From contig JALHQW010000003.1 of NCBI GenBank assembly GCA_022841745.1, positions 124,001 through 188,000 on the forward strand: a stretch of DNA of 64,000 bases, read 5' to 3'. Below, in pieces: positions 1 through 64,000 of this stretch. Origin of the DNA: Saprospiraceae bacterium. Lineage in GTDB: Bacteria; Bacteroidota; Bacteroidia; Chitinophagales; Saprospiraceae. A model generated the notes under the pieces. The model worked only from the letters and a program-made list of their open reading frames with translations, searched no databases and was not told the DNA's origin. The first letter of the stretch is position 1. Each line of letters begins with the position of its first letter. Made by a program: the position numbers and the translations under genes.

Positions 1-112
1 ATTTGAATTGATTTACTGTCAAAGCTATAAAATCATCGAAGAACAAACCCTATTTTCACCCCCTTTCTTCCCACTCAGCCAATAGCCGATACTTTTTAAC
101 AGTGGCTCCCGT

Positions 113-120
113 TACTTTTG
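113..120 (+). promoter_or_regulatory. Possible Bacteroidota -7 box upstream of the OB-fold gene
   Basis: TACTTTTG fits the Bacteroidota housekeeping -7 consensus TAnnTTTG, about 40 bp upstream of the ATG. I do not see a convincing TTTG -33 partner, so this is weak support. Confidence 0.25.
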
Positions 121-160
121 GGTCATAATTGGAGAATCCGCAATCATTCAACACCTTAAC

Positions 161-568
161 ATGAAAAAATTACTCATCATCACGGGCTTGCTCATCGCTG
201 GAGCTGCTATTTATGGCATTTATGAATTCAATCGGGGCGCCGTCAGCAACGCCGATGCAAAGTCCGATGTGACCATCTCGGCCAATGAACTACTGGCAGC
301 CTTCCAGACGGACGAGGCCGCGGCCAACGCCAAGTTCAACGATAAAGTGGTAGAGGTGACGGGCGAGGTTGGCACCACCAAGCAGGAGGAAGGCAAGACC
401 ATCGTCAGCCTGAATGCGGGCGATTCGATGGCGGGTGTCACCTGCGAACTCGACCCTACGGCCCAGCACAAGCGCACCAATTTCAACACGGGCGACCAAG
501 TGACCTTCAAATGCACCTGTTCGGGCATTTTGATGGACGTGGTGCTCATCCGCTGCGTGGAAAAGTAA
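161..568 (+). CDS. Exported OB-fold (tRNA_anti-like) protein
   Basis: 135 aa. The first ~20 residues (MKKLLIITGLLIAGAAIYG) form one hydrophobic segment that should act as a signal anchor or uncleaved signal peptide. Residues ~38-130 follow the pattern of the tRNA_anti-like OB-fold family: SANELLAAFQTDEAAANAKFNDKVVEVTGEV, a strand-rich middle, then GDQVTFKCTCSGILMDVVL near the end. These small membrane-tethered OB-fold proteins are common in Bacteroidota; I know of no firm biochemical role, and nucleic acid binding is not established. The gene stands alone, and its stop is 3 bp from a heptamer-repeat hairpin filling the gap to the convergent neighbour. The ATG directly precedes the signal sequence. 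Confidence 0.75.
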   Translation: MKKLLIITGLLIAGAAIYGIYEFNRGAVSNADAKSDVTISANELLAAFQTDEAAANAKFNDKVVEVTGEVGTTKQEEGKTIVSLNAGDSMAGVTCELDPTAQHKRTNFNTGDQVTFKCTCSGILMDVVLIRCVEK

Positions 569-570
569 GT

Positions 571-634
571 GCTGGATACTGGATACTGGATGCTGGCACG
601 TGCCCCATCCAGTATCCAGCATCCAGTATCCAGC
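571..634. repeat. Heptamer repeat hairpin between convergent genes
   Basis: Tandem units of CTGGATA/CTGGATG (571-596) face an inverted array of ATCCAGT/ATCCAGC (608-634). The transcript would fold into a ~25-bp stem in either direction. It fills nearly all of the 71-bp gap between two convergent stop codons, so it probably acts as a bidirectional transcript end. The same GGATACT heptamer recurs after moaA at 8525-8575. Confidence 0.8.
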
Positions 635-639
635 CAACA

Positions 640-1560
640 TCACGCAAACACCAGTTTCCCCATATAAGCCGCATCCACTTCGGCGCTCTTTATGGGGGTG
701 GAGTTGTCCCAGCGTTCCTGCTCCACGATGAAGTATTGCATACCGTTGTCCTTGGCCACTTTCAGCACTTTAGGAAAATCAATGCTGCCTGTTCCGAGGT
801 CAACTGAGGCGTTTTCCTCAGTTGCAGGCAGGGTCTTGCTGCGGTCTTTCACATGGCAGAGGGTGAAGCGGTTTGGATATTTTGTCAAATACTCAATGGG
901 GTCTTTGCCGCCAGTCACCACCCAGTAGATGTCCATTTCAAAGTCCACCAAGCCGGCATCGGTATTGGCCAAGATATAGTCCTGTGGCACCTGGCCTTCC
1001 AGCGTGACGAAGGAATAAGCATGGTTGTGGTAGGCGTAACGGATGCCCGCCTTCTTCGCCATTTCGCCATATTTGTTGAAGTTCTCGGCAATTTTCTTCC
1101 AATCGTCCATCTTCTTCTGGGCACCGAGATAAGGGGTTATGAGATGGCTGACGCCAATGGCGGCGGCTTCCGCAGCTTTTTTCTCGAAGTCCTTCGATGC
1201 GTCGCAATGCGCAGAAACGAGCTTCATGCCCAGTTCGTCCATATAGGCTTTGAACTCGGTATTGGTCATGCCCCAATAGATGCCCTTGTCGCCCTCGAAG
1301 CTCTCGATTTGTTGGTAGCCTGCGGCGGCAAGTGCCTTGAGGGTAGCCTTGGCGTCCTTGGCCATGTCGTCACGCACGCTCCAAAGTTGGATGCCGTACT
1401 TTGGGATGCTGCCCGTGGCGGCAGGTGCGGGCGTGGCGGGAGTCTCCGTTGTTGCGGCAGCATCCGTTGTCTCTGACTTGCAGGCCCAGTTGGGCAGGAC
1501 GATGGCACCGGCGGCAGCTGCCCCGGCGTATTGGAAGAATTTTCTACGGGAATGATTCAT
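640..1560 (-). CDS. Sugar phosphate isomerase/epimerase-like protein, Tat-exported
   Basis: 306 aa from the ATG at 1560. A longer frame opens at 1746, but the start at 1560 gives a proper twin-arginine signal: MNHSRRKFFQ, then a hydrophobic Ala-rich stretch ending at Cys27 (PNWAC), which could be a lipobox. A low-complexity T/A/P linker (residues ~32-50) leads to a xylose-isomerase-like TIM barrel. Recognisable pieces are YGIQLWSVRDDM, KLVSAHCDAS, YHNHAYSF (metal-site His) and GTGSIDFPKVLKVAKDNGMQYFIVEQERW near the C terminus. Exported members are frequent in Bacteroidota and are thought to act on sugars or polyols; the substrate cannot be read here. It is monocistronic and convergent with the OB-fold gene. 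Confidence 0.85.
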   Translation of the reverse strand: MNHSRRKFFQYAGAAAAGAIVLPNWACKSETTDAAATTETPATPAPAATGSIPKYGIQLWSVRDDMAKDAKATLKALAAAGYQQIESFEGDKGIYWGMTNTEFKAYMDELGMKLVSAHCDASKDFEKKAAEAAAIGVSHLITPYLGAQKKMDDWKKIAENFNKYGEMAKKAGIRYAYHNHAYSFVTLEGQVPQDYILANTDAGLVDFEMDIYWVVTGGKDPIEYLTKYPNRFTLCHVKDRSKTLPATEENASVDLGTGSIDFPKVLKVAKDNGMQYFIVEQERWDNSTPIKSAEVDAAYMGKLVFA

Positions 1561-1734
1561 TGTCTGATTTTTGATTTTGATGAAATGAAGGCACGAATAA
1601 CCCCAAAAAAATTCAAAAAGCTCCAAATTATTTTTCATCCTCAAATCTTCAGGCAAACGCCATTGAATGAGGTGATAGTAAGCGCATACTGCCTTGAATG
1701 CTTGGCGTGACATGGCTTGACCGAACAATAAAAA

Positions 1735-1766
1735 AGGCGATGACAATTTTGGCTGTCATCGCCTAT
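1735..1766 (-). terminator. Rho-independent terminator after the first dockerin-like paralog
   Basis: On the minus strand AGGCGATGACA pairs with TGTCATCGCCT around a short loop and is followed by a run of T. It lies just past the stop at 1788. Confidence 0.8.
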
Positions 1767-1787
1767 CTTAAATTTTTATCAGCATTT

Positions 1788-2651
1788 TCAGTTAGGAATT
1801 TGCTCCGTCAAAATCCAGTTCAACAAACCACTCCCATACAAGGCGGCTTGTTGGAAGGAAAATGCCTTGTCGTTGTTTGGGCCATAAAAAGCTGCATAAC
1901 CGTCCAAGTTGAGGTCAGTGGTCAGATAGCCTTTCAGTAGGTAGTTCCCGCTTTGGGTCGTATTGGCAGGGGCAGAGAGCACCGCCGAATAGAGCCTGAA
2001 TATATCATTGTTTGGGCCTTGGTGTATGACTCTTTTGTCCTGATTGGCATCGCCAAGCCACATCACCTGCCTGCCGCCAATGATAGCGCATGGATTCGTG
2101 CCATAAAGCTGTGTGCTTGTCAGGGTGAAATCCACCAAGGTAGTGACATTGGACAGGGGCAGCGGGTTGGCGGTCATTATGCCGAGGTGGTTGCGGTGGC
2201 GCACTACTACATGGTAATTGCCCTCAGGCAAACCAAGGAAATTCACGGGCGAAACGCCGTCGGTTGACACCACGTCGCCATCCCGTTGGAGCAGGGCAGA
2301 ACGGGTACTGACGGGCTTCGATATATCGTTGCTGCTCCGCAATTCGACCATGACCCAGTCCACGATGGCATTCTTGCCTGTGACCTGCAAAACGGCAGGG
2401 CTTACCACGGTCTCTCCTCCGCCACCGCCAAAATGGTCGAAATTGGCCAATGTGGAATAAGGCTCCTTGTTGGGAAGTAGCCCATTTGACCGAATGCCGT
2501 CCCGCATCAGGCCAGCAGCGGGTTCGTAGGCACCTGCCAAGAACAGTTTGGGGCTGACATTCACACCGTTGTGGGCGTTCATTTGCACCGCAAAAGCTGC
2601 AACCAACAGGCAGAACAGCATTGATTTTTTCTGAGAAGAATGGAAGTTCAT
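1788..2651 (-). CDS. Secreted protein with variant dockerin-like loops, paralog 1 of 3
   Basis: 287 aa with a signal peptide (hydrophobic segment at residues ~10-26, cut near NAHN). The body is a module I know from C-terminal regions of large Saprospiria surface proteins but cannot name. Its landmarks are an early LFLAGAYEPAAGLMRD, IVDWVMVELR, the invariant ATRSALLQRDGDVV-type segment (here STRSALLQRDGDVV) and VVRHRNHLG. Near the C terminus are two Ca-loop-like motifs, GDANQDKRVIHQGPNND and DLNLDGYAAFYGPNND. They resemble dockerin type I loops (DxNxDG) but carry a fixed QGPNND or YGPNND tail. It is the last gene of a three-gene tandem array read leftwards. No T9SS tail is visible. Confidence 0.75.
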   Translation of the reverse strand: MNFHSSQKKSMLFCLLVAAFAVQMNAHNGVNVSPKLFLAGAYEPAAGLMRDGIRSNGLLPNKEPYSTLANFDHFGGGGGETVVSPAVLQVTGKNAIVDWVMVELRSSNDISKPVSTRSALLQRDGDVVSTDGVSPVNFLGLPEGNYHVVVRHRNHLGIMTANPLPLSNVTTLVDFTLTSTQLYGTNPCAIIGGRQVMWLGDANQDKRVIHQGPNNDIFRLYSAVLSAPANTTQSGNYLLKGYLTTDLNLDGYAAFYGPNNDKAFSFQQAALYGSGLLNWILTEQIPN

Positions 2652-2697
2652 GATTTTGAGAAGGAGGGGGAAAGGTTTATTATTTAATGTTCAATTT

Positions 2698-2860
2698 CAA
2701 TGGTTCGGGAAGTTTTAAGGTTCTATGGTTTTCGGGATTTGGGGCAAAACCTAACTGTAAATCATTTTTGACAAGGTTGGAAAAGTAACCTATCTTTTCA
2801 AAAACGGGTACTGTGCCGCAACCTTAGAACCCGAAAACCCGAAAACTTCACGAACCATTG
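2698..2860. repeat. 163-bp palindromic MITE-like element, copy 1
   Basis: It begins CAATGGTTCG and ends CGAACCATTG. The arms carry inverted GAAGTTTT and GGTTCTA/TAGAACC blocks around a diverged centre. Its reverse complement matches 48502-48663 along nearly the whole length. It lies 3 bp after the stop of the 2864-3742 gene. No coding capacity. Confidence 0.8.
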
Positions 2861-2863
2861 AAT

Positions 2864-3742
2864 TTAGTCAGGGATGCAGTCAGACAATATATAATTAGAC
2901 ACTGGAGGGGCAAAAATGCCTTCCTGCGCTGTTATCACCGTTTGAAAAAGCAGTGCCGTGTCATTATTGGGGCCTTGGTAGATGGCCCTTCCGTCCATGT
3001 TCAAGTCTAGCACCGAATACTCCTTGCCTATAAAATTGGCAGATAGAAATTCATTGCCCGAAGTTGCCGTTTCTCCCAATAGCTTGAGCAATAGGGTAGA
3101 CCTATCATTGTTAGGCCCTTGGAAGATAAGCCTTCCATCCCGGTTTGTATCACCGCTCCTCATGGCGGCCTTGTTCCCGACCCTCGCCATACAGCCATAA
3201 GTGTAATGGGCGGTAAGATCTACAGATACGGGAACTTCAGAAAGCGCAACCTTTCCTACCGTTATCGTGCTCAAATGGTTGCGGTGGGCTATTGACACGT
3301 AGTATTCGCCAGGGCCAATATTTGAAAACACGAGTGGTGAAACACCATCCGTTTTCACCACATCGCCGTCCCGTTGCAACAGCGCCGAACGGGTAGCCAC
3401 CAATGAACTGGCCGATTTTGAGGTATGTATCCCCACCACTACCCAATCCACGATCGCATTTGGCCCGGTGACATCCAAAACTGCGGGGTCTGCAATGGTC
3501 TCGCCGCCGCCCCAACCCTTGTGCTGGAAGTAGGGCAGCCCGGTGTAAGGCTCCGTGAGGGGTATCAGTTCCTTGGTTCGCAGGTCGTCACGCATGAGCG
3601 TAGCCGCTGGCATCAGGCCATGCAAGGCACCTTGAAGATAAACCCTTGGTTTCACGGAGACACCCGCCTGCCCGTAGGATTGCCAGCTGAACAGCATTAT
3701 CATCGAAAGTGTCAAAACAGGGTAAATGTGTTTGCGTTTCAT
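2864..3742 (-). CDS. Secreted protein with variant dockerin-like loops, paralog 2 of 3
   Basis: 292 aa with a signal peptide (MKRKHIYPVLTLSMIMLFSW, cut near SYGQA). It shares the family order with its neighbours: VYLQGALHGLMPAATLMRDDLR, a short GWGGGETI segment, IVDWVVVGIH, ATRSALLQRDGDVV and IAHRNHLS. It ends with two dockerin-like loops, GDTNRDGRLIFQGPNND and DLNMDGRAIYQGPNND. Each loop has the Asp/Asn spacing of a calcium-binding dockerin loop, inferred by similarity. The upstream paralog ends 52 bp away, so co-transcription is likely. The 3' end is followed at once by the MITE-like element, which separates it from paralog 1. Confidence 0.75.
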   Translation of the reverse strand: MKRKHIYPVLTLSMIMLFSWQSYGQAGVSVKPRVYLQGALHGLMPAATLMRDDLRTKELIPLTEPYTGLPYFQHKGWGGGETIADPAVLDVTGPNAIVDWVVVGIHTSKSASSLVATRSALLQRDGDVVKTDGVSPLVFSNIGPGEYYVSIAHRNHLSTITVGKVALSEVPVSVDLTAHYTYGCMARVGNKAAMRSGDTNRDGRLIFQGPNNDRSTLLLKLLGETATSGNEFLSANFIGKEYSVLDLNMDGRAIYQGPNNDTALLFQTVITAQEGIFAPPVSNYILSDCIPD

Positions 3743-3794
3743 GTTTTTGAAAAGATTGAACGGTTATGAATAAAGTTGAAATAGTCCCAGCTTG

Positions 3795-4691
3795 TCAGGG
3801 CAACTCCTCCACCAGCCTGCAGTCTTTGTCCACCTTTGGGCAGGAGTACTCCCATAGGAAGACGATGTCAAAGGCAAGGTAGCTGCCATCGGATTTGGGG
3901 CCTTGGTATTTTACCTCCCCATCCATATTTACATCACTGTTCTGGTACCCAGAAATGATATGGGTATAGTTGGCATCCACGTTGTCCGGGGAGTAGAGGA
4001 TGTCAAAAAATAATTTGTCCTTATCGTTGTTGGGGCCTTGGATATTCACCACACCGTCTTGGTTCGCATCACCCGCAAAAAGGGCCATCTTGTCCGTTAT
4101 CTGGATCATGGGCTTGCCACCGATGAACATTCCCTTCGGGGAAGTAAAGTCCACCAATTGTGGTGCCTCGCTCAAGGTATAAGCCTGGGCGCTCATCACC
4201 CCAAGGTGGTTTCGGTGCCGCACTGCCACCATGTAGGTGCCAGAATCCAGCCCCATGAAAGCCAAAGGCGAAATACCGTCCACATCCACCACATCGCCGT
4301 CCCTTTGGAGCAAGGCTGAACGGGTGGCAAGTACGATTTTTTGCAGTTCGGGGTGGCGAAGCTCCACGAAAACCCAATCAACAATGGCATCAGGGCCTTC
4401 CACTTTCAGCACTTCGGGGTTTTCAATGACCTTGGTGCCACCCAAATCGCCATAGTGGCTGTAATTTCCAAAGGAGGAGTAAGGCTCATTCAGGGGTATT
4501 ATTCCTGCTGCCCGCAGGTCGTCACGCATGAGATTGGAGGACGATTTCACACCGAGCAGCGCACCTTGGAGGTACATCCTGATGTTCAGTTTGAGGCCAT
4601 CTTGCCCAAGGATTGGGTTGTTGGCTTGGCTGCAGGGCAGTGTCAAAACGGACGAAACGAGAAGAGTTACAAGCAAGTTCTGGACATTCAT
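3795..4691 (-). CDS. Secreted protein with variant dockerin-like loops, paralog 3 of 3
   Basis: 298 aa from the ATG at 4691, chosen because MNVQNLLVTLLVSSVLTLPCSQA then forms a clean signal peptide; the frame itself is open to 4745. Family landmarks are MYLQGALLGVKSSSNLMRDDLR, IVDWVFVELRHPE, ATRSALLQRDGDVV and VRHRNHLGVMS. The two C-terminal loops are the most dockerin-like of the three paralogs: GDANQDGVVNIQGPNND and SDVNMDGEVKYQGPKSD. It is the first gene of the array. A role as the soluble partner of the cohesin-bearing proteins at 26-40 kb is a speculation from domain types alone. The 330 bp upstream show no recognisable gene. Confidence 0.75.
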   Translation of the reverse strand: MNVQNLLVTLLVSSVLTLPCSQANNPILGQDGLKLNIRMYLQGALLGVKSSSNLMRDDLRAAGIIPLNEPYSSFGNYSHYGDLGGTKVIENPEVLKVEGPDAIVDWVFVELRHPELQKIVLATRSALLQRDGDVVDVDGISPLAFMGLDSGTYMVAVRHRNHLGVMSAQAYTLSEAPQLVDFTSPKGMFIGGKPMIQITDKMALFAGDANQDGVVNIQGPNNDKDKLFFDILYSPDNVDANYTHIISGYQNSDVNMDGEVKYQGPKSDGSYLAFDIVFLWEYSCPKVDKDCRLVEELP

Positions 4692-5020
4692 GGAATTGGT
4701 TTTTACAACATCTGTTTGCGAATGCATGAAGACCGTACAGCCCAATCAATGGGTATGCCACAGCGTATCATGCCAAGAAGGGGGGAACGAGAAACAGGGG
4801 GGAAATCGGCGTTGAATGTTTGTCCAGATGAATGTCCCTTGAAAGGTGGGAGGAGAAGATAAAAAAGATGTAAATGCCTTTTTGCAAAGACCGTACCCAT
4901 CTAACAAGAAAAACGGAAAAAATGGAAAGGAAAGGGCGGTGAGCATCACTGGTCTCATTCCAATTGCCCAAGCAGCGGTTCTATTTTCCGTCAACACTTC
5001 TGCAGTTTCGATGGCCATGA

Positions 5021-5371
5021 ACAGGGCTGTCCGCTCCCCTTAACGAACCTATCATCGCCAACCGTACGAGGAACCAAGTCGGCGAGCCGTTCATCGTGAA
5101 CGCAATCCAGCCGCCCGTTTTGCGGAGCAAAATCCAATGCACAATCTATCCTAACCCATTGGGCGAAGAAGCGGTCGTTTCGGTACAAGGCGCTAAAAAT
5201 CAACAGTTTGAGCTACGGCTGCACAACATGGTTGGCCGCTATTTGCGCAGCGAAAAAATAACGGGCGGCATGGGGAAAATCAGGAAAAACGGGCTGGCGG
5301 ATGGTTTGTATTTTTATGAAATACGGGCGAATGGTTTTGTGGTGGGGCAAGGAAAGGTGGCGATGGAGTAA
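5021..5371 (+). pseudogene. Orphan T9SS type A sorting-domain fragment
   Basis: A frame open from 5021 contains only the C-terminal part of a T9SS type A substrate: TIYPNPLGEEAVVSV, then ELRLHNMVGRYLRSEKI, then NGLADGLYFYEIRANGFVVGQGKVAME. The only candidate start inside it is GTG at 5096. There is no signal peptide and no catalytic or binding domain in front, which a T9SS cargo needs. I read it as the 3' stub of a lost or rearranged gene. The preceding residues (LNEPIIANRTRNQVGEPFIV) belong to no family I recognise. A terminator hairpin follows 20 bp downstream. Confidence 0.6.
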
Positions 5372-5390
5372 CGAACCCCAGAGAATAAAG

Positions 5391-5427
5391 AAATGGGGCC
5401 GCACTAATTAAAGTGCGACCCCATTTA
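5391..5427. terminator. Bidirectional terminator hairpin
   Basis: AAATGGGG(C)CGCACT pairs with AGTGCG(A)CCCCATTT around a 5-nt loop, with T-rich sequence on one side and A-rich on the other. It sits between the T9SS stub and the convergent lipoprotein gene, serving both. Confidence 0.85.
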
Positions 5428-5441
5428 TTTTTAAAAACTAA

Positions 5442-6233
5442 TCATTGGCAGTCCCACGCCAATTTTATTGGTTTATCGTCATAATCGTATTTAATGGAAA
5501 TCGGCAATCTTTTATCATTTAATTCAAAATTGGTTTTGCAAGGATTGCATAATAAATCCAATAACCCTGTATAATCTTTGGCTTCGCTTAATTTAACCAT
5601 ATTGACTGTCTTATATTCAGGTTCTTCTGGGAAAGCGCCCAATATCCGTTCGTAGTTCAATGCACTGCTGTATTCAAGGAACCATTCGTGTTCAAGTTGT
5701 TCGAACTCACCCTTATAATCTTCAATCTTTACAATATTGCCATTTTCCCAGAAATACTTGTGCGAAAACCAATATTCATTGTTGGCAGGATAGAAAGTAG
5801 TACGGCTAATAGGCAAGCCATTTGGGTCATTTACATATTTATACACCAGGTGTACCGCATTGTTTTCACCCGGCTTCAGCTCCCGTTTCTCGATTAGCCT
5901 CCCTTGGCCATCATAGATAAAAGTATCCAACCGAATAAACACTTCCTCAGCGTCGGGGTAATGCGTCCATTGCTTCCTGGATACCATGCGCTCACCTTCA
6001 TAGTGCATGATGAACCAAATACGTTCCACGCCGTTCCATTTTTCAATCATTTTTTGAATGCGACCATTGCCATTGTATTCGTAAACATAGGTCTTGTAGT
6101 CTCCCTCTTGGCTTTTGCCAACGAGTTTGCAGGCCAGGGTAGTTGCGGTCGGAATGTCCTTATTACTGGATTCCTTTTTGCAACTGAAAAGCGCTAAGAG
6201 CGCAGTGATTAGAATCAGCGATGTTGGTTTCAG
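5442..6233 (-). CDS. YD-repeat-like lipoprotein, apparent CTG start
   Basis: An ATG-started frame (5442-6050, 202 aa) has no export signal. The same frame stays open upstream to a stop just before 6242. At 6233 a CTG begins the peptide xKPTSLILITALLALFSCKKESSNK, a textbook lipoprotein signal with Cys near residue 18. No ATG, GTG or TTG lies in that stretch. I therefore call a 263-aa lipoprotein starting at CTG; a single base change from ATG is the simplest explanation. The body has short aromatic and Gly/Asn-rich units (YVYEYNGNGRIQ, FIYDGQGRLIEKRE, YKYVNDPNGLPISRT, KYFWENGNIVKIEDY) like degenerate YD repeats of Bacteroidota surface lipoproteins. Function unknown. Confidence 0.65.
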   Translation of the reverse strand: MKPTSLILITALLALFSCKKESSNKDIPTATTLACKLVGKSQEGDYKTYVYEYNGNGRIQKMIEKWNGVERIWFIMHYEGERMVSRKQWTHYPDAEEVFIRLDTFIYDGQGRLIEKRELKPGENNAVHLVYKYVNDPNGLPISRTTFYPANNEYWFSHKYFWENGNIVKIEDYKGEFEQLEHEWFLEYSSALNYERILGAFPEEPEYKTVNMVKLSEAKDYTGLLDLLCNPCKTNFELNDKRLPISIKYDYDDKPIKLAWDCQ

Positions 6234-6436
6234 AAAAGCTGGATTTTAGATAGGTGACAGAAAAAATTTGAACTAGGTAAGGTTGATGCAGCTGCGGTAT
6301 GTGATTACACACACAAATCAGCAAAAAACCCTTGTCTTCGAAATAAATAGAACGCATCGGTTTTGAACCTGTGTTTCAGGAAAATGCGAACTTTGCAAAG
6401 TTAACCCATGTGCCCAACCTGAATTCAATCCACTTA

Positions 6437-7369
6437 ATGAAAAAACTTCAGCTATTAATACTCGTTGCATTCGCCGCCGGCCTGCTGCTGGCCTTCTCAG
6501 GCACCGAGCCTAAAGACCCCGTGGAACTCGGCCAGCGCCTATTCTCCGACCCCATCCTCTCCCTCGACAGCACCATCAGTTGCCAAAGCTGCCACATCCC
6601 CGAATTTGCCTTTGCCGACACTGCCCGGTTCAGCAGGGGCGTGGGCGGACGGCTGGGCAGGCGGAATGCGCCCAGCACCATGAACATGTCGGCCCGCTCC
6701 CATTTCTTCCATGACGGACGGGTACTGGCGCTCGAAGACCAGGTGCTCATGCCCATACAGGATACCCTCGAAATGCGCATGACGCTGCCGGAGGTGGAGC
6801 GCCGTCTTCGCCGCAATAAGGTCTATGCCCCTGCATTTCAAAAGATTTTTGGCCGTCCGGCCAATGTGGAGGACATGGCCATCGCCATCGCCGAGTTCAT
6901 GCGCACCTTGGAGACACCCGCCACGCCCTACGACCGCTGGATGAACGACGAACCCGGCGGCATGGGCGACGCCGCCGCACGAGGCCGTGACATCTTCATC
7001 GGAAAGGGCCGCTGCTTCGACTGCCATTTCGGGGCCGACCTCACGGGCGATGAGTTCCGCAACGTGGGCCTTTTCAACGGCAAGGACCTGGACGACCCAG
7101 GCCGTTTTGCCATCACTAAAAAACCCGAAGACCTCGGCAAGTTCAAGGTGGCCGGGCTTCGCAACGTGGCCCTCACCGCCCCCTACATGCACAACGGCAT
7201 GTTCAAGACCCTCGACGAAGTGATTGACTTCTACAACGACCCCTCGAAAATAGTGCCCGATGCCATCAACCGTGACACCGTTTTGGCGAGGCCGATGAAC
7301 CTGACCAAATGGGAAAAGGCCGACCTGAAAGCGTTTCTGGAGGCGCTGACGGATGATAGGTTTAAATAA
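6437..7369 (+). CDS. Dihaem cytochrome c peroxidase / MauG family protein
   Basis: 310 aa. The ATG at 6437 is chosen over the frame opening at 6371 because MKKLQLLILVAFAAGLLLAFSG is a signal peptide. Two haem c sites are visible: CQSCH (residues 49-53) and CFDCH (193-197). The family regions RRNAPSTMN, FFHDGR, LPEVERRLRRN and the later APYMHNGMFKTLDEVIDFYN, with its likely axial Met, are also present. The family reduces hydrogen peroxide, or in MauG-type members oxidises other substrates, in the periplasm. The ~200-bp divergent region to the left should hold its promoter. A heptamer repeat begins right at the stop codon. Confidence 0.9.
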   Translation: MKKLQLLILVAFAAGLLLAFSGTEPKDPVELGQRLFSDPILSLDSTISCQSCHIPEFAFADTARFSRGVGGRLGRRNAPSTMNMSARSHFFHDGRVLALEDQVLMPIQDTLEMRMTLPEVERRLRRNKVYAPAFQKIFGRPANVEDMAIAIAEFMRTLETPATPYDRWMNDEPGGMGDAAARGRDIFIGKGRCFDCHFGADLTGDEFRNVGLFNGKDLDDPGRFAITKKPEDLGKFKVAGLRNVALTAPYMHNGMFKTLDEVIDFYNDPSKIVPDAINRDTVLARPMNLTKWEKADLKAFLEALTDDRFK

Positions 7370-7398
7370 GGTATGGAGGTATGGGGTATGGAGGTATG
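7370..7398. repeat. Heptamer-type direct repeat after the peroxidase
   Basis: Four imperfect copies of GGTATGG/GGTATGGA start directly after the TAA. No inverted arm is present. Confidence 0.6.
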
Positions 7399-7492
7399 AA
7401 AAGCCTGCCCATTCATTTTTAGAGAATTTTTCGCATCTTTGAGTTTCGACTAACTAAAAATATGCGGTTTTGCTGGGTAGTGGCTGAATAGC

Positions 7493-7526
7493 CCAATCCG
7501 CAATCCGTAATCCGAAATCCGCAATT
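7493..7526. repeat. Heptamer direct repeat abutting the moaA start
   Basis: Units AATCCGC, AATCCGT, AATCCGA, AATCCGC run into the TTG start codon of moaA. Closely related units precede coaX and the O-methyltransferase gene. Confidence 0.75.
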
Positions 7527-8514
7527 GCTACACGACAACCACCACCGGCCTATCAACTACCTGCGGCTCGCAGTCACCGACCGCTGCAACCTTCGCTGCT
7601 TTTACTGCATGCCAGAGCAGGGCATTGACTATGTGCCAAGGGCAGAGCTGATGAGCTACGAGGAGATGCTGCGCATCGTGCAGGTACTGGTGGGCATGGG
7701 CATCGAAAAGCTGCGCATCACGGGCGGCGAGCCGTTCCTTCGGCGTGACATGATGGACTTCCTCACAGCCATCAGCCGATTGGACGGGCTGCGGCAAATC
7801 CACATCACCACCAACGGCGTGCTGACCGCCCCGCTGGTGCCAGAACTGAAGCGCCTCGGCATAAAGTCCATCAACCTGAGCTTGGATACACTCAACCCCC
7901 AGCTTTTCCATGAAATAACCCGCCGTGATGAGTTTGACAAAGTGATGCAGACCTTCGAGGCACTGCTGTCTGCTGGCATCACCACGAAGATAAATGCCGT
8001 GATGATGGAGGGCAAAAACGACCACGACCTGCTGCCACTCAGCATGCTCACGAAGGACAACCCCGTGGGCGTCCGTTTCATCGAAGAAATGCCGTTCAAC
8101 GGCGGCGAGGCCCATTACGACCAGCTTTGGTGGAGCCACCGTCGCATCCTCGAAACCTTGCAGCAGCATTTCCCCAACCTCCAAAAACTGCCCGACCCAC
8201 CCCACTCCACCTCCTACAACTACCAGATACCGGGCCACCAAGGCACGGTAGGCATCATCGCCGCTTATAGCCGCACCTTCTGCGGCACTTGCAACCGCAT
8301 CCGCCTGACACCGCAAGGGATGCTCAAGACCTGCCTCTACGACGACGGCGTTTTCAACATCAAGAACTTGCTGCGTGCTGGCGCAACGGACGAGCAACTC
8401 GCCCATGCCGTGCTGGAAGCCCTCGGCAACCGGGCCAAGGATGGCTTCGAGGCCGAGCGCAGGCGACAGTTTGGCCTGCCCGTGGGGGAGAGCATGGCGA
8501 CGATTGGGGGGTGA
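7525..8514 (+). CDS. moaA: GTP 3',8-cyclase MoaA (molybdenum cofactor synthesis)
   Basis: 329 aa radical-SAM enzyme that, with MoaC, turns GTP into cyclic pyranopterin monophosphate. The N-terminal [4Fe-4S] motif is TDRCNLRCFYCMP (Cys21, 25, 28), followed by the GGEP motif in RITGGEPFLRRD. The C-terminal cluster ligands lie in FCGTCNRIRLTPQGMLKTC, and the protein ends in IGG, matching the required C-terminal Gly-Gly. Length is normal. No ATG exists between the upstream in-frame stop at 7489 and the conserved start of homology, so TTG at 7525 is the likely start. The heptamer repeat occupies the ribosome-binding region. No other moa or mod genes are nearby. Confidence 0.93.
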   Translation: MLHDNHHRPINYLRLAVTDRCNLRCFYCMPEQGIDYVPRAELMSYEEMLRIVQVLVGMGIEKLRITGGEPFLRRDMMDFLTAISRLDGLRQIHITTNGVLTAPLVPELKRLGIKSINLSLDTLNPQLFHEITRRDEFDKVMQTFEALLSAGITTKINAVMMEGKNDHDLLPLSMLTKDNPVGVRFIEEMPFNGGEAHYDQLWWSHRRILETLQQHFPNLQKLPDPPHSTSYNYQIPGHQGTVGIIAAYSRTFCGTCNRIRLTPQGMLKTCLYDDGVFNIKNLLRAGATDEQLAHAVLEALGNRAKDGFEAERRRQFGLPVGESMATIGG

Positions 8515-8524
8515 GCTTGGATGC

Positions 8525-8575
8525 AGGATACTGGATACTGGATACTGGATACTGGATACTGGATACTGGATACTG
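8525..8575. repeat. Heptamer tandem repeat (GGATACT)7 after moaA
   Basis: About seven near-perfect copies of GGATACT begin 10 bp after the moaA stop, followed by a degenerate GGGATGCTGG copy. It uses the same unit as the hairpin at 571-634 but has no inverted arm. Confidence 0.85.
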
Positions 8576-8752
8576 GGATGCTGGCTATTGGGATTCATGT
8601 CAGCGTTTCTGCTTTGTGGATTTAATCATTTGAGAATTTGCAGCTATCCAAGAAACAACTATTGAGGCAAGGCCATTCGCCAATCACCATGTGCTGCAAT
8701 GGGTGGTGGAGTGAGGCGGATTTTCGGAAATTGAAGAAATTAGAAAATTGGG

Positions 8753-8790
8753 AACGCTGGCAAGGATTTGAAACCTTGCCAGCGTTTTGT
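8753..8790 (+). terminator. Rho-independent terminator downstream of moaA
   Basis: AACGCTGGCAAGG pairs with CCTTGCCAGCGTT around an 8-nt loop, followed by TTGTTT. It lies in the 368-bp moaA-coaX gap, which otherwise holds only heptamer repeats. Confidence 0.8.
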
Positions 8791-8860
8791 TTACTGGAAT
8801 CAAGTTTTAACAAAAAATTAGCCCCCAAAGCGCCATCTTCGCCGTCCAAATTCAAAACCC

Positions 8861-8882
8861 GCAATCGTAAATCCGCAATCCG
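8861..8882. repeat. Heptamer direct repeat abutting the coaX start
   Basis: Units of AATCGTA and AATCCGC end flush with the ATG of coaX, as at moaA and glyS. Confidence 0.65.
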
Positions 8883-9626
8883 ATGACCAATCTCGCCATT
8901 GATATTGGCAATACCCGCACGAAAATCGCCGTGTTTGACGGGGATGAACTTGTGCATTCGGAGGCTTGGGAGGTACTGACGGTGGATACTTTGCAGAAAT
9001 TGGCGTACAACCAAAACACTGGAAAAATCATCCTTTCAAGTGTTGCAAAGCAATCGGATGACGTAATGGCCTACTTGCGTTCGCAGCAGTTCTTCCTCGA
9101 ATTGACGACGGAGACGCCATTGCCCATCGGCATCCAGTACAAGACGCCACAAACACTTGGGAAAGACCGGGTGGCGGCGGCGGTTGGGGCTTGGCATTTC
9201 CATCCCGACGAAAACTGCCTCGTGGTGGACGCCGGCACCTGCATTAAAATGGACGTGGTGAGTGCCAAGGGGGTTTTCCTCGGTGGCAATATTTCACCCG
9301 GCATCGAGATGCGGCTGAAGGCCATGCACCATTTCACGGCAAGGTTACCTTTGGTAAAGCAAGGCGAGGCATTGCCCGATTTGTTGGGCGACAGCACTGA
9401 AAATGCCTTGCGGAACGGCGGCGAATTGGGGGCGCTGTTGGAAGTTGAGGGCTTTATTCGCCGTTGCAAGCGGAAATTTCGAGGACTTAATGTAGTTTTT
9501 ACAGGAGGTGACGCTGATTTTTTTGTCAGAAACATCAAAACCAAGATATTTGCGCACCAAAATTTAGTCTTACATGGGCTGAATCAAATTTTGAAACATA
9601 ATGCCAAACTTTTTGAAGGATTTTAG
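8883..9626 (+). CDS. coaX: Type III pantothenate kinase CoaX
   Basis: 247 aa. It phosphorylates pantothenate in the first step of coenzyme A synthesis. The N-terminal phosphate loop LAIDIGNTRTKIAVFDGD with its key Asp, the central VVDAGTCIKMDVV segment, the glycine-rich GGNISPGIEMRLKAMH motif and the C-terminal VVFTGGDA all fit the ASKHA-fold type III family. Length is typical. Its 3' end overlaps the next gene by 26 bp, implying co-translation with the outer-membrane barrel gene; coaX next to a barrel gene is a recurrent arrangement in Bacteroidota. No regulatory site other than the upstream heptamers is seen. Confidence 0.93.
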   Translation: MTNLAIDIGNTRTKIAVFDGDELVHSEAWEVLTVDTLQKLAYNQNTGKIILSSVAKQSDDVMAYLRSQQFFLELTTETPLPIGIQYKTPQTLGKDRVAAAVGAWHFHPDENCLVVDAGTCIKMDVVSAKGVFLGGNISPGIEMRLKAMHHFTARLPLVKQGEALPDLLGDSTENALRNGGELGALLEVEGFIRRCKRKFRGLNVVFTGGDADFFVRNIKTKIFAHQNLVLHGLNQILKHNAKLFEGF

Positions 9627-10929
9627 AGGCGGTTTGACCACGCTTTCGTTGTTGTGTATCACGACCCTTGCCTTGGCGCAGCCCAAGGACAATTCGCCCT
9701 ATTCGAGGTTGGGGATGGGCGAAATATTCTACCCCACCCTATCCGCTGCGGGCATGGGCGGGCTTTCGGCAGCTTATACAGACCCACTCCACATCAACCT
9801 GCAGAACCCCGCTTCCATGTCATGGCTGACCACTGCCGCCTTCGAGGCGGGGCTTTACGCAGAAAGTTCCACGCTGAAGTTCGGTGGTGAAGAATCGAAA
9901 ATCTGGACAGGCAACCTCACCCATTTGGCCTTGGCCTTCCCATTGTACAACACACTGAACGATGTGCTTGACAAGAGAAAGCGCACCTTGAAATGGGGAA
10001 TGGGTTTTTCGTTGACACCCTATTCGATGGTCGGGTACGACATAGAGACGACACAGGTATTCCCTGAAATTGACACCACCACAAATACCTACCAAGGTAC
10101 GGGCGGCTCCAACAAAGCCATCTGGAGCAATTCAGTCCGGTACAAGAACTTCTCATTCGGTGCCAATATCGGCTATATTTTCGGCCAATTGGAGCGCACC
10201 CGCACTGTGGACTTCGATGACCTGAGTTTGGCCTACCAGGATATTTTCAGGGACAATATCAGCATCCGTGGCTTCGTATGGTCGGCAGGTGCGCAGTACA
10301 TGATTCAGTTGGAGGATAAAAAATTAGAAGATGAAATCTACACGGGAAAGTCGCTGATCATAGGTGCTTACGGAAACAGCGCCACAAGTTTCAACACCAA
10401 CAGCACGGTACTTCGCATGAGGCAGAACACCAGTTTCGGGCACCGTGACACGCTGCTGTATGAAATAGACCAAGAGGGCAATGGCAAGTTGCCTTCAGAG
10501 TTTACGGTTGGTTTGATGTACCAAATCCCCGGCAAACTTCGCCTCGGCGCTGAGTATTCTTCCAGTAAATGGAGCAACTATGAGAACGATGCAAAGCCGG
10601 AGAGCTTATTCGACAGCCGCAGGATTGCCGTGGGGGCAGAATACATCCCCGATATTGCCTCCTACAACAACTACCTGCGCCGCATCCGCTACCGGGCTGG
10701 TTTCTACCACCGTACCGACCCAAGACTGGACGACCTCAAGCAATATGCCCTCACGGTTGGCTTTGGGCTACCCGTGATTTTGCCGAGGCAACAGACTTCG
10801 TTTGTCAACTTGGCCTTCGAATTCGGTCGCTTTGACACCACCAACGCCATTCAGGAAAATTTTGTGAAAATGAGCCTCGGATTCACTCTTAACGATGGCA
10901 GTTGGTTCTTTAAACGCAAATTTGGATAA
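9601..10929 (+). CDS. Outer membrane beta-barrel protein (OMPP1/FadL-like)
   Basis: 442 aa with a signal peptide (MPNFLKDFRGGLTTLSLLCITTLALAQ). Mature sequence DNSPYSRLGMGE..., then AAGMGGLSAAYTDPLHINLQNPAS, is the hallmark N terminus of this Bacteroidota barrel family. Later segments alternate hydrophobic and polar residues in strand-length blocks, and the last strand ends near FVKMSLGFTLND. Similar proteins are annotated as hypothetical outer membrane proteins or FadL-like transporters; the ligand is unknown. It is translationally coupled to coaX by a 26-bp overlap. No terminator is obvious in the 107-bp gap to the next gene. Confidence 0.8.
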   Translation: MPNFLKDFRGGLTTLSLLCITTLALAQPKDNSPYSRLGMGEIFYPTLSAAGMGGLSAAYTDPLHINLQNPASMSWLTTAAFEAGLYAESSTLKFGGEESKIWTGNLTHLALAFPLYNTLNDVLDKRKRTLKWGMGFSLTPYSMVGYDIETTQVFPEIDTTTNTYQGTGGSNKAIWSNSVRYKNFSFGANIGYIFGQLERTRTVDFDDLSLAYQDIFRDNISIRGFVWSAGAQYMIQLEDKKLEDEIYTGKSLIIGAYGNSATSFNTNSTVLRMRQNTSFGHRDTLLYEIDQEGNGKLPSEFTVGLMYQIPGKLRLGAEYSSSKWSNYENDAKPESLFDSRRIAVGAEYIPDIASYNNYLRRIRYRAGFYHRTDPRLDDLKQYALTVGFGLPVILPRQQTSFVNLAFEFGRFDTTNAIQENFVKMSLGFTLNDGSWFFKRKFG

Positions 10930-11036
10930 TGCACCGCAGAGCGGAGGACGGCGGCAAAATAACTGCAACACATAACCGCACAGCAGCCGAACCGCACAGT
11001 GTCAATCATAACAAACTCAATCGTTAACATCTGATT

Positions 11037-12422
11037 ATGAAGAATTTAGTTAAGTTCTCCATCCTTGTTCTCCTTGTTTCTGTTTGGCAATCACCGCTGT
11101 TTGGCCAGTGCCAAAGCTGGGTCGGCTTGCCCAATAAGGACGCATTGGAAGAAGCTCACGTGCTCTATCGCCAATTCATGAAAACCGAGGAGTACGACAA
11201 GGCATTTGAATACTGGGAGAAAGCCTACAAAGGTGCACCAGCAGCCGATGGCCAACGTTCCAGTCACTTCGTGGATGGCCGAAAGATTTACCTCCACAAG
11301 TTCAAAAAAGCCACTGACGAAGCCCAAAAAAAGGAGTTCGCAGCCAATGCACTGCGCCTGTTTGATGAGCAGGGCCAGTGCTATCCGAACGAAAAGGCAG
11401 TTGCCCAGGGATTGAAGGCGTACGAAATGTTCTACACCATCAACTCGCCGTACCCCGACACCAAAAAGGCATGCCAAGAGGCTATAATGACAGGTGGCAA
11501 CAACACGAGCTACGCCGTGTTCCAGCCCTATGCTTCCATCATTGTTTGGCAATACCAAAACAAGCAGGCCGAAGCTGCCGAGGCAAGGGAGGTCTATACC
11601 AAACTGAACGAGATTGCCGACCACAATATCACCAACAATGCCAAGCAGGCTGATGCTTTCAAACAGGCTAAAGAAGCCATGAACGGCACATTTGCCGCCA
11701 TCGAAAATGAAATCTTCGATTGCAATTTCTTCAAAAGCAAGTTGGAGCCAGACTACCGTGCCCATCCAGATGACACGGAAGTTATCAAGTTCGTTTACAA
11801 CAAGCTAAAAACCCAAGGTTGTGCGGATGAAGATCTGCTCGTGGCAGAGCTGAAAGGCCGCTATGAGACCATCGTGGCTGCGGAAAACGAAAAGCGCCTT
11901 GCCCAGCACTATGCAGACAACCCTGGCGACCATGCCATCGCACTTTTCAAAGAGAACAAGTTCACCGAGGCTTTGCAAAAATTCGAGGCTGGTATTGCGA
12001 AGGAGAAAGCAGGCGCTAATGACGGCAACAAATTAGCCGACTACTACTTCTACATGGCTTCAATCGAGTTCCGCCAGATGAACCGTTACTCGGCTGCCCG
12101 TGAGGACGCCCGTACCGCCGCCAAGTACAGGCCAGGATGGGGCCAGCCTTATATGCTCATCGGCGACATGTATGCTTCCACGAGCAACTCTTGTGGCGGT
12201 GATGCCTTCGATGCGAGCTTGGCCGTGTTGGCTGCCATTGACAAGTATGCCTATGCAAAGTCCATTGACGGCGATGTGGCAGGGGAGGCCAATAGCAAAA
12301 TCAACCGCTACAGCCAATATTATCCAGCCAAAGAAGAGGCGTTCATGCGCAAACTCAACGAAGGCTCCTCGATGACCGTGCCTTGCTGGATTGGGGAAAC
12401 TGTGAGGCTTCGCTTGAAGTAA
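11037..12422 (+). CDS. Exported TPR-like protein, paralog A
   Basis: 461 aa with a signal peptide (MKNLVKFSILVLLVSVWQSPLFGQ). The helical body shows TPR-like spacing. The start (ALEEAHVLYRQFMKTEEYDKAFEYWEKAYKGAPAADGQRSSHFVDGRKIY) and the end (ASIEFRQMNRYSAAREDARTAAKYRPGWGQPYMLIGDMYA ... KINRYSQYYPAKEEAF) are clearly shared with the next gene, so the two arose by duplication. Both are found in Bacteroidota with no function I know. TPR modules usually scaffold protein assembly, here in the periplasm. A strong terminator follows. Confidence 0.75.
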   Translation: MKNLVKFSILVLLVSVWQSPLFGQCQSWVGLPNKDALEEAHVLYRQFMKTEEYDKAFEYWEKAYKGAPAADGQRSSHFVDGRKIYLHKFKKATDEAQKKEFAANALRLFDEQGQCYPNEKAVAQGLKAYEMFYTINSPYPDTKKACQEAIMTGGNNTSYAVFQPYASIIVWQYQNKQAEAAEAREVYTKLNEIADHNITNNAKQADAFKQAKEAMNGTFAAIENEIFDCNFFKSKLEPDYRAHPDDTEVIKFVYNKLKTQGCADEDLLVAELKGRYETIVAAENEKRLAQHYADNPGDHAIALFKENKFTEALQKFEAGIAKEKAGANDGNKLADYYFYMASIEFRQMNRYSAAREDARTAAKYRPGWGQPYMLIGDMYASTSNSCGGDAFDASLAVLAAIDKYAYAKSIDGDVAGEANSKINRYSQYYPAKEEAFMRKLNEGSSMTVPCWIGETVRLRLK

Positions 12423-12454
12423 TCAATCTTTTTTTCGGATAAACAAAGAAATAC

Positions 12455-12494
12455 AAGCCCCGTTTTATCAAAAACGGGGCTTTTTTGTTTTTTT
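12455..12494 (+). terminator. Rho-independent terminator
   Basis: AAGCCCCGTTTT pairs with AAAACGGGGCTT around ATCA, followed by TTTTGTTTTTTT. It ends the paralog A transcript. Confidence 0.95.
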
Positions 12495-12575
12495 GTGACT
12501 CGTAGCCGTGTATTTTTATTTCTGAAGTATTAATTTATGGGAAATAAAATCCCCTGCTACCTAAATCAAACAGTT

Positions 12576-13991
12576 ATGATGACAAGACTTTTCATTCCAT
12601 TCTTGACCTTGGCCCTGCTTGCTGGCTGTACGCCCAAGACGCCAAAGGCCACCACGGAGACGACCAACACCGTACCCATCCAAAAAGACCCAAACAAGCC
12701 TTGCAAGACCTTTGCCGATGCCGTCAACCCAAATTTGGCAGAGGAGGAGTTCGTGCTGTACAAGGACTTCCTGAAGGCCAAGGATTGGGATGGTGCGTTT
12801 AAAAAATGGCAGTACGTTTACCAAAATGCCCCTAATGCTGATGGCAAGCGTAGTGCGGTCTATACCGATGGCATCAAATTCTACGAGCATTTCATGGAAG
12901 TGGACTCCACCAAAAAAGAGGAGTACCTGCAAGAGATACTCAAAATCTACGATGCCATGGAAAAATGCATGGGCGATGGCGGCCATGTAACGGGCTTGAA
13001 GGCATTCGACTATTTCTTCAAATACCCGACCCGCATCAGCAAGGAGGAGCAGTACAAGCTGTTCAAGGAGTCCATCACAAAGGACGGTGACAAGCCCCGC
13101 TATTTCGTGCTCAACCCATTCACCTCCCTGCTCGTTGACCTGACCTTGGAGGAGAAACTGCCCATTGCGGAAGCACAGAAATACGACCGCATCATCCGAG
13201 AGGCCATCACTAAGGGGCTTGCCGAGTGCCAAGGCAAGGACTGTGAGAACTGGAAAGTCATCAATGAGTATGCACCTGTAAGGCTTGAAGCGTTGGAGTC
13301 CATCGAGGGTTTCTACCCCTGCGAGTATTACAGCGAAAAATACTACCCGCAGTTCAAGGCAAGCCCGGATGACTGCGAAATCATCACCACTACCCTCAGC
13401 CGGATGAAATGGGGCAAATGCGATGCGAACGATCCAAGGGTGAAGGAAGTGGATGCTGCCTATATGGCCAAGTGCTACGAAGCCCCGCCCGCCACTGGCC
13501 CCAACTGCAACGAATTGCTGCGCAACGGCAAGTACCGTGATGCCGTGAAATGCTTAGAGGATGCCATCCCTAATATCAGCAGCAACAGCGACAAGGCGAG
13601 GTACAACTATCTCATTGCGCAGATTTACTTCGCCTATCTGAAGAACTACTCCCGTGCCCGCCAGTACGCCCGTGAGGCCAGCCGCCTGCGGCCCAACTGG
13701 GGCGAGCCGTACATCCTCGTGGGCCTGCTTTACGCCTCCAGTGGCCCACTATGCGGCCCGGGCAGGGGCTGGGACAGCCAAGTGGTCGTTTGGCCCGCCA
13801 TTGACGAATGGCAAAAGGCCAAGAACGTGGACCCCAGCGTGGCGGGCAAGGCCAATAAAAACATCAATCAGTATAGCCAGTACATGCCCGATAAGGCGGA
13901 GATTTTCCAACGCTTGAAAAAGGCTGGGGATTCCTATTTTGTGGGGTGCTGGATTCAGGAGTCAACGATTATTCGGGCGAAGCCGGATTAA
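12576..13991 (+). CDS. TPR-like lipoprotein, paralog B
   Basis: 471 aa. The ATG at 12576 is preferred over the frame opening at 12537 because MMTRLFIPFLTLALLAGCTPK is a lipoprotein signal with Cys18. A Thr/Pro-rich linker follows, then the family start EEEFVLYKDFLKAKDWDGAFKKWQYVYQNAPNADGKRS and the family end (YLKNYSRARQYAREASRLRPNWGEPYILVGLLYASS ... NINQYSQYMPDKAEIF). The protein is Cys-rich for its class, with pairs such as KPCKTF, KCDAND, KCYEAP and PNCNEL, so periplasmic disulphides are possible. It is the membrane-anchored sister of paralog A, separated from it by a terminator and so independently transcribed. Confidence 0.78.
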   Translation: MMTRLFIPFLTLALLAGCTPKTPKATTETTNTVPIQKDPNKPCKTFADAVNPNLAEEEFVLYKDFLKAKDWDGAFKKWQYVYQNAPNADGKRSAVYTDGIKFYEHFMEVDSTKKEEYLQEILKIYDAMEKCMGDGGHVTGLKAFDYFFKYPTRISKEEQYKLFKESITKDGDKPRYFVLNPFTSLLVDLTLEEKLPIAEAQKYDRIIREAITKGLAECQGKDCENWKVINEYAPVRLEALESIEGFYPCEYYSEKYYPQFKASPDDCEIITTTLSRMKWGKCDANDPRVKEVDAAYMAKCYEAPPATGPNCNELLRNGKYRDAVKCLEDAIPNISSNSDKARYNYLIAQIYFAYLKNYSRARQYAREASRLRPNWGEPYILVGLLYASSGPLCGPGRGWDSQVVVWPAIDEWQKAKNVDPSVAGKANKNINQYSQYMPDKAEIFQRLKKAGDSYFVGCWIQESTIIRAKPD

Positions 13992-14025
13992 GTGGTTTGC
14001 CCGAAAAGGTTTATCAGTCCGATAG

Positions 14026-14103
14026 TGGGCAGGTCTTGTCCCGACCCCTCGGGATGGCAGTAGGAGGACAGCCATCCCGAGAGTTCGGGACAAGACCTGC
14101 CCA
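14026..14103. repeat. Long nested palindrome between convergent genes
   Basis: An outer stem GGGCAGGTCTTGTCCCGA and its complement enclose an inner CTCGGGATGGC/GCCATCCCGAG stem. It lies between the lipoprotein stop at 13991 and the convergent stop at 14114 and may terminate both transcripts. Confidence 0.8.
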
Positions 14104-14113
14104 TTTTTATAAA

Positions 14114-14548
14114 TTACCTCCGCATCATGCCGAAATAGAGGCCAAGGGCGACCAGCATCACCTCCTTGATATGCACCATCGAATCGAAGCCGACCCGGAT
14201 GGAGACGATGACAAAGCCAAGGGTGACGACGACGATGAGCAGTTTTTCCACGTTCACCTCCCGCCAATTGTATTTGCTCAAGTCCAAATCGGGGGCGAAG
14301 CGCCGCAGCAGCCAATGAAGTATGAACAGGGCAAAAGCCACCTGCACGAACGGCTTGGCGAACTCCACGACGCCTGTAGCAAAGCCCTTTATCTGCCCGG
14401 CAATGTGCAGGTAGGCCGCCCGGCGGGTGGAGTCAAAATCGGCGGCGTAGGCGATTTCGAGGCCGAGCCATGCGGTGAGGAGGATGCCGCTGACGGTGGC
14501 GGTAGTGAGGGCGAGTTTCCGCCAGGGGATGTTCTTTGTTGCTTCCAT
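14114..14548 (-). CDS. Small integral membrane protein, unknown
   Basis: 144 aa with about four transmembrane segments, at residues ~13-36, 60-83, 102-121 and 127-142. A charged loop between the second and third (RRFAPDLDLSKYNWREVNVEKLL) separates the halves. I recognise no family motif. It stands alone between a palindrome on its 3' side and a heptamer array on its 5' side, and its codon use looks like its neighbours'. The ATG at 14548 is the first in the frame. Its hydropathy supports a real gene more strongly than the overlapping plus-strand frame. Confidence 0.6.
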   Translation of the reverse strand: MEATKNIPWRKLALTTATVSGILLTAWLGLEIAYAADFDSTRRAAYLHIAGQIKGFATGVVEFAKPFVQVAFALFILHWLLRRFAPDLDLSKYNWREVNVEKLLIVVVTLGFVIVSIRVGFDSMVHIKEVMLVALGLYFGMMRR

Positions 14549-14555
14549 GTTGTTT

Positions 14556-14589
14556 GAAATGATGAATGATGAATGATAAATGATGAATA
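14556..14589. repeat. Heptamer direct repeat upstream of the small membrane protein
   Basis: Units GATGAAT, GATGAAT, GATAAAT, GATGAAT lie 8 bp from the minus-strand ATG. Confidence 0.75.
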
Positions 14590-14670
14590 CAGCAGCAAAG
14601 TAGCAGTGAGAATGGCGGGGAGGGAACAGGAACTGAGCAAGCGTGGGTAATGCGCTATTATGCGTTTTTT

Positions 14671-14750
14671 AACGCAAAGACACAAAGGCGCAAGGACGCA
14701 AAGCGTGATGAAATATACTTTGCGCCCTTGCGTCCTTGCGCCTTTGCGTT
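14671..14750. repeat. Palindrome of AACGCAAA-type repeats
   Basis: AACGCAAAGACACAAAGG-type units (14671-14703) face an inverted set ending in GCCTTTGCGTT (14718-14750). It occupies the 560-bp gap 14549-15108, in which I see no gene. Confidence 0.8.
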
Positions 14751-15108
14751 AAAATAATTTGGCAGCCGCAACAAAAAACCGTCGGAATTGCTTGCAGTTT
14801 TAACCTTATGCGTTATTTTTGTCCCTGAGAACGATAACACAGAAGCCGACGCAAAGACAAAGACCCTGAAATACTTTTCTTGCCGCAGCTTTTACCAGAA
14901 CACATCGTGGGAAAACTTGAAAACCGGGAGGCTTGAGCTTTGGGACTGACCTTTTGAGGACGGGTAGGGCTTGGAGGGTTGGGGAAGTTAAGATTTGCCA
15001 ATGGATAGGGATTGAAGCATTACGTGTTTTGGATTATTGACAAAGTAAAACGTTCAATTCGGCAATCAGATGTTACCTCTATAGATAAAAAAATTAAATC
15101 TCGCAATT

Positions 15109-15768
15109 ATGAAAGGAATCGAATATGAAAAATTTGTCAAAGCTGTGTTAGTACACAAACTCAATTTATCTCCAGATAAATTAAAGTCAACAAGAGAACC
15201 AGGGGTGACATTTCCTGGAGATGAAAAACTTTTTCACCAAATTGATTTATTCCATGTTGATGGAAACGAAATAGCAGAGTATACTACAATAATTGAATGT
15301 AAGTATCGAACCTCAGAGCAAATAGACCAAAAAATTGTTCAAAATTTTGCTTTTGTCAAAGGAAGCATAAAAGCCTCCAAAGCTATTATTGTCAGTAACC
15401 AAGGCTTTACCTCTGGTGCGAAAGCATTAGCGAAAGTCGAAAAAATCGCTTTGTTACAAATAGTTCCAGATGCTGTTTTGGAGGAACCTGAAAATAACAG
15501 TCCTGTCAATGAGTTGTATGAAAATTATTTGAATTCTTTTAAAGAGGGCTCAAACAAATATAATGTTGTAGTTGTACAAAGGATGTTGCCTGACCCAAAC
15601 GATAAAGGAACAGATTTAATCGAAAGTCTTTTATCCGACCCTCATATTAGAAGCAAAGTAGAAGAATTAGCCAATGACCCAGAAATAAGAAGAAGGGCGA
15701 ATGACTTTTTAAGGGGTAATCCGGACTTGGCAAGAAAAGCAAATGATTTTTTGAAAGGATTTAGATAA
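15109..15768 (+). CDS. Mrr-like PD-(D/E)xK nuclease with STI1-like C-terminal repeats
   Basis: 219 aa. The N-terminal half (residues ~1-115) matches the restriction endonuclease-like/Mrr fold: YEKFVKAVL, then the catalytic QIDLFHVDG (Asp) and TIIECKYR (the E-x-K of the active site), then FVKGSIKASKAIIVSNQGFTSGAKALA. Such proteins cleave DNA, often modified or foreign DNA. The C-terminal ~55 residues carry repeating units LLSDPHIRSKVEELANDPEIRRRANDFLRGNPDLARKANDFLKGF, which resemble STI1/chaperonin-binding repeats and are unusual for a nuclease. The gene is more AT-rich than its neighbours, so it may be horizontally acquired. It could act in defence, but no partner methylase is present. Confidence 0.65.
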   Translation: MKGIEYEKFVKAVLVHKLNLSPDKLKSTREPGVTFPGDEKLFHQIDLFHVDGNEIAEYTTIIECKYRTSEQIDQKIVQNFAFVKGSIKASKAIIVSNQGFTSGAKALAKVEKIALLQIVPDAVLEEPENNSPVNELYENYLNSFKEGSNKYNVVVVQRMLPDPNDKGTDLIESLLSDPHIRSKVEELANDPEIRRRANDFLRGNPDLARKANDFLKGFR

Positions 15769-15774
15769 AGAATC

Positions 15775-15844
15775 AGGGCTTTCCTATAAAAATTAAATAC
15801 TGCCTGTTTGGATGAGGTAGCCCAATTATTTTTATAGGAAACCC
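15775..15844. terminator. Inverted repeat after the nuclease gene
   Basis: GGGCTTTCCTATAAAAATTA (15776 on) pairs with AATTATTTTTATAGGAAACCC (ending near 15843) around a ~25-nt loop. It is an AT-rich stem directly after the stop and probably protects or ends the transcript. Confidence 0.55.
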
Positions 15845-15929
15845 TTGGATAAAGAATGAACATGGTAGCAAACCGTTAATTTTAATATCAGAAACTCAAC
15901 CATAACCTTTCACCTTAAACACATCAATC

Positions 15930-16670
15930 ATGGCAAGCACATCCGAAAAAACACTCGGCAACAACGTGGACAGCCTGGGCAAGCTCATCACCAAGTACAC
16001 CGAAATGGGGGTGGCGTACAACCCCGGCAAGGAATCCCTCAAGCTACCGGCACTGAACGTCCTGAAAACAGCCGCCGCCGCTGCCCACAAGGCCGTGGGC
16101 GACCAGAAACTGGCCTACGGGCGCATCGTGGCGGAGCGGGCAGCGGCCTACAAGCCCCTCGACAAGCTGGTGACCCGCTGCCTGAACATCTTCCTCGCCT
16201 CCGATGCCCTCGACCAGGTGAAGGACGGGGCCAAGTCCCTCGCCAATAAGGTGCGAGGCATGGGCAGCAGCCCCACTCCCCCACCTCCTACCTCGCCCGA
16301 CCAGACGCCAGAAGAGAAAAAACACTCCACCATGCAGCAGTCGTTCACGATGAAGCTGGAGAACTTCGGCCTTTTGATTGAAATGCTCAGGAACGAACCC
16401 ACCTACCTGCCCGGCAAGGACGATATTAAAGTGGATTCATTGAGTAATTTATCGGAAACCCTCGCTGCCAAAAATGGGGAGGTGGACGCCGCCTTCGTGT
16501 TGTATAAATCTAAGTTGGCTGAGCGTGACCGGGTGTTCTTTGATGAAAAAACCGGCTTGGTTGACATTGCGCTGGATACCAAAAAATACGTCAAAGGGGA
16601 TTTCGGGACGGATTCGGACGAGTACAAGGCCATCAGCGGCATCAGTTTTACCCGAAAGAAGAAGAAATGA
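15930..16670 (+). CDS. Hypothetical cytosolic alanine-rich helical protein
   Basis: 246 aa, no signal peptide or membrane segment. The N-terminal half (residues ~1-105) is helical, with NVLKTAAAAAHKAVGDQKLAYGRIVAERAAAYKPLDKLVTRCLNIF. A Pro-rich linker (SSPTPPPPTSPDQTPEEKK) joins it to a second helical half (~125-235) that repeats part of the same theme: both halves contain YxPGK(E/D)-x-(L/I)K followed by a leucine-rich helix and an A-x-K segment. This suggests an internal duplication. I do not recognise the family. It ends in a lysine tail and is followed by a strong terminator. Confidence 0.65.
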   Translation: MASTSEKTLGNNVDSLGKLITKYTEMGVAYNPGKESLKLPALNVLKTAAAAAHKAVGDQKLAYGRIVAERAAAYKPLDKLVTRCLNIFLASDALDQVKDGAKSLANKVRGMGSSPTPPPPTSPDQTPEEKKHSTMQQSFTMKLENFGLLIEMLRNEPTYLPGKDDIKVDSLSNLSETLAAKNGEVDAAFVLYKSKLAERDRVFFDEKTGLVDIALDTKKYVKGDFGTDSDEYKAISGISFTRKKKK

Positions 16671-16711
16671 CCGCAGGGGTTTTGCCCTTTGTTTTCAACT
16701 ATTTCCTACAC

Positions 16712-16746
16712 AAAAAAGGTTGCCTGTGCTTGCAGGCAACCTTTTT
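16712..16746 (+). terminator. Rho-independent terminator
   Basis: AAAAAGGTTGCCTG pairs with CAGGCAACCTTTTT around a 6-8 nt loop, just after the 16670 stop. Confidence 0.9.
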
Positions 16747-16985
16747 ATGTTCAGGCAGACCATTTTTATGTTTGACCAGACCAATTATATAAATAGACAT
16801 TCAATTTTTATGTTTAAGCAGACCATTTTTATATTTGACTATACCAATTAACTTGATAGGCAATCAATTTTTATGTTTAGGCAGACCATTTTTATGTTTG
16901 GCTAGACCAATTAAACAGATAGCCGTGCTATTTTTATATTTGGCAAGATGGATTGAATAGATAGACAGACATATTTATGTTTTTC
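16747..16985 (+). repeat. 63-bp tandem repeat (about 4 copies) with promoter-like boxes
   Basis: Anchored on the GGCAGACC block, copies start near 16754, 16817, 16880 and 16942, so the period is 62-63 bp. Each copy has two ATTTTTATRTTT segments, one of them usually TATGTTTG or TATATTTG, which fits the Bacteroidota -7 box TAnnTTTG. No ORF uses the array. It is bracketed by the terminator at 16712 and another at 17013. Confidence 0.8.
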
Positions 16986-17012
16986 ACAACCTATTTGATG
17001 ATACAGGAATAA

Positions 17013-17046
17013 AAAAGGGGCAGCGCCACCCGGCACCGCCCCTTTT
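17013..17046 (+). terminator. Terminator-like hairpin after the 63-bp repeats
   Basis: AAAAGGGGC and GCCCCTTTT form a stem around a 16-nt GC-rich loop. It could end a short RNA starting in the repeat array. Confidence 0.65.
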
Positions 17047-17088
17047 CATGTTTTTGATCCAAAATAATGGAAACCCCACGGCCCCACG

Positions 17089-17184
17089 AAATCATACATC
17101 ATAAATCATACATCAGATAAATCATAAATCCCCAACAGCACGGATTTAAGATGTATGATTTATTTGATTTATGATGTATGATTT
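17089..17184. repeat. Heptamer repeat hairpin downstream of glyS
   Basis: ATCATAC/ATCATAA units (17089-17130) face an inverted set of GTATGAT/TTATGAT units (17143-17184), giving a ~40-bp AT-rich stem. It lies 17 bp past the glyS stop on the minus strand. Confidence 0.85.
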
Positions 17185-17200
17185 AATGCGGGCAAGCCAA

Positions 17201-18757
17201 CTACTTAAACAACCGGGCCATATCCACCCGCTCCCGAATCATGCCTTCGAGGGCGCTGATGCTCACCCGCTGCTGCGCCATGCTGTCCCGCTCCCGGATG
17301 GTCACCGTGTCGTTTTCGAGGCTCTCAAAATCAACGGTGATGCAGAACGGGGTGCCGATGGCATCCTGGCGACGGTAGAGCTTTCCGATGCTGCCCGTGT
17401 CGTCGTACTGGCCGGGGAAGTGGAACTTCAGCAGGTTGAAGATGCCCTTGGCCTTTTCGACGAGGCCCGGCTCATTGCGCTTTAGCGGCATCACGGCGAA
17501 CTTCAGCGGACTGAGGGCAGGGTGCAGCTTGAGCACATCACGAGAGTTGCCTTCGCCATCAGTATTGTCACCAACAGCCTCCTCCACGAGCGCATTGCCC
17601 ATCATGGCGAGGAACATGCGGTCGCAACCGATGCTGGTCTCCACGACGTAGGGCACGTAGTTCTCGTTCGTCTCTGGGTCGAAGTATTGCAGCTTTTTGC
17701 CGGAGAGCTTTTGGTGTTCGGTCAGGTCGAAGTCGGTGCGGGAGTGGATGCCCTCCAACTCACGGAAGCCAAATGGAAACTCGAACTGGATGTCCACGGC
17801 GGCATCGGCATAGTGGGCGAGGTTCTCGTGGTCGTGGAAGCGCAGCTTATCGGGTGAAGTCCCAAGGGCCAGGTGCCACTTGAGGCGGAACTGCTTCCAG
17901 TAGTCGTACCACTCCTGCTGGGTGCCGGGCTTGATGAAGAACTGCATCTCCATCTGCTCGAACTCCCGCATGCGGAAGATGAACTGCCGTGCCACGATTT
18001 CGTTGCGGAACGCCTTGCCAATCTGCGCAATGCCGAAGGGCAGCTTCTGGCGGGTGGTCTTCTGCACGTTCAGGAAGTTGACGAAGATGCCCTGCGCCGT
18101 CTCTGGGCGGAGGTAGAGCTTGCCTTCCTCCCCAGCGATATTGCCGAGCTGGGTATTGAACATGAGGTTGAACATGCGCACGTCCGTCCAATTGCGGCTG
18201 CCCGTGTCGGGGTCGGCGATTTCGAGTTCGTTGATGAGGGCCGTGAGGGCGGCCATGTCGCCATTGCGCAGCGCCTCGTTCATGCGGGCGTTGATGTCGG
18301 CTGCCTTTTGCAGGTACTCCGACACACGGGGGTTGGTTTCCCGGTAGAGCTTTTCATCGAAGGTCTCACCGAAGCGCTTCTTGGCCTTCTCCACTTCTTT
18401 GTCGGCCTTTTCCTCCAGCTTTTCCATCACGCCCTCAATGAGCTGGTCGGCCCTGTAACGGCGCTTGCTGTCCTTGTTGTCAACGAGCGGGTCGTTGAAA
18501 GCGTCCACGTGGCCGCTGGCTTTCCAGGTGCTGGGGTGCATGAAGATGGCAGCGTCGAGCCCCACGATGTTCTCGTGCATCTGCACCATGCTTTTCCACC
18601 AATATTCCTTGATGTTGTTTTTCAAAAGGACACCATACGGTCCGTAATCATAAACGGCACTGAGGCCATCATAGATTTCAGAGGATTGGTAAATGAAGCC
18701 GTACTCCTTGCAGTGAGCGGTGAGTTTTTTGAACGAGTCTGCGGATGTTTGAGACAT
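17201..18757 (-). CDS. glyS: Glycine--tRNA ligase (alpha2, eukaryote/archaea type)
   Basis: 518 aa single-chain class II synthetase that charges tRNA-Gly. The start is typical: LTAHCKEYGFIYQSSEIYDGLSAVYDYGPYGVLLKNNIKEYWWKSM (motif 1 region). Later are FMHPSTWKASGHVDAFNDPLVD, LRPETAQGIFVNF, the motif 2 region IGKAFRNEIVARQFIFRMREFEQMEMQFF, and the motif 3 / C-terminal anticodon domain (SIGCDRMFLAMM ... SIGKLYRRQDAIGTPFCITVDFESLENDTVTIRERDSM). Length is normal and all catalytic regions appear intact. It is monocistronic. A heptamer array lies 4 bp before the ATG and a heptamer hairpin follows the stop. Confidence 0.96.
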   Translation of the reverse strand: MSQTSADSFKKLTAHCKEYGFIYQSSEIYDGLSAVYDYGPYGVLLKNNIKEYWWKSMVQMHENIVGLDAAIFMHPSTWKASGHVDAFNDPLVDNKDSKRRYRADQLIEGVMEKLEEKADKEVEKAKKRFGETFDEKLYRETNPRVSEYLQKAADINARMNEALRNGDMAALTALINELEIADPDTGSRNWTDVRMFNLMFNTQLGNIAGEEGKLYLRPETAQGIFVNFLNVQKTTRQKLPFGIAQIGKAFRNEIVARQFIFRMREFEQMEMQFFIKPGTQQEWYDYWKQFRLKWHLALGTSPDKLRFHDHENLAHYADAAVDIQFEFPFGFRELEGIHSRTDFDLTEHQKLSGKKLQYFDPETNENYVPYVVETSIGCDRMFLAMMGNALVEEAVGDNTDGEGNSRDVLKLHPALSPLKFAVMPLKRNEPGLVEKAKGIFNLLKFHFPGQYDDTGSIGKLYRRQDAIGTPFCITVDFESLENDTVTIRERDSMAQQRVSISALEGMIRERVDMARLFK

Positions 18758-18761
18758 GGTC

Positions 18762-18795
18762 GGATTTACGATTTACGATTTACGATTTACGATTG
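18762..18795. repeat. Heptamer direct repeat directly upstream of glyS
   Basis: Nearly five copies of GATTTAC (AATCGTA on the coding strand) end 4 bp before the glyS ATG. Confidence 0.85.
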
Positions 18796-18907
18796 GGGCA
18801 CAACGCAAATGCAATCAAATGATGGTCTGTAAAACGGATTTTGGGCGGAAAGTTGCCCAAAAGGAGCGCAAAGGTAAGGAAGGTGCGCTGGAAATGGAAG
18901 CGGAATT

Positions 18908-19001
18908 GGTAGGAATGGCCTTTAGGCCGTCCTGTCCACGGCGTTTACGCCGCCATCGCCCTAAAGGGCTTCGACGGGACGGCCTAAAGGCCATTCCTAC
19001 C
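18908..19001. repeat. 94-bp branched palindrome with 25-bp terminal arms
   Basis: The outer arms begin GGTAGGAATGGCCTTTAGG and are perfectly complementary over 25 bp. Inside are two smaller stems, ACGGCGTTTACGCCG and CCCTAAAGGG. It lies 21 bp past the stop of the OmpA gene and could be a REP/MITE-type element or a transcript end. Confidence 0.85.
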
Positions 19002-19022
19002 GAATGAAAACTGCCACCTCAA

Positions 19023-20135
19023 TCAATTGCTCAAAACACGGAACTCGGTGCGGCGGTTGGCAGCGTGCTCGCTTTCGGAGCACACCACGCTGTCGGTACA
19101 ACGGTTCTTCAGGCGGCTCTCACCATAGCCCTTGGCCACAAGGCGGCTGCGTTGGGTGCCTCGGCCTACGAGGTAGTTCACTACACTTTCGGCACGAGCC
19201 TGGGAAAGGCTTTGGTTGACATCGGCAGCACCACGGCTGTCGGTGTGCACGGCAATTTCCACACGGATGTTCGGCCTGTCCTTCATCAGCTTCAACAGCT
19301 TGGCGTCAATGATACTGCGGGCCTCAAGGCTTAGTCGGGCACTGCCCGCCTCGAAATTGATTGGCAACAAATTGGCCTCGGTCAGGGCGCAATCAATTTC
19401 CTCCCATTTTTCCACGCCGCCAGGGTCTTTCAATACCAGCACGGGTTCTATGATGTACTCACTGGGGACTTCGACTTTTACCAGTTCTTCGTCCTTAACC
19501 AGTACTTTCTTTGTCACTGTAGCAAATTCAGCGGGCACTTCTACCACATCATAACCGGCTTCTTTTACAACTACCTGCCGCTTAATGGTGGTGAACTTAC
19601 CTTTTTTTGGGGAAGCAACGTAGTTTGCCGTTTGGTCCAGCACTTGAACGTCCACTCGCTTAAACTCTGCGGGGTGTTCAACGTACTGCAGCACCATGCA
19701 GTCCCTTGGGTCTTTGGATTCGCAGTCATCCAGCGTGGTTCTCCACTCAAGTCCCATGGTCTTGGGCCGTACCTCGATGTCTTCCGTCATTGACTTGAAT
19801 TTTGGGGCATTTACAGTAATTTCAGAAGGCCCCTCTTCAATGAGCATGGTATCGGTTATCGTCCTGAATTCGGCGGGATATGGCACGTAGCGCTTCGTGG
19901 CAGGTTTTATGACGATTCGCTCCTCTATCGTCTTGTACTCGGCGGGCAGCTTTTGGAAGGTTGTGTAGGCAGGGCGAATCATCACCCTTTTTTCAAGTGT
20001 ATCGAATTGTACGGGCGAAATGGTTCGAACATAACATTTCCCCGGAACGGGCTGTGATGGCAGACCCTGCGTTTGTGCCAAAAGGCAGATCGTCAGGAAG
20101 CTGAAAATGCCAAGCAAGATTGACTGCTTTTCCAT
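19023..20135 (-). CDS. OmpA-family protein with PAE(F/Y) repeats
   Basis: 370 aa with a signal peptide (KQSILLGIFSFLTICLLAQTQG). Residues ~45-240 hold at least four copies of a short motif PAE(F/Y)xT(I/V)xxx(V/I)(L/V)(V/I): PAEYKTIEERIVIKPA, PAEFRTITDTMLIEEG, PAEFKRVDVQVLDQ, PAEFATVTKKVLVKDE. The last ~120 residues form an OmpA peptidoglycan-binding domain: LLPINFEAGSARLS, VEIAVHTDSRGAADVNQSLSQARAESVVNYLVGRG, VAKGYGESRLKNRC and NRRTEFRVL. It should sit in the periplasm, non-covalently bound to peptidoglycan. Its OmpA segment resembles that of the 22557-24890 protein. It is monocistronic. Confidence 0.85.
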   Translation of the reverse strand: MEKQSILLGIFSFLTICLLAQTQGLPSQPVPGKCYVRTISPVQFDTLEKRVMIRPAYTTFQKLPAEYKTIEERIVIKPATKRYVPYPAEFRTITDTMLIEEGPSEITVNAPKFKSMTEDIEVRPKTMGLEWRTTLDDCESKDPRDCMVLQYVEHPAEFKRVDVQVLDQTANYVASPKKGKFTTIKRQVVVKEAGYDVVEVPAEFATVTKKVLVKDEELVKVEVPSEYIIEPVLVLKDPGGVEKWEEIDCALTEANLLPINFEAGSARLSLEARSIIDAKLLKLMKDRPNIRVEIAVHTDSRGAADVNQSLSQARAESVVNYLVGRGTQRSRLVAKGYGESRLKNRCTDSVVCSESEHAANRRTEFRVLSN

Positions 20136-20306
20136 TTATTGAATGTTTGTATGAAAAAAATGTGCTGCTGTTGCCGAAGGCATACAGTTATCAGCATTCA
20201 TAAGGGGAGTAGCAAGTTAAATCGGTTGGTAAATGTAGTGAAACATTCGCTTGTTCGGAAACGAATAGAAAGTTAAACGGCTATTGGCCCCTGAAAAAAA
20301 GTGCAA

Positions 20307-20933
20307 TTAAAGCTTTCTGGCCACCAGCACCCCATCCCTGACAGGTAGTAGGACATTCTCCACCCGCTTGTCTTGATGCACTTTTTTATTGAAGGCATCA
20401 ATGGTAAGCGTATCGGCATCCGTTGCTTTGGCTGCGACCTTTCCATCCCAGAGCACGTTGTCGGCAATGAGCAGGCCGCCGGGATTCAGGCGGTCAATAA
20501 CGAGGTCGTAATAGGCGGGATAATCGAATTTGGCAGCGTCCATAAATACCAAGTCGAAACTGCATACAAGGCTGGGGATGATTTGCTTGGCGTCTCCTGT
20601 ATGCGATGTTATCTTATCGGATAATTGGGCCCTTTCGAAATATTTCTTACTGATATGTACCAGTTCAGGGTTTACCTCAATGGTATGCAGCATGCCGCCT
20701 TCGGGCAACCCTTTTGCGATGCAAAGGCTGGCATAGCCCGTAAAAGTACCGATTTCGAGGGCAAGCTTGGGCTTCGCCAAAGCGGTGAGCAAGGTGAGTA
20801 AGTGTCCCTGCACCTTGCCGCTGATCATCTGCGGGGAGAGGGTACGCAGGTGGGTTTCCCGCTCCAATTCATAGAGTACGGGGAGTGGCAGGGTGGTATG
20901 CGCTTCGCAATAGGCGTTTATTTTTTTTTGCAT
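20307..20933 (-). CDS. SAM-dependent O-methyltransferase (caffeoyl-CoA type family)
   Basis: 208 aa from the ATG at 20933. A GTG seven codons earlier is less likely. The class I Rossmann fold is clear: KLALEIGTFTGYASLCIAKGLPEGGMLHTIEVNPE (SAM motif I and the acidic end of strand 2), ISKKYFERA, HTGDA, then FDLVFMDAAKFDYPAYYDLVIDRLNPGGLLIADNVLWDGKV, which holds the metal-binding Asp and Asn residues of this family. It ends with LPVRDGVLVARKL. Family members methylate catechol-type hydroxyls; the substrate here is unknown. Heptamer repeats precede the start. Confidence 0.88.
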   Translation of the reverse strand: MQKKINAYCEAHTTLPLPVLYELERETHLRTLSPQMISGKVQGHLLTLLTALAKPKLALEIGTFTGYASLCIAKGLPEGGMLHTIEVNPELVHISKKYFERAQLSDKITSHTGDAKQIIPSLVCSFDLVFMDAAKFDYPAYYDLVIDRLNPGGLLIADNVLWDGKVAAKATDADTLTIDAFNKKVHQDKRVENVLLPVRDGVLVARKL

Positions 20934-20954
20934 TGTTAAACGGTGAGTGACCAC

Positions 20955-20974
20955 CGGATTGCGGATTGCGGATT
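20955..20974. repeat. Heptamer direct repeat upstream of the O-methyltransferase
   Basis: Copies of GGATTGC (AATCCGC on the coding strand) lie 21 bp before the ATG, with the same unit as before moaA. Confidence 0.65.
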
Positions 20975-21008
20975 ATCATCAGCCGAGGGCCGTCCACCGT
21001 TGCCAGAT

Positions 21009-21425
21009 TTAAGCGATGCCGGATTGCATGGCAAGTTTTAGCAGGTCAACTTGTTTGGAAACGCCCATTTTCTGTTGGATGTGCTTACGGTGCGTATCCA
21101 CGGTGAGCTTGCTGATGCCCAAATGTTCAGCAATTTCTTTTGATGTTAAGCCTTTGACTATTTGTTTTAACACTTCCTGCTCCCGTCTCGTCAGGTTGAA
21201 CAATTTATGTTTGCCCAGCTTAGGAGTATCTTCTTCATTAGATGCAATGAAATCGGCAGGTATCAGGTTGGCAATGGAAAGGTCCCCGGCTTGGCCTAAT
21301 GCAGTTTTTATTTCTCTAAAGACCTTTTGTTGAACTGCAAGCTGAGCAGCAAGGGCTTTGTTTTGCTTGCGCAACAGATGGATTTCCTGGGTCAACTGCG
21401 CTGTTACGTTCGTTTGTTCCATCAT
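21009..21425 (-). CDS. LuxR-type HTH regulator without receiver domain
   Basis: 138 aa. Residues ~8-45 are a probable coiled coil (TQEIHLLRKQNKALAAQLAVQQKVFREIKTAL) that could dimerise. Residues ~72-135 are a GerE/LuxR DNA-binding domain: NLTRREQEVLKQIVKGLTSKEIAEHLGISKLTVDTHRKHIQQKMGVSKQVDLLKLAMQSG. There is no Asp-receiver or ligand domain, so it is not a two-component response regulator as it stands. It is divergent from the response regulator at 21816 across 390 bp, and their HTH domains are alike (TRREQEVL and SRREQEIL). They may cross-regulate, which is inference. Confidence 0.85.
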   Translation of the reverse strand: MMEQTNVTAQLTQEIHLLRKQNKALAAQLAVQQKVFREIKTALGQAGDLSIANLIPADFIASNEEDTPKLGKHKLFNLTRREQEVLKQIVKGLTSKEIAEHLGISKLTVDTHRKHIQQKMGVSKQVDLLKLAMQSGIA

Positions 21426-21815
21426 GTCTTTGTTGTTTTATAATTGCCCAGCAATGATTGTTTGTTGAAAAGATGCTATCCATCAAACAAAAACATCTCG
21501 AAGCTGTCACTGAATTTGTCTTGAAGGTCGGAATTGGGTGGTTCGTTTCGAGGCTAAAACAGTTTACATTTTTTTGAATGACTTTTGTGGTTTTGAGTAA
21601 ATGATTATCTTGTGGCCGATTTTCAAGAACCGATTAAATACGACATCCTACCTTTAGAAGCAGTTTGTAATAAATAACACCTTCAGCCCTGCTTCGATTT
21701 TGGTGCAACCCAAGGTTGCTTTGCCGCATTTTCATCGGCTATCTTGTAAGTTCCCAGTTCGCACACTTTAGGACACCGGCATTATGTTTTTTTTGTTTAA
21801 CTTAAAGCTATTCCC
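21426..21815. other. 390-bp divergent intergenic region between two LuxR regulators
   Basis: No ORF or strong hairpin. It should contain both promoters. I could not find a paired TTTG/TAnnTTTG promoter on either strand with confidence. Confidence 0.4.
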
Positions 21816-22481
21816 ATGAACAAGCATCAACAAATCAAGGTATTCATTGCCGATGACCACCCTATTGTTTTACAGGGTGTGTCCTGTATCCTATCCAACC
21901 GCCCAGAATTTCAAGTTGTGGGCACGGCCACTTCCGGTGACGAGTTGACCCGGAAAATGCTCCAAGCCAAGCCCAATGTACTCCTTCTCGATCTTAACAT
22001 GCCTGGCAAAGACTTTTACGAAAACATCCAATGGGTAAAAGCCAATGCCCCGTGGGTTAAAATCCTCGCCTACTCCTCCTATCATTCGACCGACCTCGTC
22101 AGGTCGCTCATCCATGATGGAGCAGCTGGCTACTTGCCAAAAACGGCAACGCCAGCCGAGATTTCAGACGCTATCCAATGTGTGTTTCAAGGTGAAATTC
22201 ATGTGACAATGGTTGCAGCTCATGCCCAAACCGATGCCACTCCAGTCACCGAGCATGCCAATTTGCTGCCCGACGACTTCCGCAAGCGCCTCGGCCTTTC
22301 CCGAAGGGAGCAGGAAATCCTAGTGCTCATCAGCAGGGGACTTAGCAGCCAGCGCATCGGCCAAACGCTTTATATCAGCAAGCATACGGTCGAGACACAC
22401 CGCAAGAACATCCTGCGCAAATTGGATTTCAACTCCAGCACCGAACTCGTAAAGTTCGCTGTTCAGCAACGGTTGGTTTAG
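21816..22481 (+). CDS. NarL/FixJ-type response regulator
   Basis: 221 aa. The receiver domain (residues ~8-125) has the acidic pair Asp13-Asp14 (FIADDHPIVLQG), phospho-acceptor Asp59 (VLLLDLNMPG), the switch Ser87 region (ILAYSSYH) and Lys109 (GYLPKTATP). The C-terminal LuxR HTH (~155-218) reads LSRREQEILVLISRGLSSQRIGQTLYISKHTVETHRKNILRKLDFNSSTELVKFAVQ. All residues needed for phosphorylation are present. No histidine kinase is encoded nearby, so its partner lies elsewhere. The stop is followed at once by a heptamer hairpin shared with the convergent OmpA gene. Confidence 0.93.
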   Translation: MNKHQQIKVFIADDHPIVLQGVSCILSNRPEFQVVGTATSGDELTRKMLQAKPNVLLLDLNMPGKDFYENIQWVKANAPWVKILAYSSYHSTDLVRSLIHDGAAGYLPKTATPAEISDAIQCVFQGEIHVTMVAAHAQTDATPVTEHANLLPDDFRKRLGLSRREQEILVLISRGLSSQRIGQTLYISKHTVETHRKNILRKLDFNSSTELVKFAVQQRLV

Positions 22482-22556
22482 TGATTCGTAATTGGTGATT
22501 CGTGATTCGTGGCCTGCATCTTAATGCTGCTTTCGAATCACGATTTACCAATCACC
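22481..22556. repeat. Heptamer repeat hairpin between convergent genes
   Basis: TGATTCG/TAATTGG units (22482-22510) face CGAATCA/CGATTTA/CCAATCA units (22533-22556). It spans exactly the space between the two stops at 22481 and 22557. Confidence 0.85.
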
Positions 22557-24890
22557 CTATTGCCTAAGAACGTAGGCGCTCAACTGCTTCTGCGCCAGTT
22601 TTTTCACTAAGCCGAAGGCTTCGGATTTGGTGTCAAAACTGCTAACATAGAGCGCATAGAGGCCGCTCCTTTCCTGCTTTACAATGGCAGTGCCCTCGTA
22701 GCCCATGCTGTTCAGCAGGCTGTACCTGCGATTGGCGTTGTCTTGATTGGCAAAGGTTCCAGCTACTACGGTATAGGATTTTGCCCGGTAGCTGCCTGCG
22801 TTGCTAACAGGCACCGTCGTCGATCCGTTTTCTTCGTTTCCTTCCACCTCATTTCCACCCTTGTCAGCGTCGGGTTGACCAAGAACTGGGTTACTGTTCG
22901 GTTCTGTGCCACCACTTTCGGCAATCAGTTGTGAGGATGTGCTGGCACTTGGTTCGCCAAGCTCCAAAATTTTCACTTCTGTGCGGCGGTTGTACTGGTG
23001 TTCACGCTCCGAACATGCTACGCCAGACTTGCAACGGTTGCGCAATTGGCTTTCGCCATAACCCCTCGGTACGAGATGGCTTCCGTTAACCCCTTTTGAT
23101 GTCAGGTACTTGAAAACGCTTTTAGAGCGGCGGTTGGAAAGGTCTTGGTTATAAGCAATACCCCCCCTGGCATCGGTGTGGGAAGCCAATTCCAGCTTCA
23201 TGCTCGGGTAGGCTTTCATCATAGCCACCACCTCGTTCAGCTCTGGGTAAGCATCGGGACGGAGCGAGGCGTCGTCGAAGTTAAAGTAGATATTTGGCAA
23301 CTGGATGGTCATGCCTGCATAGAGGGGCGAACCACCGAGGTAAAGCGTGACTGGAATGCGGGCGTCTGCCGTGCAGGGCGTCTCCTTGGTGGAGGCGATT
23401 GATGGGGCCGAATTTGCGCCATTGCGTACCGCATAAATACTGAAGATACGGTTGCAGGGCAGACAATAGTCGAACTTACCTTGGTTGTCGCTATAAACGA
23501 CAATGGCCTCTTTGCTGTCCACGTCCACAATATGCACCTCAGCACCAGCCACGGGTTTATTGCTGCCAAGCACCAAGAGATTGCCATCGAGCGGCACACA
23601 ATTGGAAGCCTTGCGCAGCTTTATATCGAGCTTTGAAATATCAGTTCCAGGGGTAACGACCACGTACTCCGGCAGGTAGCCCTCTTTTTCGATTTTGATG
23701 ACATGGCTGCCACGACGAAGCGGCACCTTTGCTGTGCCATCAGCCCCCGTCACGCCCGACTCGCCCATGCCAGCCGAGTTCACATCCATGATGAAATTGT
23801 CCTTGCCATCACCGGGAAGTAATTTCACGAGGTCAGTGCTATCCCCAGCCAGGCCAATTTCATTGAAATTGATGGCACTGATGGTCACGCCGTCCATTGG
23901 GTTGCCATCGGCATCCTTGATTACAAGCCCGTCCAAGTTTCGGTTTTTTTCGGCAAATGGCCCTGTTGGCCCATCTACGTAGAAGCTGTAGATGTCATCG
24001 TAACCAAAGCCTCCCTTGCGGTCGGAAGAGAAATAGCCGTTCTTGTTCTCACTGTCCACGATAAAGCCGAAATCGTCCGTTTCTGTATTGAATGGCGCTC
24101 CAAGGTTTTCAGGTGTTGACCATTTCTGACCGGTTTGCATGGTCATAAAAAGGTCGAGGCCACCCCTGCCACCATGCCCGTCTGAGGAGAAGTACAGCGC
24201 ACCGTCCGCAGCGATATAGGGGAAAACATCGTTGCCAGGCGTGTTCACCGATGGGCCGAGGTTGACCAACGGCCCCCATGATTCGCCCGTTTTCTGTACC
24301 ATGTAAAGGTCAAAACCTCCCTGCCCCCCAGGCACATCGGCAGCGAGGAACATAACATCCCCGTTGGCCGAGATAGAGGGGTGCATGAAATTGTAGTTGA
24401 TATTGTTGAAAGGCAGCTTCTTTGCCTCTCCCCACTCCTCACCATTTTTTGATGCTTGATAAACCTGCATTTTCAACAGTTTGTCTGGAGCATATTCTTT
24501 CAACTCATTGCGGGAGAAGTAAATGGTGGAAGCCTCCCGGTCAAAGGTCATCGGGCCTTCATGTACCTTTTCCAAGATCTTATCAGAAAAAAGCACTGGC
24601 TCTTGCAGGAAGCCCTCTTCATCCCGTTGTGACCAAAATATGGACATCAGGTGGACGCCGCCGATCCGAATATCCTTGACATTGTCATAAAGGATATTCA
24701 CATCACGGGTAGATACGAACACGATACCATCTTTGTAAAAAACCGGGCTATACTCTAACCTCTCAGAGTTGACGCGTCGTTCATTGGTGAGCACGACACG
24801 GTCGTCGCCGAGCGAAATCTGCCCGAGCAAACTGTCCGTTGCCAACATGAAAGCCAGCAGTGCAACAAGTGTGGTGGTATTTTTTTTCAT
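22557..24890 (-). CDS. PD40 beta-propeller / OmpA / SPOR envelope protein
   Basis: 777 aa from the ATG at 24890, giving the signal MKKNTTTLVALLAFMLATDSLLG. WD40-like PD40 repeats fill residues ~40-310 (MHPSISANGDVMFLAADVPGGQGGFDLY, FPYIAADGALYFSSDGHGGRGGLDLF, GYFSSDRKGGFGYDDIYSF). Then come carboxypeptidase-regulatory-like repeats (~320-510), an OmpA peptidoglycan-binding domain (~525-650: IYFNFDDASLRPDAYPEL, SHTDARGGIAYNQDLSNRRSKSV) and a C-terminal SPOR-like domain (YTVVAGTFANQDNANRRYSLLNSMGYEG). PD40-OmpA proteins are commonly encoded with PorP/SprF proteins and link T9SS outer-membrane parts to peptidoglycan, as PorE does. The porP-like gene lies 130 bp upstream on the same strand. The SPOR tail gives a second peptidoglycan contact. 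Confidence 0.88.
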   Translation of the reverse strand: MKKNTTTLVALLAFMLATDSLLGQISLGDDRVVLTNERRVNSERLEYSPVFYKDGIVFVSTRDVNILYDNVKDIRIGGVHLMSIFWSQRDEEGFLQEPVLFSDKILEKVHEGPMTFDREASTIYFSRNELKEYAPDKLLKMQVYQASKNGEEWGEAKKLPFNNINYNFMHPSISANGDVMFLAADVPGGQGGFDLYMVQKTGESWGPLVNLGPSVNTPGNDVFPYIAADGALYFSSDGHGGRGGLDLFMTMQTGQKWSTPENLGAPFNTETDDFGFIVDSENKNGYFSSDRKGGFGYDDIYSFYVDGPTGPFAEKNRNLDGLVIKDADGNPMDGVTISAINFNEIGLAGDSTDLVKLLPGDGKDNFIMDVNSAGMGESGVTGADGTAKVPLRRGSHVIKIEKEGYLPEYVVVTPGTDISKLDIKLRKASNCVPLDGNLLVLGSNKPVAGAEVHIVDVDSKEAIVVYSDNQGKFDYCLPCNRIFSIYAVRNGANSAPSIASTKETPCTADARIPVTLYLGGSPLYAGMTIQLPNIYFNFDDASLRPDAYPELNEVVAMMKAYPSMKLELASHTDARGGIAYNQDLSNRRSKSVFKYLTSKGVNGSHLVPRGYGESQLRNRCKSGVACSEREHQYNRRTEVKILELGEPSASTSSQLIAESGGTEPNSNPVLGQPDADKGGNEVEGNEENGSTTVPVSNAGSYRAKSYTVVAGTFANQDNANRRYSLLNSMGYEGTAIVKQERSGLYALYVSSFDTKSEAFGLVKKLAQKQLSAYVLRQ

Positions 24891-25022
24891 AACAAAATAG
24901 GACAATAGGGGGATTTCATCTAAAACAAGTAACCCTGTCGCTAGGGCTATTGGAAGGAAAACTGGAGTGAAAAATCAAAAATAACCAGCCACCTCTTCCA
25001 AATAACCTTCCAAACTCGTGCC

Positions 25023-25973
25023 TTATTTCTTTTTGAAATAGCGCGGGTTCTCCAAATCACCTTCTTCGGTACGCAGGTCGTAGCGCATCAGCACCTCTAC
25101 CGACCCCGATTGCTGTTGGCGGATGTCAGAAAGCGTGAAGTCATAGCCCAGGCCTACGCCAATTTTCTGGGTTGCCTGGAAAAACACGATGCCGTCAATA
25201 CTATCGCCACTGCCATTGCCCCCAGTGCGGTAGGTGATCCCGCCAGTGACCTTCTTTGCATAGCGTACGCTGAAGTTAATGTCAAAATCGAGCGGGGCAT
25301 TTGCAACATACTTCAACATGAAATTCGGCATGATTTCCACTTGGTCATTAACCGGTATGGTGGCCCCCAAGTTGACATAGCGGTGGGGAGAAATTTTTGC
25401 TGTAATGGTTGAAATATCGTTGAAGCCAATGTCATTTGCCAGCAACTGAGGTGCCGAGACTCCAAGATAAAACATGTCCTTATAGGTTATATAAGCCCCG
25501 CCGCCAACGTTGCCGAGGTACTTATCGTAGAAATTATTGCGCGTAAAAGAATCGTCTATTTGGTCTTTGACTACAATGCGGTCGTCTGTGAAGTCAATGC
25601 CAAGGTACTCCAAAGTGGCCTGCAAGCCTAGCCTGACGCTCCAGTGCTCTGTCATACGTAGGTTGTAGGAATAGGCCGCAGAAGCGAAATAAGCGTAGCT
25701 GATTCCGATGGAATAGCGTGATAAGGTGCCGCCTATCCCAGCTCGCTGATTCATAACAGGGCTCTGAAAGCTGAGCACCTGCGACATTGGAGCGCCATCC
25801 CAACCAATCCATTGGCTACGGTGCAGCCCAGTGAAGGAAGGGGTGTTGCGGCTGCCAACATAGGCAGGGTTGTACAACTGTTGGTTGTACATGAAGTTGG
25901 TGTACATTGGCTCCTGTTGTGCCCAAAGGCTGAAACCTAGCAGTACGAATATGAGGGTTGATAAATTTTTCAT
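25023..25973 (-). CDS. PorP/SprF family T9SS outer-membrane protein
   Basis: 316 aa from the ATG at 25973. The upstream frame to 26048 is part of a heptamer repeat. A signal peptide (MKNLSTLIFVLLGFSLWAQ) is followed by the family signature QQEPMYTNFMYNQQLYNPAYVGSRNTPSFTGLHRSQWIGWDGAPMSQVLSFQSPV. The C terminus (VGLGYDFTLSDIRQQQSGSVEVLMRYDL) is also typical, and it is predicted to be a beta-barrel. SprF is needed for SprB secretion in Flavobacterium, and members are usually paired with a type-B sorting-domain protein. The pairing holds here: the gene just upstream is a 2113-aa type-B substrate. Confidence 0.93.
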   Translation of the reverse strand: MKNLSTLIFVLLGFSLWAQQEPMYTNFMYNQQLYNPAYVGSRNTPSFTGLHRSQWIGWDGAPMSQVLSFQSPVMNQRAGIGGTLSRYSIGISYAYFASAAYSYNLRMTEHWSVRLGLQATLEYLGIDFTDDRIVVKDQIDDSFTRNNFYDKYLGNVGGGAYITYKDMFYLGVSAPQLLANDIGFNDISTITAKISPHRYVNLGATIPVNDQVEIMPNFMLKYVANAPLDFDINFSVRYAKKVTGGITYRTGGNGSGDSIDGIVFFQATQKIGVGLGYDFTLSDIRQQQSGSVEVLMRYDLRTEEGDLENPRYFKKK

Positions 25974-25988
25974 TGTTGCTTGACGGTG

Positions 25989-26067
25989 TTTGGTATCTGG
26001 TGATTGGTGACTGGTGATTCGCAGCTCGTAGCAAGGCTTACGATTCACGAATCACGAGTCACCAAAC
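25989..26067. repeat. Heptamer repeat hairpin between the type-B gene and porP-like gene
   Basis: Units TATCTGG, TGATTGG, TGACTGG, TGATTCG (25994-26021) face CTTACGA, TTCACGA, ATCACGA, GTCACCA (26037-26064). The hairpin lies within the likely operon and could lower the amount of transcript reaching the downstream genes. Confidence 0.8.
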
Positions 26068-26073
26068 ACTAAA

Positions 26074-29000
26074 TCAACGATAAATCACTACAAATCCTTT
26101 TTGAACGGCCGCATCAGGGTCTCGCTGGAAGAGGTAGAAATAGGTCCCATCCGGCAGTGGCTTGCCATCACTATTGGTGCCAGCCCAGTCATTTTTGTAG
26201 GGTGCAGCTTCATAGACCTTATCGCCCCACTCATTGAAAATGACGATGGTATTGAGCAGTTGGTCGAACGCACACGAAACTTCAAGGTTGTCATTGGCAC
26301 CGTCACTGTTAGGGGATATTAGGTTTGTAACGACGCATTCACCCGGGCTGAAATTAAAGTCGAAAGTCACCTTCGCAACGTCGCATTCATCGGGGCAATC
26401 AATATTGCAAAACTCTACGAAAACGAGGTCAGTGCCCCAAAATCCAGGATCTGGTTGGAAGGCATAAATGCTGTCCCGAACCAAAGAGATGTTTCCATTT
26501 TCTGGCTGGTTAAGGAAGTTGACGGTGTATTGGCCATGGTCAATATTCACAAAATCAGACATGTTGAACTCCTGCGTGACATTGATAACACCTGCGACAA
26601 TGCCATCGTTGGCATCCACTTCGGGCGTCACTACCACATCAACCGTTGCAGTGGCTACACAACCATCCAAATTCGTGGCTATGACCGTGTAAGTGGAAGT
26701 GCCATACAATGAAGCATTGCCCACATTTAGGGTCTGCCCCGAACCAATTGCGTTGCCAGATGGATTGTACCAAGTATAAGTTCCGTTATCAACCGAACTT
26801 GCACTCAAGCTCAATGGATTGTTGGCACAGCCACCGAAATCCAAATTTGCTGCAAGGCCCAAGATGGCATCGGTGATTTTAACCTCTTTGCTGCCAAAGC
26901 CCTGGCAGCCATCAGTAGTTGCTACATCAAGGAAATAAAAACCATTGTTTGCAGAAGTAACACCGTCCAACACCGCAGCGGTGTTGTTCGTAATAAAGTT
27001 TCCTTGTGCATCAGTCCAGGAATAGATAAAGTTGCCTGTTAAATCAGTGGACAAAGTGATGGAAGTAGTGCCATCTACACAATCGGTCTCACCCGTAATG
27101 AAAATGTTCGGAGCGGGAAGCTGGTTGAACGTGACACTTACACTTACCGTATCCGTTTCACAACCGTTGTTATCAATTGCCGCAAAGGAATACGTATAAG
27201 TGCCAGCGGCATTAGGGCTTGCCGTGTTGTTACTAGAGCCTTGGTTATTAGGCAACAGGCCCTCGCCCGCCCAATAATAGGACTGTGCTCCAGGGTAGAA
27301 CGTACCCGATAGGTCAACGCTCGCACCAAAGCAAACCACCAGATCGCTTGCAGTTAAGGTTGGGGATTGCGGAGCCATGGTGAACTCCAATTCAACCGAT
27401 GCCGTATCTGAACATCCTCCTGCAGAAGTTGAAACTACCGTATAAGTACCATTGAATGCAGGGCTAACATCCAACAACGTCACGGTCTTGATATCGGTGG
27501 TCGGCGGCAAGGGGATTGGCCCGTCCCAAACCCACATATTAGCTCCCGTCCCATTATCAATCAGTGTTATATCGCTACCAGGTTCCAAGCACTTAGTATC
27601 ACCAATAACCTGCAAATTGACAATTGGGTAGGCACCCACACTTATCACCCATTCGGCAGTGTCGGAGACGCAACCATCCACTTCCACATAGAAGTAGTAA
27701 TAGTAAACACCAGGTGCCATTGGCTCAACCTTCACAATTGGGTTGTTGATAGGTATAAGGCCGCTATTGGCAGCAGGTTCGGAATACCAGTGATAAGTCA
27801 CATTGTTGCCACTGTAAAGTTGGCCATTGATGGTGACATCCTCGCCTTCGCAAATGACCGCATCCGTACCAAAAAGGAATGGATCATTTGGCCCCGTGCT
27901 CTCTTCAACGATGATGCTGCTGCTGCCCGTGCATCCGAAGTTCGATGTGGCAACCACCGTATAAGTGCCATAGCTACTGGCTGTCGGGTTCGGGATGGTC
28001 TGGTTTTGGCCTGAAACCATCGCCCCGTTGGGGAATTTCCACTGCCAGTTGGTGACAACGGCCAATGATGAATTGGTGGCCGTCAAATCAATAGGAGTAC
28101 CCGAGTTCAAGCACAAGATGTCGTTGGCTTGCGCAGTGACAACTGGGGCTGGGTCAACCACCAAGTTCACATTGAACTCAAGGTCGCAGAAGGCCATCGA
28201 AACCAAGGCCGTATATATGCCGCCCTGGCTGACCGTCACGTTGTTCAAGGTAAAGGTCTGCTGGTTACTTATTACTTGGTTGCCTTTGACCCACAGGTAA
28301 GAAGCGCCTGGCATTCCACCAACGGTGAAGGTCACGTTTTCGCCTTCGCATACCGGCGTCGGGGCAACCGAGGCTGGTGTTATTTGCGGATCGAGCACAT
28401 TGATGGTGAAGGAGCAAACCGAGATATTACCGTTGTTGTCTGTAGCTTGGTAAGTGAACATATTGGCACCTACCGGAAACGCACTGCCTGAAGGCAAGCC
28501 TGCCGTTTGCACAAAAGAGGAAATACCACATTCATCGGCTGGTATCAATTCTGACAAGAATAGGGTAATGTTTTCACAATCCATCTGCTGGTAGTTGCCA
28601 ATGATTCCGTCAGGGTCGTCCAGTACGCTGCCATCCACGGAGATGGAGGCGCCGGATGGGCAACCGACTATTTCAGGAGCGTCATTGTCCTCCACAGTGA
28701 TGGTGAGCGTGTCCCTTGTGATGTTGCCATTTACATCAATAGCCACAAAAATGACATCGTGTTCGCCAACGGCGAAGAAATCGCCGGAAACCCCTCCACT
28801 AGCCCCAAAAGACTCAATACCGCAATTGTCCAATGGGAAACCTGGACCAGTCCATGTAACAGCCGCTCCACAATCAAAAGGATCAGTATCTGTTGTGATA
28901 TCGGCAGGCATGTTTGGAATAAATGGCGGTTGGTTGTCCAACACCGTTACTGTGAAAGCACAAGAAGAGGTGTTGCCAGCATTATCGGTAGCTGTATAGA

Positions 29001-32000
29001 TGACGGTATGTACACCAACGTCGAAAGATGGGCCAGCAGGTGTGATTGGAACGGGTTGCACCTGGCCGCAATTGTCCGTGGCCGTTGGTACAGGAAAGTT
29101 GACCGTTGCGGAGCACTGGTTCAGGCTGGCATTCACAGGGGGCTGATTACCTGGGCATGTGAGGACTGGCGCTTGGTTGTCAAGCACTTCAACATAGAAG
29201 GTGCAAATAGCCGTGTTGCCGAGGTCGTCAACTGCAGTATAGGAGACAGGTGTAATGCCCACGGCAAATTGAGAGCCCGGCCCTTGTGGTGCGAACGTAA
29301 AAGACAGCACATCGTCACAATTGCCATCAGCCGTGATGGGAGGCCATGAAACAATAGCACTGCAATGACCCGGATCAGTATTCACCGTAATCGTATCCCC
29401 GGCAGGACAATTGTTGATTCTTGGCGGTTGGTTGTCAATTACTTCCAGTGTATAAATACAAGAAACCACATTACCTGCCATATCAATGGCGGTCACATTA
29501 ATGCTGTTGTAGCCAATTGGCAAAAGGCTTCCAATGGCTGGAAAATAATCCAAGTTTAAGCCTGGGCAGTTGTCCGTAGCTATGGGTAATATCGCCCCAC
29601 TAAAAACGAGGCCGCAGGAGTCAATTGTATTGCCATAAGTAATACTGTCAATTGGGCAGTTTACGAATACCGGTGCGGCGGTATCGGAAACAATTACTTG
29701 AAAACTGCAAGTAAGCGTATCGTTGTCAATGCTGATGGCTGTAAAACTCACGTCCGTAATGCCCACATTGAAGTCGCCGCTTGCATCCAGGCCAGTTTCG
29801 CCTCCGATAGTTGCACCACTGAGGGTATAGTAGGCAGAAGCCAAGTTGGCAGGAGGATCCACGGTTGCGAAAATCGAGTCTATGGTCGCAAAACAGCTAT
29901 TGGCGTTGTTGTCTGCAAGCTGTGCAGTGGGGCAGGTAAGGGTGAAAATAGGAACTTCCACAATGGTGACCTCCACGGTACAGGAGCTTTGATTCCCAAA
30001 ATCATCTTCCCCGAAATAAGTAACGGTAGTAGCACCAACGGGGAAAGCCTCGCCGCTTGCGTCACTACCCGTACCACCTCCAGATGGTATCGCACCCGAA
30101 AAATGATAAAAGCTGGTATCAATGCCACAATTGTCGCTGATGGCCAACAAGCCGATATTATTGATGATGGTGTCAATTGTGCCAAATGGTACTTCGATGG
30201 TCGTATCTGCCGGGCAGTCGAGGAAAGGTGCTTGGTCGTCGGTAATAGTCACCACAAAAGTGCAGGTATCCCTGTTGTTGCTGGGATCAGCCACGATGCA
30301 CATGACGGTTGTATTGCCCACTGGGAAGGAAGATCCAGATGGCGGGTTGCATGTAACCGTTACGGATGCAGCACAGTTGTCGGTCACTACCGGGGCCTGC
30401 CAATTGACAACCGCAGCACAAGTACCAGCGGTATTTGGCTGCGTTATATTGGCAGGGCAAGTAATGGTCGGTGCCTCTGTGTCATTCACCACCACTACCA
30501 CGCTGCACACAGAGATATTGCCGTTTATGTCGGTCGCAGTAAAATTGACCGTTGTAGAGCCGACATTGAAGACGTTGCCCGCAGGGCGGTTGTCAGTGAC
30601 GGACAAAACACCGCAATTATCTGTGGCCGTAGCATTGCCTAAAGCTACCACAGCAGTGCAAAGACCTGCTGTGTTGCCAACAGGTGATGGCGTTGCAGGA
30701 CAGGTGATGGCGGGTGCAGTGTTGTCTTCCAAGTTCACCATAAATGTGCAGGTATCCTTCAAACCGGCGGCATCGGTGGCAATCATGCTAACTAGGGTCG
30801 TATCCGAAATAACCGTACCGGGCGCAGGGGTTTGGCTTATAGTGACGCTGCCAGTTGGGCAGTTATCCGTTACCATTACCTGTCCAATATAATCACCAAG
30901 TGTAGCTTGGCAGCTTGCATTGGCCTGCAAATCAATATCGGAAGGGCAGGTAATGGAAGGTGGTTGGTTGTCAACTACTGTCACCGTAAAGGTGCAGGGT
31001 GCGCTCGCTTGGCCTTCGCTGTCGGTGGCTACATAAGTTACCGTTGTAACACCAACTGGAAACGTGCTTCCGGAAGCAGGGCCAACAGTGCGAACAGGCA
31101 CTGGGGGCACAACATCGCAATCATCGGTTGCCGTGGGCGCAGTCCAAGTGGCCACCTGCCCACAAGTACCTGGGGCAGCATTCAAAACGATGTTCGTTGG
31201 GCAATTCACAATGACTGGCGGGTTGTCAACAAATACTGCATTGCCATTTGTTGTAACCACAGGGCGGGGCACTGCAGGGAATGCAGCTGCAATGATAGCC
31301 GTTGGCATGTCTGTGAATTCTACCAAAGATTCATCTCCGCCTCCTGCCTGCCTTACGAAGTTCAAAATGAACAGGGTATCGTTGTTCGGCAGTGTCTTGC
31401 CTGTAGCCATGGGATCAACCCAAGCTACCGTTATGATGCCGTTGTTCGTTTGCGAGGTACCGAAATTGCTGGCAGTGAGCGGCAATACCGGATTCAGGTC
31501 AGTCCTTGAAAGGTACTTGATAACTGTTTCATCCCATTCCAAGGTAAAGGAAAAGGCTGTAATCATGTTAAAATTCCTCGTTGTGACCGCAATGGAAATG
31601 GTCGTATCGGCACATAAAGCTGTATCGCTCAGCGCAATAAACTCCACAGCATTCACCACTTGGTTGACCGTCACATTCACGGCGCAGTTGGCAGTATTGC
31701 CTTCGCCATCGGTAGCGACATAAGTGACAGTGGTAGTACCCAAATTGAAGGTACTGCCACTGGCATTGTTGGCACCGGAGATATTGGTAGCACCAGTTGA
31801 AGAATAAGTAACTGAAGCTAAAGCACAGTTATCGGCTGGCGTAGGGGCCAAGCCTACTACGACCGCACTACTGCCAGTCGTGTTGACAGTTTGCGAAGCA
31901 GGGCATGTAATTGTGGGCGACACGGTGTCGTCCCTTGTCACAGAACCATCAATGGTGGTCACGGGCACAACGACAGGTGGGAAGCCCTGTGCTGCAATGA

Positions 32001-32415
32001 TAGGTGTAGGATTGTCCTTGAATTGGACAAGCGATGTGCTGCCTACAGGACCAATGACCGTGAAATAGACCCGGTAAATCACGGTGCCATTCGGTCGGCT
32101 CTTACCGACGCCATCGTTGTCAATCCATGCAGTGGTGATGATGCCATTGGCCTGCTGAGAAGTGCCAAAATCTGCGGCATTGAGATAGGCGAGGTTGAAG
32201 GCACCAACGGAGTCGAAGTCCAAAACCGCCTCGTTCCATTCCATGGAATAAGAAAAAGCGGAAATATTGGTGAACCCGCTAACGGTCACTGGCACCGAAA
32301 CAGTCGTCTGGTTGGGACAGCTTTCGATATTGGGCACCGAAAAGCTTACTTGTGCAGTAAGCGCACCAATCCCTACCAAGAAACCTAAAACGGTTAAGGG
32401 TAAAGTCTTAAACAT
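26074..32415 (-). CDS. Giant cohesin-HYR-Ig surface protein, T9SS type B substrate
   Basis: 2113 aa from the ATG at 32415 (signal MFKTLPLTVLGFLVGIGALTAQ). Residues ~22-155 and ~255-390 are two cohesin-like domains (VSVPVTVSGFTNISAFSYSMEW; AFSFTLEWDETVIKYLS). About twelve HYR modules follow (~160-245, ~395-1345), each with an xxCPx start, a TDNC or DNCG centre and an FPVGxTTVTYxATD segment. Ig/PKD-like domains fill ~1345-1950. The last ~90 residues are a type-B (gliding-motility-associated) sorting domain: ISPNSDGANDNLEV ... VIFNEWGDKVYEAAPYKNDWAGTNSDGKPLPDGTYFYLF. It should be secreted by T9SS and held at the cell surface, probably as an adhesin. The porP-like gene follows. Confidence 0.9.
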   Translation of the reverse strand: MFKTLPLTVLGFLVGIGALTAQVSFSVPNIESCPNQTTVSVPVTVSGFTNISAFSYSMEWNEAVLDFDSVGAFNLAYLNAADFGTSQQANGIITTAWIDNDGVGKSRPNGTVIYRVYFTVIGPVGSTSLVQFKDNPTPIIAAQGFPPVVVPVTTIDGSVTRDDTVSPTITCPASQTVNTTGSSAVVVGLAPTPADNCALASVTYSSTGATNISGANNASGSTFNLGTTTVTYVATDGEGNTANCAVNVTVNQVVNAVEFIALSDTALCADTTISIAVTTRNFNMITAFSFTLEWDETVIKYLSRTDLNPVLPLTASNFGTSQTNNGIITVAWVDPMATGKTLPNNDTLFILNFVRQAGGGDESLVEFTDMPTAIIAAAFPAVPRPVVTTNGNAVFVDNPPVIVNCPTNIVLNAAPGTCGQVATWTAPTATDDCDVVPPVPVRTVGPASGSTFPVGVTTVTYVATDSEGQASAPCTFTVTVVDNQPPSITCPSDIDLQANASCQATLGDYIGQVMVTDNCPTGSVTISQTPAPGTVISDTTLVSMIATDAAGLKDTCTFMVNLEDNTAPAITCPATPSPVGNTAGLCTAVVALGNATATDNCGVLSVTDNRPAGNVFNVGSTTVNFTATDINGNISVCSVVVVVNDTEAPTITCPANITQPNTAGTCAAVVNWQAPVVTDNCAASVTVTCNPPSGSSFPVGNTTVMCIVADPSNNRDTCTFVVTITDDQAPFLDCPADTTIEVPFGTIDTIINNIGLLAISDNCGIDTSFYHFSGAIPSGGGTGSDASGEAFPVGATTVTYFGEDDFGNQSSCTVEVTIVEVPIFTLTCPTAQLADNNANSCFATIDSIFATVDPPANLASAYYTLSGATIGGETGLDASGDFNVGITDVSFTAISIDNDTLTCSFQVIVSDTAAPVFVNCPIDSITYGNTIDSCGLVFSGAILPIATDNCPGLNLDYFPAIGSLLPIGYNSINVTAIDMAGNVVSCIYTLEVIDNQPPRINNCPAGDTITVNTDPGHCSAIVSWPPITADGNCDDVLSFTFAPQGPGSQFAVGITPVSYTAVDDLGNTAICTFYVEVLDNQAPVLTCPGNQPPVNASLNQCSATVNFPVPTATDNCGQVQPVPITPAGPSFDVGVHTVIYTATDNAGNTSSCAFTVTVLDNQPPFIPNMPADITTDTDPFDCGAAVTWTGPGFPLDNCGIESFGASGGVSGDFFAVGEHDVIFVAIDVNGNITRDTLTITVEDNDAPEIVGCPSGASISVDGSVLDDPDGIIGNYQQMDCENITLFLSELIPADECGISSFVQTAGLPSGSAFPVGANMFTYQATDNNGNISVCSFTINVLDPQITPASVAPTPVCEGENVTFTVGGMPGASYLWVKGNQVISNQQTFTLNNVTVSQGGIYTALVSMAFCDLEFNVNLVVDPAPVVTAQANDILCLNSGTPIDLTATNSSLAVVTNWQWKFPNGAMVSGQNQTIPNPTASSYGTYTVVATSNFGCTGSSSIIVEESTGPNDPFLFGTDAVICEGEDVTINGQLYSGNNVTYHWYSEPAANSGLIPINNPIVKVEPMAPGVYYYYFYVEVDGCVSDTAEWVISVGAYPIVNLQVIGDTKCLEPGSDITLIDNGTGANMWVWDGPIPLPPTTDIKTVTLLDVSPAFNGTYTVVSTSAGGCSDTASVELEFTMAPQSPTLTASDLVVCFGASVDLSGTFYPGAQSYYWAGEGLLPNNQGSSNNTASPNAAGTYTYSFAAIDNNGCETDTVSVSVTFNQLPAPNIFITGETDCVDGTTSITLSTDLTGNFIYSWTDAQGNFITNNTAAVLDGVTSANNGFYFLDVATTDGCQGFGSKEVKITDAILGLAANLDFGGCANNPLSLSASSVDNGTYTWYNPSGNAIGSGQTLNVGNASLYGTSTYTVIATNLDGCVATATVDVVVTPEVDANDGIVAGVINVTQEFNMSDFVNIDHGQYTVNFLNQPENGNISLVRDSIYAFQPDPGFWGTDLVFVEFCNIDCPDECDVAKVTFDFNFSPGECVVTNLISPNSDGANDNLEVSCAFDQLLNTIVIFNEWGDKVYEAAPYKNDWAGTNSDGKPLPDGTYFYLFQRDPDAAVQKGFVVIYR

Positions 32416-32591
32416 TTTCTTTGAGTTTATAGGACTGCAACCGATATGCTCGGCAGGTATCGGTTTCAATCTAAATCGGTTATCAGAAAAACCAGACCTC
32501 ATAAAAGCGTCTGATTGTCATAACTACCAAAAAGCTATGTGAGCATAAAACGAATTAGCTGTTCAGTGTGTAGGTTTCTCCTCCTGCTATA

Positions 32592-32617
32592 CCGCTCCCC
32601 CGATGAAGGGGGAGCGG
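32592..32617. other. GC-rich hairpin between the two giant genes
   Basis: CCGCTCCCCC pairs with GGGGGAGCGG around GATGAA in the 447-bp gap. It is not followed by a T run in either direction, so I do not call it a terminator. Confidence 0.5.
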
Positions 32618-32816
32618 CATCTAACAGAAGCAAATAGTGGATAATCCGTCCCTTAAAAAATGGGACTTCATTGACCTTGGGCATTAATCGAAACATACCC
32701 AAGTAAACTAAGCCGTGTTCATCAAACCTGCTGCCTAACCTATTTTCCCTTTGTCAAAAGACATTGATAAATTCTTTTTTGACAAGCAAACAGCAAGGTC
32801 TCGAAAAGCCCAAAAG

Positions 32817-32850
32817 CTTTGGACTGGCCCCATTTTGGCCAGTCCAAACT
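32817..32850 (-). terminator. Terminator-like hairpin after the 2450-aa gene
   Basis: TTTGGACTGGCC pairs with GGCCAGTCCAAA around a ~7-nt loop, 13 bp past the stop at 32863 on the minus strand. The following tract is only moderately T-rich. If it works, the two giant genes are separate transcripts. Confidence 0.65.
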
Positions 32851-32862
32851 GCTTTGGATTTG

Positions 32863-35800
32863 TTAATCAATCAGTACCATCTTCTTAACTGCACTGCCAA
32901 ACTCAGTGTCAATGCGGTAGAAGTAAACGCCTGTTGTAGGAAGCTGGGTGTTGTCGAACTTCACTTGGTGGTTGCCAGCAGCGTAGTCGCCATTCACCAC
33001 TTTCACGGTTTTGCCAGATACGTCACTGATAGTCAGCGTCACGTGCATTGCCGCAGGCAAGTAGAACGGAATCATCGTCTCGTTACCGAATGGGTTCGGA
33101 CGGTTCTGGTAAAGGGCGATTTTGCCATTTGCCAAGTCGTTCGTACTGGATACGCTGCTGCTAAAGTTAATGCCCATGTCCTTCTGCTCAAGGCTGCTTG
33201 TGAATGCCTCGGCATTAAGCGGGTCGGTTACGATATCGAGCAGGTTGCTCAATTTGCTGGCATTCCCGATTGCCTCGAACACCAAGGTAAACAGCACTTC
33301 ACCATCAGCTAAGGATACTGGCTCTTCGTTGTACCAGATGGAAGTGATGTCACCATTGGCAGCGTTGGCGATGCCAAAGTTTGAGGCATTCATCCTTGGC
33401 AATGCGCCAGCTTCCATGCCTTTGTACTTGAGCACGCTCTGATCGAAGTTCAAGCTGTACTGGAAGGCCACGAAATCATAGAAATCACTCGCCTTGAAAG
33501 CTATGCGATACTCGTTGCCTGCTACGACGGCATGGTCATCCACTTGGAAGAACATGGAGCCGCTTCCATCGGAAACTGGGTTGCCTGCGAGGGTGGCTGC
33601 ATTTGCCGTGAAGTCAAGGTCACCGACTTTCATACCAACGAAGTTGGTCGTCTGGTTCGTAGTCACGTTGGTGTAAACCTTGTTCTGCGGGTATGGAGGC
33701 GAGAACGGATTGTTCGGGTTCGGGAACACATAGCTTGCATCCACAAACCTCCAGGAGGTGTTGTTGGCAAGGCCAATACATGGGTTACCAGCCAATACAA
33801 TCAGGTGCAGTTCAAGTTCGTCAAGTACGTTGATGGAACCATCGTTGTTGATATCGGCAGCGATGCGCAGGTATGGCGTTGCCAATGGTGCAGAACCAAG
33901 CACGTGTTGGTGCAGGATGAGCACGTCAATGACGTTGATACCGTTGCAATCGTTGATATCCTTCACTGGTGTGATGGTTTCGTTGCTGCCAGAAGGTACG
34001 GTAAAGCTATAAGTGCCAGGAGCACCCGTGGTTTGAGAACCGTTAACTGAGCCAATCATACCTACGTTCACCAACTGAACATTCGTGCTGTTTGCACGCT
34101 GAATCGTACCGTTCAGGGTCACGTTGCTCGGAACCACAATAACGGAAACCGTACCAGACACACCTGTAATTGGCACTACGCTCGAATTGCAACGAGCCAT
34201 CATGAGCGAAGTCGGGTTACCATCAATACTCAAGGTAGATGTGCTACCAACTGCACCAGTCAACTGAACATTGACATTGAAGATGGCCGTACCATCCGGT
34301 AAAGAAACCGGCGAACCGTTCACCCAACTAAAGGTAATGTTATTTCCTGATACCGTGAAGTCACCAGCGTCCAATCCAGTAAGGTTGAATCCGCCTACGC
34401 CCGTTACGTTGCCAGCAGTGCCAGCAAGGTGGAGCGAACCGGAAAGTGCACAGATATTGTCAAACCCAGTAACAGAGATTGGAACGGATACCGTAGAACC
34501 GTTACCACCGCTCGTGTTGCTTGCACGCAAAGTGCCACGGGCAATGACCGTGACTGGCGTGGTGCAAGTGCTGGAATTGGCGGGTGTAGCATTGTCAGTA
34601 ACCGTCAGAACTACAGGTACTACACCTACGTCAGCAAGTGTGAAAGTACTTGGTGAGATGCTCAAGTTCACCGCACCACAGTTGTCGGCACTACCGTTGT
34701 TGATATCTGCCGGCGTCAAAGAACCTTGGCCATTGCTGTCGAGGATTAGCGTCACTCCTGACAAGCAGGCAGCCTGTGGCGCTTGCAGGTCACGAATGCT
34801 GAGTACGAAGGTCTGAGATGCTGAGTTGCCGCAAGGATCAACCGCTGTCACTGTGATAGAGTAGTTGCCCGTTGGGAACACGCCCGTAATCACACCAGAA
34901 CCGTTGCCTATGGCAGAAGCCGAGGTGCGGGTAATGGTGAGGTATTGGTCAACTGCACAATCTGCGATATAATCTGCCAAGTTGATGTTCAAATTGGCGT
35001 TGCAAAGGTTCGGGTCGGTACCCACGATGAGTGGGTTCGGCACTGAGAGTACTGGGTTTTGAGCGTCAGAAACCGTAATGGTTTGTGAAGCAGAAACGAC
35101 AGCGTTGCAACCGTCCGTGGTACTCCAGGTACGGGTTATAGAATAGTTGTAGAAACTGCATTGAGCAGGATTGGCACCCTGGGTGGAAGTCTGGCCGTAA
35201 GTAACGCTCGGCGTCATACAATTGTCAGATGCAGTAACCGTAGCAGGAGCAGGTACACTGCAAGACTGTGCAGTAGTGTTGGCTGGCACACCGGCCAAAG
35301 ATGGCGGCGTTGGGTCAGTTACCGTAATTGTCTGCGTGCAGGATGCAGAACCGCCAGCTGTATTCGCTGTCCAAGTACGTGTGATAACACGGCAGTTAAC
35401 CGGGCCGGAAACTGTTACGTCAGCATACGTCGGCGTTACAGGGCCACAAGCCGTCATCGCTGTGGCAGAACCACCCGATGTGGCTGGGTTGGCTGGGTTG
35501 AACAAGTTGCATGTTACATTGGCCGCAGCGGGGCAAGTGATGGTCGGTGGCGATACGTTGGTAATCTGCACCGAAGTCGTGCAAGTATTGAAATTGCCAG
35601 CGGCATCCGTCACGGTAAGTACTACTGGGTGCGGGTTAGGCGTGGTAGCACAGTTGAAGGAAGCCGGGTTCACCGACATGGAAGCAATTCCGCAGTTGTC
35701 GTTGCTGCCATTGTTCACGGTTGCAGGTGTAATATTGGCAATACCGCTGCTGTTCAGGGTCACCGGAATCGGGCCGAATTGGCAAATAGCCGTTGGCGAC

Positions 35801-38800
35801 TCGGTGTCCTTGATGACAATCTGGAAAGTGGCAGCGTAGCCGTTGTTGTTAACATTGCTGCAGGGGTCAGCAGCCCTAACGGCTACTGAGTGCGTGCCTA
35901 CCGGCAAAACGACGTTTAGGTTGCTGGTATTCTGCACCGTGCCACCATTGATGGAATAGCTTACTGAAAGGTACTGGTCGGCAGCACAGTCAGCGATATA
36001 ATCCAACAAGTTGACGGTGGCAGTTCCAGCGCAGTTGCCTGCGTTGTTGTTGAACATCAACATAGCTGGGAAGCTGTACGTTGGCATAGTGGCATCGCTT
36101 ACGTTCAAAACCTGGTTGTAAATAGTGATGTTGCCGCAATTGTCCATTGCCGTCCACCTACGGGTCATGGTGTAGTTGTAGAAGCTACAAGCAGCAGGGT
36201 TAGCGCCTTTTGTATTGACTGGCACTGTGAAGTTGACTGGTACATCAGTATCACAGTTATCAAGGCCTGTGGCAATTGCCGGAGCAGGAACGTTGCAGGC
36301 ATCAACACTGACAGGCGTTGTTGGTGCAGTACCCAAGCCAGCAGTTGCGCCGTTCCAGTCAAGGTCTGGGGCCACTAAGTCCTGTACCGTAATGGTCTGG
36401 AAGCAAAGGCTCGTATTGGCTGGTGAAGCATTGTCAGATGCTGTCCAAGTACGGGTAATCGTGCGGCAGTTTGGGTGGTTGAAGTTACCCGCTGGGTTGC
36501 CGCTTACAATATTTCCGAACACATCGGAGTGGGTCGGAGTCACGACACCTGCACAGTTGTCAATGGCCGTTGCCAAACCAGTTGCGGTTGGGTCGGAAGA
36601 CTGGGTGCAAGAAATGGTCACGTTTGGCGGGCAAGTGATGGTCGGCCCTTGCAGGTCACGAATTGTCACTACTGTTTGGCAGAACGCCTCGTTGGCTGGA
36701 GAAGCATTGTCCCTAACCCGCAGGATGACGTTGTTGGGGCCGATGTTCAAGCAACCGAAAGTAGTGCTTGGGTTGAAGGTACTTCCACCATCCTTTGAAA
36801 TGGCAAGGACTACTGGAGGCGAACAAGCGTCGGAGCTGCCAAAATTGATATCAGAAGCAAGCACAGTGGCAATTCCACTGCCCGGCAGGGTGACCAATAG
36901 GGGCTGGCACTGTGCCTGGGGCGATTCCTTATCAACGACCGTTACAGTGGTGTTGCAGGTAGTCTGATTGCCGTTCACGTCCGTGGCACGGATAGTGACG
37001 GGAATCGCAGGGCCAATATTGGCACAATTGAACACAGCGCTTGAAGCAAACGGGCCTGCATTCGCAGATATTGCCCAATTCTGAACACCGCAAGCATCGT
37101 AGAAGAAACGCTTGCCATCGGTATTGTTGCTGGAAGCAAATGACCAGTTACTCGGCTTGAATGGCCCAGTGAACTTAGGGCTGAAGTTGGTAATCCAAAT
37201 TTCGGCGTCACCAAAAAGGTTATCAGTGGATTGGGCACGGAAACCGAAAGTAGCACCTGCTGGTACAGAGACCGTTGCAGTGCCACTCTGAATCAATACA
37301 CCATTGTCATTGGACAATTGTGTGAAAGTACCGCCAATGTAATAGCCAAACTTGTCATAAAATGGCGAGGTGTTGTTGGAAACATAGTTCCAGTCAAACG
37401 TGAAGGTCATCACGTTTGGCGTCGTTACTTGGTAGTTGTTGTTTCCTTGCGTACCGCTGCCGTTGTTGCCAGTTGACATATAAAGACCACCAGTTACAAG
37501 GTCGGTTGGGTAAACCGTCACTTGGCCGGGTGTACTGATATTGTTCTGTGAATCCGGAGAGCCCGTGCTGACCGTAATCGGAGAGCAGGTGACGACCGGG
37601 GCAACCATGTCCTGGATGATGATTGCATTGGGGCAGTTCAGCATAGTCTGATTGCCACTTGGATCCGTCACCGTGATGCTGTAGTCATTGTTCTGGACAC
37701 CAGCAAGACTTGGGTTCTGGTCACCAACATCGCTACAGTTGAACATATTCGGCGTCACTGACCAAGAGGAAATCTTGCAGTTGTCAGATGCACCTGCGAT
37801 TAGTAAGTCTCCTAAAGTACCTTGTATGGAGATTGTCCAACTTACATTGCCCATGTCGCCACCAACTGCATCCCAAACACGCAACACCCAGTTGCCTTGG
37901 TAATTTTGACCTTCCAAAGGTGAGAAGGAATTAAGTGGACGGTAGGTGCCGGAGTTGTTTGCTACACAAGCATTTTCGAAGTCAGTTGCCGAAAGTAAGG
38001 CTTGGTCATCAAAACTAACGTTCAAGCCGTTTTGGCTACAGCCGAAACCACTCGCAGGGACGCCCGGCCTGTCAAACAAGTTAAGAATTGTGCCTGAAGG
38101 AGAAGTCAAGGTAGCCCTTAGGTCACCAATCCAAGTATGATCGGTTGTGAACAGGATATTGACATCAGCAACCGTACCGAATGCAGGTATGTTAATGGTC
38201 GAAGTCACACCCGTAACGTTGTCGTTGTCGGGAATTGCAACAGGGCCACCGTTGCCAGTCACTGGTGCTGCGTTATTTGCATCCGAAAGGGCGATCATGC
38301 CATCATCGTCCAATTGGAACGTCACGTTATTGCAGACAACCGTTGGTGCTGTCACGTCTTGAACCGTGATAGTCTGCGTGCAGAAGCCATCGTTGGTATA
38401 GTCGAACAAAATTCCAGGATTGTCATCGAACTCCCGAACCCTTACTCTTACGGTATTTACCCCTACTTGCGCACAATTGAGCGTCAAATTATTGACTGGT
38501 GCGATGACTGTGGAATTCAATTCTACAAAATCAAAACCAAGCGGTGCAGGCGAATCGCAAGCATCGAAGCTGCCATTGTCGAGCGAGCTGGCCAATACAT
38601 TGATATTGCCAGTCCCATCAAGTTGAACCGTAAGGTTTTTGCAGATAACGGCAGGTGGTGAGTTGTTCACCACGTTGACCGATGAAGTACATGTATTTGA
38701 GTTGCCATTGGCATCCGTCACAGTCAGGGTAACTACATCCGGGAAAAAACCTCCAACCTCGGCACAAGTAAATGTAGCGCCAGTCAAGGAATAGGTAAGG

Positions 38801-40215
38801 CCAGCAGTTGGTGTACAGTTGTCAAAGCTGCCATTGTTCACCTGGACTGCAGTCAGCGTCGTGGTACCAGTGGGTGGAATAGACACCTGAATGGAGCCTG
38901 CCACGCAAATTGCAGTAGGCGACACGTTGTCTATAATATTCATTGCCATGGTGGCAGTCCCTTGAAGTCCGCAAGGGTCAATGGCCGAATAGGTAATGGT
39001 ATAATTACCAGCAGGGTAGGTGCCAGCGGCATTGAGGCCACTGCCAGAGTTCACAATCTGGTTGTTGACATTGTTGCGTACAATGAAAGCCATGATAAGG
39101 TGTGCGCCTGCCGTACAATCCGACACGCTTGCTGTTGCCTGGCCTGCAGACACAACACCTTGGCAGTTTGAGTTGGCTGGCATGTTGATGGCTGCTGGTG
39201 GCGTAATCACTGGTGCACTGTTGGTCACCGTGATGGTCTGCACCCAAGTCGTCATATTGCCGCAATCATCTTGCAGTTTGTAAGTGCGAGTAATGACGTA
39301 TTGTGTATTTGCGCACATGGCCGGGTTGGCATCATAGGTGCTCACGTCCGTAACGGTCGGAGTTGGAGACACATCGCAGTTGTCAGAGAAGGTAGCTGCG
39401 GCAGGAAACACTGCAGCGGGCACTGGAGCGGCACAGCTAATTGTAAGGTTAGCTGGTGGTGTACCCAGCACTGGCGGGCCGTTGCTGGCACCGTTCCAGT
39501 CAATGACTGGAGGTGTATTGTCGTTGACGGTAATAGTTTGAACGCAAGAAGAATTGGTAAGTCCATCATAAGTGGCCCTCCAAGTACGGGTAATGCCGTT
39601 GCTAGTGCAACCAGCACCTACTACGTCACAATAAGTAACGCCTGCCGAGTAAGGAGCAGTACAGTCAATTCCCGCTTGAGCCAATGGGCCGCCGCAGTTG
39701 TCAGTAGCTTGGGCAGTACCAGTAGCTGCTGGTGCAGTGGACGCACCGCAGTTAACGGCTATATTGGGTGGGCATGTCGTAAAGACTGGCGCTAGGTTGT
39801 CCACCACCGTCACCGTAGTCTGGCAGGTGTTCATATTGCCAGCCGCATCCGTTACGGTAAGCGTGACGACGACGTTGCCAATCACGGAGCAATTCACATT
39901 GCTGGGCGCTACGGACAAGGTTACGGCACCGCAGTTGTCAGTGCTGCCGTCATCAATATCCTCGGGGTCAATAGGCGCATTGCCGTTGGTGTTGAGGGCA
40001 ATAGTGAAAGGCCCTTCACAAACCGCCGTTGGGGCGGTCACGTCTGGCGCACACTGTGCCACGGCCGACTGGTAAGAGAAGCAACACAGTAGTAGTAGTG
40101 CTACTGCTGATTTCAAGCCTGCCTTTAAAACAGTTGGCATCAGGGCTACAGCCTTTGCTTGTCCGTTGGAGCCTGAGCGACAGCGTTCAAGTTCCAGAGT
40201 GTTGAAATTTAGCAT
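32863..40215 (-). CDS. Giant HYR / P-domain / cohesin-dockerin surface protein, T9SS type A substrate
   Basis: 2450 aa. The signal lies late (LKSAVALLLLCCFSYQSAVAQ, residues ~32-53), so the true start may be the internal Met26 rather than the ATG at 40215. HYR-like repeats fill most of residues ~55-1890. A proprotein-convertase P-domain is at ~655-810 (FTTDHTWIGDLRATLTSPSG ... NWVLRVWDAVGGDMGNVSW). Toward the C terminus are a cohesin-like domain (~1890-2025), a dockerin (~2083-2148: VKDINDCNGINVIDVLILHQ and AADINNDGSINVLDELELHL), a second cohesin-like domain (~2225-2345) and a type A sorting domain (NRPNPFGNETMIPFYLP ... TTGVYFYRIDTEFGSAVKKMVLID). It should be secreted through T9SS and attached to the surface; adhesion is inferred. 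Confidence 0.9.
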   Translation of the reverse strand: MLNFNTLELERCRSGSNGQAKAVALMPTVLKAGLKSAVALLLLCCFSYQSAVAQCAPDVTAPTAVCEGPFTIALNTNGNAPIDPEDIDDGSTDNCGAVTLSVAPSNVNCSVIGNVVVTLTVTDAAGNMNTCQTTVTVVDNLAPVFTTCPPNIAVNCGASTAPAATGTAQATDNCGGPLAQAGIDCTAPYSAGVTYCDVVGAGCTSNGITRTWRATYDGLTNSSCVQTITVNDNTPPVIDWNGASNGPPVLGTPPANLTISCAAPVPAAVFPAAATFSDNCDVSPTPTVTDVSTYDANPAMCANTQYVITRTYKLQDDCGNMTTWVQTITVTNSAPVITPPAAINMPANSNCQGVVSAGQATASVSDCTAGAHLIMAFIVRNNVNNQIVNSGSGLNAAGTYPAGNYTITYSAIDPCGLQGTATMAMNIIDNVSPTAICVAGSIQVSIPPTGTTTLTAVQVNNGSFDNCTPTAGLTYSLTGATFTCAEVGGFFPDVVTLTVTDANGNSNTCTSSVNVVNNSPPAVICKNLTVQLDGTGNINVLASSLDNGSFDACDSPAPLGFDFVELNSTVIAPVNNLTLNCAQVGVNTVRVRVREFDDNPGILFDYTNDGFCTQTITVQDVTAPTVVCNNVTFQLDDDGMIALSDANNAAPVTGNGGPVAIPDNDNVTGVTSTINIPAFGTVADVNILFTTDHTWIGDLRATLTSPSGTILNLFDRPGVPASGFGCSQNGLNVSFDDQALLSATDFENACVANNSGTYRPLNSFSPLEGQNYQGNWVLRVWDAVGGDMGNVSWTISIQGTLGDLLIAGASDNCKISSWSVTPNMFNCSDVGDQNPSLAGVQNNDYSITVTDPSGNQTMLNCPNAIIIQDMVAPVVTCSPITVSTGSPDSQNNISTPGQVTVYPTDLVTGGLYMSTGNNGSGTQGNNNYQVTTPNVMTFTFDWNYVSNNTSPFYDKFGYYIGGTFTQLSNDNGVLIQSGTATVSVPAGATFGFRAQSTDNLFGDAEIWITNFSPKFTGPFKPSNWSFASSNNTDGKRFFYDACGVQNWAISANAGPFASSAVFNCANIGPAIPVTIRATDVNGNQTTCNTTVTVVDKESPQAQCQPLLVTLPGSGIATVLASDINFGSSDACSPPVVLAISKDGGSTFNPSTTFGCLNIGPNNVILRVRDNASPANEAFCQTVVTIRDLQGPTITCPPNVTISCTQSSDPTATGLATAIDNCAGVVTPTHSDVFGNIVSGNPAGNFNHPNCRTITRTWTASDNASPANTSLCFQTITVQDLVAPDLDWNGATAGLGTAPTTPVSVDACNVPAPAIATGLDNCDTDVPVNFTVPVNTKGANPAACSFYNYTMTRRWTAMDNCGNITIYNQVLNVSDATMPTYSFPAMLMFNNNAGNCAGTATVNLLDYIADCAADQYLSVSYSINGGTVQNTSNLNVVLPVGTHSVAVRAADPCSNVNNNGYAATFQIVIKDTESPTAICQFGPIPVTLNSSGIANITPATVNNGSNDNCGIASMSVNPASFNCATTPNPHPVVLTVTDAAGNFNTCTTSVQITNVSPPTITCPAAANVTCNLFNPANPATSGGSATAMTACGPVTPTYADVTVSGPVNCRVITRTWTANTAGGSASCTQTITVTDPTPPSLAGVPANTTAQSCSVPAPATVTASDNCMTPSVTYGQTSTQGANPAQCSFYNYSITRTWSTTDGCNAVVSASQTITVSDAQNPVLSVPNPLIVGTDPNLCNANLNINLADYIADCAVDQYLTITRTSASAIGNGSGVITGVFPTGNYSITVTAVDPCGNSASQTFVLSIRDLQAPQAACLSGVTLILDSNGQGSLTPADINNGSADNCGAVNLSISPSTFTLADVGVVPVVLTVTDNATPANSSTCTTPVTVIARGTLRASNTSGGNGSTVSVPISVTGFDNICALSGSLHLAGTAGNVTGVGGFNLTGLDAGDFTVSGNNITFSWVNGSPVSLPDGTAIFNVNVQLTGAVGSTSTLSIDGNPTSLMMARCNSSVVPITGVSGTVSVIVVPSNVTLNGTIQRANSTNVQLVNVGMIGSVNGSQTTGAPGTYSFTVPSGSNETITPVKDINDCNGINVIDVLILHQHVLGSAPLATPYLRIAADINNDGSINVLDELELHLIVLAGNPCIGLANNTSWRFVDASYVFPNPNNPFSPPYPQNKVYTNVTTNQTTNFVGMKVGDLDFTANAATLAGNPVSDGSGSMFFQVDDHAVVAGNEYRIAFKASDFYDFVAFQYSLNFDQSVLKYKGMEAGALPRMNASNFGIANAANGDITSIWYNEEPVSLADGEVLFTLVFEAIGNASKLSNLLDIVTDPLNAEAFTSSLEQKDMGINFSSSVSSTNDLANGKIALYQNRPNPFGNETMIPFYLPAAMHVTLTISDVSGKTVKVVNGDYAAGNHQVKFDNTQLPTTGVYFYRIDTEFGSAVKKMVLID

Positions 40216-41030
40216 AGTAGTAGGCTTAGTTTAGTTAATTAAAATATTTGCTTCGGGCCAGGGGGTGAACCTGTCCGCAGTGTAAAAACGCTAAAATGTT
40301 TGGCCAAATAGCAAGAACAAGGAGACCTTTTCATTGCATGAGACCTTCGAGCATCCTGCTCGACTAAGATTTTGATATACGGGAAACAGTCAGAAATGTA
40401 GCTCGGTACTACTTCGTCGAATAGTGGTGCGGGGAGACCGTCCAACAACTGGTAAGATGTGTAATCGTTGTAAATCGGCTTAAGGTAACGTTGGTTTCTA
40501 TGTCCAAAGCATTATTCGTCTCTGGGAACAAAATTGGGAAACTGCAATGAAAGTGCCAAACATTTGACAAATTGCTTTTACCCAACGCTGGTTTTGCTAT
40601 TCCAGCATAAATGTAACGGTTCGGGAGGTGCCCAACAAACTGGCAGCCCTTATTCAATGTTCACGGGAGTTCAGGAAAAAACCCAAACTTGTATTTTTTT
40701 ACGTTGCAAAAGTAAGTATACTTTTTCCATGAAACATCCCTATGTTTAGGTATTATTAGATTACCACCAAAATGAATTAGTGATAAAAAAATATTTTACA
40801 AACAACTGATTTTCAATAACTTATTGTTTTGTATTGTTGTGAAAAAACATATCAAGCATGCTTGCCTCCATCGCCAGATTTGGCAATCGGTCGGTTTTTA
40901 AACGACTTAGTCTGTTTTTAGCTACTCAGTTGTCAGCACACAGAACTTTGGTTCATACGCACGATTTTAAAAAAGGCTTAGATTCACCTCAAGAATTTTC
41001 AATCATTTTTCAACAAAAACCACCAACCTC
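40216..41030. other. 815-bp intergenic region upstream of the giant gene
   Basis: No convincing gene, although short frames exist. On the minus strand TACTTTTG (40714-40707) matches the -7 consensus TAnnTTTG and, if used, would give the giant gene a leader of about 480 nt. The part at 40790-40850 is very AT-rich. The TerB-like gene on the plus strand must also start transcription here. Confidence 0.35.
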
Positions 41031-41456
41031 ATGGATTTTGGTTCCGCAGCACATGAACACCAACTGAAACAGTACATCATTTCACTCCTCGTACATGCAG
41101 CGTATGCAGACCATGATTTTTCCCTTATCGAGAAAAAATACCTGGGCTATGCAGCCAAATCGCTTGGAATAGCCGAGTCGGAAGTGGCTACTATCCGATT
41201 GAACCCCTCTGTCTACGAAATGACACCACCGCCAAGCGAGCAGGAACGAATGAATGTTCTCTATTTCCTGCTCTTCATGATGCGGGCCGACCAACAGTTA
41301 AAACCAGAAGAAGAAGAGATTTGCCATCACTTGGGCTTCAAGCTTGGCTTCCGAAGGGAACTGATTTCCGACCTCGTGAATGTGATGAAGGATTGTCTTG
41401 ACAAAGATATACCACCAAATGCCATGATTGAGTATGTTCGAACCTACCTTAATTAA
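41031..41456 (+). CDS. TerB-like tellurite-resistance-domain protein
   Basis: 141 aa, cytosolic and all-helical. It matches the TerB-like pattern of two acidic helix-loop units: QYIISLLVHAAYADHDFSLIEKKYLGYAAKSLGI, and later LYFLLFMMRADQQLKPEEEEICHHLGFKLGFRRELISDLVNVMKDCLDKDIPPNAMIEYVRTYL. The paired A/R-D-x-x-hydrophobic acidic motifs (YADHDFS, MRADQQL) mark the internal repeat and could bind metal. TerB-domain proteins are linked to tellurite resistance and stress membranes, but small solitary members have no known function. No ter genes lie around it. Confidence 0.7.
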   Translation: MDFGSAAHEHQLKQYIISLLVHAAYADHDFSLIEKKYLGYAAKSLGIAESEVATIRLNPSVYEMTPPPSEQERMNVLYFLLFMMRADQQLKPEEEEICHHLGFKLGFRRELISDLVNVMKDCLDKDIPPNAMIEYVRTYLN

Positions 41457-41691
41457 TTCCGAAAATACCGCATTTCCCCTAAGATTGTCTTGCCAGAATT
41501 TACAATGACTTCAATACCTTGAATCAGGTATTTATTCGCTGATGCGTACAATATCGTCATTATTAAATGTACTTTTACACAAGTTTTTTCTCACTTCGGC
41601 ACACATTATTTCTTGGTCTCCTAACACTATGACCCAACCAGACTACTAGTTGGGGATTTTGCATTTATCGTTCACCTAAAAACTCCAGCTA

Positions 41692-44600
41692 ATGAAAAGA
41701 GGCATTTACAATTTCAAAGGAATTATTGTGGGCAAGTTAACCTTTATTGCCATTCTGTATTTATGCCTGCTTCAACCACAGGAACTCGCCAGTCAAACCG
41801 ATGTTTATGCTGCTCGAACAGCCCCCAACCTGATTGCCAAATTCAACTCAAACGGCGGAGCAGTCAACCTGTCATTCATAGCTTCCAGCCAGGTTGTGTA
41901 CAGTGTTGCTGTTGACGACGTTAATAACAAGGTCTATTTTACCAGACATGGTGCTGGAGCAATTGGCCGGGTCAACACCGATGGCACAGGCCTAGAAGAA
42001 AACTTCATCACAGGCCTGGGAAAACCAATGGGCATCGCCATAGACAGGGTAAACCTACGGCTATACTGGGCTGAAAACGGCAGCGGTAATATTAAAAGTG
42101 CCAACCTCGTTGGCCCGCCCGTAGTCACACATGTGCTTGGCCCCATCACAAACGGCCAACTCTATGACGTGGCTGTAAGCCCAGGTACCAACCAACTCTT
42201 TTGGGGAGCAAGAGGCTATAACAGGATTGGCATGGCTACCCTTTCCGGCGCAAGCCCGAACCCCAATTTCATCAATATCGGCATAGCCCCCTACGGCGTG
42301 TTTGGCCTTGGTGTGGATGATTCCAAGCTCGATATTTATTGGACTAACTACGGTCTAGCAAGAATTGGAAGAGCTAACCTCGATGGTAGCGGTGTAAACA
42401 CATCCTTTATCACAGGATGCAACAATCCAATTGACGTAGTAGCCGATCCAGGTGCAGAAAGCATATTCTGGTCCAATGGCAGCAGCAAGTCTGTAGGCAA
42501 GGCTCACGTGAATGGTTCAGGAGTCAATCAAAATTTGGTAACCAATGTGGAAAAAATTTGGGGCATTGACCTGTTACCAACTCCCTGCCCTGCTGACCCT
42601 GATGGCGATAATGTCTGTAGCGCTGACGATAACTGTGACAATACATCAAACCCAAACCAAGCCGACATGGACAATGATGGGATTGGCGATGTTTGCGACC
42701 CAGACATTGACGGTGATAATGTGAATGCTACCATTGACCCAAACGACCTTGACAATTTCGTGTGCGGTGACTCAGACGAGGACGGATGCGACGACTGTGC
42801 CATTGCTGGCATAAGCAGTCCTCAGTACGATGGAACTGATGCTGATGGAGACGGCTTTTGTGACGTCAATGACTGCAACGATGACAACGATGAAATTTAT
42901 CCCGGCGCTATGGAAGCTTGCAACGGCATTGATGACGACTGCGATACATCCGTTGATGAAGACTTTCCGGACACTGACGATGACTTTGAAGCCGATTGCA
43001 CCGACAACGATGACGATGGTGACGGTGTGCCTGATGGTTCTGACAACTGCCCATTGGTGTCTAACCCCGATCAGGCAGACAGTGATGAGGATATGCAAGG
43101 CAACGCCTGTGACGACGACGACGACGGTGATGGTGTTCCCGACGGTTCTGACAATTGCCCATTGGTGGCTAACCCCGATCAGGCAGACAGTGATGGGGAT
43201 ATGCAAGGCAACGCCTGTGACAACGATGACGACGGTGATGGCGTGTTGGATACTGCTGATAACTGCCCATTGGTGTCTAACCCCGATCAGGCAGACAGTG
43301 ATGGGGATATGCAAGGCAACGCCTGTGACAACGACGACGACGGTGATGGTGTTCCTGATGTTTCTGACAACTGCCCATTGGTGCCTAACGCCAATCAGGT
43401 GGACAGTGATGGGGATATGCAAGGCGACGCCTGTGATAACGACGACGACGGTGACGGGGTAAATGATGTCAATGACAACTGCCCATTGGTGTCTAACCCC
43501 GATCAGGCAAACAACGACGGGGATATGCAAGGTGGCGACGCCTGTGATCCTGATGATGACAACGATGGGGTGGACGATGAGGACGACAACTGCCCATTCA
43601 TTGCCAATGGCAACCAAGCTGATACAGACGCTGATAACATAGGTGACGTCTGCGACGATGATATTGACGGCGATGGGATACCCAATGACGAGGACAATTG
43701 CCCCTATCTACCCAATCCAAATCAAGACAACAGCTGTGGAGGAGATACAGACGGTGACGGCATACCCGATGGCACCGACAATTGCCCTGGAGTTGCAAAC
43801 CCAAGTCAATCGGATTTTGATAACGATGGTATTGGCGATGCTTGCGACGACGACAATGATAATGATGGCGTAGTTGATGGCTCGGACAACTGCCCTTTGG
43901 TGCCTAACGCCGATCAAGCAAACACTGACGGGGATATGCAAGGCAATGCCTGTGACACAGACGACGACAATGACGGTGTGTTGGATGGCTCGGACAACTG
44001 CCCTTTGGTGCCTAACGCCGATCAGGCAAACAGTGACGGGGATATGCTAGGCAACGCTTGTGACAACGACGACGACAATGATGGTGTGTTGGATACCGCT
44101 GACAACTGCCCATTGGTGCCTAACGCCAATCAAGCCGACAATGACGGGGATATGCTAGGTGATGTCTGTGATCCAGATGATGACAACGATGGAGTTCCTG
44201 ACACCAGTGATTCATGTCCCTACGATCAAAACTCAGGATTTGACGATGACTGCGACAATGTGGATAACGTATGCGACCTATGCCCCGGTGGAGATGACAG
44301 CATTGACCACAATAACGACAACCTACCAGACTGTGCCTATCCACCTACTAGTATTGATGGTGTTTACCCAGCTTGGCGTTGTGGAGACAACGACAAAGTG
44401 CAAGTCTGCCACAATGGGAATACCCTATGTATTGGGTTTGCTGCCATTGGCAATGGAAATTGGGATTATATTGGCCCTTGTGACAACGCTGTCTGCCCTA
44501 ACAACATCTCAAATGGTGGTTCCTCCAATTTTGCTTTGCCACAGGGGAGCAGTGCAATTTCAGAAATGCTTGGACTTGCGCTTGCTCCCAACCCATCCAA

Positions 44601-44817
44601 TAGCGAAGTCACCATATCGCTCACCGGCGTGAAGGAAGGTGCTCAGGCAGAATTGCGTGTCTTCGACAATTTTGGGCGAATGATGTTCAAGCAAGTACTT
44701 GTGGATGGAAGCCAACGAATCAAGCTGCAAGTAGGCACTTGGAACCAAGGGATTTACTCATTATCACTTATTTCGGGCAATGAGCAGGCCTTGCAGCGCT
44801 TGATAGTTCAACGTTAA
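41692..44817 (+). CDS. YWTD-propeller / thrombospondin type 3 repeat protein, T9SS type A substrate
   Basis: 1041 aa with a signal segment ([23 protein letters not shown]). Residues ~40-295 form an LDL-receptor-class-B-like propeller ([84 protein letters not shown]). Residues ~300-870 are calcium-binding thrombospondin type 3 repeats, most with a 36-aa period ([24 protein letters not shown]). A short metal-binding-like stretch leads to the type A sorting domain ([17 protein letters not shown] ... [22 protein letters not shown]). T9SS secretion is predicted. Extensive Asp content implies a calcium-stiffened rod. The repeats are nearly identical at the DNA level. Confidence 0.88.
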
Positions 44818-44873
44818 TGAAATACTACTTAGGTTTTTGTGAATCTCTTGGTTAGCATTCACTAAATGCCAAT

Positions 44874-44926
44874 AAAGACAGGGGCTGTTGCATCCTTTGG
44901 ATGTAGCAGCCCCTGTTCTTTATAAA
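44874..44926 (+). terminator. Terminator after the TSP3 gene
   Basis: ACAGGGGCTGTTGCATCC pairs with GGATGTAGCAGCCCCTGT around a short TTT-containing loop, followed by TCTTTAT. Confidence 0.85.
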
Positions 44927-45067
44927 AGCAGTAATCTATCTTGTGATAGCTAATTCACTAGGAAAAATCCAAGTGTAGAAATAGAAATGAGTCTTCCCGA
45001 ACCTCCAAAAAAATAGGGAAAACGGGTAGTAATTTACCTATGAAAATCACCAGCCGTTTTCTCTGCA

Positions 45068-45113
45068 AATAATAACGGCGGCGGCATATTCGATGCCGCC
45101 GCCGTTATTATTT
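45068..45113. terminator. Strong GC-core hairpin between convergent genes
   Basis: AATAATAACGGCGGCGGCAT pairs perfectly over 20 bp with its complement around ATTCG, followed by TTTTT. It can serve both the TSP3 gene and the TPM operon. The rest of the 486-bp gap 44818-45303 shows no gene. Confidence 0.9.
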
Positions 45114-45303
45114 TTGGGGGTTCTGTGGTTTTGCGCTTCATTACCATCGAAAACCTATTTTTTGAATGCACAATTCACTTAAAATTCAGAAGACTCGTGT
45201 TGTTTGGTACAACCGTTTTTCGAAATCTATTGAATAAGCTATAAGAATCAGCTTCACGAAGTTCTAAACAAACGTATTGGCAACCATCTTTCAAAAAGGC
45301 TGC

Positions 45304-46086
45304 TTACCAACTTCCGCCAGCACCGCCGCCACCAAAATCGCCGCCGCCAAAGCCGCCGAAGCCACCACCGCCGCCGCCCCAGCCACTTCCGCCGCCACCG
45401 CCGCTCCAGCCACCGCCACCACCTGGGCCAAAAATGATCCAGCCGCCGCCAGCATCGTAGCGCCCCCTTCTATGATAGCCGCCACCTCCACCACCACCTT
45501 TGCTGATGATGATGATAATGACGATGAAAAGGATGATAAAGATAAGGATGACGGGAAAAGGCAAGTCTCCTTTCTGGCCAGCGTCTTCGTTGACATACTC
45601 GCCTTTGCCGGCCAACATAATGGCTTCGGTAGCTTGGTCAAGCCCCTGGTAATAGTTCTGCTGCCTGAAATTTGGGGTAATGATGCGCTCAATGATGCGT
45701 TTGGCCAGCGCATCGGGCAAGAAGCCTTCCGCTCCCCGTCCAGTTTGAATCCAGAGTTTTCGGTCGGAAATGGCCACATAAATGAGCACCCCGTTATTCT
45801 TTCCTTCACCGCCAATGCCCCACGACCGGGCTAAGCGGTTTGAATAGTCAAACACATCGTCCCCGTCCAACGTCTGCTCAATAACAATGGCAATTTGCGT
45901 GGAGGTAGAATCGTCGTAGGCTACCAGTTTTTGCTCAAGCGCCTGAACTTCACCCCCGCTCAGCAGGCCCACATAGTCGTTCACGAGCTTGGGCGGGTTG
46001 GGTGCTGGCGGAACTTCTTTTGCCGACACAAGGACGGGCAACAGCAGCAGTACCGATAGGAATATTTTATCGAAGATGATTTTCAT
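45304..46086 (-). CDS. TPM-domain membrane protein with Gly-rich tail
   Basis: 260 aa from the ATG at 46086, with signal MKIIFDKIFLSVLLLLPVLVSA. The TPM (TLP18.3/Psb32/MOLO-1) domain covers residues ~35-160: VNDYVGLLSGGEVQALEQKLVAYDDSTSTQIAIVIEQTLDGDDVFDYSNRLARSWGIG, then NNGVLIYVAISDRKLWIQTGRGAEGFLPDALAKRIIERIITPNF. A transmembrane helix (~182-200, FPVILIFIILFIVIIIII) precedes a tail almost entirely of Gly with Trp, Ser and Phe. LemA plus two TPM genes is a widespread set of unknown envelope function. It is the last gene of lemA-TPM-TPM, 105 bp after its neighbour. Confidence 0.85.
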   Translation of the reverse strand: MKIIFDKIFLSVLLLLPVLVSAKEVPPAPNPPKLVNDYVGLLSGGEVQALEQKLVAYDDSTSTQIAIVIEQTLDGDDVFDYSNRLARSWGIGGEGKNNGVLIYVAISDRKLWIQTGRGAEGFLPDALAKRIIERIITPNFRQQNYYQGLDQATEAIMLAGKGEYVNEDAGQKGDLPFPVILIFIILFIVIIIIISKGGGGGGGYHRRGRYDAGGGWIIFGPGGGGGWSGGGGGSGWGGGGGGFGGFGGGDFGGGGAGGSW

Positions 46087-46191
46087 TGAAAGGCTTGGAG
46101 GGCGGGATTTATCCCGCCTTATGGCTTGGTTTCTTGAAGTTGCTGTAGGAAAATCAGGCGGTAACTTCGGGTTATCGCCTAATTCGGCCAA

Positions 46192-46623
46192 CTATTTCCC
46201 GTAGGAAATCTCATCCGGTAGTTCGTTTTTATCACCATCCGTCCAGGGGAAATAGGCCCTCAATTGCTCCCCGGCCATTTTCACACCTTGGCATACGCCT
46301 TCGGCAAACATGCCCTGACGGAAGAGTTGCTGCATGACGTTCTTGGTTTCCTCCCAAAAATTAGGAGGCACAACGGCATTGATGCCCTTGTCGCCGAAAA
46401 TCGCAAAATCATGGCGGGGCGGCACGATGAAAATAATCACACCGTTTCTGTCTTTCGTGCGGTCCATGTTCAGCGAGAAAAAAGTGCGGCTCGCAGCCCC
46501 AAGGATGGCACCTTCATAGTCTCTCTCTATGTGCACCCGGATTTCGCCAGAGGTCTGCCGCTCAGCCTCCCGGATGGTCTCCACGATGCGGCCCTCCTCG
46601 TCTTTTGAAAAAAAGTCAATCAT
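46192..46623 (-). CDS. Small soluble TPM-domain protein
   Basis: 143 aa from the ATG at 46623; the frame upstream is heptamer repeat. It is a TPM domain without signal peptide or tail: FSKDEEGRIVETIREAERQTSGEIRVHIERDYEG, then NGVIIFIVPPRHDFAIFGDKGINAVVPPNFWEETKNVMQQLFRQGMFAEGVCQGVKMAGEQLRAYFPW. Such short TPM proteins follow lemA in many Bacteroidota and probably act with the membrane TPM protein at the cytoplasmic face; the activity is unknown. It is the middle gene of the operon. Confidence 0.82.
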   Translation of the reverse strand: MIDFFSKDEEGRIVETIREAERQTSGEIRVHIERDYEGAILGAASRTFFSLNMDRTKDRNGVIIFIVPPRHDFAIFGDKGINAVVPPNFWEETKNVMQQLFRQGMFAEGVCQGVKMAGEQLRAYFPWTDGDKNELPDEISYGK

Positions 46624-46627
46624 TTGA

Positions 46628-46700
46628 AGGGATGAGGGATGAGGGATGAGGGATGAGGGGGACGGCCTGTGCTTCATCCCTCATCCCTCCGTTCCTCATT
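46628..46700. repeat. Heptamer repeat hairpin inside the lemA-TPM operon
   Basis: Four or more copies of GATGAGG (46629-46659) face CATCCCT units (46674 on). It occupies the whole gap between the lemA stop and the TPM start. Confidence 0.85.
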
Positions 46701-46706
46701 CCTTTT

Positions 46707-47303
46707 TTATTTACCTGAGTTGAAATCAACCTTCGGTGCGTTCTGTGCGGCTTGGTCGGCTTCGAACATGCCCTTGCGCTCGAAGCCAAAGATGCTTGCC
46801 CAGAAGTTGGCAGGAAACTTCCTTACGGCGGCATTGTAGTTAGCCACAGACTCATTGAAGTTGTCACGCTCCACCTTGATGCGGTTCTCGGTGCCTTCCA
46901 ACTGCGATTGCAGCTCTTGGAAAGTAGCAGTGGCCTTCAGGTCTGGATAGTTTTCCGTCACCATCAACAACCTGCCGATGGCCTGCGAAAGGCCGCTCTG
47001 CGCACTTTGGAACTCGGCCAATTTTTCAGGCGTAAGGTTGGTCGGGTCCACTTGGATGCTCGTTGCCTTGGCCCTTGCCTCGGCAATGCCAGCGAGGGTT
47101 GACTGCTCAAAATTGGCAGCACCTTTCACTGTTTCCACAAGGTTGGGTACGAGGTCGGCACGGCGCTGGTAGGCACTCTGCACGTTGGCCCAAGTCTTTT
47201 CTACTTCAGTATCAAGGGTGACAAACTTTCGCTGGGTACTGCAGCCAGAAAAAGCGACAATCAGGCCGAAGATGGCAAGAACAAGAATGACGACTGGTCT
47301 CAT
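46707..47303 (-). CDS. lemA: LemA family lipoprotein
   Basis: 198 aa from the ATG at 47303. The signal MRPVVILVLAIFGLIVAFSGCSTQ has a lipobox Cys at 21. The LemA core is plain: LDTEVEKTWANVQSAYQRRADLVPNLVETVKGAANFEQSTLAGIAEARAKA, LSQAIGRLLMVTENYPDLKATATFQELQSQLEGTENRIKVERDNFNESVANYNAAVRKFPANFWASIFGF. It is an alpha-helical, periplasm-facing protein of unknown biochemical role, nearly always next to TPM or M48-type genes. It is the first gene of this operon. A 232-bp gap with the PNP heptamer hairpin lies upstream. Confidence 0.93.
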   Translation of the reverse strand: MRPVVILVLAIFGLIVAFSGCSTQRKFVTLDTEVEKTWANVQSAYQRRADLVPNLVETVKGAANFEQSTLAGIAEARAKATSIQVDPTNLTPEKLAEFQSAQSGLSQAIGRLLMVTENYPDLKATATFQELQSQLEGTENRIKVERDNFNESVANYNAAVRKFPANFWASIFGFERKGMFEADQAAQNAPKVDFNSGK

Positions 47304-47478
47304 TGTCAAAAAGTTTTTTGTTTTAATGAAATTTCACAAAGGCGGTGCAGGACGTGTCCCGCAAGTCGCCCCTGCGCTGAAATTCAGATGCTAAAATGCG
47401 GGAAAGTCACACTACGTTCAGGCAACTGCCCCTATTATCTGCAAACATCGTGAATTTAACGATAAATGCAAGTATGTA

Positions 47479-47556
47479 ATCGTGATTGGTGATTGGTGAT
47501 TCGTGATTCGGATGGGCTACGTACCGAGTCACGAATCACGAGTTACGAATTACGAG
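47479..47556. repeat. Heptamer repeat hairpin overlapping the PNP stop codon
   Basis: CGTGATT/GGTGATT units (47481-47509) face CACGAAT, CACGAGT, TACGAAT, TACGAGC units (47529-47556). The inverted arm runs into the coding end of the purine nucleoside phosphorylase gene, encoding its last residues VIRNS and the TGA. Confidence 0.85.
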
Positions 47557-48357
47557 CAACTCCTTCACCACAAAGGCCAAGTTCTCTGCGGCCTTGCCCA
47601 CCATCTCCAGAACATCCTCGTGCGAGGTTTCCTTTATCGTTGAAATGGGGTAACTCTTGTTTGAAACAACCGACACAGCAAAGACCCTCATGCCAGCATG
47701 TCGGGCCACGATGACCTCTGGCACAGTGCTCATGCCCACCGCATCCGCCCCGATGCGGTGCATGAACTCGTACTCGGCGGGGGTTTCAAGGTTGGGCCCT
47801 TGCAACGCCACATACACGCCACGGTGTGCACGGATGCCGTTTGCTTGCGCAATATCCGAGGCAAGGTTGAGCAGGGCGGGGTCGTAAGCATGGAGCATAT
47901 CAGGGAACCGGACGCCCAACCGCTCGTCGTTGGGGCCACGCAGCGGGTTGTCGGCTTGCAGGTTGATATGGTCACGGATGAACATCAAATCGCCCGCCTC
48001 TATGTCGCCGTTCACGCTGCCCGCCGCATTGGAGACAATGAGCAGTTCCACGCCCAGCGCCTTCATCACCCGCACAGGGAAAGTCAACTGCTGCATGGTG
48101 TAGCCCTCGTAGTAGTGGAAGCGCCCGGCCATCGCCACCACACTGACGCCAACTATTTTCCCAAAAACCAACTTGCCCGCATGGCCTTGCACCGTGCTAA
48201 TGGGAAAATAGGGAATCTCCCGGTAATCAATGGTTTGTGACTGTTCAATCTCGTTCACCAAGCCGCCCAACCCTGAGCCGAGTATGATTCCTACCGTAGG
48301 TTGGTGGCTTGTTTTGCTGCGCAAAAACTCAGCTGATTCTTGTATTTGTTCGTACAT
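47536..48357 (-). CDS. punA: Purine nucleoside phosphorylase (trimeric type)
   Basis: 273 aa. It cleaves purine (deoxy)nucleosides with phosphate to base and (deoxy)ribose 1-phosphate. The signatures of the PNP/MTAP trimeric family are present: phosphate-binding LGSGLGGL near the start, YFPISTVQGHAGKLVFG, GRFHYYEGY, LIVSNAAGSVN, and the base-binding YVALQGPNLETPAEYEFMHRIGADAVGMSTVPEVIVARHAGM with the catalytic Glu and Asn-containing VSVVSNKS segment. Length fits. The last five codons come from a heptamer repeat, so the C terminus differs from the ancestral one. Monocistronic. Confidence 0.94.
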   Translation of the reverse strand: MYEQIQESAEFLRSKTSHQPTVGIILGSGLGGLVNEIEQSQTIDYREIPYFPISTVQGHAGKLVFGKIVGVSVVAMAGRFHYYEGYTMQQLTFPVRVMKALGVELLIVSNAAGSVNGDIEAGDLMFIRDHINLQADNPLRGPNDERLGVRFPDMLHAYDPALLNLASDIAQANGIRAHRGVYVALQGPNLETPAEYEFMHRIGADAVGMSTVPEVIVARHAGMRVFAVSVVSNKSYPISTIKETSHEDVLEMVGKAAENLAFVVKELLVIRNS

Positions 48358-48501
48358 GTTATTTGGTCGGTGAATGGTGGCTGGACAAAATACTTGGTTG
48401 ATATCTCAACCTTTGATTTTGAATTTCATTCAAGGGCCAAATTTGATGTTTTCCAGCGTTTGTATGTAATAAGGAGTTATTTTTCTGCAAGAAGCTTTAG
48501 T

Positions 48502-48663
48502 CAATGGTTCGTGAAGTTTTCGGGTTTTCGGGTTCTAAGGTTGTGGCCTAATAGCTGTTTTTGAAATGGTTGGTTAGGTTTTCAATCCTTTCAAAAATAA
48601 TTTGTGGTTAGGTTTTGCCCCCAAACCCTAAAACCCAGAACCTTAGAACTTCACGAACCATTG
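48502..48663. repeat. 162-bp palindromic MITE-like element, copy 2
   Basis: It begins CAATGGTTCGTGAAG and ends CTTCACGAACCATTG, with inner GGTTCTAAGGTT/AACCTTAGAAC blocks and a TTTTGAAA core. It matches the reverse complement of 2698-2860. It sits in the 487-bp gap 48358-48844, which shows no gene. Confidence 0.8.
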
Positions 48664-48844
48664 TAGCACATCGCAAACTAATTTCCTTGACCTCCTAAGC
48701 CGCCTTGCCGCCCCGAGAAATCAGGGCAAGCGCTGCGGCGGCCCATCGAGGGGAGTGCCTTGGGGGGCGGAACGACCCTAAACCCCTTTGAAAAACCTAT
48801 TGGCACGGCGCCATAGTTTCAACGATAAAAAATTTTAGGCACAG

Positions 48845-49804
48845 TTAAAAATACCTGGGTCGGGGTGCAGTGCCCCGCACGACGGTTTTTTCTTTTTTTT
48901 TAAATAGGTAGTTCACCATCAACTCAACCGACCCGGCATGTTGGCTTCTGAGTTTGCTAAGGCCAATATCATAGGCCAAGCCAAAATCAAGTTCCTTGTT
49001 CACCGTATAAGCACAAAACAGGGCTGCGGACTCCAACGTCATCTCGGAAGACAGGCGGATATTAAGGCCAGCGGTGACGGTCTCGCCCAGGAACAGGGAA
49101 GTTTGCGCATCAATATTCGACAATTGGCCGGGCAACATTTTTATTAAAAACGCCTGGTTGATGGCATTGTCGCCGTACAGTTTCCATTTGCCGGATAGGC
49201 TTATATAATAATGGGGCCGGTTCGTCAACAGTGTTTTGTCCTGCAAATCTATCAGTAAGCTCGCTGGCAGCATTCTGGGGACGGAGCAGCCTATCAGAAA
49301 CCGCTCTTCGATATTGAGCAGGAACCCGACGCCAATATTTGCAGTGGTGTTATCCAAAAAATCGCCCTGGTTAATGGTTGGGTCGCCACTGCTTTCAATC
49401 ACCACGGCATTGCTCGTCAGGTCCAGTTTGTATTGGTTCACCAGCGCCTGCAACCCTACCCGTAAGCTCGTTTTTTCTTTCAATTGGATGGCGTATGCAT
49501 AAGACAATCCAGCGGAAACCTGGCTTGAAATGCCGAGGCGTTGGCGGGAAAGCACCATGCCAATCCCTGCTTTCCCTGCCGAAAGCGGGGTATGAAAACT
49601 CAGGAGTTGCGTTTTCGGGGCGCCCTCAAAGCCCAGCCATTGCTGTCGGTGGGCAAGCGTCAAAACCGACCCTTTCATGCTGCCTGCAACGGAGGGGTTG
49701 TAAACAGCCATCGCTTGCTGGTGAAAGGTAAATTGTGGTTCCTGCTGCGCTAATGCACTGGAAAGCGGCAAGATGGCCAAACACAATAAGACGAGATTTT
49801 TCAT
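48845..49804 (-). CDS. PorP/SprF family T9SS outer-membrane protein, second copy
   Basis: 319 aa with signal MKNLVLLCLAILPLSSALAQ. The family N-terminal signature QQEPQFTFHQQAMAVYNPSVAGSMKGSVLTLAHRQQWLGFEGAPKTQLLSFHTPL and C-terminal DFGLAYDIGLSKLRSQHAGSVELMVNYLF match the protein at 25023-25973, and predicted barrel strands lie between. It lies 60 bp downstream of a type-B sorting-domain remnant, the same order as the first pair. As that partner has lost its N terminus, this copy may have lost its cargo or serve others. Confidence 0.92.
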   Translation of the reverse strand: MKNLVLLCLAILPLSSALAQQEPQFTFHQQAMAVYNPSVAGSMKGSVLTLAHRQQWLGFEGAPKTQLLSFHTPLSAGKAGIGMVLSRQRLGISSQVSAGLSYAYAIQLKEKTSLRVGLQALVNQYKLDLTSNAVVIESSGDPTINQGDFLDNTTANIGVGFLLNIEERFLIGCSVPRMLPASLLIDLQDKTLLTNRPHYYISLSGKWKLYGDNAINQAFLIKMLPGQLSNIDAQTSLFLGETVTAGLNIRLSSEMTLESAALFCAYTVNKELDFGLAYDIGLSKLRSQHAGSVELMVNYLFKKKEKTVVRGTAPRPRYF

Positions 49805-49863
49805 GTGGATTTATTTTGAAGCCCCTGTATCGGAGGGCATTTCATGAATAAAAACGATTTTTT

Positions 49864-50739
49864 CTACCGCATAATCGTTAGAAAACCCTTCTTTTCCGAC
49901 AATCCTGCCCCCGGTTTGAAGACATAGAAATAAGTGCCGCCCGGCAGCTCTTTACCATTATAAGTCCCAGACCAATCGTTTTCGTAGGGCGAGGCCGCAA
50001 AAACCTGGTCGCCCCATTGGTTGAAAACCAGCAATTCGTTGTCGGAGAAGCCCCCGTTTTCCAGGCAAAAGAATTTGAAATATTCATTGACGCCATCGCC
50101 GTTGGGCGTGAAGATGGTGGTGGCAATGCAGTCCTGCGACTGATATTCTACGGTAAGGTTCACAAACCCAAAATCGCAGAGCAAAGGGCAATCCTTGTAG
50201 CATATTTCATAGATGAAATTCACGGTTCCGACAAAATCCGGCTCCGGTATAAACTGAAAGATTCCGTTGCCCAGGTTTTCAAGTTGCCCAGCAGGCACAT
50301 CCTGCAACACCCCAACCGAGAAGCCAGCTTGTGTGTCCAGCAAATCGTTTTCGATGACGCTGAATTCCACTTCCCCGTTGATGTCAACCGAGGCATTGTC
50401 CGTTTGTATGTCTGGCACTCCCAGCACGGCCAAGGTTATAGGGGAGGAACTGGCCGTGCAGCCACCGAGACTGGCTACCACATAATAGTCCCCGCTAGCA
50501 CTGGGTTGCACATTTCCAAACACCAAGTTTTGCTCAGTCGAAACCAGGTTGCTCTGTGGGCCGAACCATTGATAGCTTGCTCCCGAAAATCCAGTAATCG
50601 TTAGGGAAACTGCCCCGCCCTCACAGGGTTCCCCCCTTGAAGTTCTAACAAGTTTGCAACTTGTTAGGCTCGGCACGGGCAAATTAGCCATCATTCTTTG
50701 CTGAAAAATACGGGCATTGGCGGAAAGGAAGTCCTGCAA
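49864..50739 (-). pseudogene. 3' remnant of a T9SS type B adhesin gene
   Basis: The frame of 291 aa has no signal peptide. Family sequence starts only at about residue 34 (GEPCEGGAVSLTITGFSGASYQWFG, an Ig-like domain). It continues through a cadherin-like linker (NASVDINGEVEFSVIENDLLDTQ, PEPDFVGTVNFIYEICYKDC) and a complete type-B sorting domain (IFTPNGDGVNEYFKFFC ... LLVFNQWGDQVFAASPYENDWSGTYNGKELPGGTYFYVF). The same order closes the 2113-aa protein. Residues before ~34 are encoded by the 143-bp inverted-repeat element. I conclude the 5' part was lost when that element or the CRISPR region arrived; a real short gene is less likely. Confidence 0.7.
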
Positions 50740-50783
50740 AACTGCTCACGTGTAGCCTAACAAGTTGCAAACTTGTTAGAACA
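50641..50783. mobile_element. 143-bp inverted-repeat element at the adhesin/CRISPR border
   Basis: The 30-bp ends at 50641-50670 and 50754-50783 are inverted copies, matching in 29 of 30 positions, and each is itself a small palindrome (CTAACAAGTTTGCAACTTGTTAG type). They enclose 83 bp without coding sense. MITE-like structure; no transposase here. Confidence 0.6.
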
Positions 50784-50869
50784 AAGGGGCTTGGATGTTG
50801 CGGAAATCATACCTGCAACAACTGGGTTAAAAGCCCGGTGCAAAGCAATGGACGGTATCCTTCCAAGGA

Positions 50870-53800
50870 GTTTCAATTCCATCCGGTGCGGTTAAAAGCA
50901 AGTTGCTCCGTTCCTTCGTTGCTGAAATCAAGGTGTTTCAATTCCATCCGGTGCGGTTAAAAGTAAACCCTTGGAGTGCCGTTAGTGGTGATGCCAAAAG
51001 TTTCAATTCCATCCGGTGCGGTTAAAAGCAGCAATCAAGGACTGTGGGGAGCGCAACATGCAAGTTTCAATTCCATCCGGTGCGGTTAAAAGAGGTAGCA
51101 ATAGTTGTAGATGTTGCCAATGGGCGGGTTTCAATTCCATCCGGTGCGGTTAAAAGAGTTCGGGCCGGGTGTTTGATGGCCTGTAAGCCGCGTTTCAATT
51201 CCATCCGGTGCGGTTAAAAGCCAGAAGAAGGTCTAAAAGATGCCGAAACAGATACGTTTCAATTCCATCCGGTGCGGTTAAAAGCTGCCAATCCGCACGG
51301 TGTCCGCTGAAAGGTGGAGTTTCAATTCCATCCGGTGCGGTTAAAAGAAAGACATGGATTTACAGACCGCTAAAAGCCAAAAGTTTCAATTCCATCCGGT
51401 GCGGTTAAAAGTAGCGCCGCCGACTTGGATTTTGGGAACGATGGAAGTTTCAATTCCATCCGGTGCGGTTAAAAGCGGATACAAATGGCAGACCTATCAA
51501 AACGAGCAAAGTTTCAATTCCATCCGGTGCGGTTAAAAGCGCCCCTACGTTGGTAGCGGCGGGCGGCACGGCCTAGTTTCAATTCCATCCGGTGCGGTTA
51601 AAAGGTGCTGTTTTTTTGGCAATCACCTCCAACCGGGTAGGTTTCAATTCCATCCGGTGCGGTTAAAAGCTATCAATCCCACCACGAATGGCCAGCCAAA
51701 ACAGAAGTTTCAATTCCATCCGGTGCGGTTAAAAGTGGAGCCGAAGCCCTCACCCTTGGCAGTAGTAACAGGTTTCAATTCCATCCGGTGCGGTTAAAAG
51801 AAGAGCTACCAAGCGGCCAAAGCTGACGAAATAAAGTTTCAATTCCATCCGGTGCGGTTAAAAGAAGAGCTACCAAGCGGCCAAAGCTGACGAAATAAAG
51901 TTTCAATTCCATCCGGTGCGGTTAAAAGGGGCGAGCGGGAATCAGGCAGTTGATAGGCCGAAAGTTTCAATTCCATCCGGTGCGGTTAAAAGCCGTATGA
52001 TACACGCTTCTACACAAATACAGCAAAGTTTCAATTCCATCCGGTGCGGTTAAAAGTTTTTCTACACTACCGACCTTGACCCCATGTATTAGTTTCAATT
52101 CCATCCGGTGCGGTTAAAAGTGCAAGTTAACTCCTGTCGTTTTGACGACAACAACGTTTCAATTCCATCCGGTGCGGTTAAAAGTGTATGACGCACCAGA
52201 GAGCGTCAACCCGCCAGGTAGTTTCAGTTCCATCCGGTGCGGTTAAAAGGGATTTGCCTGTGGTGCGGCCCATACCTGTATAAGGTTTCAATTCCATCCG
52301 GTGCGGTTAAAAGCGAACGGTGGCAATGTGGAGGCATAGAGCGCAAACATGTTTCAATTCCATCCGGTGCGGTTAAAAGCCCAGCCCATTGCTTGCATCC
52401 GTTCCCGGATCAGGTTTCAATTCCATCCGGTGCGGTTAAAAGAACTTCGGCGGCACTGGCCATTTGCCTCATTTCGCTGTTTCAATTCCATCCGGTGCGG
52501 TTAAAAGAGGCGAATCGAACGTTGGCAACCCAAATGTGTGGATGTTTCAATTCCATCCGGTGCGGTTAAAAGATAATGCTTTTGAAGATGTTACGAATTT
52601 CATTTCGTGTTTCAATTCCATCCGGTGCGGTTAAAAGGACACTAAGTAGCCGATTGCTGCGCTCTTTTGCGGTTTCAATTCCATCCGGTGCGGTTAAAAG
52701 GCCAAAACGGTATTGAGGTTTGGGAACATGCTGCATGTTTCAATTCCATCCGGTGCGGTTAAAAGCGTATGTCTTGGTTTTAATCTGCCTTAAAATCAAT
52801 GTTTCAATTCCATCCGGTGCGGTTAAAAGCATGTAAGCCGCTTTTTTCTGTGCGCTCCATGTACGTTTCAATTCCATCCGGTGCGGTTAAAAGTGATTTG
52901 ATTGAAGGTGATATTGTTGAAACAGTGCAGTTTCAATTCCATCCGGTGCGGTTAAAAGTCAACGGCTATGCGATGGGTCGGGGTTTCGAGTTGTTTCAAT
53001 TCCATCCGGTGCGGTTAAAAGCTTTTTGTCCGCCTCAAATTTCACGATGCCGTTCTGTTTCAATTCCATCCGGTGCGGTTAAAAGACTCCGATGCACCCA
53101 CGGCCCCGGCTGAGATGTTATGTTTCAATTCCATCCGGTGCGGTTAAAAGGATGGCGTGGCCGATAGGCGGGCACCGAGGGTGCAGTTTCAATTCCATCC
53201 GGTGCGGTTAAAAGAAAAAACGAAGCAAACCTTGGCTCAGATTAGGAATGTTTCAATTCCATCCGGTGCGGTTAAAAGACACGGCCACGGTGACGGTCTA
53301 TCTCGAAGAAAGCGGTTTCAATTCCATCCGGTGCGGTTAAAAGCTGTTAAATGTGCGCAATTCAGCAACTGGTGTAGTTGGTTTCAATTCCATCCGGTGC
53401 GGTTAAAAGACTCCGATGCACCCACGGCCCCGGCTGAGATGTTATGTTTCAATTCCATCCGGTGCGGTTAAAAGTGCACCTGTGGGGCCGTAGGCCGCTA
53501 ACGGTGCAGGGTTTCAATTCCATCCGGTGCGGTTAAAAGCTCCCTTAATTTTATATTGTCATACAAACCCTTTTGTTTCAATTCCATCCGGTGCGGTTAA
53601 AAGCTTCAGGTCGGCGAACTGGTTGTTCCAGAGGTCAAGTTTCAATTCCATCCGGTGCGGTTAAAAGGCCTGCCCGGAACTTGCCAGCCCCTGCTTCGAG
53701 CTGTTTCAATTCCATCCGGTGCGGTTAAAAGCAGGCGCTGGAAACGATGGTACCCCAATCAATGTGTTTCAATTCCATCCGGTGCGGTTAAAAGGATTTC

Positions 53801-56800
53801 GTTGAGCTGCTGCACCATCGCCAAGTCCTGTTTCAATTCCATCCGGTGCGGTTAAAAGCATTGAAGGCAAGCAGCTCACCGCCCCGGCCAGTGGTGTTTC
53901 AATTCCATCCGGTGCGGTTAAAAGGCCTGGCAGCCTCATGCAGGGAGTCGGGGATGGCGGTGGTGTTTCAATTCCATCCGGTGCGGTTAAAAGGCAGTTG
54001 CGTTGCTTGATTACTACCCCTATTTACTGTTTCAATTCCATCCGGTGCGGTTAAAAGGCGGTAGCCTGGCAATGAGGCAACCAGCTTGGCCTGTTTCAAT
54101 TCCATCCGGTGCGGTTAAAAGAAGGCGAAATGCTGGTAGAGCTGGTACGCCAACGCAGTTTCAATTCCATCCGGTGCGGTTAAAAGCCCCGATGAGTATT
54201 TCGAAGAGCTGCGCTTCAATTGTTTCAATTCCATCCGGTGCGGTTAAAAGTCTGGTACTTCATCGGCTTGCCCTCCTTGCTTAGGGTTTCAATTCCATCC
54301 GGTGCGGTTAAAAGTCAATCAGTTCGTAAGGGTCAAAGTCCGCAATCCTGTTTCAATTCCATCCGGTGCGGTTAAAAGCACGAAATGATGGAGGTCAAGG
54401 GCAAGATAATCGTGTTTCAATTCCATCCGGTGCGGTTAAAAGCGGGCTTCCTCGTTGGTGTATTTGCCTTCTTTGAGTTTCAATTCCATCCGGTGCGGTT
54501 AAAAGAAAAGCTCCACGCCGTCAAGTCGGCCTACAAGCAAGTTTCAATTCCATCCGGTGCGGTTAAAAGCGGCAAACGGCTCTACGACCTTACGCTCGAA
54601 GAACGTTTCAATTCCATCCGGTGCGGTTAAAAGCCGCAGCCGCTCCCCGGCTTCGATGCCTTGGCCGGTTTCAATTCCATCCGGTGCGGTTAAAAGGGCA
54701 GAAGCCGCTAGACGGCTGGGAATAGGTACAAGGTTTCAATTCCATCCGGTGCGGTTAAAAGATTCCTTTGTGCTGGTGACCTCGTAGCCTGACAACAGTT
54801 TCAATTCCATCCGGTGCGGTTAAAAGTTGAATAACAACATTGCCATTATCCTGTATATCAAGTTTCAATTCCATCCGGTGCGGTTAAAAGTGAAGGTGGA
54901 AGTGATTAAATTTCCAGTTACTGACGCGTTTCAATTCCATCCGGTGCGGTTAAAAGGCCAAGCTGGCCAGTCAGGCGGGTTATCGTTACGGTGTTTCAAT
55001 TCCATCCGGTGCGGTTAAAAGTGGGAAACCTACGCCACCAACCTCGGCTTTCATGGTTTCAATTCCATCCGGTGCGGTTAAAAGCAAAATCTGGAACAGC
55101 ATCCAAGGCGAGCAGGTCTTGTTTCAATTCCATCCGGTGCGGTTAAAAGCAAAACAAACTGAAACGTTGAACAAACCGCCATGCAAGTTTCAATTCCATC
55201 CGGTGCGGTTAAAAGCTTCACCAGTTGCTGAACCTTTAGCTGCTTGCCTTGTTTCAATTCCATCCGGTGCGGTTAAAAGTTTCAGAAGCGGCAATGGTGT
55301 CCACGCTCAAGCCGTGTTTCAATTCCATCCGGTGCGGTTAAAAGGGTTTAAACCATCAAAGCTGAGGAGCTTCTTGCCCGAGTTTCAATTCCATCCGGTG
55401 CGGTTAAAAGGCCTGAGCGTGGAAGCCCTGCCGGGGGTTCCCCTTGTTTCAATTCCATCCGGTGCGGTTAAAAGGAACACCAGTTGGCCCGCTGCCAGGT
55501 TGTACAGTTGTTTCAATTCCATCCGGTGCGGTTAAAAGGTTTTACAATCAATGCAACCAGCGGGGCCGCTACGGGTTTCAATTCCATCCGGTGCGGTTAA
55601 AAGCTACAAGCCCGCCCAAGCAAAGAGCGTGGAGCAACGTTTCAATTCCATCCGGTGCGGTTAAAAGGGCTATGGCTCGAAGTACGAAAAGCATATCTAC
55701 CCAGGTTTCAATTCCATCCGGTGCGGTTAAAAGTCAATCGCACCCTTCGCCCGGCGCTTTCCTTGAGCAGTTTCAATTCCATCCGGTGCGGTTAAAAGCA
55801 GTAGGCGTAAGCCTTGCGACTGCTATCAGCATGGTTTCAATTCCATCCGGTGCGGTTAAAAGCCCAAGCTGGACGGAAACACTTGCACAGGAAGCCATGT
55901 TTCAATTCCATCCGGTGCGGTTAAAAGCTGTATTTACCTCCGCAATATGCCGTGGTAGCAAAGTTTCAATTCCATCCGGTGCGGTTAAAAGTGTACTCCT
56001 GCACCTGGTAGATGTATTCTACCCGCGTTTCAATTCCATCCGGTGCGGTTAAAAGCCAAGGTCATAAATATAGCAAAAAATAACTACCAAGTTTCAATTC
56101 CATCCGGTGCGGTTAAAAGCTGCGCAGGGAGATTTACGGGCTTATGGAAACGGGTTTCAATTCCATCCGGTGCGGTTAAAAGTTGCGGCGTTTTTCGATG
56201 GAGTTGATGCGCTCCATGTGTTTCAATTCCATCCGGTGCGGTTAAAAGCTGAGAGGCCAGATAAAATCAATCCAGTTTCAATTAGTTTCAATTCCATCCG
56301 GTGCGGTTAAAAGACTGTGAAGGTTTATTTCCAATTTCGGTTTATGTCTGTTTCAATTCCATCCGGTGCGGTTAAAAGTCGTGAACTTGTGTTCCAACCA
56401 GCGCAACAACTGTGTTTCAATTCCATCCGGTGCGGTTAAAAGTTCGGTGGCCAGCACAGTTTCAACCCCTATTAGATTGTTTCAATTCCATCCGGTGCGG
56501 TTAAAAGGCTAAGGGAAATGGGCGTGAACGCCCAAGACTTCATGTTTCAATTCCATCCGGTGCGGTTAAAAGCAACAACTTCGGGGCAACTGCCTCCAAG
56601 ATAATAGTGTTTCAATTCCATCCGGTGCGGTTAAAAGGGAGCGGGGCGGTGGGGAGGTGATGGGTATTAAAGTTGTTTCAATTCCATCCGGTGCGGTTAA
56701 AAGCAAACACAGCGAGTGGAAACCAGTTTTCGCATATGTTGTTTCAATTCCATCCGGTGCGGTTAAAAGCTCTCAAAATGGCTTGCTACGGCTCAACTTA

Positions 56801-57026
56801 CAAGTTTCAATTCCATCCGGTGCGGTTAAAAGTTTTATTGTAATCGTCTCCAGACCGTGCCTCTTTTCGTTTCAATTCCATCCGGTGCGGTTAAAAGCGA
56901 GGACATGAAGGTAGGTTTTGACCTGCCAAATGAGTTTCAATTCCATCCGGTGCGGTTAAAAGTGCATCCAGCATGGCAATTACTTTCCAAGAACATCGTT
57001 TCAATTCCATCCGGTGCGGTTAAAAG
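50870..57026 (-). CRISPR. Type I-B CRISPR array, 96 repeats and 95 spacers (hand count)
   Basis: The 29-bp repeat reads GTTTCAATTCC...GGTTAAAAG on the plus strand. On the minus strand it ends in ATTGAAAC, the usual 8-nt crRNA handle of type I-B systems, so transcription runs leftwards from the leader at 57027-57240. The period is 63-69 bp with spacers of mostly 34-37 bp. I counted 96 repeat starts from 50870 to 56998; a miscount of one or two is possible. The repeats look identical apart from the one at 52221 (GTTTCAG). Adjacent spacers before 51836 and 51900 are identical, as are those at 53086 and 53410. Frames across the array encoding VSIPSGAVKS or FQFHPVRLK are artefacts of the repeat. 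Confidence 0.98.
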
Positions 57027-57240
57027 CCGTTTGGCCAAAATGCAAAGTTAACTGATTTTCAATACGTTGACTCATCGAAATTGCCTTGTTTTTAAGGTAA
57101 AAAGTAGTCGAGGTTCAATTCTATGATTTAGTAAGAACTTCGACGACTTGTTGAATATCAATCAGTTAGATGACTTTTTAGCAATTTTAGGCTTGAAATT
57201 CGAATGTCAAATTCCGAATTTTCGCTACTTCGACGACCTC
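57027..57240 (-). promoter_or_regulatory. CRISPR leader
   Basis: 214 bp of AT-rich DNA between cas2 and the first repeat. On the minus strand TAACTTTG (57050-57043) fits the -7 consensus TAnnTTTG and would place the transcript start within about 10 nt of the first repeat; no clear -33 box is seen. ACTTCGACGAC occurs twice (57137-57147 and 57227-57237), exactly 90 bp apart, and may guide spacer acquisition. Confidence 0.75.
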
Positions 57241-57504
57241 TCATAGAAAATTATCCAACTCATTCCTTTCCTTTCCGACTATCTGCTTCTTCAACCATTG
57301 TTCCTGTCTGCTCGTGAAAATGATAAGGCTGTCCGTCCCCACATCCATGATTTGCTTCGCTTCGTGCATGAGTTCTTTTAGCTTAAGTTCGGTGATTTCC
57401 CCTTCAAAAACCGAGTTCTGAATCCAGTTCAGGTAGCGGCGACAAAGCTTCAGCATTTTGCCCACCCGCTTTTCTCCAATATCATAGACTAAAATACAGT
57501 ACAT
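57241..57504 (-). CDS. cas2: CRISPR-associated endoribonuclease Cas2
   Basis: 87 aa. The ATG at 57504 shares one base with the cas1 stop (TGATG), which favours it over the two GTG codons just upstream and implies coupled translation. The ferredoxin-like fold starts MYCILVYDIGEKRVGKMLKLCRRYLNWIQNSVFEGEIT, with the conserved Asp8, and continues to DSLIIFTSRQEQWLKKQIVG. Cas2 dimers bridge two Cas1 dimers in the spacer integration complex. It is the last gene of the cas operon and borders the leader, as expected for an active adaptation module. Confidence 0.95.
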   Translation of the reverse strand: MYCILVYDIGEKRVGKMLKLCRRYLNWIQNSVFEGEITELKLKELMHEAKQIMDVGTDSLIIFTSRQEQWLKKQIVGKERNELDNFL

Positions 57505-58517
57505 CACCACCAAATTTTAAAGGGTTTATACGACTCCTCCAAGCCCATCACATGCTTCGCCAGCTTGTAACATTCCAACCTGACAAGGTACTTGTAGCTT
57601 ACGTTGCGGTTCAGCGTCCGGTGCTTGATGGTCTCATTCAGCTTCTCCTCGAAGGCTTGCAGGAAGGTCTTTCGACCCGGGTCTTTCAATAGGCAACCTT
57701 TCAGCGAGAAATCGAAATCCGAAGCCTTCAACATCTTGCGGTTCAGCACCGAGAAAATCGTCCGGTCCACCAGCACGGGCTTGAACACTTCTGCCACATC
57801 GAGCGCCAAGGAAAAACGACGGACTCCTGGCTCGTGCAAGTAGCTGATGGTCGGGTTCAGTTGCGTGTGATAGATGGCATCCAGCGCCACCGTGTAGCAA
57901 AGCGTATTGCCGAAGGAAATCAGGGCGTTCACCTCGTTCGATGGTGGGTTCTTCACCCTGCCGCCCATCTCGAAGCCAGAAGCTGCGATAATCTGCTCGA
58001 AAGCCTCGTAGTACGTCGAGCGGCAATTGCCCTCCAGCCCCATCAGTTCCGGCACATCCTTCGCCCCGCCAAGGCTTTCCCGATAGCCCTCGATGACGGC
58101 AATCTGTCCTTCCAGTCCCTTTCCCCGGTTGTCGTAGTAGCGCAGGTTCTTCAGCATGTTGAAGCTCGCCCCCTCCACAAAGGCCGTGGCGATGCCCATG
58201 CGCTTCTTCCCGCTCAGGTACGCCTTTGTCTGCTCTATCTGCATTTTGCCCGCCAGCAAGTATTCCTTTGGGTAAAACGACCCCGTGTAATGCTCGTAAT
58301 AGTCGAAGAAGTGGACACTCACGCCCGATTTCCCCAAGAAATTATACATGGCGCTGTTAGCGTCCACCGAGCCGAAAATATAAAGGTTGTCTATGCCCTC
58401 GATGGGCAGGTATTTCGGCTGACCGGGATTGCCGTCCTTGTCCACAGGGTCGAAGCGCAGTGAGTTGTCGGTACGGGACATCCGGCCCGGATTGAACAGG
58501 TAGTAGCTTTTCTTCAT
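57504..58517 (-). CDS. cas1: CRISPR-associated integrase Cas1 (type I-B)
   Basis: 337 aa, normal length for Cas1b. The N-terminal beta domain (YYLFNPGRMSRTDNSLRF ... LPIEGIDNLYIFGSVDANSAMYNFLGKSGVSVHFFD) precedes the helical catalytic domain. The metal ligands appear intact: Glu162 (LMGLEGNCRSTYYEAF), His228 (SYLHEPGVRRFSLALDVAE) and Asp240, with Glu243 nearby. Cas1 integrates prespacers at the leader-proximal repeat. It overlaps cas2 by one base and lies 61 bp after cas4. All evidence points to a functional enzyme. Confidence 0.97.
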   Translation of the reverse strand: MKKSYYLFNPGRMSRTDNSLRFDPVDKDGNPGQPKYLPIEGIDNLYIFGSVDANSAMYNFLGKSGVSVHFFDYYEHYTGSFYPKEYLLAGKMQIEQTKAYLSGKKRMGIATAFVEGASFNMLKNLRYYDNRGKGLEGQIAVIEGYRESLGGAKDVPELMGLEGNCRSTYYEAFEQIIAASGFEMGGRVKNPPSNEVNALISFGNTLCYTVALDAIYHTQLNPTISYLHEPGVRRFSLALDVAEVFKPVLVDRTIFSVLNRKMLKASDFDFSLKGCLLKDPGRKTFLQAFEEKLNETIKHRTLNRNVSYKYLVRLECYKLAKHVMGLEESYKPFKIWW

Positions 58518-58578
58518 AGTCTAAAAAGTAAAAAAGTGCCCAGATGTCAATGAACATCTTGCCCATTGTCCACCGTGC

Positions 58579-59085
58579 TCACAGCTCGCCCACATAGCAG
58601 AAATCGCAGTACGAGCACTGCTTGCAGAACGGCTTGTTGATGACCGGGGGGCAATCCTCCCGGCCCACGATTTCTTCGATTTCCAATTTCCAAATTTCAA
58701 TCTCCCGCCTGTCCTCATCCGTCAAGTCCACCCGCTCTGTGTGCCGCTGCGTGGGGTATTCCAGGATGCCGTAGTTGGCGGCCACCCCGTGCTGTTCCAG
58801 CAGGTAGAGGTAGTATTTCACCTGCGCCACGTGCGCCCGCTCCATCTTGTCCGAGCGCTTCGTCTCATGCACCACGCCGTTCTTGGCATCGTAAAAATCA
58901 ATCTTCGCACCGGGCAGCTCCACCTGCGTATATTTCGTGGGCCGCTGCTGGTAGGTCGTGTCCCCGATGAACTTGCCATCGGCCACCACCTCCGAGCCAT
59001 GCTCCATGCGGATTTCGTTGGCGTGCAGCCACAGCTCCCGGTGGCAGACGTGGTAAAGGTTGATGAGGGTGGCGGTGATGGTCAT
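58579..59085 (-). CDS. cas4: CRISPR-associated exonuclease Cas4
   Basis: 168 aa RecB-family nuclease that trims prespacers and checks the PAM during adaptation. The iron-sulphur ligands are Cys14 (HVCHRELWL) and the C-terminal CKQCSYCDFC, in which the first, second and fourth Cys have the family spacing and the third is extra. The PD-(D/E)xK core is seen at KIDFYDAKNGVVHETKRSDK (Asp, Glu and Lys), followed by the QxxxY-type motif AQVKYYLYLLEQHG. It lies between cas3 and cas1, the usual type I-B place, 18 bp downstream of cas3. Confidence 0.95.
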   Translation of the reverse strand: MTITATLINLYHVCHRELWLHANEIRMEHGSEVVADGKFIGDTTYQQRPTKYTQVELPGAKIDFYDAKNGVVHETKRSDKMERAHVAQVKYYLYLLEQHGVAANYGILEYPTQRHTERVDLTDEDRREIEIWKLEIEEIVGREDCPPVINKPFCKQCSYCDFCYVGEL

Positions 59086-59103
59086 AGCATATTTTTTTTT
59101 GAA

Positions 59104-61410
59104 TTACAGGACATCAAAAGCTTTCCAAATGTCTTCTTCATAAGGAATTAGTCCTAAATCCTGGGTATATTTTTTGTTTGTTCTATAGAAATTAATTTTG
59201 ATTTCATTCCCCTTTTCTGTACCTATGATAAGACAGTCTGATTTAATGTTGCCCTTTTTTCGCCAGCCGATGAAATTCTGTTTCCGAATTTGAACTTTAT
59301 ACCCTTCGGCTCCAATCAAGTCAAATGATTCGACACACCTTTCAAATTCAATAAAACAAGCCTCGGGCACCACTTTTACCCCGTCAAATTGTTCATAAAA
59401 TTCGTCTTCATCTATTTCAGAATAAACAATTGGGGCAATTCGAGAAAGACGGGCATTCAACTCTCGGTACGCATCGTCAAATTCTTGTTTACTTTTATCG
59501 TCCCAATTTGGATACACATTATCTATGATAGCTTGCAAATTTTGCTCGTCAATCTGACCTCCATTATCCTTTTCCACTTTTTCTAATTCTAGAAGGGTTC
59601 TTGCAATTATTTCAGTGTTATAGATGTATTTATCCGAATCATTATTCTCTGAAAATACACAGCACTCGCACAAACCCCTTTCTTTCCATTTTGATTTGTC
59701 CCGGTTTACTCTGCCAAAACGTTGGATTAGTGCGTCAATAGGTGCTGGTTCTGAAAAAATTATTTCATAGTCAATGTCCAAACTGACTTCTATTGCTTGT
59801 GTTCCGACCAATAGTCTAATTCTATCGGAATTGAGTAGCGCTTGTTCTTTAGCATACCTGTCATGACCATTGAAAGCGCTATGAAGTAGTGTTGCTTCTT
59901 CGTTTCCTACCTCTGATTTAAGTTGATTAAATACAAGTTGAGCCTGCTTGACTGTATTGCACACAACCAATACTTTCTTGGATTTTAAAGCCCCTTTAAT
60001 TAATTCTAAGTTGTCAACTAATCTACCAGGAAGAACTATGACCTTATGTCGTTTAAAGGAAGTGTAAAGTTCGGCATTGGCGGAAATAGAAGAGAAATCC
60101 CCTAAAGCTGCTTCAAATTCTCTTTTTAAAAAATTAGGCATTGTAGCAGTCATGATTAATACCTTAGCCTTCAAATGATTGGTAGAGAACTCAAGCAACA
60201 CTTTTATTTGGGCTGCAATGTCAGGACTGTAAGCGTGAATCTCATCAAAAATAAAGTAGCTACCGACCATTTCAAAACATCCTTGTTCAAAGCCTTTTAA
60301 CCCGAACAAGTGCTTCAAAAGTTGGAATGGTGTAATGATTTTGAGTGGTGTCAACGTTTTTCTGAACTTGTCCCGTAAGTCTTTTATTTTTTCTTTTCTT
60401 TCTGAAATTGAGTACTGAAAATCGTCAAAGTAGTTGTAGAGATAAGCGTCTAACTTACCATGCACCATTCCGACCTTCCAGTCGTTGCCGTTATTCAATC
60501 GCTTGCTCAAGCGCTCAAACATGGCATTAATGGACGCCGTAAATGGAAGGACAAAAAATATCCTTCCTTGCCCTGTTTCCTCCAATTGTTTTTTAACCCA
60601 CAATAGCGCACTTTCGGTTTTACCTGAACCTGTTGGCGCTTTAAGAATGACATTGCCAACAGCCTTTGAACTTTCTATTTGATGTTGGTAAAACGTTTCT
60701 TTCCAGTCATTAAGAAAACCAAAATCTTCTGGGCGAATGATTGGGAGGCTTTTGATTTGTGCAGACCCTAAATGGTCGCACCACTTTAATCCTCCAAAAA
60801 GCAAGAGAAAATAAAGAAAACTTGGATGGTCTTTTTTGAAAGGTAGGTCTTTCAAGTATATCCGAACAAGGCTGCCGATACTATCAGGTATCACTTTACT
60901 TGGGTCAAGTTGAATGTTATAATGACTATTCAATAGTTCTAAGACAGCAGGCACAACTACATTCTTCCCAAAATCATCCTCAAAACTTTGGTTTCGGGGA
61001 ATAAAGGCAGGCATGTCTTCATCATCGTCATTTTCATACCTGTTCAAATATTTTTCAGAAAGGGACTTGTAATCCTTGTGGTGTCCCGCTACCACCAATC
61101 TGAGCAGATGCTTCGTTGATTCGCTTGTTTCAAACGCATTGACAAATGGTACTGAATAAAATTCATGCCTTCGATAGTTCCACTTATTCTTACGCTTGTA
61201 GAGAACATTTTGGAACTCCCTATGAGCCTTGCCCAAGTCGTGGAAAACCACCCCAATACGCAATAATTCCCAAAAGTCTTGACTGGTCGCATCAATTTTT
61301 CCAGCCTCAGGAATCATCAGCTTTAGATTTTCTAAAATCAAAAGGCAATCCTCAATGTGTACCTGCAAAGAAATTTGAGGTTCTGATTTCGCCAAGAGAA
61401 GTTCATTCAT
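59104..61410 (-). CDS. cas3: CRISPR-associated helicase-nuclease Cas3 with N-terminal HD domain
   Basis: 768 aa. The HD nuclease (residues ~1-200) has His18, His57-Asp58 (VVFHDLGKAH), His82 and His110-His111 (VAGHHKDY). The SF2 helicase follows: Walker A APTGSGKTE (~258-266), DEIH box (389-392, FDEIHAY), SAT-like motif (TATMP), then VGTQAIEVSLDIDYEIIFSEPAPIDALIQRFGRVNR (motifs V and VI). Cas3 is recruited by Cascade to unwind and degrade target DNA. All motifs look intact. The start overlaps the end of cas5 by 8 bp, so translation is coupled. Confidence 0.96.
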   Translation of the reverse strand: MNELLLAKSEPQISLQVHIEDCLLILENLKLMIPEAGKIDATSQDFWELLRIGVVFHDLGKAHREFQNVLYKRKNKWNYRRHEFYSVPFVNAFETSESTKHLLRLVVAGHHKDYKSLSEKYLNRYENDDDEDMPAFIPRNQSFEDDFGKNVVVPAVLELLNSHYNIQLDPSKVIPDSIGSLVRIYLKDLPFKKDHPSFLYFLLLFGGLKWCDHLGSAQIKSLPIIRPEDFGFLNDWKETFYQHQIESSKAVGNVILKAPTGSGKTESALLWVKKQLEETGQGRIFFVLPFTASINAMFERLSKRLNNGNDWKVGMVHGKLDAYLYNYFDDFQYSISERKEKIKDLRDKFRKTLTPLKIITPFQLLKHLFGLKGFEQGCFEMVGSYFIFDEIHAYSPDIAAQIKVLLEFSTNHLKAKVLIMTATMPNFLKREFEAALGDFSSISANAELYTSFKRHKVIVLPGRLVDNLELIKGALKSKKVLVVCNTVKQAQLVFNQLKSEVGNEEATLLHSAFNGHDRYAKEQALLNSDRIRLLVGTQAIEVSLDIDYEIIFSEPAPIDALIQRFGRVNRDKSKWKERGLCECCVFSENNDSDKYIYNTEIIARTLLELEKVEKDNGGQIDEQNLQAIIDNVYPNWDDKSKQEFDDAYRELNARLSRIAPIVYSEIDEDEFYEQFDGVKVVPEACFIEFERCVESFDLIGAEGYKVQIRKQNFIGWRKKGNIKSDCLIIGTEKGNEIKINFYRTNKKYTQDLGLIPYEEDIWKAFDVL

Positions 61411-62080
61411 AGCTCGAAAAGTCTAATTCGTGTAAATAAATGTCAACAGGCTTCTCTATATCGCTTTCATCACGATAAGCCGAAAGTGAAGAAGGTTGAC
61501 CTTTCGAGTAGCAGCTAATAATCGAGTAAGGTTCTGTGCCAATATTGTTTCGAGGTATAGCGTCCGAAAAATATTTCGGAAGTGCTTGAATCTGTCCAGC
61601 CAGAAAATTGCCTCTGAAAGGTACAACCTGACCTGTGATATATTGGGCATTCTGAACCATTGGCATTTCGACCTTCTGAACTCTATTTCCAACGGTTGCC
61701 AAATCATTCATTCTACCCAACAACAACGGATAGTGAGGAGAACGGAAATAATTGGCAATCGTCTCATCAGGTGTGTAAAGCCGGAGGTAGTTCTCAAACA
61801 AAAACTCTCGTTTGATAATGCCTTGTGTAGCTTTAAGGGTTGGCACTCCTTTCTCCCCAATACTGTAAAAGGTCTCCAAATCCACACCCTTTCCCTGAAA
61901 TGAAAAATGATACCCAATGACGAGTTTTTGATGCGGGATGTAGAAACCAGCAGCAGCATTGATAATACCCAAAACTGTACTCACTGGAGGAACTTCAAGC
62001 GTTGGTTGAAATCCCGCCACCAAGTTTGGGTACCGAAAACTTGCCGTCCAGCTTGAAATATCAATTCTGTACATTTTCAT
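61403..62080 (-). CDS. cas5: Cascade subunit Cas5 (type I-B)
   Basis: 225 aa from the ATG at 62080; an ATG at 62074 and one at 62113 are alternatives. The N terminus MKMYRIDISSWTASFRYPNLVAGFQPTLEVPPVSTVLGIINAAAGFYIP is the Cas5 RAMP signature with the G-rich lid, and later GMYxxG-like parts are degenerate. Cas5 caps the 5' handle of the crRNA in the Cascade complex. It overlaps cas7 by 20 bp upstream and cas3 by 8 bp downstream, so the three are one translation-coupled unit. Confidence 0.92.
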   Translation of the reverse strand: MKMYRIDISSWTASFRYPNLVAGFQPTLEVPPVSTVLGIINAAAGFYIPHQKLVIGYHFSFQGKGVDLETFYSIGEKGVPTLKATQGIIKREFLFENYLRLYTPDETIANYFRSPHYPLLLGRMNDLATVGNRVQKVEMPMVQNAQYITGQVVPFRGNFLAGQIQALPKYFSDAIPRNNIGTEPYSIISCYSKGQPSSLSAYRDESDIEKPVDIYLHELDFSSYE

Positions 62081-63200
62081 CGCCTTCGCTTTTTTCTTTG
62101 TGTGTAGGGTCAATCGCTATTTTTACCGAAAGACAGAACCTGTCAATCATTTCATTGATTGCGCCGACTTCAACCTTCGGGTATTCTTTTTCATCAAGGC
62201 TCATCAAGCCCTTCAGATTTTCATCATGCACATCGAAAAAGCCTGCTCTCCTTCCGATATAGACCGTTCCAACAAACTGGTCTTTGTATTCCTTCAGGAC
62301 TTCTTTCAAAGCATTGATGTTCAGAATGATTTCCTCATTTCGGATAGGGTCTCCCGTGATGATATGGGTAAACGGGTGATTTCCTGTGGTAGTCATGGCA
62401 AGGACGATGAACTTCGGAGTCACATCCTCCATGTTGTTGGTTTGCATGGCACCACCACTGATAAATTTTAAGGCTTCAATGGTTTCAGAAGCACGCTTTT
62501 TCCTCGTTTCGTGGGAAAGTCGTACAAGTTTAGCTGGATTGCCGTCCTTGTCTTTTAAAAACTTATCTTCTGGCTCGGAAGAGTTTTGTGTGTCTAAAGC
62601 CTGTTTCCTCGTTTCAGCGTTCAAATTTTTGAAACCAGTCTTGTTGTAGGAGGCAAAGGTTCCCACCTGTTCCAAATCAAGAGAAAACATTCCCTTCATT
62701 GTTGCCCCATATTCATCCTTCCCATAAGGAACAGGGTCACCGTCATGGCGTGACATACTTGAAAAATTTGCAGCGACTTTTACAGCTCCAACTGAGATAA
62801 GTGCAGAGTTTTTCATAGGCGATACACGAGTCACTGTCGCATTATCCATTACTGGTTTGTTGTTTTTCATTACAACTTGCCCATTTTCATCCCTTTTTTC
62901 TTCTTTCACAGCCCGCATATAACCAAAGATGTCATCGTCATCAAACTTAACAGGATTGGCAGCAGTGTACGCTACTTTATCCTCTCGGCTGATTGGAGAC
63001 ATTTCCCAACCAAAGTGCTTTTGAAGCGTATCTCTCCACCAATACCGCCATGCCTGCCCGGAAACATAGACATACGTTTGCCCATGCTTGACAATTTTTT
63101 TGGTGATTACCCGGTTGTCGGTTCCTGCAACCTGCACAGAACCAGCGTTGTTGAGCGCACCAGCACTCACGTCAATGAGAAGAAATCCTTGTGCTTTCAT
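62061..63200 (-). CDS. cas7: Cascade backbone subunit Cas7 (Cst2/DevR family)
   Basis: 379 aa. The Cst2/DevR pattern is clear: FLLIDVSAGALNNAGSVQVAGTDNRVITKKIVKHGQTYVYVSGQAWRYWWRDTLQKHFGW at the N terminus, the middle NSALISVGAVKVAANFSSMSRHDGDPVPYGKDEYGATMKGMFSLDLEQVGTF, and KKRASETIEALKFISGGAMQTNNMEDVTPKFIVLAMTTTGNHPF. Several copies bind along the crRNA spacer to form the Cascade filament. An acidic insertion (DENGQVVMKNNKPVMDN) and a C-terminal charged tail are slightly unusual. It lies between the 119-aa small protein and cas5. Confidence 0.95.
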   Translation of the reverse strand: MKAQGFLLIDVSAGALNNAGSVQVAGTDNRVITKKIVKHGQTYVYVSGQAWRYWWRDTLQKHFGWEMSPISREDKVAYTAANPVKFDDDDIFGYMRAVKEEKRDENGQVVMKNNKPVMDNATVTRVSPMKNSALISVGAVKVAANFSSMSRHDGDPVPYGKDEYGATMKGMFSLDLEQVGTFASYNKTGFKNLNAETRKQALDTQNSSEPEDKFLKDKDGNPAKLVRLSHETRKKRASETIEALKFISGGAMQTNNMEDVTPKFIVLAMTTTGNHPFTHIITGDPIRNEEIILNINALKEVLKEYKDQFVGTVYIGRRAGFFDVHDENLKGLMSLDEKEYPKVEVGAINEMIDRFCLSVKIAIDPTHKEKSEGDENVQN

Positions 63201-63227
63201 GATTTTTAAAGTATTTTGATTAGTTGA

Positions 63228-63587
63228 TTAATTGTTTTCAGTTTCGTCGTCTAGGAGTTCGAGTAGCACATTATCGTCGTCTTCGCCATCGTCAGGAGCG
63301 ACGATGTTATTTTCGTGCATTTTCTGGTAAATGCAAATCAGTAACAAGTCTCGTATCTCAGTCCAAGCAGTGCCAGTCGGGAACAGGTACTTCACGTAGT
63401 CTCGAAGGGTAATCAATGATTCTTTGTTGCCTTCCTTCCAGTGTTTTTCAATCAATTTGATGACGAAAGAGCGCAAGCGTCCGTATTCAAGGACTTTTAT
63501 CGCTCTAATGCTTTTTTTGATTCCAGTTTCGTCCTGGATGACTACATCAGCGATACGCTCGATGTATTCGAGTGTCTTTTCATTCAT
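63228..63587 (-). CDS. Small helical protein of the cas operon, candidate small subunit
   Basis: 119 aa, mainly helical: EKTLEYIERIADVVIQDETGIKKSIRAIKVLEYGRLRSFVIKLIEKHWKEGNKESLITLRDYVKYLFPTGTAWTEIRDLLLICIYQKMHEN, then an acidic tail (DDGEDDDNVLLELLDDETENN). It lies between cas8 and cas7 on the same strand with short gaps on both sides. Size, helicity and place suggest a separately encoded Cas11-type small subunit; in many type I-B systems this is made from an internal start in cas8. I cannot assign it by motif. It could instead be the split-off C-terminal domain of Cas8. Confidence 0.6.
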   Translation of the reverse strand: MNEKTLEYIERIADVVIQDETGIKKSIRAIKVLEYGRLRSFVIKLIEKHWKEGNKESLITLRDYVKYLFPTGTAWTEIRDLLLICIYQKMHENNIVAPDDGEDDDNVLLELLDDETENN

Positions 63588-63647
63588 GTTTCTAATTAGT
63601 ATTTGATAAAGTTTGGTGATGCGAAAATCAAAGGAGTGTGCTTCATT

Positions 63648-64000
63648 CTATTTGAGGATTCTGGACAAAATGGATTGACCGCTAATAAGTCTGTCGTAAA
63701 CGAGGTTCACCCACTTGGTAGAATAGTCTTCAAATTGATAGGTGAGCTTGAATTCTTCTTTCAGCGTTTGGGTTTTCGCTTCTTTATATTCTTCACTTTC
63801 TTTCCATTCTTTGAAAAGCTTTCCTTGTTTCCAGGTTTCAAACTCATTCTTGTTTACCACAAAAAATTCTGCCTCTGATTTTGTCTTTTTGTCTATGACC
63901 CTTTTTGTGCCTGCCAAGGATAGGTTAAATCCAGACATATTTTCCTCCAGGTACTTGAAATCTGCAACTGGAATTAGCGTAGCTTCTTTTACTGTCTCAG
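63648..64000 (-). CDS. C-terminal part of the type I-B large subunit Cas8 (Cst1-like), runs off the window
   Basis: The frame is open from the window end to the TAG at 63648, giving at least 117 residues; an internal ATG at 63938 is not the true start because coding-like sequence continues upstream (TVKEATLIPVADFKYLEEN). The visible part reads MSGFNLSLAGTKRVIDKKTKSEAEFFVVNKNEFETWKQGKLFKEWKESEEYKE... LISGQSILSRILK. The identification as Cas8b/Cst1, the PAM-reading Cascade subunit, is by position upstream of cas7 and not by motif. The rest lies beyond 64000. Confidence 0.5.
   Translation of the reverse strand, partial: ETVKEATLIPVADFKYLEENMSGFNLSLAGTKRVIDKKTKSEAEFFVVNKNEFETWKQGKLFKEWKESEEYKEAKTQTLKEEFKLTYQFEDYSTKWVNLVYDRLISGQSILSRILK

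Follow-up and report, generated by a model that had tools for sequence, protein, structure and literature searches.

The stretch of DNA analysed here (64,000 nucleotides, hereafter the window) is part of an 8.43-Mb Saprospiraceae genome and carries four consecutive minus-strand genes between 40215 and 22557, which encode, in this order, a giant protein, a scaffold-type protein, a PorP/SprF protein and a PD40-OmpA-SPOR protein. The giant (32863-40215; open reading frame list and Pfam) comprises 2450 amino acids with HYR-like and P-domains, a cohesin, a module that we term XDC and a T9SS tail; its P-domain (proprotein convertase) lies at 37834-38169 (PF01483, E 1.4e-7). The upstream cohesin, which is of a scaffold-like type, is located at 34153-34533 (minus strand, as all domains given below) and was recognized by the lineage profile A3 (E 1.6e-23), which was built without this domain and yet detects it, and by profile A1 (E 5.7e-7); the Pfam scan returned no match for it. 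The XDC module, including the start of the tail, spans 33064-34125 (profile A1; model pTM 0.85) and contains both a dockerin and a second, downstream cohesin. The dockerin (33805-33963; PF00404, E 3.2e-7) scored 33.9 bits in the genome search and 29.2 bits in the protein scan, both above the cut-off of 22.9. Its second calcium loop is complete (DINNDGSINVLD), and its first loop has a cysteine at position 5, where 170 out of 261 relatives have a leucine, which is likewise not an acidic residue. Because the first loop is incomplete, so that two complete calcium loops are not present, the window dockerin is classed as dockerin-like with respect to its loops.

The downstream cohesin of the giant (33172-33555) was detected by profile A3 (E 9.5e-26) and by PF00963, the latter at 33223-33477 with 26.6 bits in the genome search (above the cut-off of 24.1) and with 20.0 bits, thus under the cut-off, in the protein scan. 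Its modelled structure (model residues 186-323 were compared, which correspond to the downstream cohesin) matched known cohesin folds with Z scores of 13.1 for 4dh2_C and 12.6 for 1ohz_A. The chain ends with a T9SS type A sorting tail (32875-33099; PF18962, E 2.4e-5), whose 25.0 bits do not reach the cut-off of 27. Genome-wide, 31 cohesin and 16 dockerin matches were found at E 0.001 or better, which indicates that the cohesin and dockerin calls are more than chance. The arrangement of cohesin, dockerin and cohesin in a single chain, which an earlier note on this DNA had read from the sequence, is thus borne out by PF00404, PF00963 and profile A3.

The neighbouring scaffold-type protein (26074-32502) contains two cohesins at 31945-32352 and 31243-31638 (PF00963 and profile A3, in which both cohesins are themselves rows), as well as HYR and Ig domains (Pfam) and a CHU_C T9SS type B sorting domain at 26083-26331 (PF13585, E 8.8e-22, above the cut-off). 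The two cohesins had been named in the earlier note and are confirmed, and the length of the protein is corrected to 2142 amino acids from the first ATG; the 2113 amino acids given before correspond to a start 29 codons later. The PorP/SprF gene is located at 25023-26048 (PF11751, E 2.4e-58) and the PD40-OmpA-SPOR gene at 22557-24905 (Pfam). The genome encodes SprA and shows 24 PorP/SprF matches in total. With SprA in the genome and C-terminal sorting domains on both scaffold and giant, the two proteins have the features of T9SS cargo, in agreement with the delivery route proposed previously. As to the proposed anchoring, the adjacency of the PorP/SprF gene holds, but PD40-OmpA-SPOR had to be dropped as a conserved anchor, as phmmer labels place such a protein beside a scaffold only in the window; since many other stretches stop soon after PorP/SprF, this part of the proposal is unsupported rather than refuted. 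A second PorP/SprF gene in the window adjoins the gene of a 291-amino-acid CHU_C protein (48845-50739), which is the same pairing in small form.

The XDC architecture was seen many times when the proteins of this genome were read. It consists of a carboxypeptidase-regulatory-like Ig domain, the dockerin, a conserved extension containing a WRF motif, a variable linker, the cohesin and the T9SS tail. Profile A1, built from 17 paralogues, found 42 places in this genome, of which 23 extend into the dockerin region and 19 cover the cohesin alone. Of 120 family genomes sampled, 109 (the window's own genome counted) have XDC, and with a stricter cut-off it is present in 57 of 62 genomes of the same family versus 5 of 186 others in a sample of 248 from the order; the named relatives with XDC loci are mostly Saprospiraceae. 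Outside the family, 3 of 196 genomes of the class were matched by the scaffold-type cohesin profile. Among solved structures, the XDC profile matches both partners of one complex, 4uyp_A and 4uyp_B. The cargo of 21 dockerin-module proteins of the genome consists mainly of HYR, Ig-like and P-domains; a metallopeptidase family occurs in individual dockerin-module proteins. No glycosidase was present among the 25/26 Pfam families listed for 21/23 dockerin-module proteins, as the earlier note had remarked for the locus, and no carbohydrate-binding family among the 25/26 families listed for 21 of them. A scaffoldin with several cohesins, one hallmark of cellulosomes, does exist (two cohesins in the window, up to ten in relatives); without a glycosidase or carbohydrate-binding family among the families listed, a cellulosome in the strict sense was nevertheless rejected. 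Since the cohesins and the dockerin of the window are not accompanied by digestive enzymes and most of the sampled relatives have comparable modules, a role in forming or shaping the cell surface is probable. Elsewhere in the genome, two neighbouring giants of 2472 and 2513 amino acids (contig C32, 39867-56304) have apparently identical XDC modules and tails, which apparently reflects a recent duplication or conversion, and two short cohesin proteins adjoin each other on contig C55 (8773-10211), one of which has a lipobox-like signal (LIAAC) and is possibly lipid-anchored.

That dockerin and cohesin pair within XDC is suggested by their co-evolution. Mutual information among 193 non-redundant modules linked dockerin positions 10, 17 and 18, which we take to be recognition positions, to cohesin columns 271, 273 and 313; recognition positions account for 60% of the top 20 dockerin-cohesin pairs versus 24% of the columns. 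In mean-field DCA of 261 modules, the pair of column 116 (position 17 of dockerin repeat 2) and column 273 was number 12 among all pairs, the eleven above it being all inside one domain or within the dockerin unit, and ranked first among 7598 dockerin-cohesin pairs with a z of 7.7, compared with at most 4.6 in ten permutations of the cohesin half. The pair kept this rank after removal of the window's own genome; when the alignment was halved at random ten times, it ranked 1, 7, 1, 6, 1, 1, 28, 1, 3 and 1. On the tree, both columns change together on 10 branches (2.6 expected), which corresponds to rank 4 of 6321; the three pairs outranking it have no evident interface role. Hydrophobic residues at 273 occur in 26 of 40 modules without R or K at column 116 versus 17 of 221 others, a comparison which ignores kinship. 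Both repeats weigh similarly for position 17 with respect to mutual information, and position 17 of the first repeat ranked 43 in DCA and 2267 in the tree test. In the model, columns 228-230, 271-273 and 313 fall in strands 3, 6 and 8 (numbered within the model). In a published complex, the 8-3-6-5 sheet of the cohesin meets helices 1 and 3 of the dockerin (PMC8063739); interface residues were sought in further literature, and none were obtained there. Taken together, DCA, permutations and the tree test argue for the dockerin-cohesin pairing that the earlier note had assumed, although co-evolution within a chain would look alike if the pairing occurred between copies of one protein. The symmetry known as dual binding was considered as a mark of the window's dockerin class and discarded, as the result was mixed: position 17 is identical in both repeats in 10 of 40 dockerins without R or K versus 3 of 221 (and in five of five window-type operons), and position 18 shows the opposite, with 10 of 40 versus 131 of 221.

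Whether the dockerin would be engaged by its own chain or by another one was addressed with structural models and with the linker. For the 354 residues of the window XDC module, AlphaFold with 101 relatives gave a pLDDT of 92 and a pTM of 0.85, compared with about 0.53 expected for an unplaced downstream cohesin; this implies a mean error between the two bodies of about 2 Å. In the control, in which the upstream cohesin was modelled together with the dockerin unit, a pTM of 0.69 was obtained versus about 0.59 for an unplaced domain, implying about 9 Å, and this value is intermediate and no clean negative; unplaced pTM values and errors in Å are estimates from domain sizes and not a PAE read-out. 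The linker measures 22 to 24 residues in 258 of 284 XDC modules despite a mean entropy of 2.82 bits, compared with 1.37 for the dockerin and 2.44 for the cohesin. Its length varies less (standard deviation 1.3) than the cohesin loops (1.7-2.6) and the linker between cohesin and tail (2.9, cut by the profile edge), and more than two folded parts within the dockerin unit (0.2 and 0.6). The contrast in pTM together with the nearly constant linker favours docking within one chain, and the dockerin is most likely bound to the cohesin that follows it there, although both observations would also be compatible with pairing between copies. In the structure prediction, an approach that the earlier note had called for, the downstream cohesin has a fixed placement relative to the dockerin unit, and the result for the upstream one is intermediate. 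Self-assembly of a network through cohesin-dockerin-cohesin chains is not supported in the form given in the earlier note; the strongest evidence, pTM and linker length, ties the dockerin to its own chain, which leaves room for binding in trans.

The combination of an XDC gene with a multi-cohesin gene, which the earlier note had described for this locus, recurs in other genomes, where the order is XDC, often a small cohesin gene, a multi-cohesin gene with 2 to 10 cohesins, whose product in most cases has a CHU_C tail, and PorP/SprF; the stretches examined were partly picked for adjacency of XDC and multi-cohesin genes. A cohesin-only gene lies next downstream in 7 of 79 XDC loci. In three of these (L092, L099, L104) a small one-cohesin gene comes first after XDC, and in the other four (L047, L086, L118, L119) XDC is directly followed by the multi-cohesin gene; the window operon has this second form and lacks the small cohesin gene. 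Considering 31 reading frames with at least two cohesins and no XDC, an XDC gene is found within 1.5 kb upstream in 15, and PorP/SprF adjoins 23 (20 downstream, 3 upstream); most of the remaining frames run off the stretch. Two or more cohesin matches within one frame occur in at least 19 of 120 family genomes. Among 22 scaffolds picked by their CHU_C label, 21 show a cohesin match and 18 SprB repeats; for the window scaffold no SprB repeats are listed at E 0.001, and HYR is present instead. SprB and SprF have been described in gliding Flavobacterium, which suggests that the cohesin arrays might sit on SprB-like stalks. The operon is also carried by Phaeodactylibacter xiamenensis KD52 (L092), in which the multi-cohesin gene occupies two overlapping reading frames (8229-12969), through either a genuine interruption or an error of the assembly.

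Gene order and side-chain class can be compared across these loci. In the window XDC, position 17 is a histidine in each of the two dockerin repeats, position 273 of its own cohesin is a tyrosine, and this class (H or Q at 17 with Y or F at 273) is common to the window and the four loci with the same gene order (five of five). Orthology of these five window-type giants was not recovered, as their common node spans all 261 leaves of the midpoint-rooted tree. Of 51 stretches of non-XDC cohesins that have a residue at 273 (some of them overlapping fragments), 38 carry F, Y, L, I or V there, and such hydrophobic residues match the H/Q-17 class and not the common R-17 class. However, in 4 of 9 clusters compared (C80, L092, L099, L104) the XDC adjoining the scaffold belongs to the R-17 class, which counts against a simple matching rule. 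Since the chain of the scaffold contains no dockerin, its cohesins are likely docking sites in trans. The recurrent operon and the matching dockerin class together support a putative T9SS cohesin-dockerin assembly.

We thus consider a T9SS-exported, enzyme-free surface operon of a kind common among Saprospiraceae, in which XDC forms a clasp within its own chain and the scaffold offers docking sites in trans, to have about an even chance of being correct. The dockerin, built into the Ig-like unit, would close on the cohesin of the same chain as a C-terminal clasp before the sorting tail, presumably through the canonical surfaces with the dockerin helices on cohesin strands 8-3-6-5, and closure might take place after export, where calcium is presumably higher. 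The scaffold would be exported by its CHU_C tail, probably together with the neighbouring PorP/SprF, and its cohesins might dock dockerins of the minority H/Q-17 class in trans, with the window giant as the best candidate partner. Domains, gene order, co-evolution and the fixed placement of the cohesin in the model are supported by computation. From these we infer the contact in cis, its dependence on calcium, an exchange onto the scaffold and an adhesive or coat role. A broader version, which we put forward tentatively and rate below an even chance, is that T9SS adhesins with a SprB or HYR stalk and as many as ten cohesins recruit cis-capped dockerin giants as a lineage-wide, enzyme-free counterpart of the cellulosome, the code at positions 17 and 273 determining which of them stay closed and which exchange.

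Three other explanations have to be weighed against the clasp with docking sites in trans. XDC dockerins might instead bind cohesins of other chains and form an enzyme-free coat of head-to-tail chains attached to scaffolds. Such a network in trans, which the earlier note had proposed and which we regard as rather unlikely, is consistent with scaffolds of 2 to 10 cohesins beside XDC genes, with the 19 or more of 120 genomes having several cohesin matches in one frame, with 11 genomes that lack XDC and also scaffold-type cohesins (the profile also detects XDC cohesins), and with the class matched in all five window-type operons; against it, both the model and the length of the linker point to contact within one chain, and 221 of 261 XDC dockerins have R or K at position 17, yet scaffold-type cohesins are mostly hydrophobic at 273 (38 of 51). 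The clasp might also be real while the scaffold cohesins serve other partners, such as dockerin-like proteins or non-protein ligands, so that two separate systems lie side by side. The recurring adjacency of XDC and cohesin-only frames (15 cases, from loci partly picked for adjacency) and the class matched in the five window-type operons make this unlikely in our view, despite the mismatched code in four of nine clusters, the 72 of 79 XDC loci without a cohesin-only frame (profile A1; many stretches are short) and the presence of further dockerin-like proteins in the genome.

Very unlikely, finally, is a purely structural stalk, in which dockerin and cohesin would act merely as folded spacers ahead of the sorting tail, with no specific binding partner: the coupled pair lies far above the permuted controls and at surfaces used in known complexes. 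That the cargo is mostly Ig-like domains and HYR repeats would fit such a stalk, as would the first dockerin loop, which has no acidic residue at position 5 (leucine in 170 of 261), so that one loop alone may bind calcium.

Cohesin-dockerin pairs, which have mostly been studied in cellulose degraders, belong to the strongest known protein contacts. Like cellulosomal pairs such as the Acetivibrio cellulolyticus ScaC cohesin with the ScaB dockerin (4uyp), both of which are matched by the XDC profile, XDC shows the cohesin fold, and its coupled columns map to cohesin strands 3, 6 and 8 and to helix 3 of the dockerin. In contrast to these pairs, dockerin and cohesin of XDC share one chain with a T9SS tail and without a glycosidase seen, and its Ig-like unit is, judged by DCA couplings, closed around the dockerin. 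Similarity to SprB and SprF of Flavobacterium consists in the SprB repeats of 18 of the 22 scaffolds, the CHU_C tail and the adjoining PorP/SprF, whereas the cohesin arrays are N-terminal and the window scaffold has HYR in place of SprB repeats. Cohesins of the same fold also occur outside cellulosomes in Archaeoglobus fulgidus (2xdh) and Clostridium perfringens (2jh2, 2vo8), from which neither a T9SS scaffold operon nor a family-wide expansion is known to us.

A multi-cohesin scaffoldin of T9SS type with dockerin enzymes has been proposed for Candidatus Stygibacter of the Cloacimonadota (PMC8542988), and T9SS scaffoldins are thus not new in principle. Both systems have dockerin proteins and a scaffold that combines several cohesins with a tail of T9SS type, but Ca. 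Stygibacter has enzymes and carbohydrate-binding domains and the window system is without such enzyme cargo, and the window has the one-chain XDC and PorP/SprF beside the scaffold. A literature search found no account of such a system in Saprospiraceae, where an earlier mention is possible; what seems new is the one-chain dockerin-cohesin unit, its family-wide spread and the enzyme-free operon linked to PorP/SprF. If true, the role of cohesin-dockerin contacts would widen to adhesion or coat building in a family of Bacteroidota, XDC would be a naturally occurring clasp of dockerin and cohesin whose specificity code can be read, and T9SS bacteria would have a route to multi-protein surface assemblies. 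The presence of the operon in a named strain, P. xiamenensis KD52, makes the idea testable.

Three small proteins encoded at 1788-4745 on the minus strand had been considered as dockerin partners in the earlier note. Their paired loops were confirmed by sequence reading and alignment: the proteins are related to each other, each has two loops of the D-x-N type with about four extra residues per loop (an insert of the QGPNND type), and they finish in short I/L-P tails. Membership in a dockerin family was not upheld, as no dockerin family matched any of them at E up to 1 in Pfam, where no T9SS tail was matched either, and their role as dockerin partners was dismissed as unsupported. One of them shows an EF-hand_5 match over a loop (E 0.16), and all three align with a 1194-amino-acid protein on contig C11 that has a Dockerin_1 match (E 3.6e-6); they are at best distant dockerin-like proteins. 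The window further encodes a 1041-amino-acid protein that combines 13 thrombospondin type 3 repeats with a T9SS tail (41692-44817), and CRISPR-Cas genes for Cas1, a Cas3-like helicase and a DevR/Csa2-type protein (57504-63200).
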